Assembly: GCA_029061255.1 (NCBI GenBank)
Contig: JAIDSL010000099.1
Location: forward strand, 18,932 to 82,931
DNA: 64,000 bases
Direction: 5' to 3'
Source of the DNA: Muribaculaceae bacterium
GTDB lineage: Bacteria; Bacteroidota; Bacteroidia; Bacteroidales; Muribaculaceae
Part shown: piece by piece, positions 1 through 64,000 of the stretch
Layout: every line of letters starts with the position of its first letter
How positions within the stretch are numbered: position 1 is the first letter of the stretch
Notes under the pieces: generated by a model
The model's input: the letters and a program-made list of their open reading frames with translations, nothing else
Databases searched by the model: none
What the model was told of the DNA's origin: nothing
Position numbers and translations under genes: made by a program

Positions 1-119
1 TTTTAAATTATGCTCCGCATACATAATGTATGTGGAGCATAATAATTCCAATTATATTATTTCAATGCAACTTCTTGATAATCCAACCCGTCAAAGTGCG
101 TGTATCAATTGAGAAATTA

Positions 120-662
120 TTAGAACAACTTCATCAGGCTATCGGAAATTTTCCAGATAGCCATTCCTGTGCTTACGGCTACATTTAGGCTGTGTTTGAC
201 ACCGTGCATCGGAATCTCAAGGATGAGGTCGGCCATATCCACTATCCTTTGGTCGACTCCCGACACCTCGTTGCCAACCACAAGCAGGTACCTATTTCCT
301 TCTTCTGAAGAAAATTTCATAAGGTCAATGCTGCCGTGTGCCTGCTCCAGCACACATACCGTCCATCCGTCAGCCTTCATTCGTGCACATTCCTCCACCG
401 CATTCTTCACATAGCGCCAGCTGACAGAGTCCTCTGCCCCAAGGGCAGTCTTGCTTATCTCCTTATGTGGAGGCACACCGGTAATGCCTGCCATTATTAC
501 CTCCCCAACAAGAAATGCATCGGAAGTGCGCAGAATGGAGCCCACATTCTGCATCGAACGCACATTATCGAGAAGAATACAGAAAGGAAGCTTCTCCACC
601 TCCCTATATTCTTCCACGCTGCAATTGGTCAGCTCAGCGATATTCTTCTTTATAGAATCCAT
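120..662 (-). CDS. TrmH/SpoU-family RNA methyltransferase
   Basis: ORF with SpoU motifs: NVRSMQNVGSILRTSDAF, LVVGNEVSGVDQ, IPMHGVKHSLNVAVSTGMAIW. Confidence 0.9.
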   Translation of the reverse strand: MDSIKKNIAELTNCSVEEYREVEKLPFCILLDNVRSMQNVGSILRTSDAFLVGEVIMAGITGVPPHKEISKTALGAEDSVSWRYVKNAVEECARMKADGWTVCVLEQAHGSIDLMKFSSEEGNRYLLVVGNEVSGVDQRIVDMADLILEIPMHGVKHSLNVAVSTGMAIWKISDSLMKLF

Positions 663-680
663 ATATATTCAAATAAACTT

Positions 681-750
681 GTAGGGACGTACGGCTCGTG
701 CGTCCTAAAAAAGCCGGCAGAACAAGGACGCACGATCCGTGCGTCCCTAC
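681..750. repeat. Paired inverted copies of a 25-bp palindromic element (GTAGGGACGYACGGCTCGTGCGTCC)
   Basis: 681-705 GTAGGGACGTACGGCTCGTGCGTCC and 726-750 GGACGCACGATCCGTGCGTCCCTAC are inverted copies; related copies at 32864-32931 and 60449-60473. Confidence 0.9.
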
Positions 751-758
751 ACAGAGAA

Positions 759-1718
759 TTAAGAAAGCTGGAGCATTCTCTCTATAGGACGAAGAGCTTT
801 CTTCGCCACTTCCGGATCGACATGGATCTCCGGCTTTCCATCGCGCAGACAGTCGCGCAGCTTCTCGAGAGTGATCATCTTCATGTAGTCGCATTCGTTA
901 CACTGGCACTCCGCATCATCCGCAGGAGCAGGAATGAAGGTCTTCTCCGGACATTCGCGCTGCATGTCGAAGAGAATGCCGCTTTCCGTAACCACTATAT
1001 ATTCCTTGGCATCATCCTTATGTGCGAAGTCGAGAAGAGCAGCCGTACTGCCCACCTTGTCGGCTATCAACTGGAGCGGACGGCGACACTCTGGATGCAC
1101 GAGCACCTTAGCACCGGGATGCTCCTTCTTGAGATCTGCTATTCCTTGCAGCGAAAAGCGGTCGTGGACATGGCAAGCACCGTTCCATAGAAGCATACTG
1201 CGTCCGGTGACACTATTTATATATTCTCCGAGATTGTGGTCGGGACCGAATATTATCTTCTCATCCTCAGGAAGAGACTCCACAATCTTGCGTGCATTGC
1301 CTGAAGTGACTACTATATCGGTAAGCGCCTTCACGGCAGCTGAGGTATTCACATAGCTTATCACGGTATGATCAGGATGCTCCTTTACGAATTTCTCGAA
1401 CTCTACGGGGTCGCAGCTGTCGGCGAGCGAGCATCCGGCCTTCGGATCCGGAATCAGCACCGTGCGGTCAGGACAAAGTATCTTTGCAGTCTCTCCCATA
1501 AAGTGCACGCCACACATTACTATGACATCGGCATCGGTCTCTGCCGCCTTACGTGCCAGCGCCAAGGAGTCTCCGATGAAGTCAGCTATCTCCTTTATTT
1601 CATCGCGCTGATAATAATGAGCCATTATCACAGCATTCTTTTCTTTCTTGAGCTCGGCTATCTCATCGGCGAGCTGCTTCTTGTGAGGAGTATCGAGTGC
1701 GGAAGTTTTCGACTTCAT
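759..1718 (-). CDS. nadA: Quinolinate synthase NadA
   Basis: Motifs NAVIMAHYYQRDEIKEIADFIGDSLALA, VHFMGETAKILCP, VLVHPECRRPLQ; Cys residues near the C-terminus. Confidence 0.96.
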   Translation of the reverse strand: MKSKTSALDTPHKKQLADEIAELKKEKNAVIMAHYYQRDEIKEIADFIGDSLALARKAAETDADVIVMCGVHFMGETAKILCPDRTVLIPDPKAGCSLADSCDPVEFEKFVKEHPDHTVISYVNTSAAVKALTDIVVTSGNARKIVESLPEDEKIIFGPDHNLGEYINSVTGRSMLLWNGACHVHDRFSLQGIADLKKEHPGAKVLVHPECRRPLQLIADKVGSTAALLDFAHKDDAKEYIVVTESGILFDMQRECPEKTFIPAPADDAECQCNECDYMKMITLEKLRDCLRDGKPEIHVDPEVAKKALRPIERMLQLS

Positions 1719-1739
1719 TTTTTATTTTTATATGATTAA

Positions 1740-2205
1740 AAAAATAAATTAAAAAAAATAATCAACAACAAGAATAAAGAATGTAGATAAATGATCATTA
1801 CTTTTCTCTCCAAAATTTGGAAATCTCAGTTATTGATCAATAATCAACGGTTATCTACATGTTATGAAACATCAATATACTGAAAATTCAGGCATATGCT
1901 GATGTTTTCTACACACTGTAGATAACTGCAAAGTTAATAAATTTTCAGGTATATTATGTAGAAAAAGGGGTAAATTTTGAAGAAAACACTAAGGAAAGAG
2001 TGTAGAAAGATTGCCGAAAAGTAGTGTCGGACGTAAAAGTGCATATGACCCTCTTATAATCAACAGCTGTTTATCAACAATTTTTGTAGGTTTATTTACA
2101 GGTTTTTGACGGTTATCTACAAGTTTTCTACAGGCATAAATGAGGATTTAAGGGAGTATTGTAATGATAAAAAGTAATGAAATTAGTTGGTGGTGTAGAA
2201 AATAT
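1740..2205. other. AT-rich divergent intergenic region with clustered TTATCTACA / TTTTCTACA 9-mers (candidate oriC or DnaA-binding region)
   Basis: TTATCTACA at 1851-1859(+), 2113-2121(+), 1782-1790(-), 1917-1925(-). TTATCAACA at 2071-2079(+). TTTTCTACA at 1905-1913(+), 2124-2132(+), 1957-1965(-), 2194-2202(-). A-rich tract about 1738-1760. Confidence 0.5.
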
Positions 2206-2209
2206 TTTT

Positions 2210-2217
2210 TAACTTTG
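2210..2217 (+). promoter_or_regulatory. Bacteroidetes-type -7 promoter element TAACTTTG upstream of the cobalamin riboswitch
   Basis: TAACTTTG matches TAnnTTTG; TTG at 2187-2189 at roughly the expected -33 spacing. Confidence 0.6.
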
Positions 2218-2221
2218 CGCC

Positions 2222-2400
2222 ACGTTTTGGTTTGCGGCAACGCGATTAATAGGGAATCCGGTGAGAATCCGGGACAGACCCGCTACTGTAATTCCTACAA
2301 AACTCACCGACATAATGCCACTGTCAGATTGGCTGATGGGAAGGCGTCGGCGAGCAGGATAAGTCAGGAGACCTGCCAAGACAACATAATGTTTTGTAGT
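2222..2400 (+). ncRNA. Cobalamin (B12/AdoCbl) riboswitch
   Basis: GGGAAnnnGGTGnnAAnnCC core (AGGGAATCCGGTGAGAATCCGGGACAGACCCGCTACTGTAA) and B12 box GTCAGGAGACCTGCC at 2363-2377. Confidence 0.95.
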
Positions 2401-2460
2401 TTTCGGGTTATATTACCACAAGACAGCCGTTCGTCATCCCTCACCGGGGTGTAGGAACAT

Positions 2461-2506
2461 GGTTTGCTGTGTAATATGCCTTATTATAAACCCTTGGCAG
2501 CAAACC
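2461..2506 (+). promoter_or_regulatory. Putative expression-platform hairpin just upstream of the TonB receptor start codon
   Basis: Perfect 9-bp inverted repeat GGTTTGCTG (2461-2469) / CAGCAAACC (2498-2506), ending 3 nt before the ATG at 2510. Confidence 0.5.
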
Positions 2507-2509
2507 AAA

Positions 2510-4669
2510 ATGAAGCATCGCTCACTGTCATTTCTACTTTTCTTCAGCTTCCTGCAGATGCAGGGTGCCGATCCTTCGTATATACAAAATACGGACACTG
2601 TCAGTGATTTTCCTGATGATGCCTTTGCTTTGGATGAGGTGAAGGTCTACGGTAAATCGGCTGCCAAGAAACTTGAAGAGGGTGCTTTTGCTGTCAATGC
2701 CGTAGAAATCACCCCTAACGTCAATAGGTCAGTCACCCTCAACGATATCGTGGATCGCACAGCCGGAGTGAAGGTGCGCCGTGAAGGTGGAATGGGATCT
2801 GAATTTGATCTTACGATCAACGGCATGTCAGGCAATTCAATCCGATATTTCATCGACGGTGTTCCATTAGAAACAAAGGGTTCCGGACTTACATTAGACA
2901 ATGTGCCTCTCAACACAGTGGAGCGTGTGGAGTTGTACAAGGGTGTTGTGCCTTCCTATCTCAGTTCGGATGCCTTGGGCGGTGCGGTAAACATAGTCAC
3001 TAAGAAATCACGCCGTAACTTTTTAGACGCATCTTACGGCATAGCCTCTTTCCATACGCATACAGGAGACATAACAGGCCAATACTATATACCGGGTACG
3101 TCAATCGCAGTCAGACCGACATTTAGTATCAACTACTCCAAAAACGACTATATGATGAAGGGAGTGGAAGTATGGAGTGAGGAGGAAGACAAGTTTATAT
3201 TTACTAATAAAAAGAGATTCCACGACGATTATTTTTCTCTTTTCGGCCAGATAGAAGCGGGGGTCAACAATACCCGATGGGCGGATATGTTTTTTATAGG
3301 TGTCTCCTACAATAAGCTTGATAAGGATATCCAGACCGGGGCCATGCAGAACAAGGTGTATGGCGAGGCATCCCGCAATTCTCACTCATTTAATGTATCA
3401 GCGAGATATGCCAAGAACTGGGGGCGTGTATCTACAAGATTGAATATCTCGCATACATGGGATCACAGTGAGACCGTGGACACGGCATTCCGTAAATATT
3501 CATGGGATGGCACATGGATGCCTTCTTCCGGAAACGAACTCAACAACAAGGGAAAGACGATAAGGGTTTACCGACGCCCTCTGACAGTCGTGAATGCCGG
3601 AGTCGATTATAGCATCAACGAGCATCATACACTGGCGTTCAACTACATGCTCAACAGACGAGGTAATGACAGATACGACCGGGCAGACCGATTCTTCGAG
3701 CCTTCAAACGACATTGTCACAAAACATATACTCTCCCTTACATATTCCCAGTCATTTTTCGATCAAAAATGGCAGACATCTTATTTTGTAAAGGATTACA
3801 TAAACGCTCTTTCTATCGGGCAGTCGGATGACTTCACCATTACCGGCTCTGACCAGATAGATAAAAAGAATTCCAAGAGCTACTGGGGAGCAGGAATAGG
3901 GACCCGATATACAATATGGGAACCTCTGGCCGTCAAAGGGTCATATGAACATAGCGTCAGGCTTCCATTGTCTCGGGAACTGCTCGGTAACGGAACAACA
4001 GTCTATGCCAATCTCGCTTTGCATCCCGAGACAAGCAACAACTATAATATCGGAGTATTCGGTAATTGGATTGTAGATGACGACAATCAGGTCAGCTACG
4101 AAGCCAACGGCTTCATCCGCCATGTGCAGAACTACATACGTGCCACTGTCTCTGAGCGGGAGGGAATGATGCAATACATAAACGAACCCGCCATAGACAT
4201 AAAGGGCTTCGATTTTGAGGTGTCATATTGGTGGAGACACCAACTGCAGGTAGCACTTAACGGTAGCTGGAGCGATGCCCGCGACCTCAAGAAGTATAAG
4301 ACCGACGGCAATCCATCGGCTACATACAAGAACCGTGTCCCTAACCGACCCTGGATGTTCGGCAACGTGGATGTGTCATATACTTTTAATTCTCTCATTG
4401 AAAAAGAGGATCGTCTCAGGATTGGAGCTGCTTATCAATATATTCACTGGTATTTCCTCAATTGGGAAGCTTTCGGAGCTGCATCTTCAAAGGCACGTAT
4501 CCCTACGCAGAACATCACGGATATTTCCGTAACCTATTCATGTAAGAAAGACAGATTCAACCTTTCGCTGGAATGCAATAATATCTTCGACAAGCTGGCT
4601 TACGACAACTATATGCTCCAGAAACCGGGACGCAGTTTCGCTGCAAAATTCAGAATATTCATTAACTAA
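2510..4669 (+). CDS. TonB-dependent outer-membrane receptor (corrinoid/metal-tetrapyrrole type, BtuB-like by context)
   Basis: ORF track starts at 2459, but the ATG at 2510 gives signal peptide MKHRSLSFLLFFSFLQMQGA. Plug domain (GMSGNSIRYFIDGVPLE, VERVELYKGVVPSYLSSDALGGAVNIVTK) and C-terminal beta-barrel. Confidence 0.93.
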   Translation: MKHRSLSFLLFFSFLQMQGADPSYIQNTDTVSDFPDDAFALDEVKVYGKSAAKKLEEGAFAVNAVEITPNVNRSVTLNDIVDRTAGVKVRREGGMGSEFDLTINGMSGNSIRYFIDGVPLETKGSGLTLDNVPLNTVERVELYKGVVPSYLSSDALGGAVNIVTKKSRRNFLDASYGIASFHTHTGDITGQYYIPGTSIAVRPTFSINYSKNDYMMKGVEVWSEEEDKFIFTNKKRFHDDYFSLFGQIEAGVNNTRWADMFFIGVSYNKLDKDIQTGAMQNKVYGEASRNSHSFNVSARYAKNWGRVSTRLNISHTWDHSETVDTAFRKYSWDGTWMPSSGNELNNKGKTIRVYRRPLTVVNAGVDYSINEHHTLAFNYMLNRRGNDRYDRADRFFEPSNDIVTKHILSLTYSQSFFDQKWQTSYFVKDYINALSIGQSDDFTITGSDQIDKKNSKSYWGAGIGTRYTIWEPLAVKGSYEHSVRLPLSRELLGNGTTVYANLALHPETSNNYNIGVFGNWIVDDDNQVSYEANGFIRHVQNYIRATVSEREGMMQYINEPAIDIKGFDFEVSYWWRHQLQVALNGSWSDARDLKKYKTDGNPSATYKNRVPNRPWMFGNVDVSYTFNSLIEKEDRLRIGAAYQYIHWYFLNWEAFGAASSKARIPTQNITDISVTYSCKKDRFNLSLECNNIFDKLAYDNYMLQKPGRSFAAKFRIFIN

Positions 4670-4687
4670 TCAAAAAATCATAGCACA

Positions 4688-5959
4688 ATGAAAAAATTTA
4701 AGTTTCTTCTACTTTCTTTCATGGCGCTTTTCATCGCCTTCGGCATGACAAGCTGCTCTAAGGATGATGATCCAAAACAGGAAGATGATCCTACTATCAT
4801 TCAGGATTACCACTTCGACCTTTGGGTAGCCCTCGACCGCCACGGCGGTATGGGCAGGGACGTGCAGACTCTTGTACGCAGCCTTAACTCTCTTGAAGCC
4901 GATCAGCCGGAAATCACCTTTCAAGGCCAGGGCACCGAGGTAAATTCTATCCTTTCTCTCGAGACCATACTGAAAGGTGCATATTATTATCAAGTGCCTG
5001 TGTCAGGCGACCGTTTCGCAAAATATACTATCAAGGACAATCAGATTCAGGTGGTGAAGGAACGTCGCTTCCAGACCAATACCTATTCTACAAGAAAATA
5101 TACACATGCCTGGATCAACGATAATACTCTCGTAATAATGGCGGCAAACGGAGATGCTTCAAAAATAATCTGGACAAAACTGAATGCAGATGATATGACC
5201 ATTATCGATGAGGGTACTCTTGATGTAAAGATGCCGGAGGGTGGTGAACTCTTCACAACTTCAGGTATCCTCACTTATCGTGCATCTGACAATAAACTTT
5301 TCTACTTCTATTATGCAAAAACAGGTAAGGCTTTTGGTGGCAAAAGAGTCACTCCTATGATGACAGCAGTGATCAACCCGGCTAATATGGCAGTGGAGAG
5401 TGACAAACCCTGCTTCCTCGACTGCGAGATGGTGGGGACGGCTTATGGAGAATTGCTTCAGACCACTACTTTCATCGATGGCAACAACAACCTCTATATC
5501 GCCTGTGTTACTGACGATGCCGATGGCAATGAACACAGCCATCTGCTTAAGATCCCTGCCAACTCTACATCTTTTGACCAAAGCTATGACGGCTTTACCG
5601 CTGACGGCAAATTGATTTCTGTCATGTATGTCGGGAATAATAAGGTTGTAGCATATGCAAGAGAGGATAAAATAGGTACGAAGATAGATGATTTCAGTCA
5701 TTATTATACTGTCCTTGACGTGATATCCAAGACAAGCACACCTATTACATTTAATGGACAGCGTCTTGCTTACAGCAGCGGCCGCTTCTCTTCCCGAATG
5801 GCTTATGTCAATCACAAAGCCTATATCGGAGTCGATGCCGAAGGTCAGAAACCTCAGATATACATCTATGATGTGGCTACAGGGCAGACTTCGCTTGGAG
5901 CTACTATGGCATCAGGATATTACTTCGAGCAAATCCGTGTAGTCGAAGACGTGAAATAA
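4688..5959 (+). CDS. DUF4374-like surface/periplasmic lipoprotein
   Basis: Lipoprotein signal MKKFKFLLLSFMALFIAFGMTSCSKDDD; partner gene immediately downstream of the TonB receptor; sequence resembles the DUF4374 family. Confidence 0.75.
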   Translation: MKKFKFLLLSFMALFIAFGMTSCSKDDDPKQEDDPTIIQDYHFDLWVALDRHGGMGRDVQTLVRSLNSLEADQPEITFQGQGTEVNSILSLETILKGAYYYQVPVSGDRFAKYTIKDNQIQVVKERRFQTNTYSTRKYTHAWINDNTLVIMAANGDASKIIWTKLNADDMTIIDEGTLDVKMPEGGELFTTSGILTYRASDNKLFYFYYAKTGKAFGGKRVTPMMTAVINPANMAVESDKPCFLDCEMVGTAYGELLQTTTFIDGNNNLYIACVTDDADGNEHSHLLKIPANSTSFDQSYDGFTADGKLISVMYVGNNKVVAYAREDKIGTKIDDFSHYYTVLDVISKTSTPITFNGQRLAYSSGRFSSRMAYVNHKAYIGVDAEGQKPQIYIYDVATGQTSLGATMASGYYFEQIRVVEDVK

Positions 5960-5983
5960 TAATATTCGTGAAATAATAATATT
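5950..5983. repeat. Perfect 17-bp direct tandem duplication spanning a stop codon
   Basis: CGTGAAATAATAATATT at 5950-5966 repeated at 5967-5983. Confidence 0.95.
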
Positions 5984-6017
5984 AAAGTATAGACAGTTTT
6001 TCAAAATTTTTGCCAAA

Positions 6018-6051
6018 GTCTCCCGGGATAATGTGAATTACTCCGGGAGAC
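6018..6051 (+). promoter_or_regulatory. Intercistronic stem-loop between the lipoprotein and exported CbiK genes
   Basis: GTCTCCCGG (6018-6026) / CCGGGAGAC (6043-6051), 16-nt loop, no T-tract. Confidence 0.6.
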
Positions 6052-6073
6052 GAACCCACAAATACAGGATAGT

Positions 6074-6970
6074 ATGAAAAAACTGATTTTCTTTCTTTCA
6101 ATTATGCTTACGGTCACGGTAAATGCCCAGAACCTGCTGAATTCAGAATCAGGGAAGACTGCAATTCTAATGGTACACTTCGGCACTACCGTCGACGAGA
6201 CCCGTGCTGCGACGATAGATGCTTTGAATGATAAGGTAAAATCGACATTCCCGGGAATAACAGTAGAGGAAGCTTATACTTCAAGGATAATAATAAATCG
6301 TCTTGCCAAGCGTGGAATTCAAAAGAATACTCCAAAGGAAGCTCTCCTTCGGCTTGCTGCAGAGGGATATACAAATGTGATAGTACAGGGCACCAATGTA
6401 ATCGATGGGATAGAAACTGAGGTACTTCGTCAGGAAGCCGCCATGATGTCGCCATTCTTTACAGAAATACGTGTAGGAAGGCCGTTGCTATATTCTATTG
6501 CTGACTGTGAGAAAACAGTGGAGGTGCTGAAGAATCGCTACAGCAATCATGCAGGAAAAGATAAGGCTGTAGTGTTGGTTGGTCATGGCACCTCCACTCC
6601 TGCCACAGCAATCTATTCTCAAATCGATTATATGTTCGGAGCAGCTGATGCCGGCAGTTTCCATGTGGCTACAGTGGAAGGCTATCCAACCTACGAGACC
6701 ACATTAGCCGAACTTAAGAAAGACAGGGTGAAAAAAGTTTGTCTCGTGCCGTTTATGTTCGTAGCAGGTGATCATGCCCGTAATGACATTGATGTAGAAT
6801 GGCGCGAACAGCTCGAGAAGGATGGCTTCCAGGCGGAGGCTGTCATTGAGGGATTAGGTCAGATTCCGGAAATTCAGAATATTTATATCGATCATATCAG
6901 GGAGGCTATGACAGCTCCGGTTATAGATGCCGCCTCTCAAAAAGCCGGTTTTATAAAGGAAAATCTATAA
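6074..6970 (+). CDS. CbiK-type sirohydrochlorin/anaerobic cobaltochelatase homolog with N-terminal signal peptide
   Basis: MKKLIFFLSIMLTVTVNAQ signal peptide followed by CbiK motifs AILMVHFGTTVDETR, AVVLVGHGTSTPATAIYSQIDYMF, CLVPFMFVAGDHARNDI. Confidence 0.9.
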   Translation: MKKLIFFLSIMLTVTVNAQNLLNSESGKTAILMVHFGTTVDETRAATIDALNDKVKSTFPGITVEEAYTSRIIINRLAKRGIQKNTPKEALLRLAAEGYTNVIVQGTNVIDGIETEVLRQEAAMMSPFFTEIRVGRPLLYSIADCEKTVEVLKNRYSNHAGKDKAVVLVGHGTSTPATAIYSQIDYMFGAADAGSFHVATVEGYPTYETTLAELKKDRVKKVCLVPFMFVAGDHARNDIDVEWREQLEKDGFQAEAVIEGLGQIPEIQNIYIDHIREAMTAPVIDAASQKAGFIKENL

Positions 6971-6980
6971 TTAAGTGGAA

Positions 6981-7015
6981 ATTCATAATGCATAATGCAT
7001 AATTCATAATTATTA
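6981..7015. repeat. Heptamer repeat (ATGCATA/ATTCATA family)
   Basis: ATTCATA ATGCATA ATGCATA ATTCATA ATTATTA in strict 7-nt phase. Confidence 0.9.
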
Positions 7016-7082
7016 CCAATTGAAATTCATATGATTACAAATTGATCATACTATACATTTAATTGGAATAACTACTTATAAT

Positions 7083-10000
7083 ATGTTAAGAGTCGGGAAA
7101 ATCTCTGTTGTAATAGCACTGATAGTATTAGTGGGGGGCTTATGTTGGCTTATATATTCAATATGTTTAAAGCCCACAAGTATTCTTGTAGTCAATCCAT
7201 TGCCTGCACAGGAAGCGGAAATAATACTCAATAACGACAGCCGCAACATAAAGGTAACTTGCGTCAGCATGGAAGAGGCAAAGGATTTCGAGAACTACGA
7301 TGCCGTGCTGATGTATGGACGTGGTCTTTATCTCGACTCTATTCAACTTCGTTCGCTCGACCGTGCCGCCAGCAAGGGCGTACCCGTATTTACAAATACT
7401 CTTCGTAATTTCAGTTTTGTCGTAAACCATAATCTTGATTCCTTACAGACTGAAAAACTTCAGTTTTACTTCTCAAATCCATGCAGAGAGAACTATCGGA
7501 ATATGCTTAGATATGTGAGAAGCATTTCAACTCCGGGTCGTTTCGGAGATAAGGCATTTTCGGACCCGATAGCCATGCCCTCTAACATGTATTACCATCT
7601 TGAAGCGGGAAAATATTTCGATAAAGCAGTTCAGTTAACTGAATATCTCAAGAAAAAAGGACTCTATTCTCCTTCGGGCAAAAACGTTGCGTTTGTATCA
7701 GGAGTTAATTTCCCGGTTGAGAACAACCGTGCCCATATAGATACTCTCGTGACTCGCCTGACTCAAGATGGATATAACGTATATCCACTGACTGCTACCG
7801 GGAAAGCACGCGAAAGGATGATAAAGGATGTCATGCCGCATGCGATAATATATCTTCCTATGGGGCGTCTTGGCAATGACTCGCTTATAAATTGGGCTTA
7901 TGACAACAAGATTCCGCTATTCATGCCATATCCGCTCATTCAGTCAAGGGAGGAGTGGCTTGATGTGAATAATCCGATGGGAGGCGGCACACTCAACGCC
8001 CGCATAGTGGTGCCTGAAATTGATGGGGGAATGACCCCGTTGTGCATTTCCACACAGGATCCATCATCTGAAGGGTATCTGCTTTATAATCCTGACAAGG
8101 AGAGGATGAATGCCTTTATCAGTCAATTTGAGCGATTCATTAACCTTCGTGAGCAATCTAACTCTGAAAAGAAAGTCGCCATCGGCTATTTCAAGTCTCC
8201 CGGGAAGGATGCACTGCTTGCTTCAGGGATGGAAGTCGTACCTTCTCTATATAACTTTCTTAAAAGACTCAAAAAAGAAGGATATAATGTCCAGGGTCTT
8301 CCTGCCTCGCTTGAGCAATTCAGACATCAGATAATGAAGCATGGAAGCGTCATGGGCGACTATGCCCCTGCGGCCCAAGAGAGATTCATGGACGAGGCAG
8401 ACCCATTATGGATAAATAAAAAGGATTATGAAAGATGGGCTAAAGAAATACTGCTGCCTGAAAAATATGCTGAAGTGGAGAAGCGTTACGGAAAAGCTCC
8501 GGGTTCACTTCTTGCAAGAGGCGACAGCATAGCCGTGGCAGCTTTAAGATATGGCAATGTACTGTTGTTTCCGCAACCGCGTCCCGCTTTGGGAAACGAT
8601 GACTTCAAGCTTGTGCATGGAGTTGATGTAGCGCCTCCGCATAGCTATCTTGCTCCATATCTTTATATGCAAAAAGAGTTTGACGCTGATGCCCTGATAC
8701 ATTTCGGAACACACGGAAACCTTGAATTTACTCCGGGCAAGAATGCAGGACTTTCCCAAGCTGACTGGGCGGAAGTACTTGTTGGCAACCGTCCGCATTT
8801 CTACTTTTATACTACAGGAAATGTAGGAGAGGCGATAATTGCCAAGCGCCGAAGCCACGCGGTGATAGTGACACACCTTACTCCTCCATACGTTGAAAGC
8901 GGACTGCGCCAGAAATATAATGCTCTGATAGAAAATATTCATGCCGCTATTGCGGATCCCTCTCGTAACACCGGTGCCCTGAAGCGTCAGGTCATAGATC
9001 TTGGTTTTCATCGGGATCTTGAGCTTGATTCGACTTTGTCGGGCACATATACCGTAGAGGAACTGAAGAAAATCGATTCCTTTGTCGAGGAACTTGCAAA
9101 TGAGAAGATAACAGGAGCCTATTATGTGATGGGTGAGCCTTATTCCTCCAAAGACATGACCACAAGTGTTCTTGCCATAACAGCGGATGAACTTGCCTAC
9201 AGTCGTGCAAGAAAAGATTACGAAAAGGGGAAGATATCAAAAGAATCCCTTCAGGATTTCACTTTTATTTCCCATCGCTATCTCCCTGATGCGAAGCGGT
9301 ATTTATCCGGTATACTTGAAGGAAGCAAATCAGCGGCATATGATGATGGAGAGAAGGCATTGGAAGTATGTCGGTTGCTTAAGGCTTCTGCAGGAGCTGA
9401 GATAGATGCTATGGTAAGTGCCCTAAACGGAATTCCTGTGCGTCCTGCTCCCGGCGGAGACCCGGTCTTGAATCCGAATGTGCTTCCGATGGGCAGGAAT
9501 ATGTATAGTATCAATGCCGAGGCAACTCCCGGACCCCAGGCTTGGGAAAAGGGGGTGGCTCTTGCCGAGCAGACCTTGTCTGACTATCTGAAAAAGTATG
9601 GCGAGTATCCGAAGAAGGTAAGCTATACATTCTGGGCAGGGGAGTTCATATCATCACAGGGAGCCACTGTAGCGCAGGCATTACGTATGCTCGGAGTCGA
9701 ACCTATTCGCGACGAACAGGGACGTGTCATGGATTTAAGGCTTATTCCATCCGAGGAACTCGGCAGACCGAGAATCAACATTATGGTACAGGTTTCGGGC
9801 CAGTTGCGTGATATTGCCTCTTCGCGTCTCAAGATGATTACCGATGCAGTTAAGCTTGCGTCGGATGCTAAAGAGGATGTATATCCCAATTATGTTGCTG
9901 ACGGCTCAATTAAGCAGGAAAAGGCATTGATGGATAAGGGAGAATCGCCTAAACGAGCCCGTGAGCTGTCGAATATGCGTGTTTTCGGTCCTGTCAATTC

Positions 10001-10973
10001 CGGATATAGCACGGGTATGCTTCGCTACACGGAAAATTCAGGAGAATGGGACGACAGAAGCGAACTTGCCGACGGATACCTCAACAATATGTGTGCAATG
10101 TATGGCGATGATGAAAATTGGGGTGTGATCAACAGAAACGCCCTGGAATCGGGAATATCCGGTACTGATATAATCGTGCAGCCGCGTCAAAGCAATACAT
10201 GGGGGCCAATATCTCTCGACCATGTGTATGAGTTTACGGGAGCTTTGTCGCTTGCCGCCAAAAGCATCAGCGGCAAGACGCCGGATGCCGTCATGGCAGA
10301 CTACCGCAATTCATACATTCCCCGACTGCAAGATACAAAGGAGGCAATAGCGGTTGAGACGAGAGCCACTATTCTTAATCCGGATTTCATAAAGGAGAGA
10401 ATGAAGGGTGATGCCACTACTGCACAAATGTTCGGAGAGATATTCAGGAATATATTCGGTTGGAGCGCTACACGTCCGGAGGCTTTGAACGACAAGATAT
10501 ATGACGATCTTTACGATGTCTACGTAGAGGATATCCATGGCCTTGGAGTCAAGGATTATTTTGAGAGAGTCAATCCCGCCGCACTTCAGGAGATGACTGC
10601 CACTATGATGGAAAGTGCAAGAAAAGGTTTCTGGAATCCTACAGAAAAGCAATTGAGCGCAATAGCCGGCCTTCATGCTGATGTGACTGGGGAACATGGA
10701 GCCCCATGCACAGAATTTTTATGCGGAAATCATAAGCTTCAGGAGTACATTTCGTCAAGACTGGACAGGAAGAATGCTGAAAAATACCAAAAGGAGATAG
10801 CAGCAGCGCTTGCAGAAACTTCGGGTTCGAAGCGGCTTAAGGCTGAATCAAAGGGATTTCTGTCTGATAAGGTCGATGAGTCGACAGCCGATTATATAGC
10901 AGCCGTTATTGTAGGGGCATTGCTGATAATCGTGGTTTTGGCAATAACGATAAGGAGAAAGGAGCGGAAATGA
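7083..10973 (+). CDS. HmuS/CobN-type (magnesium/cobalt chelatase large-subunit family) protein, membrane-anchored at both ends
   Basis: 1296 aa; CobN-family motif ALIHFGTHGNLEFTPGKNAGLSQADW; N-terminal TM (VIALIVLVGGLCWLIYSICL) and C-terminal TM (YIAAVIVGALLIIVVLAITIRRKERK). Confidence 0.9.
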   Translation: MLRVGKISVVIALIVLVGGLCWLIYSICLKPTSILVVNPLPAQEAEIILNNDSRNIKVTCVSMEEAKDFENYDAVLMYGRGLYLDSIQLRSLDRAASKGVPVFTNTLRNFSFVVNHNLDSLQTEKLQFYFSNPCRENYRNMLRYVRSISTPGRFGDKAFSDPIAMPSNMYYHLEAGKYFDKAVQLTEYLKKKGLYSPSGKNVAFVSGVNFPVENNRAHIDTLVTRLTQDGYNVYPLTATGKARERMIKDVMPHAIIYLPMGRLGNDSLINWAYDNKIPLFMPYPLIQSREEWLDVNNPMGGGTLNARIVVPEIDGGMTPLCISTQDPSSEGYLLYNPDKERMNAFISQFERFINLREQSNSEKKVAIGYFKSPGKDALLASGMEVVPSLYNFLKRLKKEGYNVQGLPASLEQFRHQIMKHGSVMGDYAPAAQERFMDEADPLWINKKDYERWAKEILLPEKYAEVEKRYGKAPGSLLARGDSIAVAALRYGNVLLFPQPRPALGNDDFKLVHGVDVAPPHSYLAPYLYMQKEFDADALIHFGTHGNLEFTPGKNAGLSQADWAEVLVGNRPHFYFYTTGNVGEAIIAKRRSHAVIVTHLTPPYVESGLRQKYNALIENIHAAIADPSRNTGALKRQVIDLGFHRDLELDSTLSGTYTVEELKKIDSFVEELANEKITGAYYVMGEPYSSKDMTTSVLAITADELAYSRARKDYEKGKISKESLQDFTFISHRYLPDAKRYLSGILEGSKSAAYDDGEKALEVCRLLKASAGAEIDAMVSALNGIPVRPAPGGDPVLNPNVLPMGRNMYSINAEATPGPQAWEKGVALAEQTLSDYLKKYGEYPKKVSYTFWAGEFISSQGATVAQALRMLGVEPIRDEQGRVMDLRLIPSEELGRPRINIMVQVSGQLRDIASSRLKMITDAVKLASDAKEDVYPNYVADGSIKQEKALMDKGESPKRARELSNMRVFGPVNSGYSTGMLRYTENSGEWDDRSELADGYLNNMCAMYGDDENWGVINRNALESGISGTDIIVQPRQSNTWGPISLDHVYEFTGALSLAAKSISGKTPDAVMADYRNSYIPRLQDTKEAIAVETRATILNPDFIKERMKGDATTAQMFGEIFRNIFGWSATRPEALNDKIYDDLYDVYVEDIHGLGVKDYFERVNPAALQEMTATMMESARKGFWNPTEKQLSAIAGLHADVTGEHGAPCTEFLCGNHKLQEYISSRLDRKNAEKYQKEIAAALAETSGSKRLKAESKGFLSDKVDESTADYIAAVIVGALLIIVVLAITIRRKERK

Positions 10974-11470
10974 GCTTAGTTCAGTTGATTTTCTTTATAG
11001 CGATAGCATTCGCGGCGATAGTGAGGGTATCAATCCTTTCACAGAAGGCTGGGATTATGATTGTGGTATGTTGGGGAATTTTAGCCGTGTTTCTGACCTT
11101 CTATATGAGTGGCTTGACTCCGGACGAAATCGCCGGACTGCTATACGCAAGGACTCTTGTGGTGTGTGAATTTGTAGAATTGCTGGTGTTTGTAGCAATG
11201 GTATTCTCTTCCGGCTCAGTCGGTAGGATAATCGGTTATTATCCAGGTATAATGATATTGGCTCCGATCGCCTTATTGTCATCGGTTGCTTCGCGATCCT
11301 TTCCCGGTCTTGATTTCACGATTCCGGCTTTGCTTGCCGGGATATCGGTATGTGTCGTTTCCGCGTCTCTCGTATTCCTATGCCGTTGTCTAAGGCTTGG
11401 GAAAGATAGTCTTTATAAGGTCTCTTTAATCGGGATCTTGATATGTATAATTTATTATGGATTATCATGA
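10970..11470 (+). CDS. Small multi-pass membrane protein (HmuT-like by position)
   Basis: Hydrophobic 166-aa ORF overlapping the CobN-type stop by ATGA and followed by an ExbB-like gene. Confidence 0.7.
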   Translation: MSLVQLIFFIAIAFAAIVRVSILSQKAGIMIVVCWGILAVFLTFYMSGLTPDEIAGLLYARTLVVCEFVELLVFVAMVFSSGSVGRIIGYYPGIMILAPIALLSSVASRSFPGLDFTIPALLAGISVCVVSASLVFLCRCLRLGKDSLYKVSLIGILICIIYYGLS

Positions 11471-12057
11471 AAATAATATCCGAAATACTATTTACAATTT
11501 CTAACGGACTTATGATTCCGGTAGTCCTGTTACTTCTCTATCTATTGGGAAGAGGGTTATGGATTCTTGCAGGGCTATATAGAACTGTCTGCCTTCACAG
11601 ACGTATGTCTACGGCTCTTAATGAGATAGTCAGGGACTATTCTTATGATCAGCTTCAATCCACTCTTTCCGGTCTGGAAGTCACGAAAGACAGCGTGGTT
11701 AATGAATATTTGACAAGAATTATTGATCATAGTGAAGATCCCGCATATTGCAATCATGTACTGGCGAATTTTCAGGTAGAAGTGCAGAAAATACTTGCAA
11801 AATATAGGATGCTCATAAAGTTCGGACCTATGCTTGGTCTGATGGGAACACTTATTCCTATGGGTCCCGCGCTTGTAGGACTTGCTGTCGGAGACATCTC
11901 CTCTATGGCATACAATATGCAAGTGGCGTTTGCCACAACAGTGATCGGGATGCTTGTTGCCGGCATAGGACTATGTGCATTGCAGCTCAACCAAAGATAT
12001 TATGCCGTATATCTGAACGATCTGGAGTTCATTATCGCTAAAATTGCAACAGAATGA
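11467..12057 (+). CDS. MotA/TolQ/ExbB-family proton channel protein (HmuU-like)
   Basis: ATG at 11467 overlaps the previous stop; ExbB/TolQ motif FGPMLGLMGTLIPMGPALVGLAVGDISSMAYNMQVAFATTVIGMLVAGIG. Confidence 0.9.
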   Translation: MKIISEILFTISNGLMIPVVLLLLYLLGRGLWILAGLYRTVCLHRRMSTALNEIVRDYSYDQLQSTLSGLEVTKDSVVNEYLTRIIDHSEDPAYCNHVLANFQVEVQKILAKYRMLIKFGPMLGLMGTLIPMGPALVGLAVGDISSMAYNMQVAFATTVIGMLVAGIGLCALQLNQRYYAVYLNDLEFIIAKIATE

Positions 12058-12383
12058 AAGAGAATCCTATTCTTCGCAATGACGAAGAAGACAATCCGAT
12101 GGGCATGCTGACAAATCTATTTGATGTCGCGATGGTATTTGCTGTCGCCCTGATGGTGGCATTAGTGAGCCACTTCAGCATGAACGAGATTTTCTCGAAG
12201 GAGGATTTCACTATCGTAAAAAATCCCGGTGCCGATAATATGGAAATAATCACTAAGGAGGGTGACGAGATAAAGAAATACACTCCGACCGACGATGAGT
12301 CATCTTCTTCCGGATCCAAGGGAAGGAAAGTAGGGACGGCGTATCAACTTGAGAATGGAGAAATAATATACATACCTGAATAA
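12054..12383 (+). CDS. DUF2149 family protein (HmuV-like; ExbD-like single-TM partner)
   Basis: NPMGMLTNLFDVAMVFAVALMVALV followed by an acidic soluble tail; ATGA overlap with the ExbB-like gene. Confidence 0.85.
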   Translation: MKENPILRNDEEDNPMGMLTNLFDVAMVFAVALMVALVSHFSMNEIFSKEDFTIVKNPGADNMEIITKEGDEIKKYTPTDDESSSSGSKGRKVGTAYQLENGEIIYIPE

Positions 12384-12395
12384 ATCAAATCAACT

Positions 12396-13541
12396 ATGCG
12401 AAAACTTAGATATTTACCGCTACTGACAGCTATTGCGCTCATGTTTTCCTGTGGGGGGCATCGGAATCAATCGGATGCGAATGGAAAATCAAATACAGAT
12501 GTAGATTCAGCTTCTATGATAGCAGCTCGATATGCCAAAGGCTTTAATGTGAGCTATAGGGATGATATTACACTTCTTGACATAAATGACCCTGAGAATA
12601 AGGAGGCGGAGCAGTTTCATTTTGCTCTTGTAGACAAGGAGTATAATGGAGAGATACCTGATGGTTATACACGCCTCAATATCCCGATAGAAACCGCTAT
12701 CTGTATGACCTCGCTACAGCTTTCCAATTTCCTGAAGCTTGGCATTCCGGAAAAGGTGGTTGGAATCACGAGCACCCGCCATCTGCACAACGAAAAGATG
12801 AACCAACAGCTGAAGGATGGCAAAACCCATAAGATCGGGATAGAGGGAAATTTCGACAATGAGGTGATAATGGCCATAAATCCGGATGTGATTTTCATCT
12901 CGCCCTTCAAGCGTGGCGGCTACGATGCCATCCGTAATGTAGACATACCGATGATCCCTCATCTCGGGTATAAGGAGTTGACTCCGTTGGGGCAGGCAGA
13001 GTGGATAAAGGTGATCGGTCTTCTGACCGGTAATGCCTCGCTTGCAAATTCCACCTTCGAGGGTATAGAAAGCAGATATAACGGACTTAAGTCTAAGGTA
13101 GATACTGTGAAGAACCGTCCTACAGTGTTCAGCGGAGAGATGCGCGGAGGAAACTGGTATGCAGTAGGTGGTAAGAGTTTTCTCGCCCAGCTCTTCAGGG
13201 ATGCCGGTGGCGACTACTTCCTTAAAGACAACACTGAGTCAGGAGGAGTGACCCTTGACTATGAGACTGTCTATACCAATGCCGCGCATGCTGACTACTG
13301 GCGAATCGTCAATAGTTTTGACGGCGATTATAGCTATAATGTCCTAAAGGAGCAGGATAATAGATACACTGATTTTGATGCTTGGAAAAATCACGGTGTC
13401 ATATATTGCAATATGAAGGAAGTTCCTTTTTACGAGAGTATGCCGGTGGAGCCGGAGATAGTATTAGCTGATTTTATCCACGTATTCCATCCGGAAGTGC
13501 TGCCGGACCATAAACCTGAATATTACCATATTTTGAAATGA
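12396..13541 (+). CDS. btuF: ABC transporter substrate-binding lipoprotein (BtuF-like)
   Basis: Lipobox MRKLRYLPLLTAIALMFSCGG; periplasmic-binding fold sequence (GIPEKVVGITSTRHLHNE, NPDVIFISPFKRGG). Confidence 0.85.
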   Translation: MRKLRYLPLLTAIALMFSCGGHRNQSDANGKSNTDVDSASMIAARYAKGFNVSYRDDITLLDINDPENKEAEQFHFALVDKEYNGEIPDGYTRLNIPIETAICMTSLQLSNFLKLGIPEKVVGITSTRHLHNEKMNQQLKDGKTHKIGIEGNFDNEVIMAINPDVIFISPFKRGGYDAIRNVDIPMIPHLGYKELTPLGQAEWIKVIGLLTGNASLANSTFEGIESRYNGLKSKVDTVKNRPTVFSGEMRGGNWYAVGGKSFLAQLFRDAGGDYFLKDNTESGGVTLDYETVYTNAAHADYWRIVNSFDGDYSYNVLKEQDNRYTDFDAWKNHGVIYCNMKEVPFYESMPVEPEIVLADFIHVFHPEVLPDHKPEYYHILK

Positions 13542-14572
13542 GCAGAAGCAGTACGGTTATCCTTATGGGATTGTTGGGAATCTCGATTGCAGGATTCTTT
13601 ATATTGAATCTCCTGTTAGGTTCGGTCCACATCCCTGTCGATGATATCATAGGAATCCTCTTGGGTAGAGACGATGGAAATATGATATGGCGTAACATCA
13701 TACTTAAGTCACGGTTGCCCCAGTCACTGACAGCCATGATGGCGGGAGCAGGACTGGCAGTAAGCGGACTGCTTATGCAGACCGTTTTCCGCAATCCCCT
13801 TGCCGGCCCTTCGGTACTCGGCATCAGTTCCGGGGCGAGTCTTGGCGTGGCTTGTGTGGTCCTGCTGTCGGGTAGCATTGGTGGAGTGGCCCTGAGTAAG
13901 CTTGGGGTGATCGGAGAGGTTACCATCACACTGTCAGCGATTGTCGGGTCCTTGCTTATCATGGCTCTTATAGCATTCGTGGCACAGAAAGTGAGAGGCA
14001 ACGTAACTCTCCTCATAATGGGAGTAATGATAGGCTATATCGCCAACGCCATCATCGGAGTGCTCAAATTTTTCAGCGCGGAGGAGGACATCAGGGCATA
14101 CGTGATATGGGGACTGGGAAGTTTTTCAAGGGTTTCCGGAGGTCAGACTTCGGTATTCATAATATTGATGCTCCTCCTTCTGCCTGTTTCCTTTTTCCTG
14201 ATAAAGACCCTCAATCTTCTTCTTTTAGGAGACTCGTACGCCAAAAACTTAGGATTGAATATCAAGAGGGCGCGACTTTGGGTGATTGGATGTTCAGGAG
14301 TGCTTGTCGCTGTCGTGACGGCTTATTGCGGTCCTGTTGTCTTTCTCGGGCTTGCGGTTCCACATATATGCCGGGGTCTCTTTCATACATCCAATCATGC
14401 GGTGATACTTCCGGCTTCGTTGCTTGGTGGCGCGTCATTGGCGTTGCTTTGTAACCTCATAGCGAGGATGCCAGGTTTCGAGGGTGCTCTTCCGGTCAAC
14501 TCCGTCACGGCGCTTGTAGGCGCTCCTGTGGTGATGTGGGTATTGTTCAATAAGCGTAAAAACGATGTGTGA
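13538..14572 (+). CDS. btuC: FecCD/BtuC-type ABC permease
   Basis: LPQSLTAMMAGAGLAVSGLLMQTVFRNPLAGPSVLGISSGASLG; GPVVFLGLAVPHICR. Confidence 0.93.
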   Translation: MSRSSTVILMGLLGISIAGFFILNLLLGSVHIPVDDIIGILLGRDDGNMIWRNIILKSRLPQSLTAMMAGAGLAVSGLLMQTVFRNPLAGPSVLGISSGASLGVACVVLLSGSIGGVALSKLGVIGEVTITLSAIVGSLLIMALIAFVAQKVRGNVTLLIMGVMIGYIANAIIGVLKFFSAEEDIRAYVIWGLGSFSRVSGGQTSVFIILMLLLLPVSFFLIKTLNLLLLGDSYAKNLGLNIKRARLWVIGCSGVLVAVVTAYCGPVVFLGLAVPHICRGLFHTSNHAVILPASLLGGASLALLCNLIARMPGFEGALPVNSVTALVGAPVVMWVLFNKRKNDV

Positions 14573-15366
14573 TGAAAAGGGATGAAACAATAAAGGTAAT
14601 GGGTTTGGATACCGGTTATCTTGACAGGAAGCATACGACTGTCATCACACGAGATATAAATGCCTCGTTGTTTTCAGGGGAACTTACATGCCTGTTGGGT
14701 CCGAACGGTGCAGGAAAGTCGACACTGCTTAAGACTTTGACAGCGTTTCTCCCACCTCTGAAAGGAGATATACTGATCGAAGACAGACCTCTGGATTCCT
14801 ATTCAGAATCAGACTTGGCCAAGGTAATCGGCGTGGTACTTACCGAACGCCTTAACATCAACAATATGTCGGTCGATGAACTTGTAGGTATGGGGCGTAG
14901 TCCGTATACCGGTTTCTGGGGACATATGTCGGATTATGACAGGAAAGTTGTAGCTGAATCAATCTCTTTAGTGGGAATTGATGGACTTCGCAGCCGTATG
15001 GTGCAGACCCTTAGCGACGGCGAGCGTCAGAAAGTGATGATTGCCAAAGCCCTTGCACAGGAGACTCCTGTGATCTTTCTTGATGAGCCTACGGCATTTC
15101 TCGATTATCCGAGTAAGGTTGAGATAATGCTGTTGCTCCAGAAATTGTCACGTGAAAAGAACAAGACGGTTTTCTTGTCAACGCATGACCTTGAACTTGC
15201 GCTTCAAATCGCAGACAAGGTATGGCTTCTTGACAAGCCTCATGGAGTGACTGTCGGTACGCCCGAGGAACTGGCGCTTAATGGAGCCATCAGCACGTAT
15301 TTCCAGCGGGAAGGGTTGGCTTTCGATATAGAAAACAGACTTTTCAAAATCTTAGGATTAAAGTAG
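14569..15366 (+). CDS. btuD: FecE/BtuD-type ABC ATPase
   Basis: Walker A LGPNGAGKSTLLK, signature LSDGERQKVMIAKALAQ, Walker B VIFLDEP. Confidence 0.94.
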   Translation: MMKRDETIKVMGLDTGYLDRKHTTVITRDINASLFSGELTCLLGPNGAGKSTLLKTLTAFLPPLKGDILIEDRPLDSYSESDLAKVIGVVLTERLNINNMSVDELVGMGRSPYTGFWGHMSDYDRKVVAESISLVGIDGLRSRMVQTLSDGERQKVMIAKALAQETPVIFLDEPTAFLDYPSKVEIMLLLQKLSREKNKTVFLSTHDLELALQIADKVWLLDKPHGVTVGTPEELALNGAISTYFQREGLAFDIENRLFKILGLK

Positions 15367-15373
15367 ACATATT

Positions 15374-16777
15374 ATGAAAACGAAAATCACCGTAATCGGC
15401 ATAGGTCCCGGCAATATCGGGGATATGACTTCCAATGCTATAGAAGCTCTTCGGAAGGCTGATATTGTTGTCGGTTACAAATACTATATCCCTTTCATAT
15501 CTCCGCTTCTCCGTGAAGATGCGGTAGTCATTCAAAATGGGATGAAGCAGGAGCAAAAGCGTATTGAAAAGGCTTTTGAAATAGCTGAAACCGGCAAGGA
15601 TGTGGCGGTAATAAGTTCCGGGGATGCAGGTATATACGGTATGGCTCCTCTCGTCTATGAGATGCTTAGGGAGCGAGGTTCTGACATAGAGGTGGAGGTG
15701 ATACCCGGAATAAGTGCATTCCAAAAGGCTGCATCATTGCTCGGTGCTCCGGTCGGACATGACTTCTGTGTCATATCGCTCAGTGATCTCCTGACTCCAT
15801 GGGCAGTTATAGAGAAGCGCATAAAGGGGGCAGCTGAGGCAGATTTCGTGACCGCAGTCTATAATCCCAAGAGTCACGGAAGATATTGGGAATTGTATCG
15901 TTTGAAAGAACTGTTTCTTGAGCACAGAGATTCTGCCACTCCGGTAGGATATGTGCGTCAGGCAGGAAGAGATGGGCAGAAAGTCACAGTGACTACATTA
16001 GGGTCATTTGATCCGGAAGAGGTGGATATGTTTACGGTCGTCATCATAGGAAATTCACAGACTTATCGATTTGATGGCCATATGGTGACACCCAGAGGGT
16101 ATTATGGATCAGAAACGCAGGAAAATGCAGGGGTAGGACAATCAATAATGATCGAGAGTTTCCAGACAATTGAGCGGGAGCTGACAGATCCGGATATCCC
16201 GCTTGGCAGGAAATGGCCTCTTTTGCATGCCATCCATACCACTGCCGACTTCGATATGGAGAATATCGTGAAAGTCGATGAGGGAGCCATAGAAGAGATT
16301 TACAATGCCTTGTCGTCTGGAAGCGTACGAACCATAATCACGGATGTGACTATGGCAGCCTCCGGGATAAGGAAAGGGGCGCTGGAACGTCTTGGCATCT
16401 CGGTGAAATGCTATCTTTCCGATCCGAGGAGCATTGAACTTGCCAAAAAGTCGAATATCACGAGGACACAGGCTGGAATACGTATGGCTGTTTCTGACCA
16501 TCCGGATGCCCTTTACGTATTCGGTAATGCTCCTACGGCTCTTATGGAACTTTGCACTCTGATTCAAGCCGGGAAGGCAAGACCGTGCGGGATCATTGCG
16601 GCTCCCGTCGGTTTCGTGCATGTATGCGAGAGCAAGCATATGGTGAAGCCTTTCAAAGATATTCCTAAAATAATAGTCGAGGGGCGGAAAGGTGGAAGTA
16701 ACCTCGCTGCAACCCTTGTCAATTCCATACTCTGCTGGCCCGATGCGGAGCAGTTAAGACCCGGAAGAGATGTCTGA
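15374..16777 (+). CDS. Fused CobJ/CbiH (precorrin-3B C17-methyltransferase) - CobH/CbiC (precorrin-8X methylmutase)
   Basis: N-terminal SAM corrin methyltransferase (GIGPGNIGDMTSNAIEAL, AVISSGDAGIYGMAPLVYEM). C-terminal CbiC (VRTIITDVTMAASGI, IIAAPVGFVHVCESKH, VEGRKGGSNLAATLVNSIL). Confidence 0.93.
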   Translation: MKTKITVIGIGPGNIGDMTSNAIEALRKADIVVGYKYYIPFISPLLREDAVVIQNGMKQEQKRIEKAFEIAETGKDVAVISSGDAGIYGMAPLVYEMLRERGSDIEVEVIPGISAFQKAASLLGAPVGHDFCVISLSDLLTPWAVIEKRIKGAAEADFVTAVYNPKSHGRYWELYRLKELFLEHRDSATPVGYVRQAGRDGQKVTVTTLGSFDPEEVDMFTVVIIGNSQTYRFDGHMVTPRGYYGSETQENAGVGQSIMIESFQTIERELTDPDIPLGRKWPLLHAIHTTADFDMENIVKVDEGAIEEIYNALSSGSVRTIITDVTMAASGIRKGALERLGISVKCYLSDPRSIELAKKSNITRTQAGIRMAVSDHPDALYVFGNAPTALMELCTLIQAGKARPCGIIAAPVGFVHVCESKHMVKPFKDIPKIIVEGRKGGSNLAATLVNSILCWPDAEQLRPGRDV

Positions 16778-17957
16778 GAAGCAGTTTATTGTTATCGGAC
16801 TGTCCGATAGCCGCAGTCAGTGGTTTACTCCTGAAGTAAGGGAATTAATAGCTTCCGGTCATGTCTTTTCCGGAGGCAGACGACATCATGAGATCGTGAA
16901 AGATCTTTTGCCGGAGGGTTGTGTGTGGATTGACATTGTAGTTCCTTTGGAAAAGGTGTGGGTAGAATATTCTCATTACAGCAAGATTGTGGTATTTGCC
17001 TCAGGAGATCCATTGTTTTATGGCTTTGCCGCCACTTTGAGTCGTGAGTTTCCTGATTGCCGTATGAAAGTATATCCGGCATTCAATTCCCTTCAGATGC
17101 TGGCTCACCGTATGCTTGTTCCGTATGCAGATATGGTGAATATCTCGGTGACGGGTAGACCATGGAAAGGACTTGATTCGGCAGTCATCAGGCAGTGCCC
17201 CCTTATAGGCGTATTGACCGACCACAAAAAGGGACCTGCGGAAATAGCCGGCAGATTGCTTGAATATGGATATGACAATTATATGATGACGGTTGGAGAA
17301 AATCTTGGTAATGAGAGCGAAGAGCTTGTCAGGTCTTTTTCGCTTGAAGAAGCCTACGGCAAAACATTTTCACATCCAAACTGCGTGATCCTTACCAAGA
17401 AATATTCCCGAAAGAGATATTTCGGCATTCCCGAGTCTGAATTTTATCATCTCGAGGGTAGAAGGAATATGATCACCAAGATGCCGATCCGATTGCTGAC
17501 ACTCTCAATGCTTGACCTTTATGAGAGACATACCCTTTGGGATATCGGTTTCTGCACAGGCTCCGTTTCGATAGAGGCCAAACTTCAGTTTCCTTCACTT
17601 GAGGTGGTGGCGTTTGAACGTCGGGAAGAATCACGGGAACTTCTGGTTAAGAATTGCCGTAAATTTGGAGCACCCGGGATAACAGGAGTGATCGGAGACT
17701 TTATGAACTGTGATATCAGTCGCTATCCTTCTCCGGATGCTGTGTTCATAGGTGGACATGGCGGACGACTTGAGGAAATGGTCTGTAGGATATATAAGGT
17801 TTTAAACAAAGGGGGAGTTCTTGTCTTTAATTCTGTCAGCGCGGAAAGTTGCCATGTATTCCGCAATGCAGTTGAAGCCTGTGGCGGAGTCATCGAAGCT
17901 GAACACATACTGATTTTAGATGATCATAACCCGATAACAATACTTAAAGCAAAATGA
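16770..17957 (+). CDS. cobL: CobL / CbiE-CbiT fusion (precorrin-6B C5,15-methyltransferase, decarboxylating)
   Basis: CbiE N-terminus (VVFASGDPLFYGFAATL) and CbiT C-terminus (LWDIGFCTGSVSIEAKL, DAVFIGGHGGRLEEM). Confidence 0.93.
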   Translation: MSEKQFIVIGLSDSRSQWFTPEVRELIASGHVFSGGRRHHEIVKDLLPEGCVWIDIVVPLEKVWVEYSHYSKIVVFASGDPLFYGFAATLSREFPDCRMKVYPAFNSLQMLAHRMLVPYADMVNISVTGRPWKGLDSAVIRQCPLIGVLTDHKKGPAEIAGRLLEYGYDNYMMTVGENLGNESEELVRSFSLEEAYGKTFSHPNCVILTKKYSRKRYFGIPESEFYHLEGRRNMITKMPIRLLTLSMLDLYERHTLWDIGFCTGSVSIEAKLQFPSLEVVAFERREESRELLVKNCRKFGAPGITGVIGDFMNCDISRYPSPDAVFIGGHGGRLEEMVCRIYKVLNKGGVLVFNSVSAESCHVFRNAVEACGGVIEAEHILILDDHNPITILKAK

Positions 17958-19723
17958 AATACATAGTATATATAAACGATGCCGGACTTAAGTTAGGAGA
18001 AATAATACTGAAAGAAAGGCCCGATTACGTACTTATTGACCAAAGAGCGTTCTCTTCAGCTGATTACCATGCAATAGAGGCAATCATCTTTATAGGAGCT
18101 TTAGGAATATGCGTACGTATGATAGCCCCAATGGTAAATGACAAGTACACTGATCCGGCTGTAATTTGTGTGGATAGTATAGGGCACAATGCTATATCTG
18201 TTCTTTCCGGCCACGTCGGTGGTGCCAACCGCTTGTGTGAGGAGGTAGCTCACATCATAGGAGCGAGACCTGTGATTACTACTCAGAGTGACAATACCGG
18301 CGTGTGGAAACTTGACATTTTGGGAAAGTGTATGGGCTGGGCTTCCGATGCATCGCGGACAGAAATGAATCAAGCAATTGCTGCGCTTGTCAATGGTAAG
18401 CCGGTAGGTTTGCTACTCGATATCCGCGACAAAGGAACTGATTATCTGGAGTCTACTCTTCCTCCCAATGTTTCTGTGGTCACAGATCGAACAGATGTGG
18501 CGCAATATCAACTGATCATTGCTGTGACCCCATATGTATATAATTTTGATGTCCTAACTCTCTACTATCGTCCGTTGGTGTTGAATCTTGGCATTGGTTG
18601 CCGGCGCGATTGCAATCCTGACGGAGTTGCAGAGTATATTGGAAAGACTTTGGTTGAGAATGGTATCAGTCCTAAGGCAATAAAGTCGGTTTCCACAATA
18701 GATTTGAAGAAAGATGAGCCTCTCCTTGCTGAGCTTTCAAAGTGGCAAAACATTCATTTGTGTAGCATATATACACCCGATCAACTTGCAGGTATCGTTG
18801 TGCCAAATCCTTCGGAGAAGGTGATGGAAGTGACAGGCGTTCCTGGGGTTGCGGAAAGCTGTGCCATAAAATCGGCTGATTATGGAAAAATTATTTTTGA
18901 GAAGCATAAGGGGAAGGTTTCTGAAGACTCAGATTTCACATTTGCCGTAGCTCTTGATAAAGGAGCCTTGCGTGGAGGTCATATTGAGATCGTCGGGGCC
19001 GGTCCGGGCGATCCTGAACTCGTATCGGTAAGGGGAAAGCGTTTCCTTGAGCAAGCCGACCTTATCTTGTATGCCGGAAGTCTTGTTCCTATAGAATTGA
19101 CTTATTATGCCAAGCCGGGTTGCGTGGTGAGAAGTTCTGCCTCAATGAATCTTGAAGAGCAGTTTACTTTGATGAAGGAGTTTTATGATAGAGACAGACT
19201 CGTGGTTCGTCTTCATACAGGCGACCCTTGCATATATGGTGCGATTCAAGAACAGATGGCTTACTTCGACCGATATGGCATGAACTACCATATCACACCC
19301 GGCATTTCATCATTCCAGGCAGCGGCAGCCGCTTTGAAATCTCAGTTTACTATTCCTGAGAAAGTGCAGACCATTATTCTTACACGTGGAGAGGGGCGCA
19401 CTCCGATGCCGGAAAAAGAGCAACTTCACAAACTTGCCGCTTCGCAGAGCACCATGTGCATTTATCTCAGCGCTGGAATCGTAGATGATGTGCAGAGGGA
19501 GCTTTTGATGGCATATCCCCCGGAGACTCCTGTAGCTGCTTGCTACAAGCTGACTTGGAAAGAAGAGAAAATCTATCGTGGTCAGCTTAAGGATTTGGCA
19601 AAGATAGTTCATGATAATAAGCTCACATTGACTACTCTTCTTGTGGTGGGTGAGGCCATAGACAATCGTGAAGGACTGTCACGCCTTTATAATGACAGTT
19701 TCAAGCATCTTTTCAGGAAATGA
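17954..19723 (+). CDS. Fused CbiG (cobalt-precorrin-5A hydrolase) - CobM/CbiF (C11-methyltransferase)
   Basis: CbiG region (AIIFIGALGICVRMIAPMVNDKYTDPAV, SVLSGHVGGANRL). CobM region (GAGPGDPELVSVRGKRFLEQADLILYAGSLVP, VVRLHTGDPCIYGAIQEQ). Confidence 0.93.
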   Translation: MKYIVYINDAGLKLGEIILKERPDYVLIDQRAFSSADYHAIEAIIFIGALGICVRMIAPMVNDKYTDPAVICVDSIGHNAISVLSGHVGGANRLCEEVAHIIGARPVITTQSDNTGVWKLDILGKCMGWASDASRTEMNQAIAALVNGKPVGLLLDIRDKGTDYLESTLPPNVSVVTDRTDVAQYQLIIAVTPYVYNFDVLTLYYRPLVLNLGIGCRRDCNPDGVAEYIGKTLVENGISPKAIKSVSTIDLKKDEPLLAELSKWQNIHLCSIYTPDQLAGIVVPNPSEKVMEVTGVPGVAESCAIKSADYGKIIFEKHKGKVSEDSDFTFAVALDKGALRGGHIEIVGAGPGDPELVSVRGKRFLEQADLILYAGSLVPIELTYYAKPGCVVRSSASMNLEEQFTLMKEFYDRDRLVVRLHTGDPCIYGAIQEQMAYFDRYGMNYHITPGISSFQAAAAALKSQFTIPEKVQTIILTRGEGRTPMPEKEQLHKLAASQSTMCIYLSAGIVDDVQRELLMAYPPETPVAACYKLTWKEEKIYRGQLKDLAKIVHDNKLTLTTLLVVGEAIDNREGLSRLYNDSFKHLFRK

Positions 19724-21516
19724 TACTTGTTTTCGGAGGCACTACGGAAGGAAGGATAGCAGTAGAGACACTTGATGAAGGAGCCGGACACTATTTCTAC
19801 TCTACGCGAGGGGATCTTCAGACGATAGAATGTGCACATGGTGAGCATATATATGGCGCTATGACAGAGTCGGACATGGTCGACTTTTGTAGATCCAATG
19901 CCATACGTCTGATAATTGATGCGGCGCATCCGTTTGCCTCTTCTTTGCATTCCACTGTTGACAAGGCCAGCCATCAACTGGGCATTCAGGTCATAAGGTT
20001 TGAGCGCAGATATCCTTCCGTTGACTATGCAAACACTGTGTGGTGTGATGATTTTGAAGATGCAGTTAAACTCATGGAGAGCGCCGGGATCAAAAGACTT
20101 CTTGCGCTAACCGGTGTGCAGACCATCAAAAAGCTAAAACCATATTGGAGCAGGCATGAGACATGGTTTCGTATACTGAGACGCGATGAGTCTGTTGAAA
20201 TGGCTACAGAAGAAGGATTTCCTATGAATAGACTGGTATATTATGATGATTCTTCGGTGGATTCTTTGGTTCAGACTATTCAGCCGGATGCGCTGATTAC
20301 TAAGGAAAGCGGAGAGAGCGGTGGCTTTATGGAAAAGATTGAGTCTGCTGAGCGTCATGGGATAAAGGTTTTTGTAGTAAAGCGTCCGAAACTGTCAGAT
20401 AAATTCTTAATCGTTGATGGCCGGCATGGACTGCGACGAGAGATTGAGAGGTTATTGCCTGAATTTTATCCCTTGCATACAGGTTTCACTACAGGCTCTT
20501 GTGCCACAGCAGCTGCAAAGGCTGCCCTTGTAGCGCTATTGACCGGAAGAAAGGTGAGAGACATTGACTTCAAGATACCGGATGGTGAGACTCTTCATAT
20601 GCCCGTTGAGTCAATCGCGATCGAAAGCAATTCAGCTATCGCAAGTGTAATCAAGGATGCGGGAGACGATCCGGATGTGACCGACAAGTCTTTGATATCT
20701 GTCAAAGTATCGTTTGCGGAGCATGATGGAATCCGCTTCCTTGGCGGAGAGGGAATAGGGACTGTAACTCTGCCAGGACTCGGACTTCCAGTCGGTGAAG
20801 CAGCTATCAATCCGGTTCCGCGTTCGATGATGGGAGCTGAACTTTCGGCTCTATACGATGGTGGACTTGACGTTACGGTGTCTCTGGAGCGTGGAGAAGA
20901 ACTTGCGGAAAGGACTTTCAATCCAAGGGTTGGAGTTATGGGTGGTGTTTCCATTATAGGCACATCCGGCATAGTGCGTCCATTCTCCCACGAAGCATTT
21001 CTGGAATCCTTACGAAGGGAGATGAATGTGGCTTTGGCTAACGGTTGCGAAGAGGTAATAGTGAATTCCGGGGGCAAAAGTGAGAAATATATGAAGGCTC
21101 TTTTTCCATGGTTTTCTCAACAAGCCTTTATCCATTATGGCAATGCTATCGGAGAGACAATGAAGATTGCTGATGAGTGTGGAGTCAAGCACCTCATTAT
21201 CGGACTTATGTTGGGAAAGGCGGTGAAACTTGCGGAAGGCAATATGGATACACACAGCCATAAAGTGACAGTCAACAGGGAATTCCTTATGTCTTTGGCT
21301 GAGGAATGCGGTTGTTCGGATGGTTCCAAGAAGGCAATCGCAAATCTGTCTCTCGCAAGGGAGCTTCCATCACTTCTTAGCGAAGCCGATGCTATGCTCT
21401 TTTTTCCTGAGCTTTTAAGACGCTGTCATTTGCATTGCTCAAAGATTTTTAAAGGAAAATTAGATGCTGTCCTGATAGCAGACGATGGTAAGATATTAAG
21501 TAAGACATGGCAATGA
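19720..21516 (+). CDS. Fused CobK/CbiJ (precorrin-6A reductase) - CbiD (cobalt-precorrin-5B C1-methyltransferase)
   Basis: N-terminal MILVFGGTTEGRIAVE, IIDAAHPFASSLHS (CobK). C-terminal LHTGFTTGSCATAAAKAAL (CbiD). Confidence 0.93.
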   Translation: MILVFGGTTEGRIAVETLDEGAGHYFYSTRGDLQTIECAHGEHIYGAMTESDMVDFCRSNAIRLIIDAAHPFASSLHSTVDKASHQLGIQVIRFERRYPSVDYANTVWCDDFEDAVKLMESAGIKRLLALTGVQTIKKLKPYWSRHETWFRILRRDESVEMATEEGFPMNRLVYYDDSSVDSLVQTIQPDALITKESGESGGFMEKIESAERHGIKVFVVKRPKLSDKFLIVDGRHGLRREIERLLPEFYPLHTGFTTGSCATAAAKAALVALLTGRKVRDIDFKIPDGETLHMPVESIAIESNSAIASVIKDAGDDPDVTDKSLISVKVSFAEHDGIRFLGGEGIGTVTLPGLGLPVGEAAINPVPRSMMGAELSALYDGGLDVTVSLERGEELAERTFNPRVGVMGGVSIIGTSGIVRPFSHEAFLESLRREMNVALANGCEEVIVNSGGKSEKYMKALFPWFSQQAFIHYGNAIGETMKIADECGVKHLIIGLMLGKAVKLAEGNMDTHSHKVTVNREFLMSLAEECGCSDGSKKAIANLSLARELPSLLSEADAMLFFPELLRRCHLHCSKIFKGKLDAVLIADDGKILSKTWQ

Positions 21517-22787
21517 AAAAGAATTCGTTTCTAATAGCGGCTGCTTCATCAGGGAGCGGCAAGACTACACTTTCTTTGGGACTTATGAAAGCCTTGTCGC
21601 GAAGGGGAATGACGGTGCAGCCCTTCAAGTGCGGTCCCGATTATATCGATACCCAATATCATACGTTGGCAACAGGACAGAGTTCAATAAATCTGGATCT
21701 CTTTATGTCGTCTGAAAATCATGTAAAGGAGATTTATTGTCGCTACGGCACTGACAGCGATGTAAACATCGTTGAAGGTGTCATGGGTATGTTTGACGGG
21801 TATGACAGGATGGCGGGTAGCAGTGCCGATTTAGCCGTTAAACTGGATATTCCGGTGGTCCTTCTTGTCAATGCCGCGTCAACTGCTTTTTCTGTAGCCG
21901 CTACGATATATGGATTCACTCGTTTTCGCAAGGATGTAAAGGTAGTTGGCGTGATTTTCAATCGTGTCGCCTCTGAAAATCATTATGCGTTCCTTAAAGA
22001 CGCATGTGCCGAGACCGGAGTCCCTTCATTAGGCTATATCCCCAAGAACGATGCCCTTAAGACACCTTCACGACATTTAGGACTGTCGCTCGATTCGGTC
22101 GCTGAAATAGAGAGGTTTATCGAAGCGGCGGCGGATGAAGTGGAACGCAATATAGATATAGAGACTCTGCTTTCGCTTACTGAGGTGGATGCAGACGAAC
22201 CGAAGAGGTATGTGACTGCGGTTGATGACAAGGTGATTGCCGTCGCAAAAGATGAGGCGTTTAACTTTATCTATCCCGTAAATATCGAGGCGTTACGGAG
22301 CAGGATCGTTTACTTTTCCCCGCTGCGCGACACGTCACTTCCTGATGCGGATATGATCTATCTTCCGGGGGGTTATCCCGAATTGTTTGCAGATGAATTG
22401 GAACGGAATGTCGGTATGCGTAAGGCTATAAAGGAATATGCTGATTCAGGAGGTAAGATACTTGCCGAGTGCGGAGGCATGATATACCTGACCGAAGAGG
22501 TCGACGGCAATCAGATGTGTGGAGTATTGCCATTGAAGACCACAATGGAGAATGCCAGGCTGACATTAGGCTACAGGAAGGTGGCTTTCCCTGAATTGAA
22601 TATGAGTGGACACGAATTTCATTACTCTCATACTATTCCTTCGAAGGAGTATATTGAATCTGTAGCGCAACAGTTCAATGTTAAAGGGAAGCCGGTATCG
22701 ACTCCTATATACAGATATAGGAATACTTTCGCAGGCTACACTCATCTTTATTGGGGAGAGACAGACATTTTTAAACTTTGGAATTGA
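21507..22787 (+). CDS. cbiA: Cobyrinate a,c-diamide synthase CbiA/CobB
   Basis: SGSGKTTLSLGLMKALSRRGMTVQPFKCGPDYIDTQYH; YLPGGYPELFADEL; amidotransferase CGGMIYL. Confidence 0.95.
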   Translation: MAMKKNSFLIAAASSGSGKTTLSLGLMKALSRRGMTVQPFKCGPDYIDTQYHTLATGQSSINLDLFMSSENHVKEIYCRYGTDSDVNIVEGVMGMFDGYDRMAGSSADLAVKLDIPVVLLVNAASTAFSVAATIYGFTRFRKDVKVVGVIFNRVASENHYAFLKDACAETGVPSLGYIPKNDALKTPSRHLGLSLDSVAEIERFIEAAADEVERNIDIETLLSLTEVDADEPKRYVTAVDDKVIAVAKDEAFNFIYPVNIEALRSRIVYFSPLRDTSLPDADMIYLPGGYPELFADELERNVGMRKAIKEYADSGGKILAECGGMIYLTEEVDGNQMCGVLPLKTTMENARLTLGYRKVAFPELNMSGHEFHYSHTIPSKEYIESVAQQFNVKGKPVSTPIYRYRNTFAGYTHLYWGETDIFKLWN

Positions 22788-23359
22788 TGAACAGGATATA
22801 CACAAGAACCGGTGACAAAGGCATGACTTCCATTCATGGTGGACTTCGGGTGCCAAAGACCGATATACGAATTGAGGCAAACGGAAATCTTGATGAGCTT
22901 AACGTAGCCGTAGGAGCGATACGGACCTCATTGCCTTCCGGCCATATGTGGCAGACCCGGCTCCGGGAGATCCAACTCAACCTTATGTCTCTTATGAGCT
23001 TGGTGGCAACATTAAGCGAACAGCGCGTACACAATCCCAATCAACTTCCGGCTACCCTGGTAAGGGATCTGGAATGTTGGATTGATGATATAAATTCCCA
23101 ATGCACTCCTCCCGACAGTTTCATACTCCCCGGAGGAACTCCATTGGCTACCCTGATGCATCAGGCGAGAGTGACTGCGAGGAGAGCGGAGCGGAATCTA
23201 TGGCATCTTGATGATCTTGATCCTGTGCCTGAGAATATCCTTCGGTACATCAATCGTCTGTCTGACCTTTTCTTCATTATGTCGCGTCATGAACTTCAGC
23301 ATTCCGGCAGCAAGGAAGAAATATGGCGTGAATTTGGATATAAACGAAAACAGAAATGA
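22787..23359 (+). CDS. pduO: PduO-type cob(I)yrinate a,c-diamide adenosyltransferase
   Basis: MNRIYTRTGDKGMTSIHGGLRVPKTDIRIEANGNLDELN; ATG at 22787 chosen over the TTG of the ORF track. Confidence 0.92.
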   Translation: MNRIYTRTGDKGMTSIHGGLRVPKTDIRIEANGNLDELNVAVGAIRTSLPSGHMWQTRLREIQLNLMSLMSLVATLSEQRVHNPNQLPATLVRDLECWIDDINSQCTPPDSFILPGGTPLATLMHQARVTARRAERNLWHLDDLDPVPENILRYINRLSDLFFIMSRHELQHSGSKEEIWREFGYKRKQK

Positions 23360-24825
23360 AACGATTATCACCTATAATGCTGGCAGGTACGGGAAGCGAT
23401 GTGGGTAAGAGCCTCATCGCAACCGGACTGTGCCGTATATTTCTTCAAGACGGATATTCTCCCGCCCCATTCAAAGCCCAGAATATGGCGCTCAATTCCT
23501 ATGCGACACCCGACGGTCTGGAAATCGGCAGGGCTCAGGCTGTTCAGGCGGAGGCTGCCGGCATTCCATGTTCTTCCGACATGAATCCGATTCTTTTGAA
23601 ACCGTCAGGTGAACATACATCACAAGTCGTGCTGAATGGAAAACCCTCCGGCAATCGAGATGCATATTCTTATTTCCGTAAGGAAGGGAAAGAGGAACTG
23701 CGAAGATTGGCTCATGAGGCATTCGACCGTCTCTCGTCCCGTTATAATCCCATTGTGCTTGAAGGTGCTGGGAGCATTTCCGAACTCAATCTGCGTGACG
23801 GTGATATAGTCAACATGTCTATGGCACGATATGCCGGTGCGGATGTTATTTTAGTAGCCGATATTGACAGGGGCGGTGTGTTTGCAAGCGTATATGGATC
23901 GGTGATGCTGCAGACTCCGGAAGACCGCAAGCGTATAAAAGGGATACTCATCAATAAGTTCAGAGGTGATCTGAGGTTGTTTGATAGTGGCAGGCGTCTG
24001 TTGGAGGAATTGTGTGGTATTCCGGTACTTGGAGTAGTGCCGATGGCCAACCATATAAAGATAGAGGAAGAGGATTCTGTAGCTCTTGAAAATAAAACGA
24101 AATCGATAACCGAGAATAAGGTAAAGGTTGGAGTTGTCGCATTGCCACATATCTCTAATTTCACTGATTTCAATGTGCTGGAGCGTCATCCCGAGGTAAA
24201 TCTCTTCTATATTACTGATCCCGAAGATGTAGATGAAGCCGACATAATCATAATTCCCGGCAGCAAGAATACATTGGCAGATATCAACCATCTTCGAAAA
24301 AGAGGTTTTGCGGGAAGAATAATCCGAGCGAGAGAAGCCGGAAAGAGTGTCATAGGAATTTGCGGAGGATATCAGATGATGGGGATGATGATATCAGATC
24401 CGGACGGAGTAGAAGGAGAGATCAGGCAGTTGCCGGGCCTGGGATTGCTCCCAGTCTCCACCGTTCTTACCGACAGCAAGACCACAAGGCAGGTACAATT
24501 CCGTTTTCTTGATTCGGAAGAAATATGTGCGGGTTATGAAATCCATATGGGACATACTGAATCCAATTCTCCTTTGACGAAGAATATGGATGGCGGGCAA
24601 GACGGGTGTTTCGTAGATGAGCGGTGTTATGGTTCCTACATTCATGGAATCCTGGATAACCCGGTGGTATTGGATTACATATTGGCTCCATATAGGACCC
24701 GGAATTCTATGACTGATTTTGATTACCATGCATTCAAGGAGTCGCAGTATGATGCCCTCGCCGCATTGCTAAGGAAATACGTTGATATTGAAAGGCTTTA
24801 TAAAATAATGATGGATCATGATTGA
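23356..24825 (+). CDS. cobQ: Cobyric acid synthase CobQ/CbiP
   Basis: MLAGTGSDVGKSLIATGLCRIF, PFKAQNMALNSY, IPGSKNTLADI, IGICGGYQMMG. Confidence 0.96.
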   Translation: MKRLSPIMLAGTGSDVGKSLIATGLCRIFLQDGYSPAPFKAQNMALNSYATPDGLEIGRAQAVQAEAAGIPCSSDMNPILLKPSGEHTSQVVLNGKPSGNRDAYSYFRKEGKEELRRLAHEAFDRLSSRYNPIVLEGAGSISELNLRDGDIVNMSMARYAGADVILVADIDRGGVFASVYGSVMLQTPEDRKRIKGILINKFRGDLRLFDSGRRLLEELCGIPVLGVVPMANHIKIEEEDSVALENKTKSITENKVKVGVVALPHISNFTDFNVLERHPEVNLFYITDPEDVDEADIIIIPGSKNTLADINHLRKRGFAGRIIRAREAGKSVIGICGGYQMMGMMISDPDGVEGEIRQLPGLGLLPVSTVLTDSKTTRQVQFRFLDSEEICAGYEIHMGHTESNSPLTKNMDGGQDGCFVDERCYGSYIHGILDNPVVLDYILAPYRTRNSMTDFDYHAFKESQYDALAALLRKYVDIERLYKIMMDHD

Positions 24826-25843
24826 CGGACATGGTGATGATGTTTTCCGCTATGGCGGAAATGTAAAGGTGAATTTCAGCACAAATATCCATCAGGGTGT
24901 AGATCATTCAGGATTGATGAGGCACCTTGCCTCTTGTCCTCGACTTCTGTCCAGTTATCCTGAACCTGAACCGGTCAGCGTGGAGAAGAAGCTCAGTGAG
25001 ACCATTGGTATTCCGGTCGATGACATAATAGTAACGAATGGAGCTACCGAAGCGATCTATCTTATTGCGCGTAAGATGCAAGGATCAAGGTCTGCCGTTG
25101 TAGTCCCGACTTTTCGTGAATATCAGGATGCCTGCGCTATGTATGCCCACACCGTTAGGTTCATCCCGGAATGCGAAGTATTGAATGGAGCATTCATTGA
25201 CTTAAAACCTAATTTGGTATGGCTGTGTAATCCTAATAATCCTACCGGTAGGGTATTTAATAGGGAAGTTCTTCTCAATATAATTGATACCTGCTCTGAG
25301 ACTCTTTTTGTAGTTGACCAAGCCTATGCGGACTATTCTGTAGGGGATGTCCTTGAAGTTTCGGATGTATTGTCGCGTAAAAACGTGATCATGCTTCAGT
25401 CGCTTACCAAGCAGTTTGCTGTCCCGGGACTTCGAATAGGATATGCTGTAGCTCCGTCAGAAATAATATCCGGACTCCGTATAATGCGTATGCCTTGGTC
25501 GGTGAATTCTTTTGCTATCGAGGCATCCCATTATCTTTTGGAGCATAGGAAAGACTATTTTATTGATAGGTATCAGCTCCATGAAGAAGCTTTGGGCATG
25601 TCTAAGGCTTTACGCCGTCTCAGGATTGAATGTCAGGATACGGACTGTAATTTTATCCTTTGCAGGTTGCCTGAAGGAAACGCCTCTCAACTGAAGGAAT
25701 GGCTTATGGACAGGTATGGCCTGCTTATCAGGGATGCATCTAATTTCGAGACTCTGGACCATACGTATTTTCGTGTCGCGGCTCAGGACCATGAAAGTAA
25801 TGAACTGCTTATAAAATGTATTGAGGAATGGATGTCATTGTAA
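24818..25843 (+). CDS. L-threonine-O-3-phosphate decarboxylase-like aminotransferase (CobD/CobC type)
   Basis: HGDDVFRYGGNVKVNFSTNIHQGV; PLP fold NGATEAIYLIAR, LCNPNNPTG, SLTKQFAVPGLRIGY. Confidence 0.88.
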   Translation: MIDGHGDDVFRYGGNVKVNFSTNIHQGVDHSGLMRHLASCPRLLSSYPEPEPVSVEKKLSETIGIPVDDIIVTNGATEAIYLIARKMQGSRSAVVVPTFREYQDACAMYAHTVRFIPECEVLNGAFIDLKPNLVWLCNPNNPTGRVFNREVLLNIIDTCSETLFVVDQAYADYSVGDVLEVSDVLSRKNVIMLQSLTKQFAVPGLRIGYAVAPSEIISGLRIMRMPWSVNSFAIEASHYLLEHRKDYFIDRYQLHEEALGMSKALRRLRIECQDTDCNFILCRLPEGNASQLKEWLMDRYGLLIRDASNFETLDHTYFRVAAQDHESNELLIKCIEEWMSL

Positions 25844-26784
25844 ACCTCTCTCCGTTGCTGATAGGATGGATTATGGACCTTATGTTTGGGGATCCTGTCA
25901 GGTTGCCTCATCCTGTGGTATGGTTTGGAAAGTCTATATCAGGACTTGAACATCTTTTCAACAAGGGATCTCACAGAAAAAACAAAGGAGCAATAGTAGC
26001 ACTCTTCCTTATCATTGGTGTGTTCGCAGTGACTTGGCTATTTTTAAGGTTATTCTCATCAGTATGGTGGCTTGATATTGTGGTGCAGTCGATATTGGTG
26101 TTTTACTGTCTTGCCGGTACTACGCTTATTCGCGAAGTCAGAATGACCTTTGTTGCGGTTGATGAGTCCCTTGAAGCCGGTCGTAGACAGGTCGGAAGGA
26201 TTGTTGGCAGAGATACTTCAGGACTTTCCGCACAGGAGATACGGACCGCTGCGCTTGAGACATTGGCTGAGAATCTCAGTGACGGGGTAATCGCTCCCCT
26301 ATTCTGGTATGCCGTTTTAGGCGTGCCGGGCATGATGGCTTATAAGATGGTAAATACGCTCGACTCGATGATCGGATATCGAAACTCCCGATACAAGGAT
26401 TTCGGTTGTGTTGCAGCCCGTATCGACGATGTTGCCAATTATATTCCGGCAAGGGTGACAGCGTTTCTGATGGTAGTGGTATCCGGTAGTTTGAGCCTGT
26501 TGCGTTTCGTCAGAAAATATGGAAGCCGACATCTAAGTCCCAACAGCGGCTATCCGGAGGCGGCTTTGGCAGGCATTCTTGACTGCCGTTTCGGGGGACC
26601 GCACGATTACTTCGGCGAAAATGTCGACAAACCCTTCATCGGAGAACACCATAGGGATTTCACCACTCTCGACGCGACAAAAGCCATTTGCATAAACCGC
26701 CGTGTCGAAATCTTCGCTGTATTCCTGACCCTCCTTGTCAGATGGTCAATTCTATTACTGAGCCGAATGGCGGAATATTCCTGA
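25828..26784 (+). CDS. cbiB: Adenosylcobinamide-phosphate synthase CbiB
   Basis: DLMFGDPVRLPHPVVWFGKSI; RDTSGLSAQEIRTAALETLAENLSDGVIAPLFW; MVNTLDSMIGYRNSRYKDFG. Confidence 0.95.
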   Translation: MDVIVNLSPLLIGWIMDLMFGDPVRLPHPVVWFGKSISGLEHLFNKGSHRKNKGAIVALFLIIGVFAVTWLFLRLFSSVWWLDIVVQSILVFYCLAGTTLIREVRMTFVAVDESLEAGRRQVGRIVGRDTSGLSAQEIRTAALETLAENLSDGVIAPLFWYAVLGVPGMMAYKMVNTLDSMIGYRNSRYKDFGCVAARIDDVANYIPARVTAFLMVVVSGSLSLLRFVRKYGSRHLSPNSGYPEAALAGILDCRFGGPHDYFGENVDKPFIGEHHRDFTTLDATKAICINRRVEIFAVFLTLLVRWSILLLSRMAEYS

Positions 26785-27271
26785 ACAGGGTCTCGTAATC
26801 TTGTCCTGTAAAGATATTGAGCGCGTGCACGAGGATACCTCCGTGCGTGAATACCGCTACGTTGGACGCAGGCGCCGTTTCGCTGCGTAAGGATTCTATG
26901 AAGTCAATGAAGCGGTTCCTTTGCTGCATCGCTGATTCTCCTCCAGTCGGGGAGACGTTCATGTAGTCGTCAAACCATTCCTGAAGCCTCGGGTCCTTTA
27001 TCTCATTGAAGTCCTGCATTTCCCATTCTCCGAAATTCATTTCAATGATGCGTCCATCAGATATGGCATCAGGGAATCCGCAGTAAGAGGCGAGTTTTCG
27101 GCAGCGGCTTAGCGGGCTTGTGAAGACTTTGTCAAAAGAACAGGATTTCAGTTTTTCGGCTACTTTTTCTGCTTCCTGTGGAAATGTATCTGCCAGCTTC
27201 ACATCCGTATGTCCGTAGCATATTCCTCGTGGAACAGCTACGGATGTATGTCTTATAAGGGTTATCTTCAT
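26738..27271 (-). CDS. cobC: Alpha-ribazole phosphatase / histidine phosphatase CobC
   Basis: MKITLIRHTSVAVPRGICYGHTDVKL; VFTSPLSRCRKLA; FTHGGILVH. Internal Met chosen over the ORF-track start. Confidence 0.88.
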   Translation of the reverse strand: MKITLIRHTSVAVPRGICYGHTDVKLADTFPQEAEKVAEKLKSCSFDKVFTSPLSRCRKLASYCGFPDAISDGRIIEMNFGEWEMQDFNEIKDPRLQEWFDDYMNVSPTGGESAMQQRNRFIDFIESLRSETAPASNVAVFTHGGILVHALNIFTGQDYETLFRNIPPFGSVIELTI

Positions 27272-28026
27272 AGAATTTGAAAGTTGTAAATCATTGCGAC
27301 TGCAGCAAGCATCGAGAGCTCGCACAGCAGACAGGCTGCACCGCAACAGTCTCCTGTATATCCTCCGATCTTATGCCGCATATATACTATCAACAAACAT
27401 ATGACCAAAATAGGCGCAAATATCGATATTGTCAAGCATACGTCAAGGCATGCCAATAGACATGTCGGCAATAATCCTGATATAATCACGATCAAAAACT
27501 GCCATATTTTCATACGCTCATAACTGATTCTGTTTTTTGCTCCTTCCGGTCTGGAATAGGGTAGAAGGTTGACGATCTGGGCAGCGCAGGCTTTGGCAAA
27601 GGCATCAGATGCGAAGATACCGGCGACAGCTATTTCGAGGGGAAGAGACACAACGATCGAAACATACCAAAGATAGTAGAATATCAATCCGATCACGCCG
27701 TAAGTCCCTATGTGGGAATCTTTCATTATGGCGAGTATACGGTCCTTGGTGGTCCCTCCTCCAAATCCGTCGCAGAAATCAGCAAGTCCATCTTCATGTA
27801 GTGCACCGGTAATAAGTGTCCTTCCTGTAATGGCGATTACAACAGCCGGCAGCATCTGAAACACTTGGGCGGCAAGCCATAAAAGCAAGGCTGTGAGGCT
27901 CCCCGTCACCCAGCCTGTCAATGGCCAGAAGACCACTGCCGATGAATAGTATTCCTGAGGGATCTCAGTCCATTTCCATAACGGTATGCGGGTGAAGAAG
28001 GTCAGAGCCGCTGCTATACGTTTCAT
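27268..28026 (-). CDS. cobS: Adenosylcobinamide-GDP ribazoletransferase CobS
   Basis: AALTFFTRIPLWKW, GALHEDGLADFCDGFGGG, RILAIMKDSHIGTYG. Confidence 0.94.
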   Translation of the reverse strand: MKRIAAALTFFTRIPLWKWTEIPQEYYSSAVVFWPLTGWVTGSLTALLLWLAAQVFQMLPAVVIAITGRTLITGALHEDGLADFCDGFGGGTTKDRILAIMKDSHIGTYGVIGLIFYYLWYVSIVVSLPLEIAVAGIFASDAFAKACAAQIVNLLPYSRPEGAKNRISYERMKIWQFLIVIISGLLPTCLLACLDVCLTISIFAPILVICLLIVYMRHKIGGYTGDCCGAACLLCELSMLAAVAMIYNFQIL

Positions 28027-29063
28027 CAGAAATATTTGGTTACATTGACAGACTGGAAGCTGTCCATTCTGTTGATCATCCTTACTGCTGAGTCTATGAT
28101 AGGATAGGCGCATACCGCTCCGGACCCTTCTCCGAGACGGAGGTCAAGGTGCAGCAGAGCTTTTACACCCATAGCCTCAAGCATCAGCTTATGGCCGCTC
28201 TCATCACCCTGATGTCCGAAAACGGCATAATCCATTATGGCGGGATACAACTTCGAGGCAGCGAGCATCACGCTTGTCATGATAAATCCGTCTACGATTA
28301 TAATCATACCGAGTTCCGCAGCCTGTAGCATTCCTCCCAATGCCATGGCCATCTCATATCCTCCAAACCATGCTATCTTTGATTCGGCTTTGTCATCACC
28401 CTTGTAATTCGCAACCGCTTTTGCTAAAACCTCATACTTATGTTGGACTCCTTTGTTGTCGAGTCCTGCTCCCGCTCCGATACATTTCTTCAAGTCAATG
28501 CCCGTGAACACGTGCATCCACACCGCCGACGGAGATGTGTTTCCGCTCCCCATCTCTCCAAAACTTATTACATTGCATCCTTCCTCATATATATCCCTTA
28601 CAATCTTTGCCCCTCTCTCGATGCAAAGGTCGAGTTCATCAGCTGTCATGGCGGCTTCGTGAAGGAAATTACGTGTACCCTTTCGGACTTTCATGTCTAT
28701 TATTCCATGTCCGGCAGGAATATCATAATCGACACCTGCATCCACAAGCACGAGCTTAAAACCATGTTGCTCGCAGAGAAAGTTGATACCGGCTCCCCCT
28801 TTCGAGAAATGGCTTAATTGTTGCCACGTCACTTCTTTTGGAGATACGCTCACGCCTTCCTCAAGGATACCGTGATCCGCAGCAAACAATACGTTGTGAG
28901 CGCTGTGCAGTTCCGGACTTAGGGTGTGCTGTATGAGGCATATCTGAAGCGCTAAATCCTCCAGTATGCCCAACGCCCCTTTAGGTTTCGTGAGATTGTC
29001 AATTTTATTTATTATGTCTCTTTCAATTGAGCGATCGACTCGTTTTATTTGAAATTCTTTCAT
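28026..29063 (-). CDS. cobT: Nicotinate-nucleotide--dimethylbenzimidazole phosphoribosyltransferase CobT
   Basis: [61 protein letters not shown]. Confidence 0.95.
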
Positions 29064-29069
29064 GATTGC

Positions 29070-29582
29070 TTATTTTATTTTTATCGGAATGCCTGAAATT
29101 GTCAGATAGGCTTCCTCTGCTATAGATGCCACATACTGATTGATTTCTCCTTGAAGATCCGCAAACTTGCGCTGCATGCTGTTGGGGCTTACTCCTCCTA
29201 ATCCGACTTCATTGGTGACTATTATATAAGTTGCGTCTTTTTCATACAAAGACGCAATTTGGCTCTTGAGTGCCAAAGCTGCACTCTTGACATCCTCATT
29301 CTTTTCAAAAAACCAATTAGTCGCCCATAGAGTAAGGCAGTCGATCAGCACAACTTCCTTTTCTTCGAAAGACACCGCGTCGGCATATAAAGGGGCTTCG
29401 ATGTTTCGCCACACATCCTTTCGTCTCTCTTTGTGTATGGCAACCCTATTTTCCATCTCCTTATCCATTATCCTTGCTGTAGCAAGATAAGTGGGATGCC
29501 CGGAGAGTTGTAAGGCTAATTTCTCTGCAAATACACTTTTTCCACTCCTCTGTCCCCCTGTCACAAGTATAATCCGTGCCAT
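29070..29582 (-). CDS. cobU: Adenosylcobinamide kinase / adenosylcobinamide-phosphate guanylyltransferase CobU
   Basis: ILVTGGQRSGKSVFAEKLA, ATARIMDKEMENRVAIHKERR, VTNEVGLGGVSPN. Confidence 0.94.
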   Translation of the reverse strand: MARIILVTGGQRSGKSVFAEKLALQLSGHPTYLATARIMDKEMENRVAIHKERRKDVWRNIEAPLYADAVSFEEKEVVLIDCLTLWATNWFFEKNEDVKSAALALKSQIASLYEKDATYIIVTNEVGLGGVSPNSMQRKFADLQGEINQYVASIAEEAYLTISGIPIKIK

Positions 29583-30649
29583 TACTTATTCTTCTTGCAT
29601 GATCGTTTGATCCAAAGATAATAACCTGTTATCGGAAGGATTGCCCCTATGATGACACATAACAGGTAAAAAATACGAGTAATCCACCCTAACCACGAGC
29701 CCACATGGAGAGTATAGATCCATCCTTTGATATGATTGGACCGTGGTTTGTCGATATACTTATTCACGAGGCTTATTTCTCCTGTATCACCATCAAACTT
29801 GTAGGTATTTGCTGCCTGCTGGTTTCCTATTCCTGAGGTTATGACGTCAATCTCTCCCTGATATATCCTGATTTCCTTATCATTGTTTTCTGTCGCCACT
29901 ATTCTGTAGGCAGTGTCCCATGCACTGAAATTTTCAGCCGGAATCTTATGGCTTGATGTCTTGGCTACCTCACTGCCAAGGGCAGAGTAGAATGACTTTT
30001 TATACCATCCAAATGACCATGTCAATCCCGTCAGGATACATATGATCAGTACCGGAGAACTTACCACTCCCCCGACACAATGAATGTCATACCAAAATCG
30101 ATATGGATTGCTTCTTGAGGAAATCTTAAACTTTTCATGCCAATGTCCTTTTTTAGGCCACCAGATTATAAAACCTGTAATGATGATCAAAAGCAATCCT
30201 ATGGTGGAAATCCCTATTATTAGCTTTCCTGTCTTTGCGCCATAAGCTCCGTCAGCTTTTGTCTTGCCAAAAAGACGGCGATGGGCTGCGCTTGCAAGTT
30301 TGAAGATCTCGGCCCTTTCATACTTACCTATCACCTCCCCCGTGTACTGATTAATCCAAATTGCAGCCATGGCCGGCTTAGCAAGCGACACTTTATATGC
30401 ATGGTCAGGATCCGGATAGGTGGTTACGCCCACAATTTTGTTTTTCCCATGTAAATGGCAATAAGCTGATGTCAATATGGAATCCAATGGAAGGGGATTA
30501 CGACCCTCACTGTTCACCTCTGCCTGCCCGACATGTCCGAAATCTCGCTCGAAGAGCAAAACTGCTCCCGACAGGCACATTAATACGACTATCAGTCCTA
30601 ATGGAACTGACAACCAAAGATGCAATTGCCTGAAAAACTTTTTATTCAT
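29582..30649 (-). CDS. PepSY-domain membrane protein (iron-regulated PiuB / XusC-like)
   Basis: FFRQLHLWLSVPLGLIVVLMCLSGAVLLFERD; FWYDIHCVGGVVSSPVLIICILTGLTWSFGW; multiple TM segments. Confidence 0.85.
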   Translation of the reverse strand: MNKKFFRQLHLWLSVPLGLIVVLMCLSGAVLLFERDFGHVGQAEVNSEGRNPLPLDSILTSAYCHLHGKNKIVGVTTYPDPDHAYKVSLAKPAMAAIWINQYTGEVIGKYERAEIFKLASAAHRRLFGKTKADGAYGAKTGKLIIGISTIGLLLIIITGFIIWWPKKGHWHEKFKISSRSNPYRFWYDIHCVGGVVSSPVLIICILTGLTWSFGWYKKSFYSALGSEVAKTSSHKIPAENFSAWDTAYRIVATENNDKEIRIYQGEIDVITSGIGNQQAANTYKFDGDTGEISLVNKYIDKPRSNHIKGWIYTLHVGSWLGWITRIFYLLCVIIGAILPITGYYLWIKRSCKKNK

Positions 30650-30684
30650 AACTAATTATTTTGTTCCAGAAATAATCTCGTCAT

Positions 30685-30890
30685 ATGTTGTATCAGGCAG
30701 GTTTCCTGACTTATCCCGGTTGTTTGTGCCTTCCCAATCTAAAAGACCAGTGGCAAGTTGCAAGAACGACTGCTCTAAAATGCTTAAATCATGCATTTTA
30801 AAAGCGGGATTTACAGTAGCTGGTACTGTTCCGGCATCACACCGGATTCCCTCTCATCGACTTGAAAAGCCGATTCACCTGATTACACTG
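30685..30890 (-). ncRNA. Second cobalamin riboswitch, upstream of the PepSY-cobUTSC operon
   Basis: Reverse-complement B12 box GTCAGGAAACCTGCC (30696-30710) and core with AATCCGGTGTGATGCCGGAACAGTACCAGCTACTGTAAATCCCGC. Confidence 0.93.
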
Positions 30891-30898
30891 CAAATTTA
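30891..30898 (-). promoter_or_regulatory. Bacteroidetes-type -7 element TAAATTTG upstream of the minus-strand riboswitch
   Basis: Plus-strand CAAATTTA = minus-strand TAAATTTG. Confidence 0.5.
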
Positions 30899-31057
30899 CT
30901 AAAAAATTCCCATTCCTCACCCTCACTCCTTAAAAATAAGTAGAAATAACTTCAATATTTACAGTTTGGGTCGTGTTGATGTAAGGGACTTTAGATTAGA
31001 ATTCATAAAAAAGCTCTTAAAAAGCGGGAAAGATTTGCGTAATCGGCAAAAAATGAT

Positions 31058-31065
31058 TAATTTTG
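31058..31065 (+). promoter_or_regulatory. Bacteroidetes-type promoter (-33 TTTG at 31034-31037, -7 TAATTTTG)
   Basis: TTTG-N20-TAATTTTG directly upstream of the DUF177-rpmF-fabH operon. Confidence 0.65.
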
Positions 31066-31092
31066 CAACGCAAAAGAAACGCACTATAAGAT

Positions 31093-31572
31093 ATGTGTGA
31101 TTTAAAGCAATTCATAATAGCCCTTCCTGCTCTTGGCGAAGGCCATCATGAGTATGAGATGAAGGTAGACAGCGACTTCTTCGCGGCGCGTGGCAACGAC
31201 GACGTGAAAGAGGCCGATGTCACTGCATATGTAGACATTGACGTTCGCCACGGTGCATATAAGATAGGAATCACCTGCCAGGGATGGATTGACATCCCGT
31301 GTGACAGATGTCTTGATCCTATGCGTCTTGACGTGGATGATGATTATGATGTCACTGTGCGCTACGGTGAAGATTATGATGAGAGCGACGACACCATCAC
31401 AATCCCGGAGAGCGAAGTGAATTTTGATTTGTCACCTCTTATAGCCGATACAATTTTGCTCAGCATCCCGTTGCGGCATGTGCATCCGGAAGGAGAGTGC
31501 AACCCCGAGATGAAGGAAATAATGAAGCAACATTCATCCGAAGGCATAGAGCCGGAGGAAGATGACATATAA
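31093..31572 (+). CDS. DUF177 (YceD-like) protein
   Basis: CQGWIDIPCDRCLDPM; located immediately upstream of rpmF, the typical neighbourhood. Confidence 0.88.
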   Translation: MCDLKQFIIALPALGEGHHEYEMKVDSDFFAARGNDDVKEADVTAYVDIDVRHGAYKIGITCQGWIDIPCDRCLDPMRLDVDDDYDVTVRYGEDYDESDDTITIPESEVNFDLSPLIADTILLSIPLRHVHPEGECNPEMKEIMKQHSSEGIEPEEDDI

Positions 31573-31659
31573 TAGAAAATAAACAATAACCGACGGCGGT
31601 CATGATTCTTTTCTGTGAAAGGAAAGGATGAGTGGCTGTCCAATAAATTTTGAATAAAA

Positions 31660-31842
31660 ATGGCACATCCTAAACGTAGACAATCGCACACCCGCACCGC
31701 GAAGCGCCGTACACACGACATGGCGCTCATCCCGACACTTGCAATCTGCCCCAACTGTGGCGCATGGCATGTATGGCACACCATCTGTGGTGAATGTGGC
31801 TACTATCGCGGAAAACTCGTGATCGAGAAAGCAGTGATGTAA
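31660..31842 (+). CDS. rpmF: 50S ribosomal protein L32
   Basis: MAHPKRRQSHTRTAKRRTHD...ICPNCGAWHVWHTICGECGYYRGK. Confidence 0.97.
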   Translation: MAHPKRRQSHTRTAKRRTHDMALIPTLAICPNCGAWHVWHTICGECGYYRGKLVIEKAVM

Positions 31843-32837
31843 TGACACAAGCTGTAATCACTGGAATAGCTTCTTACGTGCCCGACGACATCCTCGACAA
31901 CGAGATGTTGTCGCAGATGGTGGATACCAACGACGAGTGGATCACTACCCGTGTCGGTATCAAGGAACGCCGCATACTTAAGGAGGAAGGGAAAGGGTCA
32001 AGCTGGCTCGGCATTCAGGCTGTCAACCGTCTTTTTGCAGAGTATGGCATAGATCCTATGAGCATCGACTTGCTTATCTGCCCTACTTCAAATCCAGACT
32101 ACAGATTTCCTTCCACAGCTTCGGTGATAGCCCATGAATGCGGACTCAAGAAGGCTTATGCCTACGACATTCAGGCTGCCTGTGCCGGCTTTATAGTGGG
32201 CATGCAAGATGCTCGTGCATATATAGCTTCAGGTCTTTACAAGAAGATTGTAGTGGTATGTGCCGAAAAGATGAGCTCTATGACGGACTATCAGGACCGT
32301 CAGACCTGTCCCCTCTTTGGCGACGGAGCTGGAGCTGTTCTTGTGGAGCCTTCCGACGATCCATCACTGGGCGTTATGGATGCCGAAATTCATGTAGACG
32401 GATCCGGACTCCCTCATCTTTTGATGAAGGCCGGCGGCAGTGTGAAGCCTGCTTCCCATGAGACAGTGGATGCACGCGAGCATTACGTATATCAAGAGGG
32501 TCGTGCAGTATATAAGCACGCTGTATTTGATATGCTGCGTTCATCTCTCACTGTCATGCAGCGCAATGGTCTTGATGCTGAAAGCGTAGACTGGTTCGTA
32601 CCGCATCAGGCAAATCTTCGCATCATTGAGGCAATAGGAGGGCGAATAAAGCTTCCGGAAGAAAAGATTCTGGTGAATATCCAGAAAAGAGGTAACACCT
32701 CAGCGGCTTCAATTCCTATTTGTCTGGATGAATACAAGTATAAGCTCAAGAAAGGCGACAAGATAGTGCTGACTGCTTTCGGCGCCGGATTCACATGGGG
32801 AGCAATGTATCTCGTCTGGGCAATAGACCCGAAATAA
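31842..32837 (+). CDS. fabH: 3-oxoacyl-ACP synthase III FabH
   Basis: Start MTQAVITGIASYVPDD; YDIQAACAGFIVGMQ; VPHQANLRIIEA; GNTSAASIPI. Confidence 0.96.
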   Translation: MTQAVITGIASYVPDDILDNEMLSQMVDTNDEWITTRVGIKERRILKEEGKGSSWLGIQAVNRLFAEYGIDPMSIDLLICPTSNPDYRFPSTASVIAHECGLKKAYAYDIQAACAGFIVGMQDARAYIASGLYKKIVVVCAEKMSSMTDYQDRQTCPLFGDGAGAVLVEPSDDPSLGVMDAEIHVDGSGLPHLLMKAGGSVKPASHETVDAREHYVYQEGRAVYKHAVFDMLRSSLTVMQRNGLDAESVDWFVPHQANLRIIEAIGGRIKLPEEKILVNIQKRGNTSAASIPICLDEYKYKLKKGDKIVLTAFGAGFTWGAMYLVWAIDPK

Positions 32838-32863
32838 AGGCATTATAATGCTACTCTAATATA

Positions 32864-32931
32864 GTAGGGACGCACGGCTCGTGCGTCCTTATTTTTTTTG
32901 GTCTTTAGCACCCACGAGCCATGCGTCCCTA
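32864..32931. repeat. Second paired inverted copy of the GTAGGGACGCACGGCTCGTGCGTCC element
   Basis: 32864-32888 exact unit; 32913-32931 CACGAGCCATGCGTCCCTA is the inverted partner with one mismatch. Confidence 0.9.
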
Positions 32932-32932
32932 T

Positions 32933-32988
32933 AAAGACAATAAAAAAGGGATGCTGTTTTTTAACAGCATCCCTTTTTTATTGTCTTT
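32933..32988. terminator. Bidirectional intrinsic terminator between convergent fabH and gap
   Basis: Perfect 26-bp stem AAAGACAATAAAAAAGGGATGCTGTT / AACAGCATCCCTTTTTTATTGTCTTT with TTTT loop. Confidence 0.95.
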
Positions 32989-32995
32989 GGATGAA

Positions 32996-34030
<1,035 letters not shown>

Positions 34031-34123
34031 TTAAATTCTATTTATCGCCTGTAAAACTGTAAGTTAGCCCTTAATCCGGACTTTGAAATCTGATTGGGAC
34101 ACCCTTTTGGAGGTTTTACGATG

Positions 34124-34131
34124 CAAAGATA
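34124..34131 (-). promoter_or_regulatory. Probable gap -7 promoter element TATCTTTG
   Basis: Plus-strand CAAAGATA; matches TAnnTTTG on the minus strand. Confidence 0.5.
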
Positions 34132-34266
34132 GCAAAATATTTTGGTTAATCATCTATAATTTACGATTTTTTTAAACTAAATAACGATAATATTTGTTAA
34201 ATTTGCACATACCCTCCATGGGTTATCTTAGCTACTATAAACTGTAACACTAAAAATTAAGGAAAA

Positions 34267-34698
34267 ATGGGAAAATTTTTATCTGATTTCAAGGAATTCG
34301 CCATGAAGGGCAATGTGATTGATATGGCTGTCGGTGTGATCATCGGTGGGGCTTTCGGCAAAATAGTATCTTCACTTGTCAACGACATCATTATGCCTGT
34401 GGTCACTCTCTGCACAGGTGGCGACGGCTATAGAAACCTTAAATACGTCATCCGCGAAGGATCGGCTGCCACTGCCGATGGAGTTGCGGCTGTAGAAGAA
34501 GTGGCTATCAACTATGGCACGTTTATCATGAATATAGTCGACTTCTTCATCATCGCCATTTCTATCTTCGTTGCGCTGCGTGTCATCATGAAGTTTAAGA
34601 AGAAAGAAGAAGAGGCTCCCGCTGCCCCTGCTGAGCCTACTGCTGAAGAGAAACTTCTCACTGAAATTCGCGACATTCTCAAAAGTCAGGAAAAATAA
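34267..34698 (+). CDS. mscL: Large-conductance mechanosensitive channel MscL
   Basis: FKEFAMKGNVIDMAVGVIIGGAFGKIVSSLVNDIIMP. Confidence 0.97.
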   Translation: MGKFLSDFKEFAMKGNVIDMAVGVIIGGAFGKIVSSLVNDIIMPVVTLCTGGDGYRNLKYVIREGSAATADGVAAVEEVAINYGTFIMNIVDFFIIAISIFVALRVIMKFKKKEEEAPAAPAEPTAEEKLLTEIRDILKSQEK

Positions 34699-34711
34699 TA
34701 TGAAAGTTTCG

Positions 34712-34769
34712 CGTTAGACGTTTTGCGTTTTGCGAAATACACACTATAAATTGTCCGTTTTACGTTGTC
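34712..34769. repeat. Heptamer repeat of the CGTTNNN family
   Basis: CGTTAGA CGTTTTG CGTTTTG CGAAATA (34712-34739) and CGTTTTA CGTTGTC (34756-34769). Confidence 0.8.
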
Positions 34770-34797
34770 TATATAAAGGCGATGTAGAACGGACAAT
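34750..34797. other. Imperfect hairpin downstream of mscL
   Basis: ATTGTCCGTTTTAC / GTAGAACGGACAAT, 14 bp with one mismatch. Confidence 0.6.
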
Positions 34798-34867
34798 GTT
34801 GGCATCTAAAGGATGCTTCCGTACTACGCATTACTGACAACGCACAACATAAAAATAGCATAACGCA

Positions 34868-36910
34868 ATGGAAAAAAAATTCAAGAGAACGCTTATCACG
34901 TCGGCACTCCCCTACGCAAATGGTCCGGTACATATAGGGCATCTTGCCGGGGTATATGTTCCGGCTGACATATATGCCCGCTACCTTCGTCTCAAGGGTG
35001 AGGAGGTATTCTTCGTGGGTGGAAGTGATGAGCATGGAGTGCCCATTACTATCAAGGCGAAGAAAGAGGGAGTGACTCCACAAGATATTGTAGACCGCTA
35101 CCACAAGATCATCAAGGATTCATTTGAAGGGCTGGGCATCTCTTTTGATGTGTATGGACGTACCACTTCAGAGACTCATCGCAAGACTGCATCCGACTTC
35201 TTCCGCCGTCTTTACGACAAAGGTGAATTCGTGGAGAAAAGCTCTATGCAGCTCTACGACGAGCAGGCAGGGCAATTCCTTGCTGACCGCTATGTGACCG
35301 GCACTTGCCCCCATTGCGGCAATGAGCGTGCTTATGGCGACCAGTGCGAGAAATGCGGCACCTCGCTCAATGCAACCGATCTTATCAATCCAAAGTCAGC
35401 AATCACAGGCAATACCCCCGTGCTTAAGGAGACATTTCATTGGTTCCTTCCTCTCGACAAATGGGAGCCGAAGCTTAGGGAATGGATTCTTGAAGAGCAT
35501 AAGGAGTGGAAGCCTAATGTGTATGGCCAATGTAAGTCTTGGCTCGACCTTGGTCTGCAACCTCGTGCTGTGAGCCGTGATCTTGACTGGGGTATCCCCG
35601 TCCCTGTGGAGGGTGCTGATGGAAAGGTGCTCTATGTCTGGTTTGATGCGCCTATAGGATATATTTCAAACACCATAGAGGCTTTGGGCGACGACTGGGA
35701 GCGTTGGTGGAAAGATCCGGAGACACGTATGCTTCACTTCATTGGCAAAGACAATATAGTGTTCCACTGCATAGTGTTCCCTTCAATGCTTATGGCAGAC
35801 GGCAGCTATAATCTTCCCGACAATGTGCCTGCCAATGAGTTCTTGAATCTGGAAAACGACAAAATATCTACATCTCAGAACTGGGCTGTATGGCTTCATG
35901 AATATCTTGAGGAACTCCCGGGCAAGCAGGATACCCTGCGCTATGTGCTGACTGCAAATGCTCCTGAGACTAAAGACAACAACTTCACATGGAAAGATTT
36001 CCAGGCACGCAACAATAATGAGCTCGTGGCAATCCTCGGCAATTTCATCAACCGTGCCGTAGTGCTCACCCATAAGTATTTCGATGGTGTAGTGCCTCCG
36101 GTGAAGACTCTCGAGACCGTAGACACGCAGCTCATAGAAGAAATAGGAAAACTGAAGGTTGAGATGACTGAGGCTCTTGACACATTCCACTTCCGTGAGG
36201 CCCTACGCGTGGCCATGGATATGGCGCGTGCAGGAAACAAATACCTGCAGGAGACTGAACCTTGGAAGATTGCCAAGACCGATATGGAGCGTACCGGAAC
36301 AATTCTGAATATAGCTCTTCAGACCTGCGCTAATCTTGCCATCGCTTTCGAACCATTCCTCCCCTTTATGGCTGCCAAGCTCCTCAAGATGCTCGGCGGC
36401 GACAAGATCAGCTGGGATATGCTCGGATGCTTCGACCTCGTGCCTGCCGGTGCACACATAGGCCAGCCGGAGTTGCTCTTTGAGAAGATAGAGGACTCTG
36501 TAGTGGAGGCTCAAGTGCAGAAACTCAAGGATGCAAAGGAAAAGAACCGTCTTGCTGCTTGGAAACCGGCAGAGGTTAAGCCAAACGTAGACTTCGAGAC
36601 TTTTGAAAAGATTGATATCCGTGTGGGAAAAATATTGGAATGCTCTAAGGTGAAGAAATCAAAGAAGCTTCTTAAGTTCCTTATCGACGACGGAATGGAA
36701 AAACGCACCATTCTTAGTGGTATTGCTGAGAGCTATGAAGATCCGTCAGTGCTCGTTGGCAAGGAAGTCTGCTTTATTGCTAATTTCGAACCTCGCAAGA
36801 TGATGGGTATTGAAAGCCAAGGTATGATACTTTCAGCAGTCAATCCGGATGGCAAGCTCACTGTCATATCCCCTTCTGCGGAGGTGGTGCCCGGAGCATC
36901 TGTTGGATAA
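34868..36910 (+). CDS. metG: Methionyl-tRNA synthetase
   Basis: [64 protein letters not shown]-terminal tRNA-binding domain. Confidence 0.98.
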
Positions 36911-36962
36911 TATTTTTTTATTGACATAAAATAGTATTATATAGTTTTTTATATGTATATTG

Positions 36963-36999
36963 ATTGGAGTGACTGCACGATTTAGGCAGTCACTCCAAT
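36963..36999 (+). terminator. Intrinsic terminator after metG
   Basis: ATTGGAGTGACTGC / GCAGTCACTCCAAT, 14-bp stem, followed by a T-rich tract. Confidence 0.9.
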
Positions 37000-37024
37000 T
37001 TTATTAAGATTTATTAAGGATTTT

Positions 37025-37058
37025 ATTTTGGAGAGCCGAACTTTATCCGCTACCTTTG
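37025..37058 (+). promoter_or_regulatory. Probable recA promoter (TTTTG ... TACCTTTG)
   Basis: TTTTG at 37025-37029 and TACCTTTG at 37051-37058; Bacteroidetes -33/-7 architecture. Confidence 0.6.
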
Positions 37059-37127
37059 CATCGAAATCAGAGGTTAAAGATAAGAGATTAGATATGTATT
37101 CTCCCTCTAAAGAATCTTTAATTTCTT

Positions 37128-37167
37128 AAACAATTAAACGATTAAACAATTAAACAATTAAACAATA
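37128..37167. repeat. Octamer repeat AAACAATT upstream of recA
   Basis: AAACAATT AAACGATT AAACAATT AAACAATT AAACAATA. Confidence 0.9.
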
Positions 37168-37171
37168 TAAT

Positions 37172-38350
37172 ATGGCAAAGAAAGCAGTAAAGAAGCCTAA
37201 CGGCGGGCGAATCGCCGATATGGACGAAAAGCGCAAGGCCCTCGATATGGCGATGGCTCATCTCGAGAAGGATTTCGGTAGCGGCACAATCATGCGCTTA
37301 GGCGATGACGCCGTGCAGGATGTGGAAGTGATTCCTACCGGCTCCATCGGTCTTGACTATGCACTCGGTGTAGGAGGTCTCCCACGTGGTAGAATCACAG
37401 AGATATATGGTCCTGAGTCATCAGGTAAGACTACACTCGCTATCCATGTGATAGCAGAGGCACAGAAGATGGGAGGTATATGTGCCATCGTTGATGCTGA
37501 GCATGCGTTCGACCGTTTCTATGCAGAGAAACTTGGTGTAGATGTCAATAACCTGTGGATTGCACAGCCTGACAATGGCGAGCAAGCTCTTGACATCGCC
37601 GAGCAGCTCATAAACTCAGGTGCTATCGACGTGCTCGTGGTAGACTCTGTGGCAGCCCTGACGCCTAAGGCTGAGATTGAAGGGGAAATGGGAGATAAGA
37701 ATGTGGGTCTGCATGCCCGACTTATGAGCCAGGCTATGCGTAAGCTTACGGGTACTATCGCCAAGACGCGCACATGCTGCATTTTCATCAACCAGATTCG
37801 TGAGAAGATTGGCTTGATGTTTGGAAACCCGGAGACCACTACCGGTGGAAATGCACTCAAGTTCTATAGCTCTGTGCGCCTTGAAATCCGTGCCAGTGGA
37901 TTCATCAAGGATGGAGAGCAGGCAGTAGGGCGTACAGCCAAGGTGAAGGTAGTGAAGAATAAAGTGGCTCCTCCATTCATGAAGGCAGAGTTTGAGCTTC
38001 TCTTCGGCGAGGGTATCTCACGTGTAGGGGAGATTGTAGACCTTGGTGTAGAGAATGGTATCATTCAGAAATCGGGTGCATGGTTCAGCTACAACGGCAG
38101 CAAGCTCGGTCAAGGACGCGATGCAGTGAAGCGTGTTCTGAAGGAGAATCAGGAACTTGCCGATGAAATCGCTGACAAGATCACCGAAAAGATGAATGCC
38201 GACCGCGATTCCCGCAAGCCTGCCGGCAATCCTTTCCTTCCGGGACGCGACAGCAAGATTGTGTCGGATGATGAAGACATGGATATTGCAGCTGAACCGG
38301 ACTCTTCCGACAATACCGAAGACCTTTTCGGTGATGATTTTGCACTATAG
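37172..38350 (+). CDS. recA: Recombinase RecA
   Basis: [59 protein letters not shown]. Confidence 0.98.
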
Positions 38351-38370
38351 TGATATATTTGTATTATATA

Positions 38371-38402
38371 AAAAAGTCATCGGGATTTCCCGATGACTTT
38401 TT
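38371..38402. terminator. Bidirectional terminator between convergent recA and pdxB
   Basis: AAAAAGTCATCGGG-ATTT-CCCGATGACTTTTT. Confidence 0.95.
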
Positions 38403-39396
38403 ATATTTCCTTATGCAGGGGATATAAATTCCTTAGGATTTCAAATTTTTGTGGATCTGCTTTTAGAGCAGCTGTCATCTCACTTGGGTCGTACGCTGAT
38501 ATAATACGTTCAGTTGAAAGTTTCTCAGGTGCTTTGTATGAACCTTGCAGTCCATCAAGATCTACATTGATTCCGAGAGTTTTTGCCACAGCTTCAAGTG
38601 CCATACGAGTGGCACGTTGTTTTCCTTCTACGCTATAGCCGGCTATGTGGCACGTTGCAGTAGCGGCGAGTTCAAGGAGTCTTGGATTGATATTAGGTTC
38701 CCCTTCCCAAGTGTCAATTATCGCCCTATGTATACGTCCTTCTTCAATAGCAGCTATGATTGTATTGGTGTCAGCAACCTCTCCTCTGGCAGCATTAATG
38801 AATATGCCTCCGGGTTTTAGATGATTGATGCTTTCTTTTCCTATCAGATGATAAGTCGGATGATTTCCGCCGGATATAAGTGGAGTGTGCAAGGTGATGG
38901 CATCGCTGTTTGACAGGACTTCTTCAAGGGATAGGTATTCCCTGTCGGAAAAACCTTTCTCTTTTCTTGGAGGATCACAGACCAGGACTTTGGCACCAAG
39001 TATTTCTCCCCAACGTGCCACTATTCCGCCGACATTGCCGCATCCTATCACTCCTAAAGTGGATTTTGACGGGTCGAATCCATTGCGAAGCAGGTTTGAC
39101 CATACATAAAGGGCAACCCCGGGTGCATTGCATCCCGGCGCATTGCTTACGGCTATGCCATTTTCCCTACACCATGGAATATCTATATGATCTGTCCCTA
39201 TTGTCGCAGAGGCTACAAGTTTCACTTTTGATCCTTCGAGTAGGCTGCGATCGCATTTGGTGCGTGTTCTCACTATCAGGGCATCGGCATCCTTTACTGC
39301 ATCTCTATCTATGTCTGTGGCAGAAATACGTATAAGTTCCGCATCCCGTAGTCTTCCTTCGAGAAACGGAATATTCTTATCAGCGACTATCTTCAT
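38401..39396 (-). CDS. pdxB: 4-phosphoerythronate dehydrogenase
   Basis: MKIVADKNIPFLEGRL; ATIGTDHIDIPWCRENGIAVSNAPGCNAPGVALYVWS; LGVIGCGNVGG. Confidence 0.92.
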   Translation of the reverse strand: MKIVADKNIPFLEGRLRDAELIRISATDIDRDAVKDADALIVRTRTKCDRSLLEGSKVKLVASATIGTDHIDIPWCRENGIAVSNAPGCNAPGVALYVWSNLLRNGFDPSKSTLGVIGCGNVGGIVARWGEILGAKVLVCDPPRKEKGFSDREYLSLEEVLSNSDAITLHTPLISGGNHPTYHLIGKESINHLKPGGIFINAARGEVADTNTIIAAIEEGRIHRAIIDTWEGEPNINPRLLELAATATCHIAGYSVEGKQRATRMALEAVAKTLGINVDLDGLQGSYKAPEKLSTERIISAYDPSEMTAALKADPQKFEILRNLYPLHKEI

Positions 39397-39413
39397 GATG
39401 GATATTTATTTTT

Positions 39414-40421
39414 TTATCCTATAAGCGACTCTATGAGCATGAACAGGAAGAGGGCAATAAAGAGCGACAGCAGTCCCCAGAACCATATTGGACTTTGTGG
39501 AATTCTCCTCATTGCAAAGAAATTGGAGATCTGGACTGAGACGGCAAAACAGAATGAAGAGGCATAAGCTCCGAAATTATCGAAATCCGCCAGCATGAAA
39601 ATTCCGCAAGAAAAACCCAGAAGATTGATCATATTATTGTATGTTCGCACTTTCATGTTGCCTGCATAGATAAGCATGGCGTTATTGAGTGTCATCATCA
39701 ATCCTACCAAAGCAAGGGTACAAAGCGATATGAAGACCATCAGCAGATAGTTGCCGTCAGCATTTGGTATATTCACAAGAAACTGTGGCATTCGGAAATC
39801 CGAGAAAGATATAATACCGAATCCAAGAGCTACCCAATATGGTGCCACGAGACCCATTAAATAAGCTACAATCTCTTTTAGCCGAAGCACCTTACTCATT
39901 ATAGCCATTATTGGATATATTATAATGAGCGCAAGAAAGGCATATTCTACCATCGAGCCCACTGAGAGATATGTGGCAATGGCAAACATTGAGGTTGTTG
40001 CATTTTCTGCATTGTATGCCTTCATCATTATGTCAAGGCATACAAGATTGACTATAAGCATCACAACCGGAGCCCCTAAATATGAGGTGTTGACAGGATT
40101 TGATGCCAGTATCACAGCCATGGCAGTGGGAAGAACGGCTTCCGTACTCCTGACAAAAGAGTGCTTCTTGTTGAATAGAAAAGCTAAGAATATGGCAAAA
40201 GCAATCAGCAGGGTATTGATTCCGCAACCTATTTGGTGTGGAAGAGGATTTGCTGGAAGAGAAAAGCAAACGCCAAACTCAGCTGCCGGACTGAGCGATG
40301 GCATCAAAAAGGTTGTAGCAGCGATCATTATGATCGCTGCTATTGCTCCTACTGTCATTGAGCCGGGACCGGCTGTGAAGTAATTGTCTGTCTCCTGCTC
40401 GGGAACTACCGGCTGCATCAC
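39414..40421 (-). CDS. Uncharacterised multi-pass membrane protein
   Basis: 335-aa hydrophobic ORF with about 8 or more TM segments, overlapping the upstream gene by ATGA. Confidence 0.75.
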   Translation of the reverse strand: MMQPVVPEQETDNYFTAGPGSMTVGAIAAIIMIAATTFLMPSLSPAAEFGVCFSLPANPLPHQIGCGINTLLIAFAIFLAFLFNKKHSFVRSTEAVLPTAMAVILASNPVNTSYLGAPVVMLIVNLVCLDIMMKAYNAENATTSMFAIATYLSVGSMVEYAFLALIIIYPIMAIMSKVLRLKEIVAYLMGLVAPYWVALGFGIISFSDFRMPQFLVNIPNADGNYLLMVFISLCTLALVGLMMTLNNAMLIYAGNMKVRTYNNMINLLGFSCGIFMLADFDNFGAYASSFCFAVSVQISNFFAMRRIPQSPIWFWGLLSLFIALFLFMLIESLIG

Positions 40422-42103
40422 TCGTCGTCGTCCTGATTGAATGAATTTTTGAAATTCTTTCTCGAACGCATCTTACCCGGGGCTCTGGTTTCAGTGTAGT
40501 TGGTAAGTTTCGGTCCCTTGTTGGAGATGCTGCGTGGCTCTGACCTATAACTGTTGTCGTTGAACCGACGAGGCTTCTCATCGTTGAATTTACGCGGCTT
40601 ATCTCCGTTGTCGAACCGGCGCGGCTTATCGTCGTTGAATCTGCGATCCATGTCGTTTCCTTCGAATCGACTTGGTCTGTCATTATCGTCGTATCTGAAT
40701 GGCTTGCTGCTGTTGTCAAAGCTGTCAGATATATCGCTGTCGGTATATCTACGGGGTTTGTTGTCGATACGGCGTTTCTGACGGTCTCCCTTTACGGAAT
40801 CTTTCTTTCTGCTTTTGCCGTCGTAGCGCTTTGCATCGTCTTCCCATTCCTTATCGGTCATACGGCGTACTTTGGGTGCATCCTGACGTGCGGATGTATG
40901 CTTCACTACCCCACCTTCGGCACGGAAGTCGTTGTAGCCTCCACTAAACATTACGTATTCATTGAGCGTGCATTCCAATCCGCCATTGAGCAACGGGTAT
41001 TTTACGGAAGGTTTCAGACCTATGTCTTTCATGTATCCATCCTCCAGTCCGATGATCCATGCATTCCATCCCTCGAAGTTGCTTTTAAGGCATGTACCTA
41101 TGGTCCGATAGAGTGCTTGGGCCGTCATGTTTGTGGGATTGATACGTTGTCCGTAGGGAGGATTCATTACGAGCACACCTTCAGGAGCATTGTCAGTCCA
41201 ATCTTCTATGCTGCGGCAGCTGACCTCGACCATATTCTCGACCTTTGCGCTCTTTACGTTGCGTCGTGCTATCCTCACAGCTTCCGGATCAATGTCGCCG
41301 CCGTATATCTTATATGCGAATTCACGCTCTCCGCTATCGTCGTTGTATATTTCTTCAAACAGTTCCGCATCGAAGTCTTCCCAGGTCTCGAAAGCGAATT
41401 TCTCGCGGTAGATGCCGGGATTGATATTGGCAGCAATAAGCGCCGCCTCAGTCAAAAATGTACCGGAGCCACACATCGGGTCAGCGAAATCGGAGTCTCC
41501 TTTCCATCCGGAGAGCATTATTATGCCTGCTGCAAGCACCTCATTGATCGGGGCTTCTGTGTTCTCTACCTTATATCCTCTCTTCGATAGGGGTTCTCCG
41601 CTTGAGTCAAGTGATATGGTCACTCTGTTTTCGGAAATATGGACATTAAGCTGGATGTCAGCTCCCTGAAGCCGAATGGAGGGTCGTTTGCCACAGATGT
41701 CGTTGAAGTGGTCTACGATACCGTCTTTTACACGATATGTGACAAACTTCGAGTGAGTGAAGTCTGCGCTTGAGACGGTTGAGTCGATAGAGAAAGTGGA
41801 GTCTGGGGTCATGTATTTTTCCCAGTCTATCTCTCGCACTGCATCATAGAGCTCATCGGGATCCGATGCCGTAAACTTCACTATGGGTTTTAGTATTCTC
41901 AGTGCGGTGCGGCAGCAGATGTTGGCTTTGTACATCATGGCAAGGTCACCGTCAAACTGTACCATACGCTTGCCGGCTTCTACGTTTTCGGCACCGAGCT
42001 CGATAAGCTCGTCGCGCAGCACTTCCTCAAGACCCTGAAAGGTCTTGGCCACCATCTGGAATTTCTCTGGATTCTCAGGTGTCTGTGTGGTTTGAGAATT
42101 CAT
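40418..42103 (-). CDS. THUMP-domain class I SAM RNA methyltransferase (RlmL/RlmK-N-like) with Arg/Asp/Phe-rich C-terminal tail
   Basis: FADPMCGSGTFLTEAALIAANINPG; VLVMNPPYGQRI; THUMP-like N-terminus; tail DDKPRRFDNGDKPRKFNDEKPRRFND. Confidence 0.88.
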   Translation of the reverse strand: MNSQTTQTPENPEKFQMVAKTFQGLEEVLRDELIELGAENVEAGKRMVQFDGDLAMMYKANICCRTALRILKPIVKFTASDPDELYDAVREIDWEKYMTPDSTFSIDSTVSSADFTHSKFVTYRVKDGIVDHFNDICGKRPSIRLQGADIQLNVHISENRVTISLDSSGEPLSKRGYKVENTEAPINEVLAAGIIMLSGWKGDSDFADPMCGSGTFLTEAALIAANINPGIYREKFAFETWEDFDAELFEEIYNDDSGEREFAYKIYGGDIDPEAVRIARRNVKSAKVENMVEVSCRSIEDWTDNAPEGVLVMNPPYGQRINPTNMTAQALYRTIGTCLKSNFEGWNAWIIGLEDGYMKDIGLKPSVKYPLLNGGLECTLNEYVMFSGGYNDFRAEGGVVKHTSARQDAPKVRRMTDKEWEDDAKRYDGKSRKKDSVKGDRQKRRIDNKPRRYTDSDISDSFDNSSKPFRYDDNDRPSRFEGNDMDRRFNDDKPRRFDNGDKPRKFNDEKPRRFNDNSYRSEPRSISNKGPKLTNYTETRAPGKMRSRKNFKNSFNQDDDE

Positions 42104-42112
42104 CTTGTAATT

Positions 42113-43492
42113 TTAAAAACTTATGACGTTATTGTTTTTGTTTTCTTCGTCGTTTTGTTTCGAAGGCTTTACATAGGTAGTTGTCCTGTTTTCTTTTTCT
42201 TTCTTGGTCCTTCGTAACTCATCGAGATATTTGGGGTCGCGGCTGAATGTCGGAATTCTTTCGAGAAGAGCCACTACTTCATGGTCGTCAAATTGTGACG
42301 GATCAAGCACGGCATACTTTGCCCTGTTTGCATCCTGAATCTGCTGTTTCAGCTTTTCTGCTCCATACATTTCGGCTATCTGCCTGTCCACTTCCTTTTC
42401 TTTTTCTACCTTTGCCTCATGGTCGTGTCCGTCGCCAAAGAGCACTATGTTTTCAGACTCGCCCCCTTTGTCACCCTCATTATTTTTCTTATCAATGAGT
42501 GTGAGGTCGAAGCCTGAGGCAAGGATTGTGACTTTGAGCTTGTCGCCGAGTTCCGGATTGTCTGCAATACCCCATTTTACGTCGATTGTATCAGGAAGTT
42601 TTGACGTAAAGGCGTAGATTTCTGTCATCTCCTGCGCTGTGATCGGACGTTCGCTGTTGCGGTTGCAAGCAAATTTCAGAAGGAGTCTCTGCGAAGTGTT
42701 GACATCATGCTTCTTCATCAACGGTGAGTGGAGAGCATTGCGGATAGCACTCGTGATACGATGGTCGCCATCTCCGTAGGCAGTGGCTATGATCGCAGTC
42801 TTTGAGTCGCGTAGAGTGGTTTTCACGTCTTCGAAGTCTACGTTGATATAGCATTCCTCACTGATGATTTCAGAGATAGATCTGGCAGCATTTGCAAGGG
42901 TGTCATCCGCTTTCTCAAACGCGTTGAAGAAGTTGAGGTCGGGGTAAATCTCGATGAGTTGCTCGTTGTTGATGACAAGTAGGGCATCTACAAACTTTTG
43001 CATCTCCTTCGCTCCTTCTATGGCCTTCATGATCTTTTTCTTCCCTTCGAAAAGGAAAGGGATCGTGACGATGCCGATTGTAAGCTTGTTTTCTTCTTTT
43101 GCAATCTTTGCCACGACAGGGGCAGCTCCTGTGCCGGTGCCGCCACCCATGCCTGCGGTGATGAACACCATTTCCGTATTCTTGTCGAAAAGGGCACGGA
43201 TATCTTCTGTGGATGCCTCAGCACATTGGCGTCCGGTACCGGGGTCGTTGCCTGCTCCCCTGCCTCGGGTGACGTCCCATCCGAGTATCAGCTGATTGGG
43301 CACCGGCGACATCTTGAGTGCCTGTTCGTCGGTATTGCACACCACGAAATTGACGTTGGGGATGTTCTGCCTGTACATATAATTGACGGCATTGTCACCT
43401 CCTCCACCTACACCTATCACCTTGATGATGGCAGATGTTGCGTCGTCAAGAAATTCGGTTGTGTTTGATATGTCGTTGAGATAATCTTCCAT
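42113..43492 (-). CDS. ftsZ: Cell division protein FtsZ
   Basis: IKVIGVGGGGDNAVNYMYRQ; FITAGMGGGTGTGAAPVVA. Confidence 0.98.
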   Translation of the reverse strand: MEDYLNDISNTTEFLDDATSAIIKVIGVGGGGDNAVNYMYRQNIPNVNFVVCNTDEQALKMSPVPNQLILGWDVTRGRGAGNDPGTGRQCAEASTEDIRALFDKNTEMVFITAGMGGGTGTGAAPVVAKIAKEENKLTIGIVTIPFLFEGKKKIMKAIEGAKEMQKFVDALLVINNEQLIEIYPDLNFFNAFEKADDTLANAARSISEIISEECYINVDFEDVKTTLRDSKTAIIATAYGDGDHRITSAIRNALHSPLMKKHDVNTSQRLLLKFACNRNSERPITAQEMTEIYAFTSKLPDTIDVKWGIADNPELGDKLKVTILASGFDLTLIDKKNNEGDKGGESENIVLFGDGHDHEAKVEKEKEVDRQIAEMYGAEKLKQQIQDANRAKYAVLDPSQFDDHEVVALLERIPTFSRDPKYLDELRRTKKEKENRTTTYVKPSKQNDEENKNNNVISF

Positions 43493-43526
43493 ATGATTTT
43501 ATTTTGAGGTAGTAGAGGAATACGTG

Positions 43527-44858
43527 TTAAGTAAGTTCATCGCCTTCGTCATCTTCGCCTATAGGTGTGAATATTTGGCCAAGTTTGTTGCCGAGACGAT
43601 TGAAGAATCCGGGCCTGCGTTGCTTGGGCTTTTCTGACTGTTCGGCACCAGCGGTCTTGGTTTGGGTAGCCTCCTGTTCCGATTCAGGTTCTGGCTCTGG
43701 AGCCGGTGGTATCTGCAGGCAATCCTCGTCTGATTTTTTCGAGGCAGCATACATGATGGCTGCTAACTGAAGGCTCTCCATACCCTGCCCGTTGATATCG
43801 GTCATTCTTATATAGTGTGGCAAGGTCGCCGTCCTCACTTTGAGTCCGGTGAATTTACCGATGAGTTCCGTCATGCCGTTGAGCCGGGCACCGCCTCCGC
43901 AGAGCACAATGCCTTCAGGAATATCCTTTTCCGTGAGACCTGCGTATTTAATCTGCTCTACTATATTGGCAACTATTTCTTCTGAGCGTGCTACTACGTA
44001 GTTGCTGATATCCGACTGTTTGTGGCTGCCCACTTTTACCTGCGACGGAACTGTGGGAGCAATTGCATTACCGAAATTGATCTTGAACTCTTCAGCCTTG
44101 TCTTCAAGTTCATTGAGTTCCATAAGATCAAGTGTAATATTTCTTCCTCCAAATGGGAGTGTTGCGTAGTAGACGAGGTTGCCGCGAGTATATATGGTGA
44201 CGGTAGTGGTCTCGGCTCCTATGTCGACGAGCATACATCCGAGTTTTTTCTCATGTTCATTGAGTGCTATGTCGCCCGTTGCCAAAGGAGTGACTACTAT
44301 TCCCTTTATGTCGAGTCCCAGACGGTCTTTGACCACTCTCCTTAGATTGCTTTGTATGATGGGGCGCGCCACAATGAGATCATAGATGGCGGTGATATGA
44401 TTACCCATCATTCCTTTCGGCCGATGAGTTTCGGTCTTGCCTACTGTGAATATGCGCGGAATCGCATCTACAATCTCAAGCGAGCTGTCGAGATCAGCCT
44501 CCATTGCGCTGTTTCTCAGTCGCTCAAGGATAGATTCGGTGATATCTGTGTCGTCAGGAAGTGCAAGGGATACTTCCTTGCGGATGCTTCTTAGTGAGCG
44601 TCCGGAGATTCCGACATAGACCCCTGTAATTTCGCGCGGTGCGATATTTTGTCGGCGTTCGAGCCTTTCGAGCACATATGAGATGAGGTTGTAGGTCTCC
44701 TCGATGTTTTGAATTTGGCCATACCTCACTGAGTCGGCACTCTTCTCCTGTTCAATGGCGAGGATTTCCAACTGGCCGCTTTTGCCGGCGGCGCCGACTG
44801 CACCAATTACTTTCGAACTGCTTATTTCCAGTGCTGCTATGTATCTGTCTGTAGCCAT
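43527..44858 (-). CDS. ftsA: Cell division protein FtsA
   Basis: MATDRYIAALEISSSKVIGAVG; MLVDIGAETTTVTIYTRGNLVY; VLCGGGARLNGM. Start trimmed from the ORF track. Confidence 0.95.
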   Translation of the reverse strand: MATDRYIAALEISSSKVIGAVGAAGKSGQLEILAIEQEKSADSVRYGQIQNIEETYNLISYVLERLERRQNIAPREITGVYVGISGRSLRSIRKEVSLALPDDTDITESILERLRNSAMEADLDSSLEIVDAIPRIFTVGKTETHRPKGMMGNHITAIYDLIVARPIIQSNLRRVVKDRLGLDIKGIVVTPLATGDIALNEHEKKLGCMLVDIGAETTTVTIYTRGNLVYYATLPFGGRNITLDLMELNELEDKAEEFKINFGNAIAPTVPSQVKVGSHKQSDISNYVVARSEEIVANIVEQIKYAGLTEKDIPEGIVLCGGGARLNGMTELIGKFTGLKVRTATLPHYIRMTDINGQGMESLQLAAIMYAASKKSDEDCLQIPPAPEPEPESEQEATQTKTAGAEQSEKPKQRRPGFFNRLGNKLGQIFTPIGEDDEGDELT

Positions 44859-44865
44859 TATTTTC

Positions 44866-45714
44866 TTAACCGTTGTCTTCTGCGGAATTCTGCGTGTTAA
44901 TATTAGCCACATCGGGAAGTGTGGCTTCTTCAAGGTCTTCTCCGTCGTCTTCAAGTGCGCCATGGCGTGAAATCGCTTTGTTTCTACGAGATGCAACAAT
45001 CTGGCTTTTGAATTTGACGGAAATAGTATCGTATGTATTCCAGCCCTTTGCCGGCAATACATTGCGGTAGGCAGCCATTATGGCAGCTTTTTTTTCATCA
45101 AGACGTGTGGAATCACCGAAGTTGATCACGTGTCCCTGCAGTCTTGGAATAATTATAAGGTCGTTGGGACCATCTATCTTGTAAGCGGCTATCAGCGGAC
45201 TCAGTTCAGGATCTGCTCCTGCATATCTGATCACTGATAGCGCTGATGAGATGCATCCTTCATATTTTTCCGGAGCTATAAGCACAGGAACATCAATGAA
45301 GAACTCAGCGTCAGCTTTGATTCGCTTGCCGTAGCGGTTGATATAGAAGCTGCGTCCTTTATCTGTGAATACACGCACTTCTGCCTTGATTGGGGTGATC
45401 GTGATACGTAAGCGGCTATCGGGATTTATAGAGCACTCCACCGATTCGAAGTTGGAGAATGTGCTTAGATAGTCTTCAAGCTGCTTTAGATTGATATTTT
45501 CGATAGTCTCCCCTTTCAATTTATGTCCGTATTTGGCAAGCTGGGAGTTCACTCCTTGTCGAAGCACGCTGTCCGGAAGTGTATTCCCGATTATGCGGAG
45601 GTCGATGCCGGGGCAGATCCGTTTGGAATTCTCCTCATGCACGAACGCGAAGGCAAATGCCACGTATCCAAGCAGCACGACACATAAGACGATTTTGAAG
45701 ATTGTCTTCCACAT
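44866..45714 (-). CDS. ftsQ: Cell division protein FtsQ
   Basis: N-terminal TM, POTRA/FtsQ-like sequence, position between murC and ftsA. Confidence 0.87.
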   Translation of the reverse strand: MWKTIFKIVLCVVLLGYVAFAFAFVHEENSKRICPGIDLRIIGNTLPDSVLRQGVNSQLAKYGHKLKGETIENINLKQLEDYLSTFSNFESVECSINPDSRLRITITPIKAEVRVFTDKGRSFYINRYGKRIKADAEFFIDVPVLIAPEKYEGCISSALSVIRYAGADPELSPLIAAYKIDGPNDLIIIPRLQGHVINFGDSTRLDEKKAAIMAAYRNVLPAKGWNTYDTISVKFKSQIVASRRNKAISRHGALEDDGEDLEEATLPDVANINTQNSAEDNG

Positions 45715-45766
45715 ATATCTCTAATCCTCTATCCCTTTTTTTTGTGTTTATATAACAATTTACATA

Positions 45767-47164
45767 TCAATCATTTGCAATGATGATATGGCATATTTCG
45801 GGCAACAAGACATTAAGATCTGCCGCGCCGAGAGTCATAAGCACTTCAAAATTACTATTTTTTATCAAATTAAGCAAATTTTTTCGCTCGCAAAATTCTT
45901 TATTTTTGCATTTGACGTCATTTAGCACCATTTGAGAGTCTACTCCGGGAATCGGTTTTTCCCTTGCCGGATAGATTTCTGTCATGATCAGACGGTCGGC
46001 TGCTGAGAGTGCTTCTGCAAACTCGGGGGCGAAGTCGCGGGTGCGTGTGTAGAGGTGTGGCTGGAAAATCACAGCGATTTCCTTGCCCGGATATAATTTC
46101 CTCACAGATTCGATGGATGCTTTCACTTCTGCAGGTGAGTGTGCGTAGTCGTCGATGACGGCTGTGGTGCTCTCTGTCACCCCATCAAGCCATATCTGGA
46201 AGCGTCGTTCGGCTCCTTTGAATGTCTCCAACCCTTTTTTTATCTCTTCAGGAGTGGCACCTGCATGCCAAGAGGCAGCTGCTGCGGCCACTGAATTATC
46301 GATATTTATTTCGACAGGAACACCAAGACTGACATCATAGATATCTGTTTCAGGTCCGTGGATATCTATAGTCAGCGATCCGGTTCCCCATCTCACATTG
46401 TCCGCATACCAATCACCTCTTTTTTCTCCGCGGTGGCCGCTGTATGTTTCCAAGGTCACATTCTTCCCAATGCGGGGTATCAGTTTAAGCCCGGTGTGCA
46501 TGATAAGGAAACCTCCGGGGCGGATCAACGAAGTAAAATGAGCAAAGCCCTCAAGGTATCCCTCCTCGTCGCCATAGATGTCAAGATGATCCGGATCAGT
46601 CGATGTCACTACTGCAAGCCAAGGGTGCAGCTTATGAAACGACCGGTCATACTCATCTGCCTCAATCACTGAATATCGGCTGCCCCTCGATATCATGAGA
46701 TTGCTCCCGGTATTGCGTAAGATTCCTCCCAGGAATGCGTTACATCCCCCTTTGGTCAGATCCAAGATCCATGCTGTCATTGAAGACGTGGTGGTCTTTC
46801 CGTGCGATCCGGAAATGCATATGCCGTCAGTATCAGCTGTAATCAACCCAAGTACCGCTGCACGCTTCACAGGAGTGAATCCGAGCCTGCGGAATTCGCA
46901 AAGTATACGGTTGTCGTCGCCTACTGCCGGAGTATACACTACGAGTGTATCTTCAGGACTTTTCATATCCGCAGGAATAAGCTCCGGGTCATCATTGAAG
47001 ACAATCTCCGCCCCTTCTTTCCGAAGTGAGTCTGTCAGCTGTGTCGATGTCCGGTCATATCCGGCTATTCGGCACCCTTTTGAAAGAAAATATCTCACGA
47101 GGTTGGCCATGCCGATCCCTCCGGCTCCTACGAAATATATATTTTTGGGTATTTTTATATTCAT
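45767..47164 (-). CDS. murC: UDP-N-acetylmuramate--L-alanine ligase MurC
   Basis: YFVGAGGIGMANLVRYFLSKG; CISGSHGKTTTSSM; EADEYDRSFHKLHP. Confidence 0.97.
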   Translation of the reverse strand: MNIKIPKNIYFVGAGGIGMANLVRYFLSKGCRIAGYDRTSTQLTDSLRKEGAEIVFNDDPELIPADMKSPEDTLVVYTPAVGDDNRILCEFRRLGFTPVKRAAVLGLITADTDGICISGSHGKTTTSSMTAWILDLTKGGCNAFLGGILRNTGSNLMISRGSRYSVIEADEYDRSFHKLHPWLAVVTSTDPDHLDIYGDEEGYLEGFAHFTSLIRPGGFLIMHTGLKLIPRIGKNVTLETYSGHRGEKRGDWYADNVRWGTGSLTIDIHGPETDIYDVSLGVPVEINIDNSVAAAAASWHAGATPEEIKKGLETFKGAERRFQIWLDGVTESTTAVIDDYAHSPAEVKASIESVRKLYPGKEIAVIFQPHLYTRTRDFAPEFAEALSAADRLIMTEIYPAREKPIPGVDSQMVLNDVKCKNKEFCERKNLLNLIKNSNFEVLMTLGAADLNVLLPEICHIIIAND

Positions 47165-47205
47165 AATTAATTATGCATTTTTGTTTTTAGCTTGATTGCA
47201 GCTAA

Positions 47206-48309
47206 TTATGCATTCTGGATTATCTTCACTATCTCGTCCACAATCTTTTCGTCTGATTCAGGGAGAGCAAGTTTTTTAATTTCTATACTCATTTCCGTCA
47301 GTTTGTTTTTGTCGTGGATGATGCTGATGATTTCATCGACAAGTTTCTCGCGGGCATCTGCATCCTTGACGAGTATTGCTGCACCTTTGTCAGAGAGTGC
47401 CCGTGCATTTTTAGTCTGGTGATCTTCCGCCACATTAGGGCTCGGCACGAGTATGCAGGGTTTTCCAAGCAGTTCAAGCTCGCTTATAGAGCCTGCCCCA
47501 GCCCTTGACACCACAAGGTCGGCTGCAGCGTATGCTGCAGCCATATCAGATATGAACTTGGTGACCACAACTCCTTTGAGATTCTTGACGGCTGTGATAC
47601 CACGGTCGCCGAAATTCTTTCCCGTTTGCCAGATCACTTGAATTCCTTCCTCATTTAGTCGCTTAATACCTGCCTCCATGCTTTCGTTGAGGGTAAGGGC
47701 TCCAAGGCTACCCCCTACTACAAGCACTGTCGGTAGATTTGGATTAAGTCCGAATCGCTCCTTGGCTTTCTGCGGTGAAATTGTATTTGATAGAAGATCC
47801 TTGCGTACTGGATTGCCGGTCAAGACTATTTTTTCTGCAGGGAAGAACCTTTCAAGATCCGGATATGCTACGCATATCTTCTTTGCTTTCTTGGCAAGCA
47901 GTTTGTTGGTCACTCCGGCATATGAATTCTGCTCTTGTAGCAGGGTCGGCACCCCTGCCCTTTGCGCGGCTTTCAAGGTCGGTCCGGAACAATATCCCCC
48001 AACTCCAACTGCAATGTCTGGTTTGAAATCTGCCACAATCTTCCGTGCCATCGCTATAGAGCGGCGTAGCTTAAGCAGCACACCAAAATTTTTGAAGAGG
48101 TTTTTGCGGTTGAATCCCGCTACCGGGAGACCTTTTATCTCGTAGCCGGCCGCCGGCACTCTCTCCATTTCCATTCTGTTGTCGGCTCCTACGAAAAGTA
48201 TTTCGGCATTAAGGCGAGTCTTGAGTGCATTGGCTATGCTGAGGGCCGGGAAGATATGCCCTCCGGTCCCTCCGCCGCTTATAAGGATTCTGTATCTATC
48301 TTTTTTCAT
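47206..48309 (-). CDS. murG: UDP-GlcNAc transferase MurG
   Basis: ILISGGGTGGHIFPALSIA; LQEQNSYAGVTNKLLA; VVSRAGAGSISELELLGKPCILVPSP. Internal Met chosen. Confidence 0.97.
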   Translation of the reverse strand: MKKDRYRILISGGGTGGHIFPALSIANALKTRLNAEILFVGADNRMEMERVPAAGYEIKGLPVAGFNRKNLFKNFGVLLKLRRSIAMARKIVADFKPDIAVGVGGYCSGPTLKAAQRAGVPTLLQEQNSYAGVTNKLLAKKAKKICVAYPDLERFFPAEKIVLTGNPVRKDLLSNTISPQKAKERFGLNPNLPTVLVVGGSLGALTLNESMEAGIKRLNEEGIQVIWQTGKNFGDRGITAVKNLKGVVVTKFISDMAAAYAAADLVVSRAGAGSISELELLGKPCILVPSPNVAEDHQTKNARALSDKGAAILVKDADAREKLVDEIISIIHDKNKLTEMSIEIKKLALPESDEKIVDEIVKIIQNA

Positions 48310-48349
48310 TTTGGGTTGTGGTGTTTTGATGTGTGGAGTTGTGGTGTGC

Positions 48350-49732
48350 TTAATTGTCGGCGGAGGCATTGATGGCGCTGAGGTCATCCCCAAGGTGCTG
48401 GGCCTCTACATTGTCGCGGTCTGATTTTCCTTCCTTCTGGCGAGTTGCATGGCGTGATACAGATAGCATTATGCCAATGGCTGCGCTCATAACGAGTACT
48501 GATGTCCCACCTTTGGATATCAGTGGTAATGGTTGTCCCGATACAGGGAAAAGACCTGTGACGATAGCCATATGCACAAGTGCCTGGAATACTATAAGGA
48601 TAGCACATCCAAGTATGAGGAATGCAGGAAGCGCTCTGCTTAGATTGTAGGCCACATAACCCGCTCGGGCGAGTAGCAGAAGATATAGCACCATAAGGAA
48701 GATTCCTCCTATCAGTCCGCTTTCCTCAATGACTATACTATAGATATAATCGGAGAAAGCAAGCGGAAGGCGTACGCTTTCGCGTGAGTTGCCGAAGCCT
48801 TTGCCTACGACTCCGCCACGTGCCTGGGCAAGCTTTGCCATTATGACTTGGCGATTCTCATCGGTCAACTCATCTTCGGGATGAACACCCTTAAGGAATC
48901 TGACCACGCGGTTTACTTGAGTCTGTGATCCAAGTCCATGTTCTCCTCCTGATGGGGAGCTCACCTGCTCCGTTTGTCCTACTTTGTCGAATTCCGACGA
49001 CCTGTTGATTACTTTCGTACACACATAGAACATTCCGAACAGGACTCCATATATTCCGATTACGATGACTATCTTTCTCAACGGTATGCCGCAGATCAAA
49101 AACATAGATACACTCACTACCATTACCAGGAGCGTATTGGTCAGGCCATTTAGTGCCAACAGACCACCAAATGCAGCTACGACGATAGCAGAATATACAA
49201 TTCCGGATGTCTTCACGTCGTGGCGCTTTTGGCTTTTTGCAAGGATGGCGGCAAGCCATATGATTACTGTAAGTTTCACTATCTCAGGCGGCTGCACTGT
49301 GAAGGGCCCGAGCATAAAAGCACGTTGCGCTCCGTTGATTTCCACACCCATAAAAGTTGAGTAGGCAAGCGCAAGCCACGATAAGACACCGATTACTCCT
49401 GCAAAACGCGTGATGTAGCCGTAGTGAGTGCGTTGAATTAGATATAACAGCACAAAGCCAATGCCGAGAAACATTCCATGGCGTATGAGTGGGGCATAGA
49501 CATTTGTGCTCACTACTTCAGCAGCTGAGGCGCTATAAAGTTCTATGATGGAGATCACCACCAGCAATATATAGATGCCCCAGATATATGGGTCACTTTT
49601 CAGAGTGGTGACTACTGCTTCGCTCTTTTTCCGGGATACCTTTTTCCCCTTTCCTGAGACCCGTTCTGATTCTACGGGCACTCCTCCTATCGATTCGCGG
49701 ATGTAGAGTCCGCTTTGGTCGTTTTGTCCCAT
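48350..49732 (-). CDS. ftsW: FtsW (SEDS glycan polymerase)
   Basis: SEDS fold; NGAQRAFMLGPFTVQPPEIVKLTVI; GLFPVSGQPLPLISKGGTSVLVMSAAIGIMLSVS. Confidence 0.95.
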   Translation of the reverse strand: MGQNDQSGLYIRESIGGVPVESERVSGKGKKVSRKKSEAVVTTLKSDPYIWGIYILLVVISIIELYSASAAEVVSTNVYAPLIRHGMFLGIGFVLLYLIQRTHYGYITRFAGVIGVLSWLALAYSTFMGVEINGAQRAFMLGPFTVQPPEIVKLTVIIWLAAILAKSQKRHDVKTSGIVYSAIVVAAFGGLLALNGLTNTLLVMVVSVSMFLICGIPLRKIVIVIGIYGVLFGMFYVCTKVINRSSEFDKVGQTEQVSSPSGGEHGLGSQTQVNRVVRFLKGVHPEDELTDENRQVIMAKLAQARGGVVGKGFGNSRESVRLPLAFSDYIYSIVIEESGLIGGIFLMVLYLLLLARAGYVAYNLSRALPAFLILGCAILIVFQALVHMAIVTGLFPVSGQPLPLISKGGTSVLVMSAAIGIMLSVSRHATRQKEGKSDRDNVEAQHLGDDLSAINASADN

Positions 49733-49787
49733 TGAGATTTATTTATTCTCTATTCGATTACTTGGTTTTTTTGACCGTTCACTCTTA

Positions 49788-51149
49788 TTAAAGTTCATTT
49801 ACAGCATCTTTGAACTTGCGTCCCCTGTCTTCATAACTCTTGAAGAGGTCGAAGCTTGCACAGCAGGGAGATAGAAGCACGGTGTCGCCCTCTTTGGCAA
49901 GTTCTCGGCAAGCAGCCACTGCCTCAGCAAGAGAATGGCAGTCGCGTATTTCCTTCCCTTCGGCTGAGAAGAAGTCGAGGAGTTTAGTATTGTCCTTGCC
50001 CATGCAGACGATAGCCTTTACCTTTTCTCTTACAAGGGGAAGGATTTCGCTATAGTCATTGCCTTTGTCTTTGCCGCCGAGAATGAGCACCACAGGAGTC
50101 CGCATACTGTCGAGGGCATACCATGTGGAGTTTACGTTGGTGGCTTTTGAGTCGTTGATCCAGCGCACTCCGTCAAGTTCGCGCACAAATTCAAGCCTGT
50201 GTTCCACAGCCTCAAAATCTCCCAAGGCTTCCCTGATGGTATCGCTCTTGATTGAAAGCAGACTTGCTGATATGCCTGCAGCCATGGAGTTGTAGAGATT
50301 GTGACGCCCCTGTAGGGAAATCCGATCACGTGGGATGTCCCATGTCTCTCCGGGAATCTCAAAGTGTACGATTCCTTCTTCGTCTTCCCAAGCCACAGAT
50401 TCCGGCTCATATGTGTCGGAAAATGGCATAAGGCTTGCTTCTGTCTGGAGTGCCTTGACCTGAGCGGTGACTATTGGATCGCCAAGCCAGTAGACGAAAT
50501 AGTCGTCAGGCTCTTGGTTGCGGGCAATGCGGAATTTTGCGCGTGTATAGTTCTCCATCTTATGGTCGTAGCGGTCCATATGGTCCGGCGTGATATTGAG
50601 CATCACCGCAATATTCGCTTTGAACTCATACATATTCTCAAGCTGGAAACTCGATAGCTCGATCACATATATATCGTGTGGCTCCTCTGCCACTTGGAGC
50701 GCGAGGCTTTTGCCTACATTTCCGGCAAGCCCGACATTGAGTCCGGCCTTGCACAGTATATGGTAGGTCAGCATGGTGGTAGTGGTTTTGCCGTTGGAGC
50801 CTGTGATGCACACCATCTTGGCGTCCGTAAACCATCCTGCAAATTCTATCTCTGAGAGAATAGGAATGCCTGCTTCCTCCGCTTCTTTCACGAGAGGTGC
50901 AGTCGGTGGAATGCCAGGGCTTTTCACTATATAGTCGGCTGCAAGCACTCTCTTGCGGGAATGTCCGTTCTCTTCGAAAAGTATACCTCTGCGCAGCATT
51001 TGTGCACGGTATTTATCGGGTATAGGTCCGTTGTCGCTGACGAATACCTTCATGCCGATTGCTTCGCCGAGCACGGCTGCCCCGACGCCGCTTTCTCCCG
51101 CGCCGAGCACTATGAGTGTCTTGCCTTCGAAATCTTTCTGATTTTTCAT
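49788..51149 (-). CDS. murD: UDP-N-acetylmuramoylalanine--D-glutamate ligase MurD
   Basis: VLGAGESGVGAAVLG; ITGSNGKTTTTMLTYHIL; LNITPDHMDRYDH; LSPCCASFDLFKSYEDRG. Confidence 0.97.
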   Translation of the reverse strand: MKNQKDFEGKTLIVLGAGESGVGAAVLGEAIGMKVFVSDNGPIPDKYRAQMLRRGILFEENGHSRKRVLAADYIVKSPGIPPTAPLVKEAEEAGIPILSEIEFAGWFTDAKMVCITGSNGKTTTTMLTYHILCKAGLNVGLAGNVGKSLALQVAEEPHDIYVIELSSFQLENMYEFKANIAVMLNITPDHMDRYDHKMENYTRAKFRIARNQEPDDYFVYWLGDPIVTAQVKALQTEASLMPFSDTYEPESVAWEDEEGIVHFEIPGETWDIPRDRISLQGRHNLYNSMAAGISASLLSIKSDTIREALGDFEAVEHRLEFVRELDGVRWINDSKATNVNSTWYALDSMRTPVVLILGGKDKGNDYSEILPLVREKVKAIVCMGKDNTKLLDFFSAEGKEIRDCHSLAEAVAACRELAKEGDTVLLSPCCASFDLFKSYEDRGRKFKDAVNEL

Positions 51150-51194
51150 TATGTCAGTATTAGCTCTTTTTCTTTTTAATATATTATCTTATTT

Positions 51195-51236
51195 CGCATA
51201 ACGTCCAACGTAAAACGTCCAACGTCTATCGTATCT
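51195..51236. repeat. Heptamer repeat of the CGTNNNN family overlapping the mraY 3' end
   Basis: CGCATAA CGTCCAA CGTAAAA CGTCCAA CGTCTAT CGTATCT; mraY stop is at 51226. Confidence 0.85.
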
Positions 51237-52593
51237 TGAGAGTCACAAATGTAAGTGCTGCAAGGAGTATGCCGATGATCCAGAAGCGCACTACGATTTT
51301 TGATTCTGGTATAGGTTGCTTAGGGAAGTTGATCAGGCATTGTATGTTTGGGTCGCCTGCTTTCTGGAAATGATGATGTAGCGGTGTCATCTTGAAGATT
51401 CTCCTCCCCTGCCCGTATTTGCGCTTTGTCATCTTGAAATATGCCACTTGCATCACTACTGACAGGTCTTCAATGAAGAATATAAGGCAGAGGAGTGGAA
51501 TAAGAAGCTCCTTGCGGATAAGGATGGCGAATACTGCGAGTATACCGCCAAGCATCAGCGACCCGGTGTCTCCCATGAATACCTGTGCGGGGAATGCATT
51601 ATACCACAAGAAACCTACCAAAGCCCCGATGAAGGCAGCTGCATACACCACAAGCTCCTCCGACCCCGGGATATACATTATGTCGAGATAGCCTGAATAG
51701 ATCACATTGCCTCCAAGATAAGCCATCACGGCGAGTGCCACTCCGATTATTGCCGACGTGCCTGCGCAGAGTCCGTCAAGGCCGTCGGTGAGGTTTGCCC
51801 CGTTGCTGACGGCTGTCACTGCCACTATCACGACTATCACGAATATAATCCATCCGGCGGTGTGGGCTGCGTTTTCATTAGGAATCCAAGATGTCAGCCA
51901 TTGATAGTTGAAGTTATTGTTCTTTACGAAAGGAATCGTGGTCTCTGGCGTCTTGTAGACCTTCACCGGGTGGACAGTACGTTCCTGATCAGCCGTGTCA
52001 TATGAACTTGATGCCATCACCACTGTCGGTCCATCATGGGTGGAAGAGGTAATTGATGAAGCCATCGTGAGTTCTGTAAATGCTTCCTTTTCAGTGGTAA
52101 GAGGCACACTGCTCATCTTTATTTCAGGCGAAAGCCACATGGTGAGTCCTACAAGCAGGCCAAGTCCTACCTGGCCGATGATTTTGTATTTTCCCTGCAG
52201 GCCATCCTTGTTGTGATATTTGATCTTCCTGTAGTCGTCGAGAAATCCTATGGCTCCGGTCCATAGGGTAGCCACGAGCATTAGAAGCATATAGATATTG
52301 GTAAGATTGCCGACAAGAAGACACGGCAACATGATCGAGATGATGATGATGATACCGCCCATGGTTGGGGTTCCGGTCTTTTTCATCTGCCCCTCGAGCC
52401 CAAGGTTGCGCACTACTTCTCCCACCTGCATTCTCTGCAGGCGGTCGATGATGCGGCGTCCGAACACGAGTGCTATCACCAGTGAGAGCGCGAATGTGAT
52501 TCCGGCACGGAAGGATATGTAGGTCATCAGATGCCGACCCGGGAAGTCAAAGGCACTGGAGCCCTGTAGGTAATCGAAAATGGCGTAAAACAT
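51226..52593 (-). CDS. mraY: Phospho-N-acetylmuramoyl-pentapeptide transferase MraY
   Basis: TPTMGGIIIIISI; NGANLTDGLDGLCAGTSAI; FMGDTGSLMLGGIL; MTPLHHHFQKAG. Confidence 0.97.
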   Translation of the reverse strand: MFYAIFDYLQGSSAFDFPGRHLMTYISFRAGITFALSLVIALVFGRRIIDRLQRMQVGEVVRNLGLEGQMKKTGTPTMGGIIIIISIMLPCLLVGNLTNIYMLLMLVATLWTGAIGFLDDYRKIKYHNKDGLQGKYKIIGQVGLGLLVGLTMWLSPEIKMSSVPLTTEKEAFTELTMASSITSSTHDGPTVVMASSSYDTADQERTVHPVKVYKTPETTIPFVKNNNFNYQWLTSWIPNENAAHTAGWIIFVIVVIVAVTAVSNGANLTDGLDGLCAGTSAIIGVALAVMAYLGGNVIYSGYLDIMYIPGSEELVVYAAAFIGALVGFLWYNAFPAQVFMGDTGSLMLGGILAVFAILIRKELLIPLLCLIFFIEDLSVVMQVAYFKMTKRKYGQGRRIFKMTPLHHHFQKAGDPNIQCLINFPKQPIPESKIVVRFWIIGILLAALTFVTLKIR

Positions 52594-52604
52594 TTCTTCT
52601 TGGC

Positions 52605-52632
52605 TAATTATGCATTATGCACTATTAATTAT
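52605..52632. repeat. Heptamer repeat of the GCATTAT/TAATTAT family between mraY and murE
   Basis: TAATTAT GCATTAT GCACTAT TAATTAT; contains the murE stop at 52629-52631. Confidence 0.9.
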
Positions 52633-54086
52633 GAATTGAAAAAGGTCTCTACTTCCTCCCTGTCGTCAAAATGATGGCGCACTCCTTTTATTTCCTGGTA
52701 GGGCTCGTGGCCTTTTCCTGCTATCAGCACCACTCCCCCTGCCGGGCATGTGGAGAGTGCTGTGCGTATTGCCTCGCGGCGGTCTGTGATGCAGAGCGTG
52801 CGTCGAAGTTCTTCTGCACTCAGCCCGGTCTTCATCATGGCTATGATATCTTCCGGCTCCTCGTCGCGAGGATTGTCGGATGTCAATATGAGCCTGTCTG
52901 AGCGGCAGGCGGCCTCTTGCGCCATCATCGGACGCTTGCCGTGGTCGCGGTTGCCTCCGGCCCCTACTACAGTGCATATATATCCCTCGCCTCCGAGCAC
53001 ATCGCGGATAGTGTCAAGCACATTGACCAGCGCATCAGGTGTGTGTGCATAGTCAACGATTGCTGTCACTCCTTCCGGGCTGCGGAATGTCTGGAAACGT
53101 CCTGCCACGGGCACAAGGCGGCTCATGTTGACAAGGATCTCATCCTTAGGAAGCCCTGAAAGGCAGGAAGCACCGTAGACGGCTGTAAGGTTGTAGGCAT
53201 TGAAGCGTCCGGTAAACTGCACTTCCACTTCTTTTCCATTCAGCGACAGCAGTGTGCCATCGAGCCTGCTCTCAACTACACGTCCGCGGAAGTCGGCGTC
53301 GCTGCGCAGTGAATATGTGTAGGTCTTGGCCTTGGTGTTCTGTATCATATAGCGTCCGGCCTTGTCGTCGATGTTGACAAGTGCAAATGCTGAGGAAGGA
53401 AGCATGTCGAAGAATGCCTTCTTTGCATTCATATAGTTTTCCACCGATCCATGGTAGTCGAGGTGGTCGCGGGTCAGATTGGAGAATATTCCTCCGGCAA
53501 ATTGCAGGCCGGCTATGCGTTTCTGTTGGGCAGCATGGCTTGACACTTCCATAAAAGCATACTCGCATCCTGCTTCCACCATCTCAGCCAGCAGACGGTT
53601 GAGTGTCAGTGGGTCTGGTGTAGTGTGGGTGGTGGGGATAGCGCGTGTGCCGACATAGTTGCATACGGTTGAGATCAATCCTGCTTCAAAACCCTCAAGG
53701 CGAGCCATTTCATATAGGAGTGTCGCAGTCGTTGTCTTGCCGTTGGTGCCGGTGACGCCCACAAGTTTCAGGCTCTGCGATGGATGTCCATACCACGCGG
53801 AAGCAAGCCGGCCGAGAGCGTCTGATGAGTCTTCCACACGAATATAGGTGATACCCGGCTCAAACTGGGCGGGCATGGTCTCACACACGATTGCTCCTAC
53901 GTGGGCGGAAGCCACGACCGGGATATACTTATGTCCGTCGGTGGTGACGCCACGTACAGCCACAAACATTCCTTCTTTCTGTGCCCTGCGCGAATCGCTC
54001 TCGAGTGCCACTATGTTTTTATCTACATCTCCCACTATTTCGAGAGGCTTGATATCATTGAGCAGTGTTGATAGTTTCGTAGTCAT
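52629..54086 (-). CDS. murE: UDP-MurNAc-tripeptide synthetase MurE
   Basis: [44 protein letters not shown]. Confidence 0.97.
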
Positions 54087-54132
54087 ATATAATTTTTTCT
54101 ATTTTATCAGATTTAATCCCATCCCTCCAAAT

Positions 54133-54167
54133 CCTAACCTTACTCTTTACTCCTTACTCTTAACCTA
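54133..54167. repeat. Heptamer repeat of the TTACTCT family between ftsI and murE
   Basis: CCTAACC TTACTCT TTACTCC TTACTCT TAACCTA; last unit contains the ftsI stop. Confidence 0.85.
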
Positions 54168-56306
54168 AATTGCCAGCGTGATCAGTATCTTCTGCCCTCT
54201 GACGGCCTTCGATCCTGCCGGGATAGACTGCTTCATCACCCGTCCGGATCCTTCAACTGCCACGTTAAGACCTCTGCTTTCAAGCATATTGACTGCCGAG
54301 CGTAGGTCGTAGCCGGTCACGTCCGGGACTTTCCCCGATGGATATTCCTTCTTTGGTGTCATCTTTTTTATCGGGTGGCCAAGAGAGCTGGCTATCTTTT
54401 CAGAGTCATTGCCAAAGCTTGCCGCTATTGTAGGCCTTTCGCCCGAAGCGGAAGTCTTGAGTTTGGGCGTTCCGGAAAGCATGCCTCTTGCGTGCATCTT
54501 GAGGGCAATTTGCTTCATCACCTGCCCTGACGTACGGTTGGCACTTAGTCCTGCCATTCCCTGCACGAGTACCATGCAACTGTATTTAGGCACTTCATAG
54601 GGGAAGAATCCCGCGAATGCAAAGCGTCTTTTGGCTGCGTTATACTGTCCTTTCTCCACAGGGAAGGCTGTGCCGGTCTTTCCTACTATCTTTACGCGGT
54701 CGTCACGCACAAGACGTGCGGTGCCATGCTCTCCCCACACTACTTCGTGGATGCATTGCTTCACCTTCTCTGCCGTCTCAGGCGAGCATATCTGGTCGCG
54801 TATATAGCTGATGGGAATTATCGAGTCCCCCTTTTCGGAGCGCAAAGCACGTACGAGGTGTGGTCTCACCAGCTTTCCGTGGTTGGCGATGGCGTTGTAA
54901 AATGCCAATGTATATAAAGGAGGCACCATCGTGTTGTAGCCATAGGCCTGGCGTGCCAGGTCAAGGTGGCGTGAGGTCATTGTGATAGGTTGCCCCTTGC
55001 TGTTGGTCGGTTCCAGACGGCGCACCTGTGGTTTCTGCTCGCCGGCAATTCCCGAGTTGATCCTATCAAAAAATCCTATTGATGCCAACCTGTCATAGTA
55101 TTTCGCCGGATCGTTGGCGTAGCCTCTGAATATGACGCGTGCTATGCCGGTATTGCTCGACATCTCAATCACTTGCTTCATATTCTTCACTGTGGGGGCA
55201 TGCGGGTCGTTGGTGCGCTGGAATGGTGAGCAGTCGATTGTTTGGTTCACACTGCTCACAAGCCCGTCTTCAAATGCTATCATCATGGAGATCGGCTTGA
55301 TCACCGATCCCGGTTCATAAGGTAGCACAGCACGGTTGAGCGCTTCCCCATATGACCCGTCGTCCATTCTCTCTATGCTCGACAGGGCCTTGATTTCTCC
55401 CGTAGCCACCTCCATGAGGATTGCTGTGCCCCATTCGCAGTTGGTATCTGAGCAGATGTCCTGCAGACTTTCCTCCACTATGTCCTGAAGGTCGATGTCT
55501 ATTGTTGTGAGAAGGTCATAGCCCGGTGTAGGGGGAGTGGTGATCCAGTTGCCATATCCCTTTGTCAGCGGCACCTGCTTTGCATATCCCGGCTTGCCGT
55601 AGAGAAGCGAGTCAAGGTCTTTTTCAAGTCCGGAATATCCATGTATCTCTCCCTTATGTTTTGTCTTCTCTGTCACTACTTCATGCACTCTGCCGATGCT
55701 TCGGTTTGCCATCTTTCCATAGGGATAGATACGGCGGGAATGCTCCTCTTTGTATAAAGGGCATCTGAATCCTGCCCCCTTGAAATCGCGTACGAATACG
55801 AGCTTTCGCGCAGAGTCAAATTCCTCCAGTGGTCGGTGGCGGGCTATGGTAAGTGAGCGTGTGCGCTTGTCAGGATCTTTCTCCACTTCCTCCATAAACC
55901 TTACATGCCATGATTTTGCTTTTCTTGTGGCAGCGTCGGCTTTCTCCGGATCAAAACGTGGATAGCGTCTGTCAAGGGTGTCGGCCAGTGAGTCGAGTTT
56001 GGCGATGAGCTTGTCTTTGGGCATCGCCTTGATTTTATTGTGGCGCATATCGATCTTGATGTCGCACACCTTTACATTACATGCCAATATATTGCCGTTG
56101 GCAGCAAGTATGCTGCCTCTTTCCGGAGCTATTGTGTCTATTCTTGATAGCTGCTTCTCCGCGCGTTCGTTCCATGCCGAAGCTTCCACCACTGTGGTGC
56201 GAAACATATTCCATATTATCCCAATCGCCATCAGGAGGAAGAAACTTGTGATCACTCCATAGCGGTTGAAGATGCGTCTTTTATTGCCTTTCTTTGCTGA
56301 TGCCAT
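54165..56306 (-). CDS. ftsI: Penicillin-binding protein / FtsI with C-terminal PASTA domain
   Basis: YEPGSVIKPISMMIAFEDG; EMSSNTGIARV; VGKTGTAFPVEKG; PASTA KVPDVTGYDLRSAVNMLESRGLNV. Confidence 0.95.
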   Translation of the reverse strand: MASAKKGNKRRIFNRYGVITSFFLLMAIGIIWNMFRTTVVEASAWNERAEKQLSRIDTIAPERGSILAANGNILACNVKVCDIKIDMRHNKIKAMPKDKLIAKLDSLADTLDRRYPRFDPEKADAATRKAKSWHVRFMEEVEKDPDKRTRSLTIARHRPLEEFDSARKLVFVRDFKGAGFRCPLYKEEHSRRIYPYGKMANRSIGRVHEVVTEKTKHKGEIHGYSGLEKDLDSLLYGKPGYAKQVPLTKGYGNWITTPPTPGYDLLTTIDIDLQDIVEESLQDICSDTNCEWGTAILMEVATGEIKALSSIERMDDGSYGEALNRAVLPYEPGSVIKPISMMIAFEDGLVSSVNQTIDCSPFQRTNDPHAPTVKNMKQVIEMSSNTGIARVIFRGYANDPAKYYDRLASIGFFDRINSGIAGEQKPQVRRLEPTNSKGQPITMTSRHLDLARQAYGYNTMVPPLYTLAFYNAIANHGKLVRPHLVRALRSEKGDSIIPISYIRDQICSPETAEKVKQCIHEVVWGEHGTARLVRDDRVKIVGKTGTAFPVEKGQYNAAKRRFAFAGFFPYEVPKYSCMVLVQGMAGLSANRTSGQVMKQIALKMHARGMLSGTPKLKTSASGERPTIAASFGNDSEKIASSLGHPIKKMTPKKEYPSGKVPDVTGYDLRSAVNMLESRGLNVAVEGSGRVMKQSIPAGSKAVRGQKILITLAI

Positions 56307-56316
56307 GTCGTGAGAT

Positions 56317-56736
56317 TTATTGGTTTGATGTAGGTTTCAGGCCTTCACATTCTATCACTACCGGAGGCTCTTCCTGATATCGCAGTCCCAGATGCTTCTC
56401 AGTTGTGAGCCTTGTTAGCTCCGTCTCCCTGATGAGGGTCATATACCAGGCTTTCTCATGAAGCTTGTCGCTTTCCGCACGTTGCAGTTCTTTATTGAGC
56501 TGCTTTATCTCAGACATCCTTGTCTTTGTGCGGTAGCGTAGTCCCATCACTCCGATGAGAACTGTTATGATTGCTATTACAAGCCATGCATTGCGCTTGA
56601 AAAACTCAAGCGATATGGCGCGTCCCGACCGCAGGGAGTCGGTGTTATGCTTGACGGTGTTGCTCACCGACGCGCCGAACCCCCTCTTTTTCTTGCTCTT
56701 GCTGTCAGTTCCCTTTTTTGATTTGCTTTTGCCCAT
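56317..56736 (-). CDS. ftsL: FtsL-like cell division protein
   Basis: Lys-rich N-terminus, single TM (AWLVIAIITVLIGVMGLRY), coiled coil; position between rsmH and ftsI. Confidence 0.8.
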   Translation of the reverse strand: MGKSKSKKGTDSKSKKKRGFGASVSNTVKHNTDSLRSGRAISLEFFKRNAWLVIAIITVLIGVMGLRYRTKTRMSEIKQLNKELQRAESDKLHEKAWYMTLIRETELTRLTTEKHLGLRYQEEPPVVIECEGLKPTSNQ

Positions 56737-56776
56737 CCTAATATGTCGTTTTGCGTTGTCCCTTTATTATATTTAG

Positions 56777-57694
56777 TTAAACTTTAATATTTAGTGCCGC
56801 CGCTCTGAGCTTGGCACTGCGGCTGCGAGGATTCCTCTCTATTTCCTCAGCATCTGCCGTGATAGGCGACTTTGTGATTGCCCTCCAGTCGCATATCACT
56901 TTCCCGAAGAAGTCTTTCTCTATTTTCCCTTCGGCATTGCCGGAGCGGAAGAAGTTTTTCACTATCCGGTCTTCCACGGAGTGATAGGTCAGTATCACAG
57001 CCCTTCCCCCTTCCTTCAGCATCTTCGGGGCTTCTGATAGCAGTGTGGTCAGGGCTTCCATCTCCGAGTTGACGGCAATGCGTAGCGCTTGGAACACTTG
57101 GGCCATCTCCTTCTTCTCCCCTTTCGGGTTCAATCCCGGTCTTACAGCCTCAGCAAGTTGGAATGTAGTCTGGAGTTTGCCTTGCTCGCGGGCTGCTATT
57201 ATCGCCTTTGCCGCTTTTGCCGGGTCTTTGAGGTCGGCATAGGTGCGGAAGAGCGAAGTGAGGTCGCGGGTGTCATACTGCTCCAGCAGCTGGGCTGCCG
57301 TCATCGGTGCTTTTTGGTTCATTCTCATGTCGAGCGGTGCGTCGGCGCGGAAAGAAAAGCCGCGTTCTGCATCATCGAAATGATGAAACGATACCCCGAG
57401 GTCAGCAAGAATGCTGTCTACCCTTTCCACTCCATGGTAGCGTAGGAAGTTGCGCATGAAGCGGAAATTGCTTCTCACGAATGTAAACCGTGGGTCATCC
57501 GGGGCATTGGCAATTGCATCTTCGTCCTGGTCGAATCCGAATAGGTGTCCATCTGGTCCGAGCCGTTCAAGAATGGCGCGCGAATGCCCACCGCCTCCGA
57601 AGGTGGCGTCGACATAGATGCCGTCTGGCTTGAGGTCAAGGCATTCGATGGTCTGCGGTAGCAGCGCCGGTATGTGATAAGTTGGCTCTGACAT
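56777..57694 (-). CDS. rsmH: 16S rRNA m4C1402 methyltransferase RsmH (MraW)
   Basis: YVDATFGGGGHSRAILERLGPDGHLFGFDQDEDA; ILADLGVSFHHFDDAERGFSFRADAPLDMRMNQ. Confidence 0.96.
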   Translation of the reverse strand: MSEPTYHIPALLPQTIECLDLKPDGIYVDATFGGGGHSRAILERLGPDGHLFGFDQDEDAIANAPDDPRFTFVRSNFRFMRNFLRYHGVERVDSILADLGVSFHHFDDAERGFSFRADAPLDMRMNQKAPMTAAQLLEQYDTRDLTSLFRTYADLKDPAKAAKAIIAAREQGKLQTTFQLAEAVRPGLNPKGEKKEMAQVFQALRIAVNSEMEALTTLLSEAPKMLKEGGRAVILTYHSVEDRIVKNFFRSGNAEGKIEKDFFGKVICDWRAITKSPITADAEEIERNPRSRSAKLRAAALNIKV

Positions 57695-57817
57695 AGGTGG
57701 TGTGATTGAATTATGCAATTCGGATGTAAAGTTACATAAATTATTTCAAATTTGCGAATGCAAACACCAATAATTTGCGAATTTTAATAAAAAAACTTAT
57801 CTACAAGGCTTTTCCGT

Positions 57818-60445
57818 TCACTCAATTTTTCGCAGGAGTGAGGCAAGTTTGTCGCCTATTCCTATTGTGTAGCCTTGTGAGAGGAAGACGACACGGTTGA
57901 ATGTGTCAGCAACAATCAGTATTGGAAGTTCATTGCCTGTCAGGTTGACTCCTTCCGCTATGCTCTCTAATATTTTCCCATTTTTGTCAGTGCCTGTGCT
58001 TGCCGTAGATGGTAGTGCCGGGAAGTCTTTTAGGTCTATGCCGAATCTATTGCCTTCACTCTCTTCTGTGAGAAGAAGTATCGGTCGGCCAGTTGCCTCA
58101 AGTATAGAGGCTGCTTCCGCAATGTCACGTATCACGTGGTTGGATGGCTCATGGTTTGGTTTTAGTAAAGCGAGCACATAGTAGCCACGCCCGGTGGTGG
58201 ATAGTATGGAGGTCTCCGTGTTAGATTCGTCAGGTAGGTATCGGCTTTCAGAGTCGAAAGAGCCTATCACCTGCACCTTGCTGTCATCATGGCGGATGGT
58301 CATTGGCTCGCTTACGGTGTCTGCATTCAGATTGATGCTTCTCATGTGTGCAAGCACGCCGCCGTCAGCCATACGCTGGCCCGTCGTCAGAAGATAGGTG
58401 CCCTGATCGAGAGTCTCCCCGTTGGCAAAGGTTTCCGAGAGTCCTATAAAATCAGGATAATTGAGCAATACCGGTTCCCCGCCGGATATCTTCGACACCG
58501 TGAAGTGCGAATAATATTTCGGATCAGGGATATTGTCGGATGCTTCATACTCAAGCTTAAGTATTCCCTGCGCCCCTGTCTTCCGGTCAGGGATTCCGGA
58601 TGAGAATGATGCGTCGTGCCATTTCCCGGTGTCATCAGCCCATTGAGTCTTTCCTGTCACAGGGTCGATTCGCGCTGGAATGCCGAAACTGCGTGCCCCT
58701 GCCACAAAGAAGACATCGCGCGAGAGCGGCGACGTCTTCCTGACGCGCCATACAGCCTCCGGGCTCATCGTGATCTGTTCGGGATACCAAGTCTCGCTTG
58801 GCTCAATGTTTTCACTGATCCAGCTGACCCATATTTCCGGATTTTTTCGGAATGCATCTATCTGCTCCTGCGCCACTGCGTTGAGGAAGAAACTGCGGAA
58901 TGGTGTCAGCTCCTCGTCGGCGATGCGGGGCGACATGACGTATTCTCCGAAAAGCTTTCCATATCCTTCGTCGATTGCCACAATATGGTCGTTGAGTACA
59001 TCTCTTCCTGCGTCTGTAAGGTCTTTTTCGGTAAGCGACTCAAGAAGCAGGAGTCCTTTATCGCGCGTATCTCTTGGAAGGCTTCTCAGGAATCCGGATA
59101 TCACGGAATGGTTGCCTCTCGCATTTCTCATTATTGGGATCAAACGCTCGGCATCGACTTCTAAAATATCCGCTATCCTGCGCGTTTCGTCATCGGTGCA
59201 GAAGGTTGCCGTATATGAGTTGCGCAGAGAGTCTTCGCGCTGTAAAAGCAGGTCATTTCTGTGTCTTTGATCACTGCTGACGGCGGTTTCAATGTTTCTG
59301 CCCATGGGAGGGGTGATGTCAAGGTCTTCTTTGAATTCAGCATGCTCTTTGCGGTCAAGCATGACAGTGACATTGCGGTCTTTTCCTACCCTTCCCTTGC
59401 GGAATCCAAAGCGATCGCCGTCAGTCACCCAAAGCAGCAAGTCGCCGAGCCCGGCCACGAGCGATGCATCGCCGCGGCTGTCGGTGGTTTTCTCAGCTAT
59501 AGGATAGAATTCCGCATAGTTGTAGAGGCGGAATGAGGCTTTGGCATTCACTGCCGGGCTGCCGTCAGGATATACGGCGTGTAAGGTTATGGTGTCTACC
59601 GGAGCATAATGGTCAGTGACATTGATGAAGGTTATGCCGTCTATTTTCTCAAGCCGTTCCTCGTCTCCGGCATAGTTGCCGAATACGCGGGCATGCATCA
59701 GCATGCCGCGCGAGGCGGGGGCGTTAAACCATCCGAGGTTCAGCACCGGTTCAGGCTCGCATGCCCCGAGGAAATGCCATTCGCCGTCTGCCCATGCCTC
59801 CACCCAGGCATGGTTGTCGTCGGTGTGTGCCCATCTTGGTGTATACACCTGCCGTGCCGGTATCCCTACCGAGCGCAACGCAGCCACTGTAAAAGTCGAT
59901 TCCTCCCCGCATCTTCCGATGGCGGAGCTCACTGTCTGCAAGGGAGAATGGGTGCGCCCGTCAGATGGCTGGTAAGTAGCTTTTTCGTGACACCAATGGT
60001 TCACCTCAAGGATGGCGTCTGCCATCGATAATCCTTTCACCCTATCTTTAAGTTCCTCGTAGAACTCCGGACGATGTCGGTCCGGGGCTTCGTTGTTGAC
60101 TCTTACCGGAAGCACGAAATGTCTGAACAGGGTGTCGTCTACCTTGCTTCCCCACGGCATTTCTGCTCTGGCTTTAAGTGCGGGGTCTACCACATATTCC
60201 AGATAATAGTCCACATCCCTGTCGGTCATATCCGGCAGTGGCATATAGGCATAGAGCATCTTCAGCGCATCGCGCTGCCCCTTTGACAGCGATAGATTTT
60301 CAAGCCGCAATCCCCCGGCATTTTCAATCACATTCTTTCTATCCTGAAAATCCCTCTCGATTTCAGGCGTGACAATCTCTGCATATGCATTAATCGATAA
60401 TATCGAAAGTATCCCGACCGATATCCTGTATAAATTCATGATCAT
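57818..60445 (-). CDS. Secreted transglutaminase-like domain protein
   Basis: Signal-like N-terminus MIMNLYRISVGILSILSINAYA; transglutaminase core GRCGEESTFTVAALRSVGIPARQVYTPRWAHTDDNHAWVEAWADGEWHFLGACEP. Confidence 0.88.
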   Translation of the reverse strand: MIMNLYRISVGILSILSINAYAEIVTPEIERDFQDRKNVIENAGGLRLENLSLSKGQRDALKMLYAYMPLPDMTDRDVDYYLEYVVDPALKARAEMPWGSKVDDTLFRHFVLPVRVNNEAPDRHRPEFYEELKDRVKGLSMADAILEVNHWCHEKATYQPSDGRTHSPLQTVSSAIGRCGEESTFTVAALRSVGIPARQVYTPRWAHTDDNHAWVEAWADGEWHFLGACEPEPVLNLGWFNAPASRGMLMHARVFGNYAGDEERLEKIDGITFINVTDHYAPVDTITLHAVYPDGSPAVNAKASFRLYNYAEFYPIAEKTTDSRGDASLVAGLGDLLLWVTDGDRFGFRKGRVGKDRNVTVMLDRKEHAEFKEDLDITPPMGRNIETAVSSDQRHRNDLLLQREDSLRNSYTATFCTDDETRRIADILEVDAERLIPIMRNARGNHSVISGFLRSLPRDTRDKGLLLLESLTEKDLTDAGRDVLNDHIVAIDEGYGKLFGEYVMSPRIADEELTPFRSFFLNAVAQEQIDAFRKNPEIWVSWISENIEPSETWYPEQITMSPEAVWRVRKTSPLSRDVFFVAGARSFGIPARIDPVTGKTQWADDTGKWHDASFSSGIPDRKTGAQGILKLEYEASDNIPDPKYYSHFTVSKISGGEPVLLNYPDFIGLSETFANGETLDQGTYLLTTGQRMADGGVLAHMRSINLNADTVSEPMTIRHDDSKVQVIGSFDSESRYLPDESNTETSILSTTGRGYYVLALLKPNHEPSNHVIRDIAEAASILEATGRPILLLTEESEGNRFGIDLKDFPALPSTASTGTDKNGKILESIAEGVNLTGNELPILIVADTFNRVVFLSQGYTIGIGDKLASLLRKIE

Positions 60446-60448
60446 TTG

Positions 60449-60473
60449 GTAGGGACGCACGGCTCGTGCGTCC
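60449..60473. repeat. Solo copy of the GTAGGGACGCACGGCTCGTGCGTCC element
   Basis: Exact 25-bp match to the 32864-32888 unit. Confidence 0.95.
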
Positions 60474-60478
60474 GATTA

Positions 60479-61237
60479 TTATTTGGTCTGGCTGACGCAC
60501 TGGCTGTACGCCCTTACCAGTTTTCTTACAATCTCTTCAGATGTGGTCATTCTCGAATATTCATCCACATCCGCTTTCCCCATATTCACACCATCGTTCC
60601 TGAATTCCATCGATGATCCTGTTATAGCTTTTGCGGAAGCATGCACTTCCCTCACTCTCGCTCTTTCAATGATTTCCACTACATTTTCCGGACTCACTCC
60701 TCCTGCAGCTATGAATGTAATCGATGGGAATTTTGCCTGTAGTTCCCCAATCACGGCAGCTCCCTCCATTGCAGTGGCAGCCAGTCCGGAAGTTAGTATC
60801 CGGTCGCATCCGAGTTCTAAGATGTCTTTCACAGCTTGCCGAGGATCTCTGCACATGTCGAATGCCCGGTGGAATGTCATGTGAAGTCCTTCGGCTGCCT
60901 CCGCCATACGGCGGCATGACTCAGTGTCGATATCTCCGTCAGGCTTAAGCGCTCCAAACACCACTCCGTTCACTCCAAGCCTTCGGCAGGTCTCGATGTC
61001 ACGGACCATCACGCGAAGCTCCGCGTTGGAGTACGCGAAATCACCCGTGCGCGGACGTATCAGCACATTCACCTTGATTCCCCCTACTGTCAAGGCCTCC
61101 TCGATCATCCCGACCGAGGGAGTGAGTCCCCCTTCGCTCAAGGCGCAACACAGCTCCACTCTGTCAGCCCCGCCTCGCGCTGCGGCATACACACTGTCGA
61201 TATCCCCCGCACAAATCTCCAAAAGTATTTTCCTCAT
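60479..61237 (-). CDS. cutC: CutC family protein
   Basis: LEICAGDIDSVYAAARGGADRVELCCALSEGGLTPS; VLIRPRTGDFAYSNAEL; FHRAFDMCRDP. Confidence 0.95.
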   Translation of the reverse strand: MRKILLEICAGDIDSVYAAARGGADRVELCCALSEGGLTPSVGMIEEALTVGGIKVNVLIRPRTGDFAYSNAELRVMVRDIETCRRLGVNGVVFGALKPDGDIDTESCRRMAEAAEGLHMTFHRAFDMCRDPRQAVKDILELGCDRILTSGLAATAMEGAAVIGELQAKFPSITFIAAGGVSPENVVEIIERARVREVHASAKAITGSSMEFRNDGVNMGKADVDEYSRMTTSEEIVRKLVRAYSQCVSQTK

Positions 61238-61249
61238 TTTTATATCCTC

Positions 61250-61375
61250 TTAACCCTCAACCCTTCACTCTTTACTCTTCACCCTTCACTCTTTACTCTT
61301 TACCCTTCACTCTTTACCCTTTACTCTTTACTCTTTACCCTTCACTCTTTACTCTTCACCCTTCACTCTTAACCC
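61250..61375. repeat. 18-copy heptamer tandem repeat (TTYACYC family)
   Basis: 18 uninterrupted 7-mers from TTAACCC TCAACCC TTCACTC TTTACTC TTCACCC to TTCACTC TTAACCC. Confidence 0.97.
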
Positions 61376-61821
61376 TTAATTTTGTATATGCACACCGCGC
61401 CGCACACAAGGAAGGCTCCCGTGATGTCGGCCACGAGATCCCAGACATCTCCCGATCGTCCTGCATTCATCTCGTGTTGCAGTATTTCGGTGATGATGCC
61501 GAATACGGAGGCTATCTCAGGGGCATATGCATCAGCCTTCTGGATTTTTGTGGGCCAACCATGGCGTCGGTTCCAGTCGAGTATGATGCAGAGGGTGAAT
61601 CCTCCGAACATTATTCCGTGCACTATTTTGTCAGCCCCTGGGAAAAGGGGGATATCATTGTCTGGTAGCGGATGCGGTGCCAGAGTCAGCCAGCATATGG
61701 CGAGGAAGCAGACGATGGTCAGCGTCCACGGCGGTAGTTTCTCAAGAATGTTTTTTATCGTTGTCGTAGTTTTCATCGTTTTCGTCGTTGTCACAGTTTT
61801 CGTCGTTGTCATCGTTTTCAT
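61369..61821 (-). CDS. VanZ-like membrane protein
   Basis: PWTLTIVCFLAICWLTLAPHPLP...FPGADKIVHGIMFGGFTLCIILDW...DVWDLVADITGAFLVCGA. Start uncertain; the ORF-track start lies inside the rpsO terminator. Confidence 0.75.
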   Translation of the reverse strand: MKTMTTTKTVTTTKTMKTTTTIKNILEKLPPWTLTIVCFLAICWLTLAPHPLPDNDIPLFPGADKIVHGIMFGGFTLCIILDWNRRHGWPTKIQKADAYAPEIASVFGIITEILQHEMNAGRSGDVWDLVADITGAFLVCGAVCIYKIKG

Positions 61822-61864
61822 CGTCGTTGGCTCGGTGACAACGTTGACAACGATGAAAACATAA

Positions 61865-61898
61865 AAATCCAATTCCATCGATCGATGGAATTGGATTT
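61865..61898 (-). terminator. Intrinsic terminator of rpsO: 34-bp uninterrupted palindrome
   Basis: AAATCCAATTCCATCGATCGATGGAATTGGATTT, followed on the minus strand by TTAT. Confidence 0.9.
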
Positions 61899-61927
61899 AA
61901 GGTTTTTGGTTGTCAGGTATCACCTGA

Positions 61928-62203
61928 TTAGCGACGGATACCGAGTTCCTTCTTTGCAATGATAGCGCGGTAGCGGTTGATATCCTTGCGGGTCAGGTAG
62001 TCGAGAAGGCTGCGGCGCTGGCCTACGAGAGCCTTAAGTGCACGTGCTGTAGCGTGGTCCTTGTGGTTCTTCTTAAGGTGCTCAGTGAGGTGCTTGATGC
62101 GGATAGAGAAAAGTGCAATCTGGCTTTCGGGGCTGCCTGTGTCGTTCTTGCCCTGGCCATACTTCTCGAAGATAGCCTGTTTTTCTTCAGTTGAAAGATG
62201 CAT
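61928..62203 (-). CDS. rpsO: 30S ribosomal protein S15
   Basis: TGSPESQIALFSIRIKHLTEHLKKNHKDHATARALKALVGQRRSLLDYL. Confidence 0.98.
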   Translation of the reverse strand: MHLSTEEKQAIFEKYGQGKNDTGSPESQIALFSIRIKHLTEHLKKNHKDHATARALKALVGQRRSLLDYLTRKDINRYRAIIAKKELGIRR

Positions 62204-62312
62204 TGTGTTGAGAGTTTAAAAAGTTAAAAAATAGTTGGTTGCCTTTCTTTAAAAGGTTTGCCTCGGGGTCTCTCTCCCCTTTCTTGAAGCACCCTTTCGT
62301 CAAAAGACCCTG

Positions 62313-62320
62313 CAAAATTA
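62313..62320 (-). promoter_or_regulatory. Probable rpsO -7 element TAATTTTG
   Basis: Plus-strand CAAAATTA; CAAA at 62341-62344 gives a -33 TTTG about 20 nt away. Confidence 0.55.
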
Positions 62321-62592
62321 CAAAAAATCCCCCACACCACCAAATATTACTCATAAGTTTTTGTGGTCTTCAATTTAAGTTTCGCTTGTTCTAATTCATT
62401 GTAGCGCAATATTCGGAATTTAAAAACTGCGTAGCTTTCTCTGCGTACTCCGGCCGATGCGTAGCAGGCCGCAATCATTGCGAGCTTGCTATAACCGCGA
62501 CGCGAAGCATCCCAAAGCATTGAAACTCCGCTCCTTTGCGCCTTTGCGTGATAATAAAAGAGTATGCGAAAGTTGTGTCTTTAAGATCGAAT

Positions 62593-62620
62593 CAATTATG
62601 AATTATGCATTATGCATTAA
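62593..62620. repeat. Heptamer repeat of the GCATTAT/GAATTAT family overlapping the 3' end of the channel gene
   Basis: CAATTAT GAATTAT GCATTAT GCATTAA; encodes the terminal ...LMHNA-stop. Confidence 0.9.
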
Positions 62621-63808
62621 TCGAAGATCTTTTCCAGACGGTGCCTGATATATCCTCAGCCCGAATTCGCTGACACAAGCATAGACATAATCGAAGATAT
62701 CAGCCTGCAGACGCTCGAATGCAGCCCAGGAAGTGATTCTGGTGAAGAAATAGAGCTCCAAAGGCAACCCTTGCGGCGTAGGCTGAAGCTGCCGCACCAT
62801 CAATATCACTGCAGGATCCGGATGCTTCTTGATTACTTCCGGATGCGACGTAAGATAGCGGATGAGGTATTTGCGGAAAAGCGATAGGTTCACCTCCTGG
62901 TTGGCATGCTTCAGTGAATGCTCTGAGATAAGGTCTTTTTCCAGCAACCTGTCTATCTCATCCTTGTGCAGGAAGCGAATGGAGTCAAAGTCAATGTATA
63001 TAGAGCGAGCCACACGCCTTGCCCCTACCTGGCGCATGTTCTGGTAGTTGCGGAAGGAGTCGCTTATCAGCGTATAGGGATGTATGGTGACGATGGAATT
63101 GTCCCAGTTGCGCACCTTGACTGTGGTGAGCTTTATGCTCTGCACCTCGCCGTTGGCACCCGCCTTGTCGCAGATGATCCAGTCACCCTTCTTGAGCATG
63201 TTGTTGAGCGTCAGCTGCACTCCTGCCACGAAACCCTTGATTGTGTCCTGAAACACCAACATCAGCACTGCTGCCGAAGCACCGAACCCTGTCAGCACCA
63301 TACCCGGCTTTTTATCAAACAGGATGCTGAGTCCAATTATCACCCCTACCAGTGCAAGGATTAGCTTTATTGCTCCTTCGATTACAGTCAGGTTGTGTTC
63401 TGCCGCTTTGTCGCGTTTCTCAAAACCGTCTACAGTGTTGGATATGAGCACATATATGAGGTTGACCACTGCATAGACGATGTAGACCTTCGTAAGCTTC
63501 TCAATCAGGACCACTCCCCACTCATGGTTGGAGAATGCCTGAGGCAGAAGCCAAGCAAGGATGAGGGCAGGGGCAAGCTGGGAGAAGGCCTTCATGGCTT
63601 TCTCGTTGAGGATGTCGTCGTCCCATTCTGTTTCGGTCTTGCGTGTGATGAAGTCAGTGAGCGGTGTCACTATCCTTACGCAAAGGAAATAAGACGCTAA
63701 AGATATCAGCACCACCAGTACAAGCAGTGTCGGGCTGATCAATGGCTGTGCCGTCTCCGGCGTCATCATTGAATTCAGTAAATCAGTTACCCAGTTTCTT
63801 AAAGTCAT
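62603..63808 (-). CDS. MscS-family mechanosensitive ion channel (YbdG/MscM-like)
   Basis: GFGASAAVLMLVFQDTIKGFVAGVQLTLNNMLKKGDWIICDKAGANGEVQSIKLTTVKVRNWDNSIVTIHPYTLISDSFRNY; internal Met at 63808. Confidence 0.93.
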   Translation of the reverse strand: MTLRNWVTDLLNSMMTPETAQPLISPTLLVLVVLISLASYFLCVRIVTPLTDFITRKTETEWDDDILNEKAMKAFSQLAPALILAWLLPQAFSNHEWGVVLIEKLTKVYIVYAVVNLIYVLISNTVDGFEKRDKAAEHNLTVIEGAIKLILALVGVIIGLSILFDKKPGMVLTGFGASAAVLMLVFQDTIKGFVAGVQLTLNNMLKKGDWIICDKAGANGEVQSIKLTTVKVRNWDNSIVTIHPYTLISDSFRNYQNMRQVGARRVARSIYIDFDSIRFLHKDEIDRLLEKDLISEHSLKHANQEVNLSLFRKYLIRYLTSHPEVIKKHPDPAVILMVRQLQPTPQGLPLELYFFTRITSWAAFERLQADIFDYVYACVSEFGLRIYQAPSGKDLRLMHNA

Positions 63809-63812
63809 AATT

Positions 63813-63847
63813 CGTTTTCCGTTATCCGTTTTCCGTTTTCCGTTGAA
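63813..63847. repeat. Heptamer repeat of the CGTTTTC family upstream of the channel gene
   Basis: CGTTTTC CGTTATC CGTTTTC CGTTTTC CGTTGAA. Confidence 0.9.
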
Positions 63848-63851
63848 TCGT

Positions 63852-64000
63852 AATACTGCGACGAATGTCGCCAATACTGCGAGCTCCGCTCGCCGATACT
63901 GCGCGAAGCGCCGATACTGCGATGAATGTCGCCAATACTGCGAGCTCCGCTCGCCGATACTGCGCGAAGCGCCGATACTGCGATGAATGTCGCCAATACT
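63852..64000. repeat. 61-bp tandem array made of three different mini-hairpin subunits (21+22+18 nt), continuing past the window edge
   Basis: 63852-63912, 63913-63973, then 63974 onward: (A/G)ATACTGCGAYGAATGTCGCC - AATACTGCGAGCTCCGCTCGCC - GATACTGCGCGAAGCGCC. Confidence 0.97.

Follow-up and report, generated by a model that had tools for sequence, protein, structure and literature searches.

The question raised by this locus is where, and on which ring, a cobaltochelatase would act if it carries a secretion signal. The window, i.e. the whole stretch of 64,000 nucleotides that was analysed, comes from a Muribaculaceae genome. A first-pass annotation had noticed in it a CbiK homologue with a signal peptide, and had remarked that a cytosolic chelatase is required for corrin synthesis. 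We confirm the observation. The interpretation is supported in part, and we shift it from the lack of a cytosolic enzyme towards salvage outside the cytoplasm. In our reading, to which we give a probability of roughly 0.5 with the full mechanism included, the window CbiK is a periplasmic sirohydrochlorin-type cobaltochelatase that belongs to a B12-regulated tetrapyrrole-salvage operon. The features of the locus are as follows.

2211 to 2394, forward strand: cobalamin riboswitch 5' of the operon (RF00174, 114.8 bits, E=4.8e-28)
2459 to 4669, forward strand: TonB-dependent outer-membrane receptor (PF00593, E=2e-21; PF07715, E=2e-13), the true start of which is probably an internal Met
4688 to 5959, forward strand: surface-type lipoprotein, predicted XusB/BtuG-type beta-propeller (lipobox leader, AlphaFold2 model, Foldseek)
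6074 to 6970, forward strand: CbiK class II chelatase with a predicted signal peptide (sequence, Pfam, PDB matches, leader rule, alignment of relatives)
7083 to 10973, forward strand: membrane-anchored CobN-like BtuS (PF02514, E=1e-274; closest solved relative HmuS, 9d26)
10970 to 11470, forward strand: HmuT-like small membrane protein (named from position and hydrophobicity only; no family match)
11443 to 12057, forward strand: HmuU-like MotA/TolQ/ExbB protein (PF01618, E=1e-9)
12054 to 12383, forward strand: HmuV-like DUF2149 protein (PF09919, E=3e-32)
12396 to 13541, forward strand: periplasmic binding lipoprotein of a BtuF-like importer (PF01497, E=3e-18)
13538 to 14572, forward strand: FecCD/BtuC-type permease (PF01032, E=2e-73; best NCBIfam match BtuC, under its cut-off)
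14569 to 15366, forward strand: ABC transporter ATPase (Walker A GPNGAGKST in the sequence)
15374 to 16777, forward strand: CbiH-CbiC fusion (PF00590 and PF02570)
16770 to 21516, forward strand: CbiET, CbiG-CbiF fusion and CbiJ-CbiD fusion (PF00590, PF11760/PF01890, PF02571, PF01888)
21507 to 26784, forward strand: CbiA, adenosyltransferase, CbiP, CobD-type aminotransferase and CbiB
26738 to 30649, reverse strand: CobC-, CobS-, CobT- and CobU-like genes, so named from reading the translations and not by HMM, and a PepSY_TM protein (E=3e-56)
30679 to 30897, reverse strand: second cobalamin riboswitch, 5' of the PepSY-cobUTSC group (RF00174, 81.6 bits, E=1.5e-18)

The chelatase ORF has an ATG start and encodes 298 amino acids with no internal stop. 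Its frame is open for a further 42 nt in the 5' direction without any earlier start codon, and near relatives share the start position. A spurious start codon was ruled out, as an earlier start is absent and the leader is lineage-wide. The Pfam CbiK profile (PF06180) matches residues 30-279 with E=1.1e-76 and 258 bits (cut-off 26.2), and the match spans profile positions 2-261 of 262, i.e. the whole domain. The NCBIfam model SiroCoChCbiK gives 198 bits where its equivalog cut-off is 400, so the protein is a member of the family and not a certified equivalog. In the PDB the best match is CbiKP of D. vulgaris (2xvx, E=2e-43), and Salmonella CbiK (1qgo/2xwp, E=8e-39) and FetB (9b86, E=1e-31) are matched as well. 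His171 and His234 align with the catalytic His145 and His207 of Salmonella CbiK, and Glu114 aligns with the glutamate of its GDE. Both histidines are kept in 91/91 main-family CbiK ORFs and the glutamate in 90/91. The intact CbiK domain with histidine motifs that had been described is thus present, with a full-length profile match and both catalytic residues aligned. Judged by its sequence, the ORF is a real and intact CbiK-family class II chelatase.

The leader, MKKLIFFLSIMLTVTVNAQ, starts with a basic n-region, followed by a hydrophobic core and the cleavage motif VNA|Q. The signal-peptide-like part covers approximately the first 18 residues, and the leader ends in VNAQ with no lipobox Cys. 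Leaders were scored with a crude rule (charge, hydrophobicity, cleavage motif), not with SignalP. The rule is satisfied by 92 of 95 Bacteroidota CbiK ORFs and by both window lipoproteins, and the three ORFs it rejects still show a hydrophobic leader. None of the 14 cytosolic control genes passes; the membrane proteins CobN/BtuS and FecCD do, however, so a leader and a membrane anchor are not told apart by the rule. The median identity of CbiK to its relatives is 18% at residues 1-26 versus 55% at 28-280, which means that the leader is conserved in character and not in sequence. The 80 closest relatives found in a search of the genome collection all lie in Bacteroidota loci, and every main-family CbiK among them has a hydrophobic leader if its N-terminus is present. 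The same is true of those second CbiK copies and CbiK-like lipoproteins that were readable. A scan of viral contigs found no CbiK relatives. The leader features and the crude rule agree with the signal peptide noticed at first, and the relatives are alike in this respect. Predicted export is a lineage trait of Bacteroidota rather than an oddity of one genome, given the leaders of the Bacteroidota relatives and the precedents of IhtB/FetB and B. fragilis, and the protein would be expected to be actually secreted.

The family has further members in these genomes. Lipoproteins of the CbiK family, about 370-450 aa long and with acidic linkers, are found near the main CbiK in nine loci (L102, L104, L105, L110, L128, L134, L144, L145 and L158); the one at L102:3574-4734 matches PF06180 with E=8e-47 and retains the catalytic His. 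The second CbiK copies of two Prevotella loci (L124:5520-6425 and L132:2-994) are divergent, the first catalytic His being aligned with Arg or Asp, and are perhaps binding proteins instead of enzymes.

The source assembly (3.66 Mb) is 86.6% complete, and for this reason the absences reported here rest on relatives as well. A search of the assembly for a second CbiK found none, so that ORF 6074-6970 is the sole CbiK, and no cytosolic CbiX was found, the sole CbiX match being the same ORF. In 30 other CbiK genomes a separate CbiX gave only weak matches (E 1e-9 to 5e-4), which were the CbiK ORF itself where coordinates were compared and had CbiK-like frame lengths in the rest. The impression that no cytosolic chelatase is visible, originally gained from the cluster, thus holds for class II chelatases across the assembly.

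The front end of the pathway was searched in the same way. HemC was found neither in the source genome nor in any genome of the genus, nor in any of the 30 other CbiK genomes examined. SUMT was not found in the genus, in which the TP_methylases are CbiH, CbiE, CbiF and RsmI only; the additional TP_methylase of Bacteroides- and Dysgonomonas-type genomes is CbiL and not SUMT. The search of the genus for Met8/SirC gave nothing clear, only weak Rossmann-type matches. As HemC and SUMT are missing, internally made sirohydrochlorin is not expected in these CbiK genomes. To demand a cytosolic chelatase for corrin synthesis is to presume that the ring is made inside the cell, and with HemC, SUMT, Met8/SirC and CbiL not detected this presumption falls away. 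Without an internal substrate for a cytosolic chelatase the initial puzzle is removed, and the origin of the ring becomes the question. The genome has the profile of a salvager, i.e. Cbi genes are present and the route to precorrin-2 is gone (HemC and SUMT searched). Among 101 relatives, nine have both CbiK and CbiD, one has CbiK alone and four have CbiD alone (Fisher p=3e-9, phylogeny ignored).

CbiL was not found in the source genus, and a small number of Prevotellaceae and Coprobacter genomes lack it too. In the window it is absent while the later corrin-ring genes are all present (15374-26784), and the same gap is seen in G000, G012, G022, G023, G033, G034, G037 and G045, and also in G101, G119, G120, G122, G124, G127 and G129. 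True CbiL is present in Bacteroides, Dysgonomonas, G075 and G088. Where CbiL is missing, C20 would be methylated by an unrelated enzyme, or the ring would carry this methyl group before its import. G075, an order-level relative, offers a natural control for salvage: it has HemC, SUMT and CbiL, a leaderless CbiX at its cbi cluster, and no CbiK. The CbiX of this genome (L202, L203, L028) is a two-domain protein with a His-rich tail. G088 has HemC, SUMT and Met8, yet its CbiK, in a locus with a cobalamin riboswitch, is predicted to be exported. Export thus does not depend on losing the front end, and the correlation is not strict.

The importer and cbi genes lie downstream of CbiK in the same direction, and the gene order around CbiK is largely kept in related loci across genera. 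A cobalamin riboswitch is found in the CbiK locus of 13/14 sampled relatives and in 3/5 further CbiK loci, and in none of five HmuS-type loci of relatives. To judge from its riboswitch, the CbiK operon belongs to the B12 regulon, a point that the first-pass annotation did not mention. Pairwise dN/dS is 0.01-0.2 for the receptor, the lipoprotein, CbiK, BtuS, the importer and the Cbi proteins, i.e. the gene set is under purifying selection and in use. The PepSY_TM protein (29582-30649, reverse strand) heads the second riboswitch operon together with nucleotide-loop genes, and is possibly a membrane reductase for the system. Two congeners without BtuS also have a PepSY_TM protein within the CbiK operon (L211:14223-15719, reverse strand; L212:11815-13263, forward strand), as in Xus siderophore operons.

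The lipoprotein at 4688-5959 has no sequence match in Pfam, NCBIfam or the PDB. An alignment-based AlphaFold2 model is a beta-propeller (pLDDT 87), for which Foldseek returns XusB (9hqe, E=1e-13) as the best match and a BtuG-type protein (8bmz) with E=2e-8. XusB proteins bind siderophores, and BtuG-type proteins bind cobalamin. The predicted fold fits surface capture of a metal chelate or a tetrapyrrole and does not fix the ligand.

The neighbour at 7083-10973 is CobN/HmuS-like and has hydrophobic segments at both termini, and its description as a membrane-anchored CobN-type protein stands. It does not reach the CobN equivalog cut-offs, and the terminal segments argue against a soluble cytosolic CobN subunit. 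The locus holds two chelatase families in tandem, both with export features, consistent with the periplasmic metal-tetrapyrrole system that had been suggested. The label HmuS-like is apt in so far as HmuS is the nearest relative; the protein is not a canonical HmuS, since it has other residues in place of the heme ligands and no Met-rich insertion. The heme-contacting Met79 and His254 of HmuS correspond to Arg80 and Met260, and the cleft residues His538 and His1209 to His544 and His1047, the last of which was assigned by gapless offset and the motif LDHVYE. The region of the Met-rich insertion (domain IV) has 28 residues and no Met, versus 159-167 residues with 14-18 Met in the HmuS copies of the same genus. 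CbiK-linked BtuS copies have Arg at the position of Met79 and Met at that of His254 and lack the insertion; the exception is L157, which has Pro and Met at these positions and retains the insertion. HmuS-type copies of relatives retain the Met and the His, and those of the same genus also the long Met-rich insertion. A true HmuS at 7083-10973 was ruled out by the replaced ligands and the missing insertion, and by these residues the neighbour is of the riboswitch-linked BtuS type. Its arginine would go well with a polycarboxylated ring, for example sirohydrochlorin. Three congeners (G022, G033 and G037) have CbiK and the importer and no BtuS, so BtuS is accessory to the CbiK core.

The mechanism that we propose takes from the sequences the predicted leader, the catalytic residues, the operon order, the riboswitch, the loss of the precorrin-2 route and the purifying selection; from these we infer the substrate, the direction of metal transfer and the route of transport. 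The TonB receptor and the propeller lipoprotein would bring an exogenous ring into the periplasm; the likeliest candidates are siroheme, sirohydrochlorin or something closely derived from them, with other gut microbes as the source. BtuS, where present, would remove an unwanted metal such as iron, with siroheme as the source, and CbiK would insert cobalt into the scavenged ring in the periplasm. The BtuCDF-like importer, the HmuTUV-like complex or both would carry the cobalt ring to the cytoplasm, where CbiH-C, CbiET, CbiG-F, CbiJ-D, CbiA, CbiP and CbiB would finish the corrinoid. We extend this only tentatively to Bacteroidota without a precorrin-2 route in general, i.e. to periplasmic metal exchange (removal by BtuS, cobalt insertion by CbiK), dedicated B12-regulated import and then the corrin pathway. 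The missing CbiL of the genus speaks against the model, since the step from Co-sirohydrochlorin to CbiH has no known enzyme, or else the ring is pre-methylated.

An unlikely alternative, though the best of those considered, is an IhtB/FetB-like heme or iron system, in which the exported CbiK and BtuS would bind heme or iron porphyrin and strip the iron, the link to B12 being incidental. The fold of the window lipoprotein, resembling siderophore-binding XusB, points this way, and so does G030, which has the set without CbiD. Moreover, the homologue FetB/IhtB is annotated as heme-binding (PMC10913741), HmuS, to which BtuS is closest among solved structures, is a heme de-chelatase (PMC12583661), and PMC6460266 reports poor growth on heme iron for a B. 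fragilis btuS1 btuS2 double mutant. The same paper gives no significant defect on heme iron for the btuS1 single mutant, and cites unpublished data that disruption of B. fragilis cbiK leaves heme-iron use unaffected, in keeping with a function outside iron supply. Control by a cobalamin riboswitch and continuity with the cbi genes also disagree with an iron function, as do the separate, riboswitch-less HmuS-type loci of relatives, which keep the heme ligands that BtuS lacks. In G030 the CbiK (L215:8571-12916) is divergent (41% identical) and accompanied by a lipoprotein and a receptor only; no riboswitch was found at this set and no CbiD in the genome, and here an iron role is the better fit.

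Uptake of finished or partial corrinoids is a distinctly improbable reading. The receptor, lipoprotein and importer would then take up cobamides or cobinamide, and periplasmic CbiK and BtuS would exchange or recover cobalt or chaperone cobalt or the ligand. The cobalamin riboswitch, the BtuG-like fold and the BtuC-like permease suit such a role, as do module-bearing genomes seemingly without cbi genes. These include nine loci of rumen Prevotellaceae (L112, L116, L117, L119, L120, L129, L133, L138 and L121) with the module receptor-lipoprotein-CbiK-BtuS-ExbB-DUF2149 and no cbi gene within 10 kb. One of them, L121 of the Prevotella MAG G126, has the full module in a genome where CbiH/E/F are absent altogether. 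All these loci speak against the salvage model, and MAG gaps may explain part of them. However, we know of no class II chelatase that acts on corrins, and the module is frequently linked to the complete early corrin pathway, which would be superfluous for cobamide salvage.

Two other readings are very improbable. In one, the leader is non-functional and CbiK makes Co-sirohydrochlorin in the cytosol with a precursor that is imported or made internally in some unknown way. The fold and active site, those of cytosolic CbiK, could be cited in its favour; against it, a basic start, a hydrophobic core and a small-residue cleavage motif persist in nearly all relatives despite sequence turnover, and IhtB is exported with a predicted signal peptide (PMC10913741). 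In the other, the missing HemC, SUMT and CbiL mark a remnant whose remaining pathway is on its way out, but the frames are intact, the order is kept across genera, and a relic pathway is ruled out by the dN/dS of 0.01-0.2.

The periplasmic salvage reading bears on an old problem. Many Bacteroidota have most of the corrin-ring genes and no means of making the first ring, and Roper et al. reportedly named, in 2000, an enigma of cobalamin biosynthesis in P. gingivalis. Most Bacteroidota are B12-dependent (PMC6461909), and later work that defined tetrapyrrole-precursor salvagers gave no mechanism by which such rings could be taken up. On our reading, an exported cobaltochelatase comes with a receptor, an importer and a riboswitch of its own, so that the P. 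gingivalis B12 enigma becomes open to test in terms of particular genes and substrates. If the salvage model is true, siroheme-type rings are cross-fed between gut microbes. CbiK in Bacteroidota should be taken with caution as proof of de novo B12 synthesis. We found no paper in the open-licence literature that proposes periplasmic cobaltation for B12 salvage in Bacteroidota.

Several known systems resemble the window in part. D. vulgaris CbiKP (2xvx), the best PDB match, is an exported CbiK, as predicted for the window protein. Its His96, which bridges heme in the tetramer, aligns with Glu116, so that the heme-bridging residue is absent; the position is Glu in 55/91 relatives and His in 1/91. 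D. vulgaris has a cytosolic CbiK besides CbiKP, whereas none was found in the window genome. The BtuS and HmuTUV-like genes follow the order of hmuYRSTUV and share the cleft histidines; in contrast, a XusB/BtuG-like lipoprotein replaces HmuY, a cobalamin riboswitch is present, and the HmuS ligands and Met-rich insertion are not kept. Hmu-like operons with cobalamin riboswitches were noted earlier (PMC10100974). The pairing of a TonB receptor with a beta-propeller surface lipoprotein is that of XusABC and BtuBG of Bacteroides (PMC13142918), but the window lipoprotein is only 9-14% identical to its XusB/BtuG fold matches, and the window operon includes chelatases.

The tetrapyrrole-precursor salvagers of Shelton et al. 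(PMC6461909) have, like the window genome, a corrin pathway without the first-ring route. In the accessible part of that paper they are defined by missing genes, P. gingivalis is named as an earlier case, the experimentally shown precursor salvagers require 5-aminolevulinic acid, and neither an exported chelatase nor a dedicated importer is proposed. The ihtABCDE locus of P. gingivalis combines an exported CbiK homologue with a TonB receptor and a binding protein-permease-ATPase importer, as the window does (PMC10913741; 9b86), and G033 and G022 show the CbiK-importer order of ihtABCDE as a subset. IhtB, however, is a lipoprotein, discussed as a heme-iron protein (PMC10913741), whereas the window CbiK leader is of the non-lipoprotein kind. 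FetB is a weaker match to the window CbiK than CbiKP and Salmonella CbiK are, and the window operon differs from that of IhtB/FetB by the riboswitch, BtuS and the cbi genes. In B. fragilis (BF638R_2501-2512) cbiK (BF638R_2502) lies near the membrane-anchored periplasmic CobN-like BtuS1, much as in the window; this work, in its accessible part, concerns heme iron and draws no link to missing precorrin-2 synthesis or exported cobaltation (PMC6460266). With IhtB/FetB and BF638R_2502 as precedents, exported CbiK is already known.
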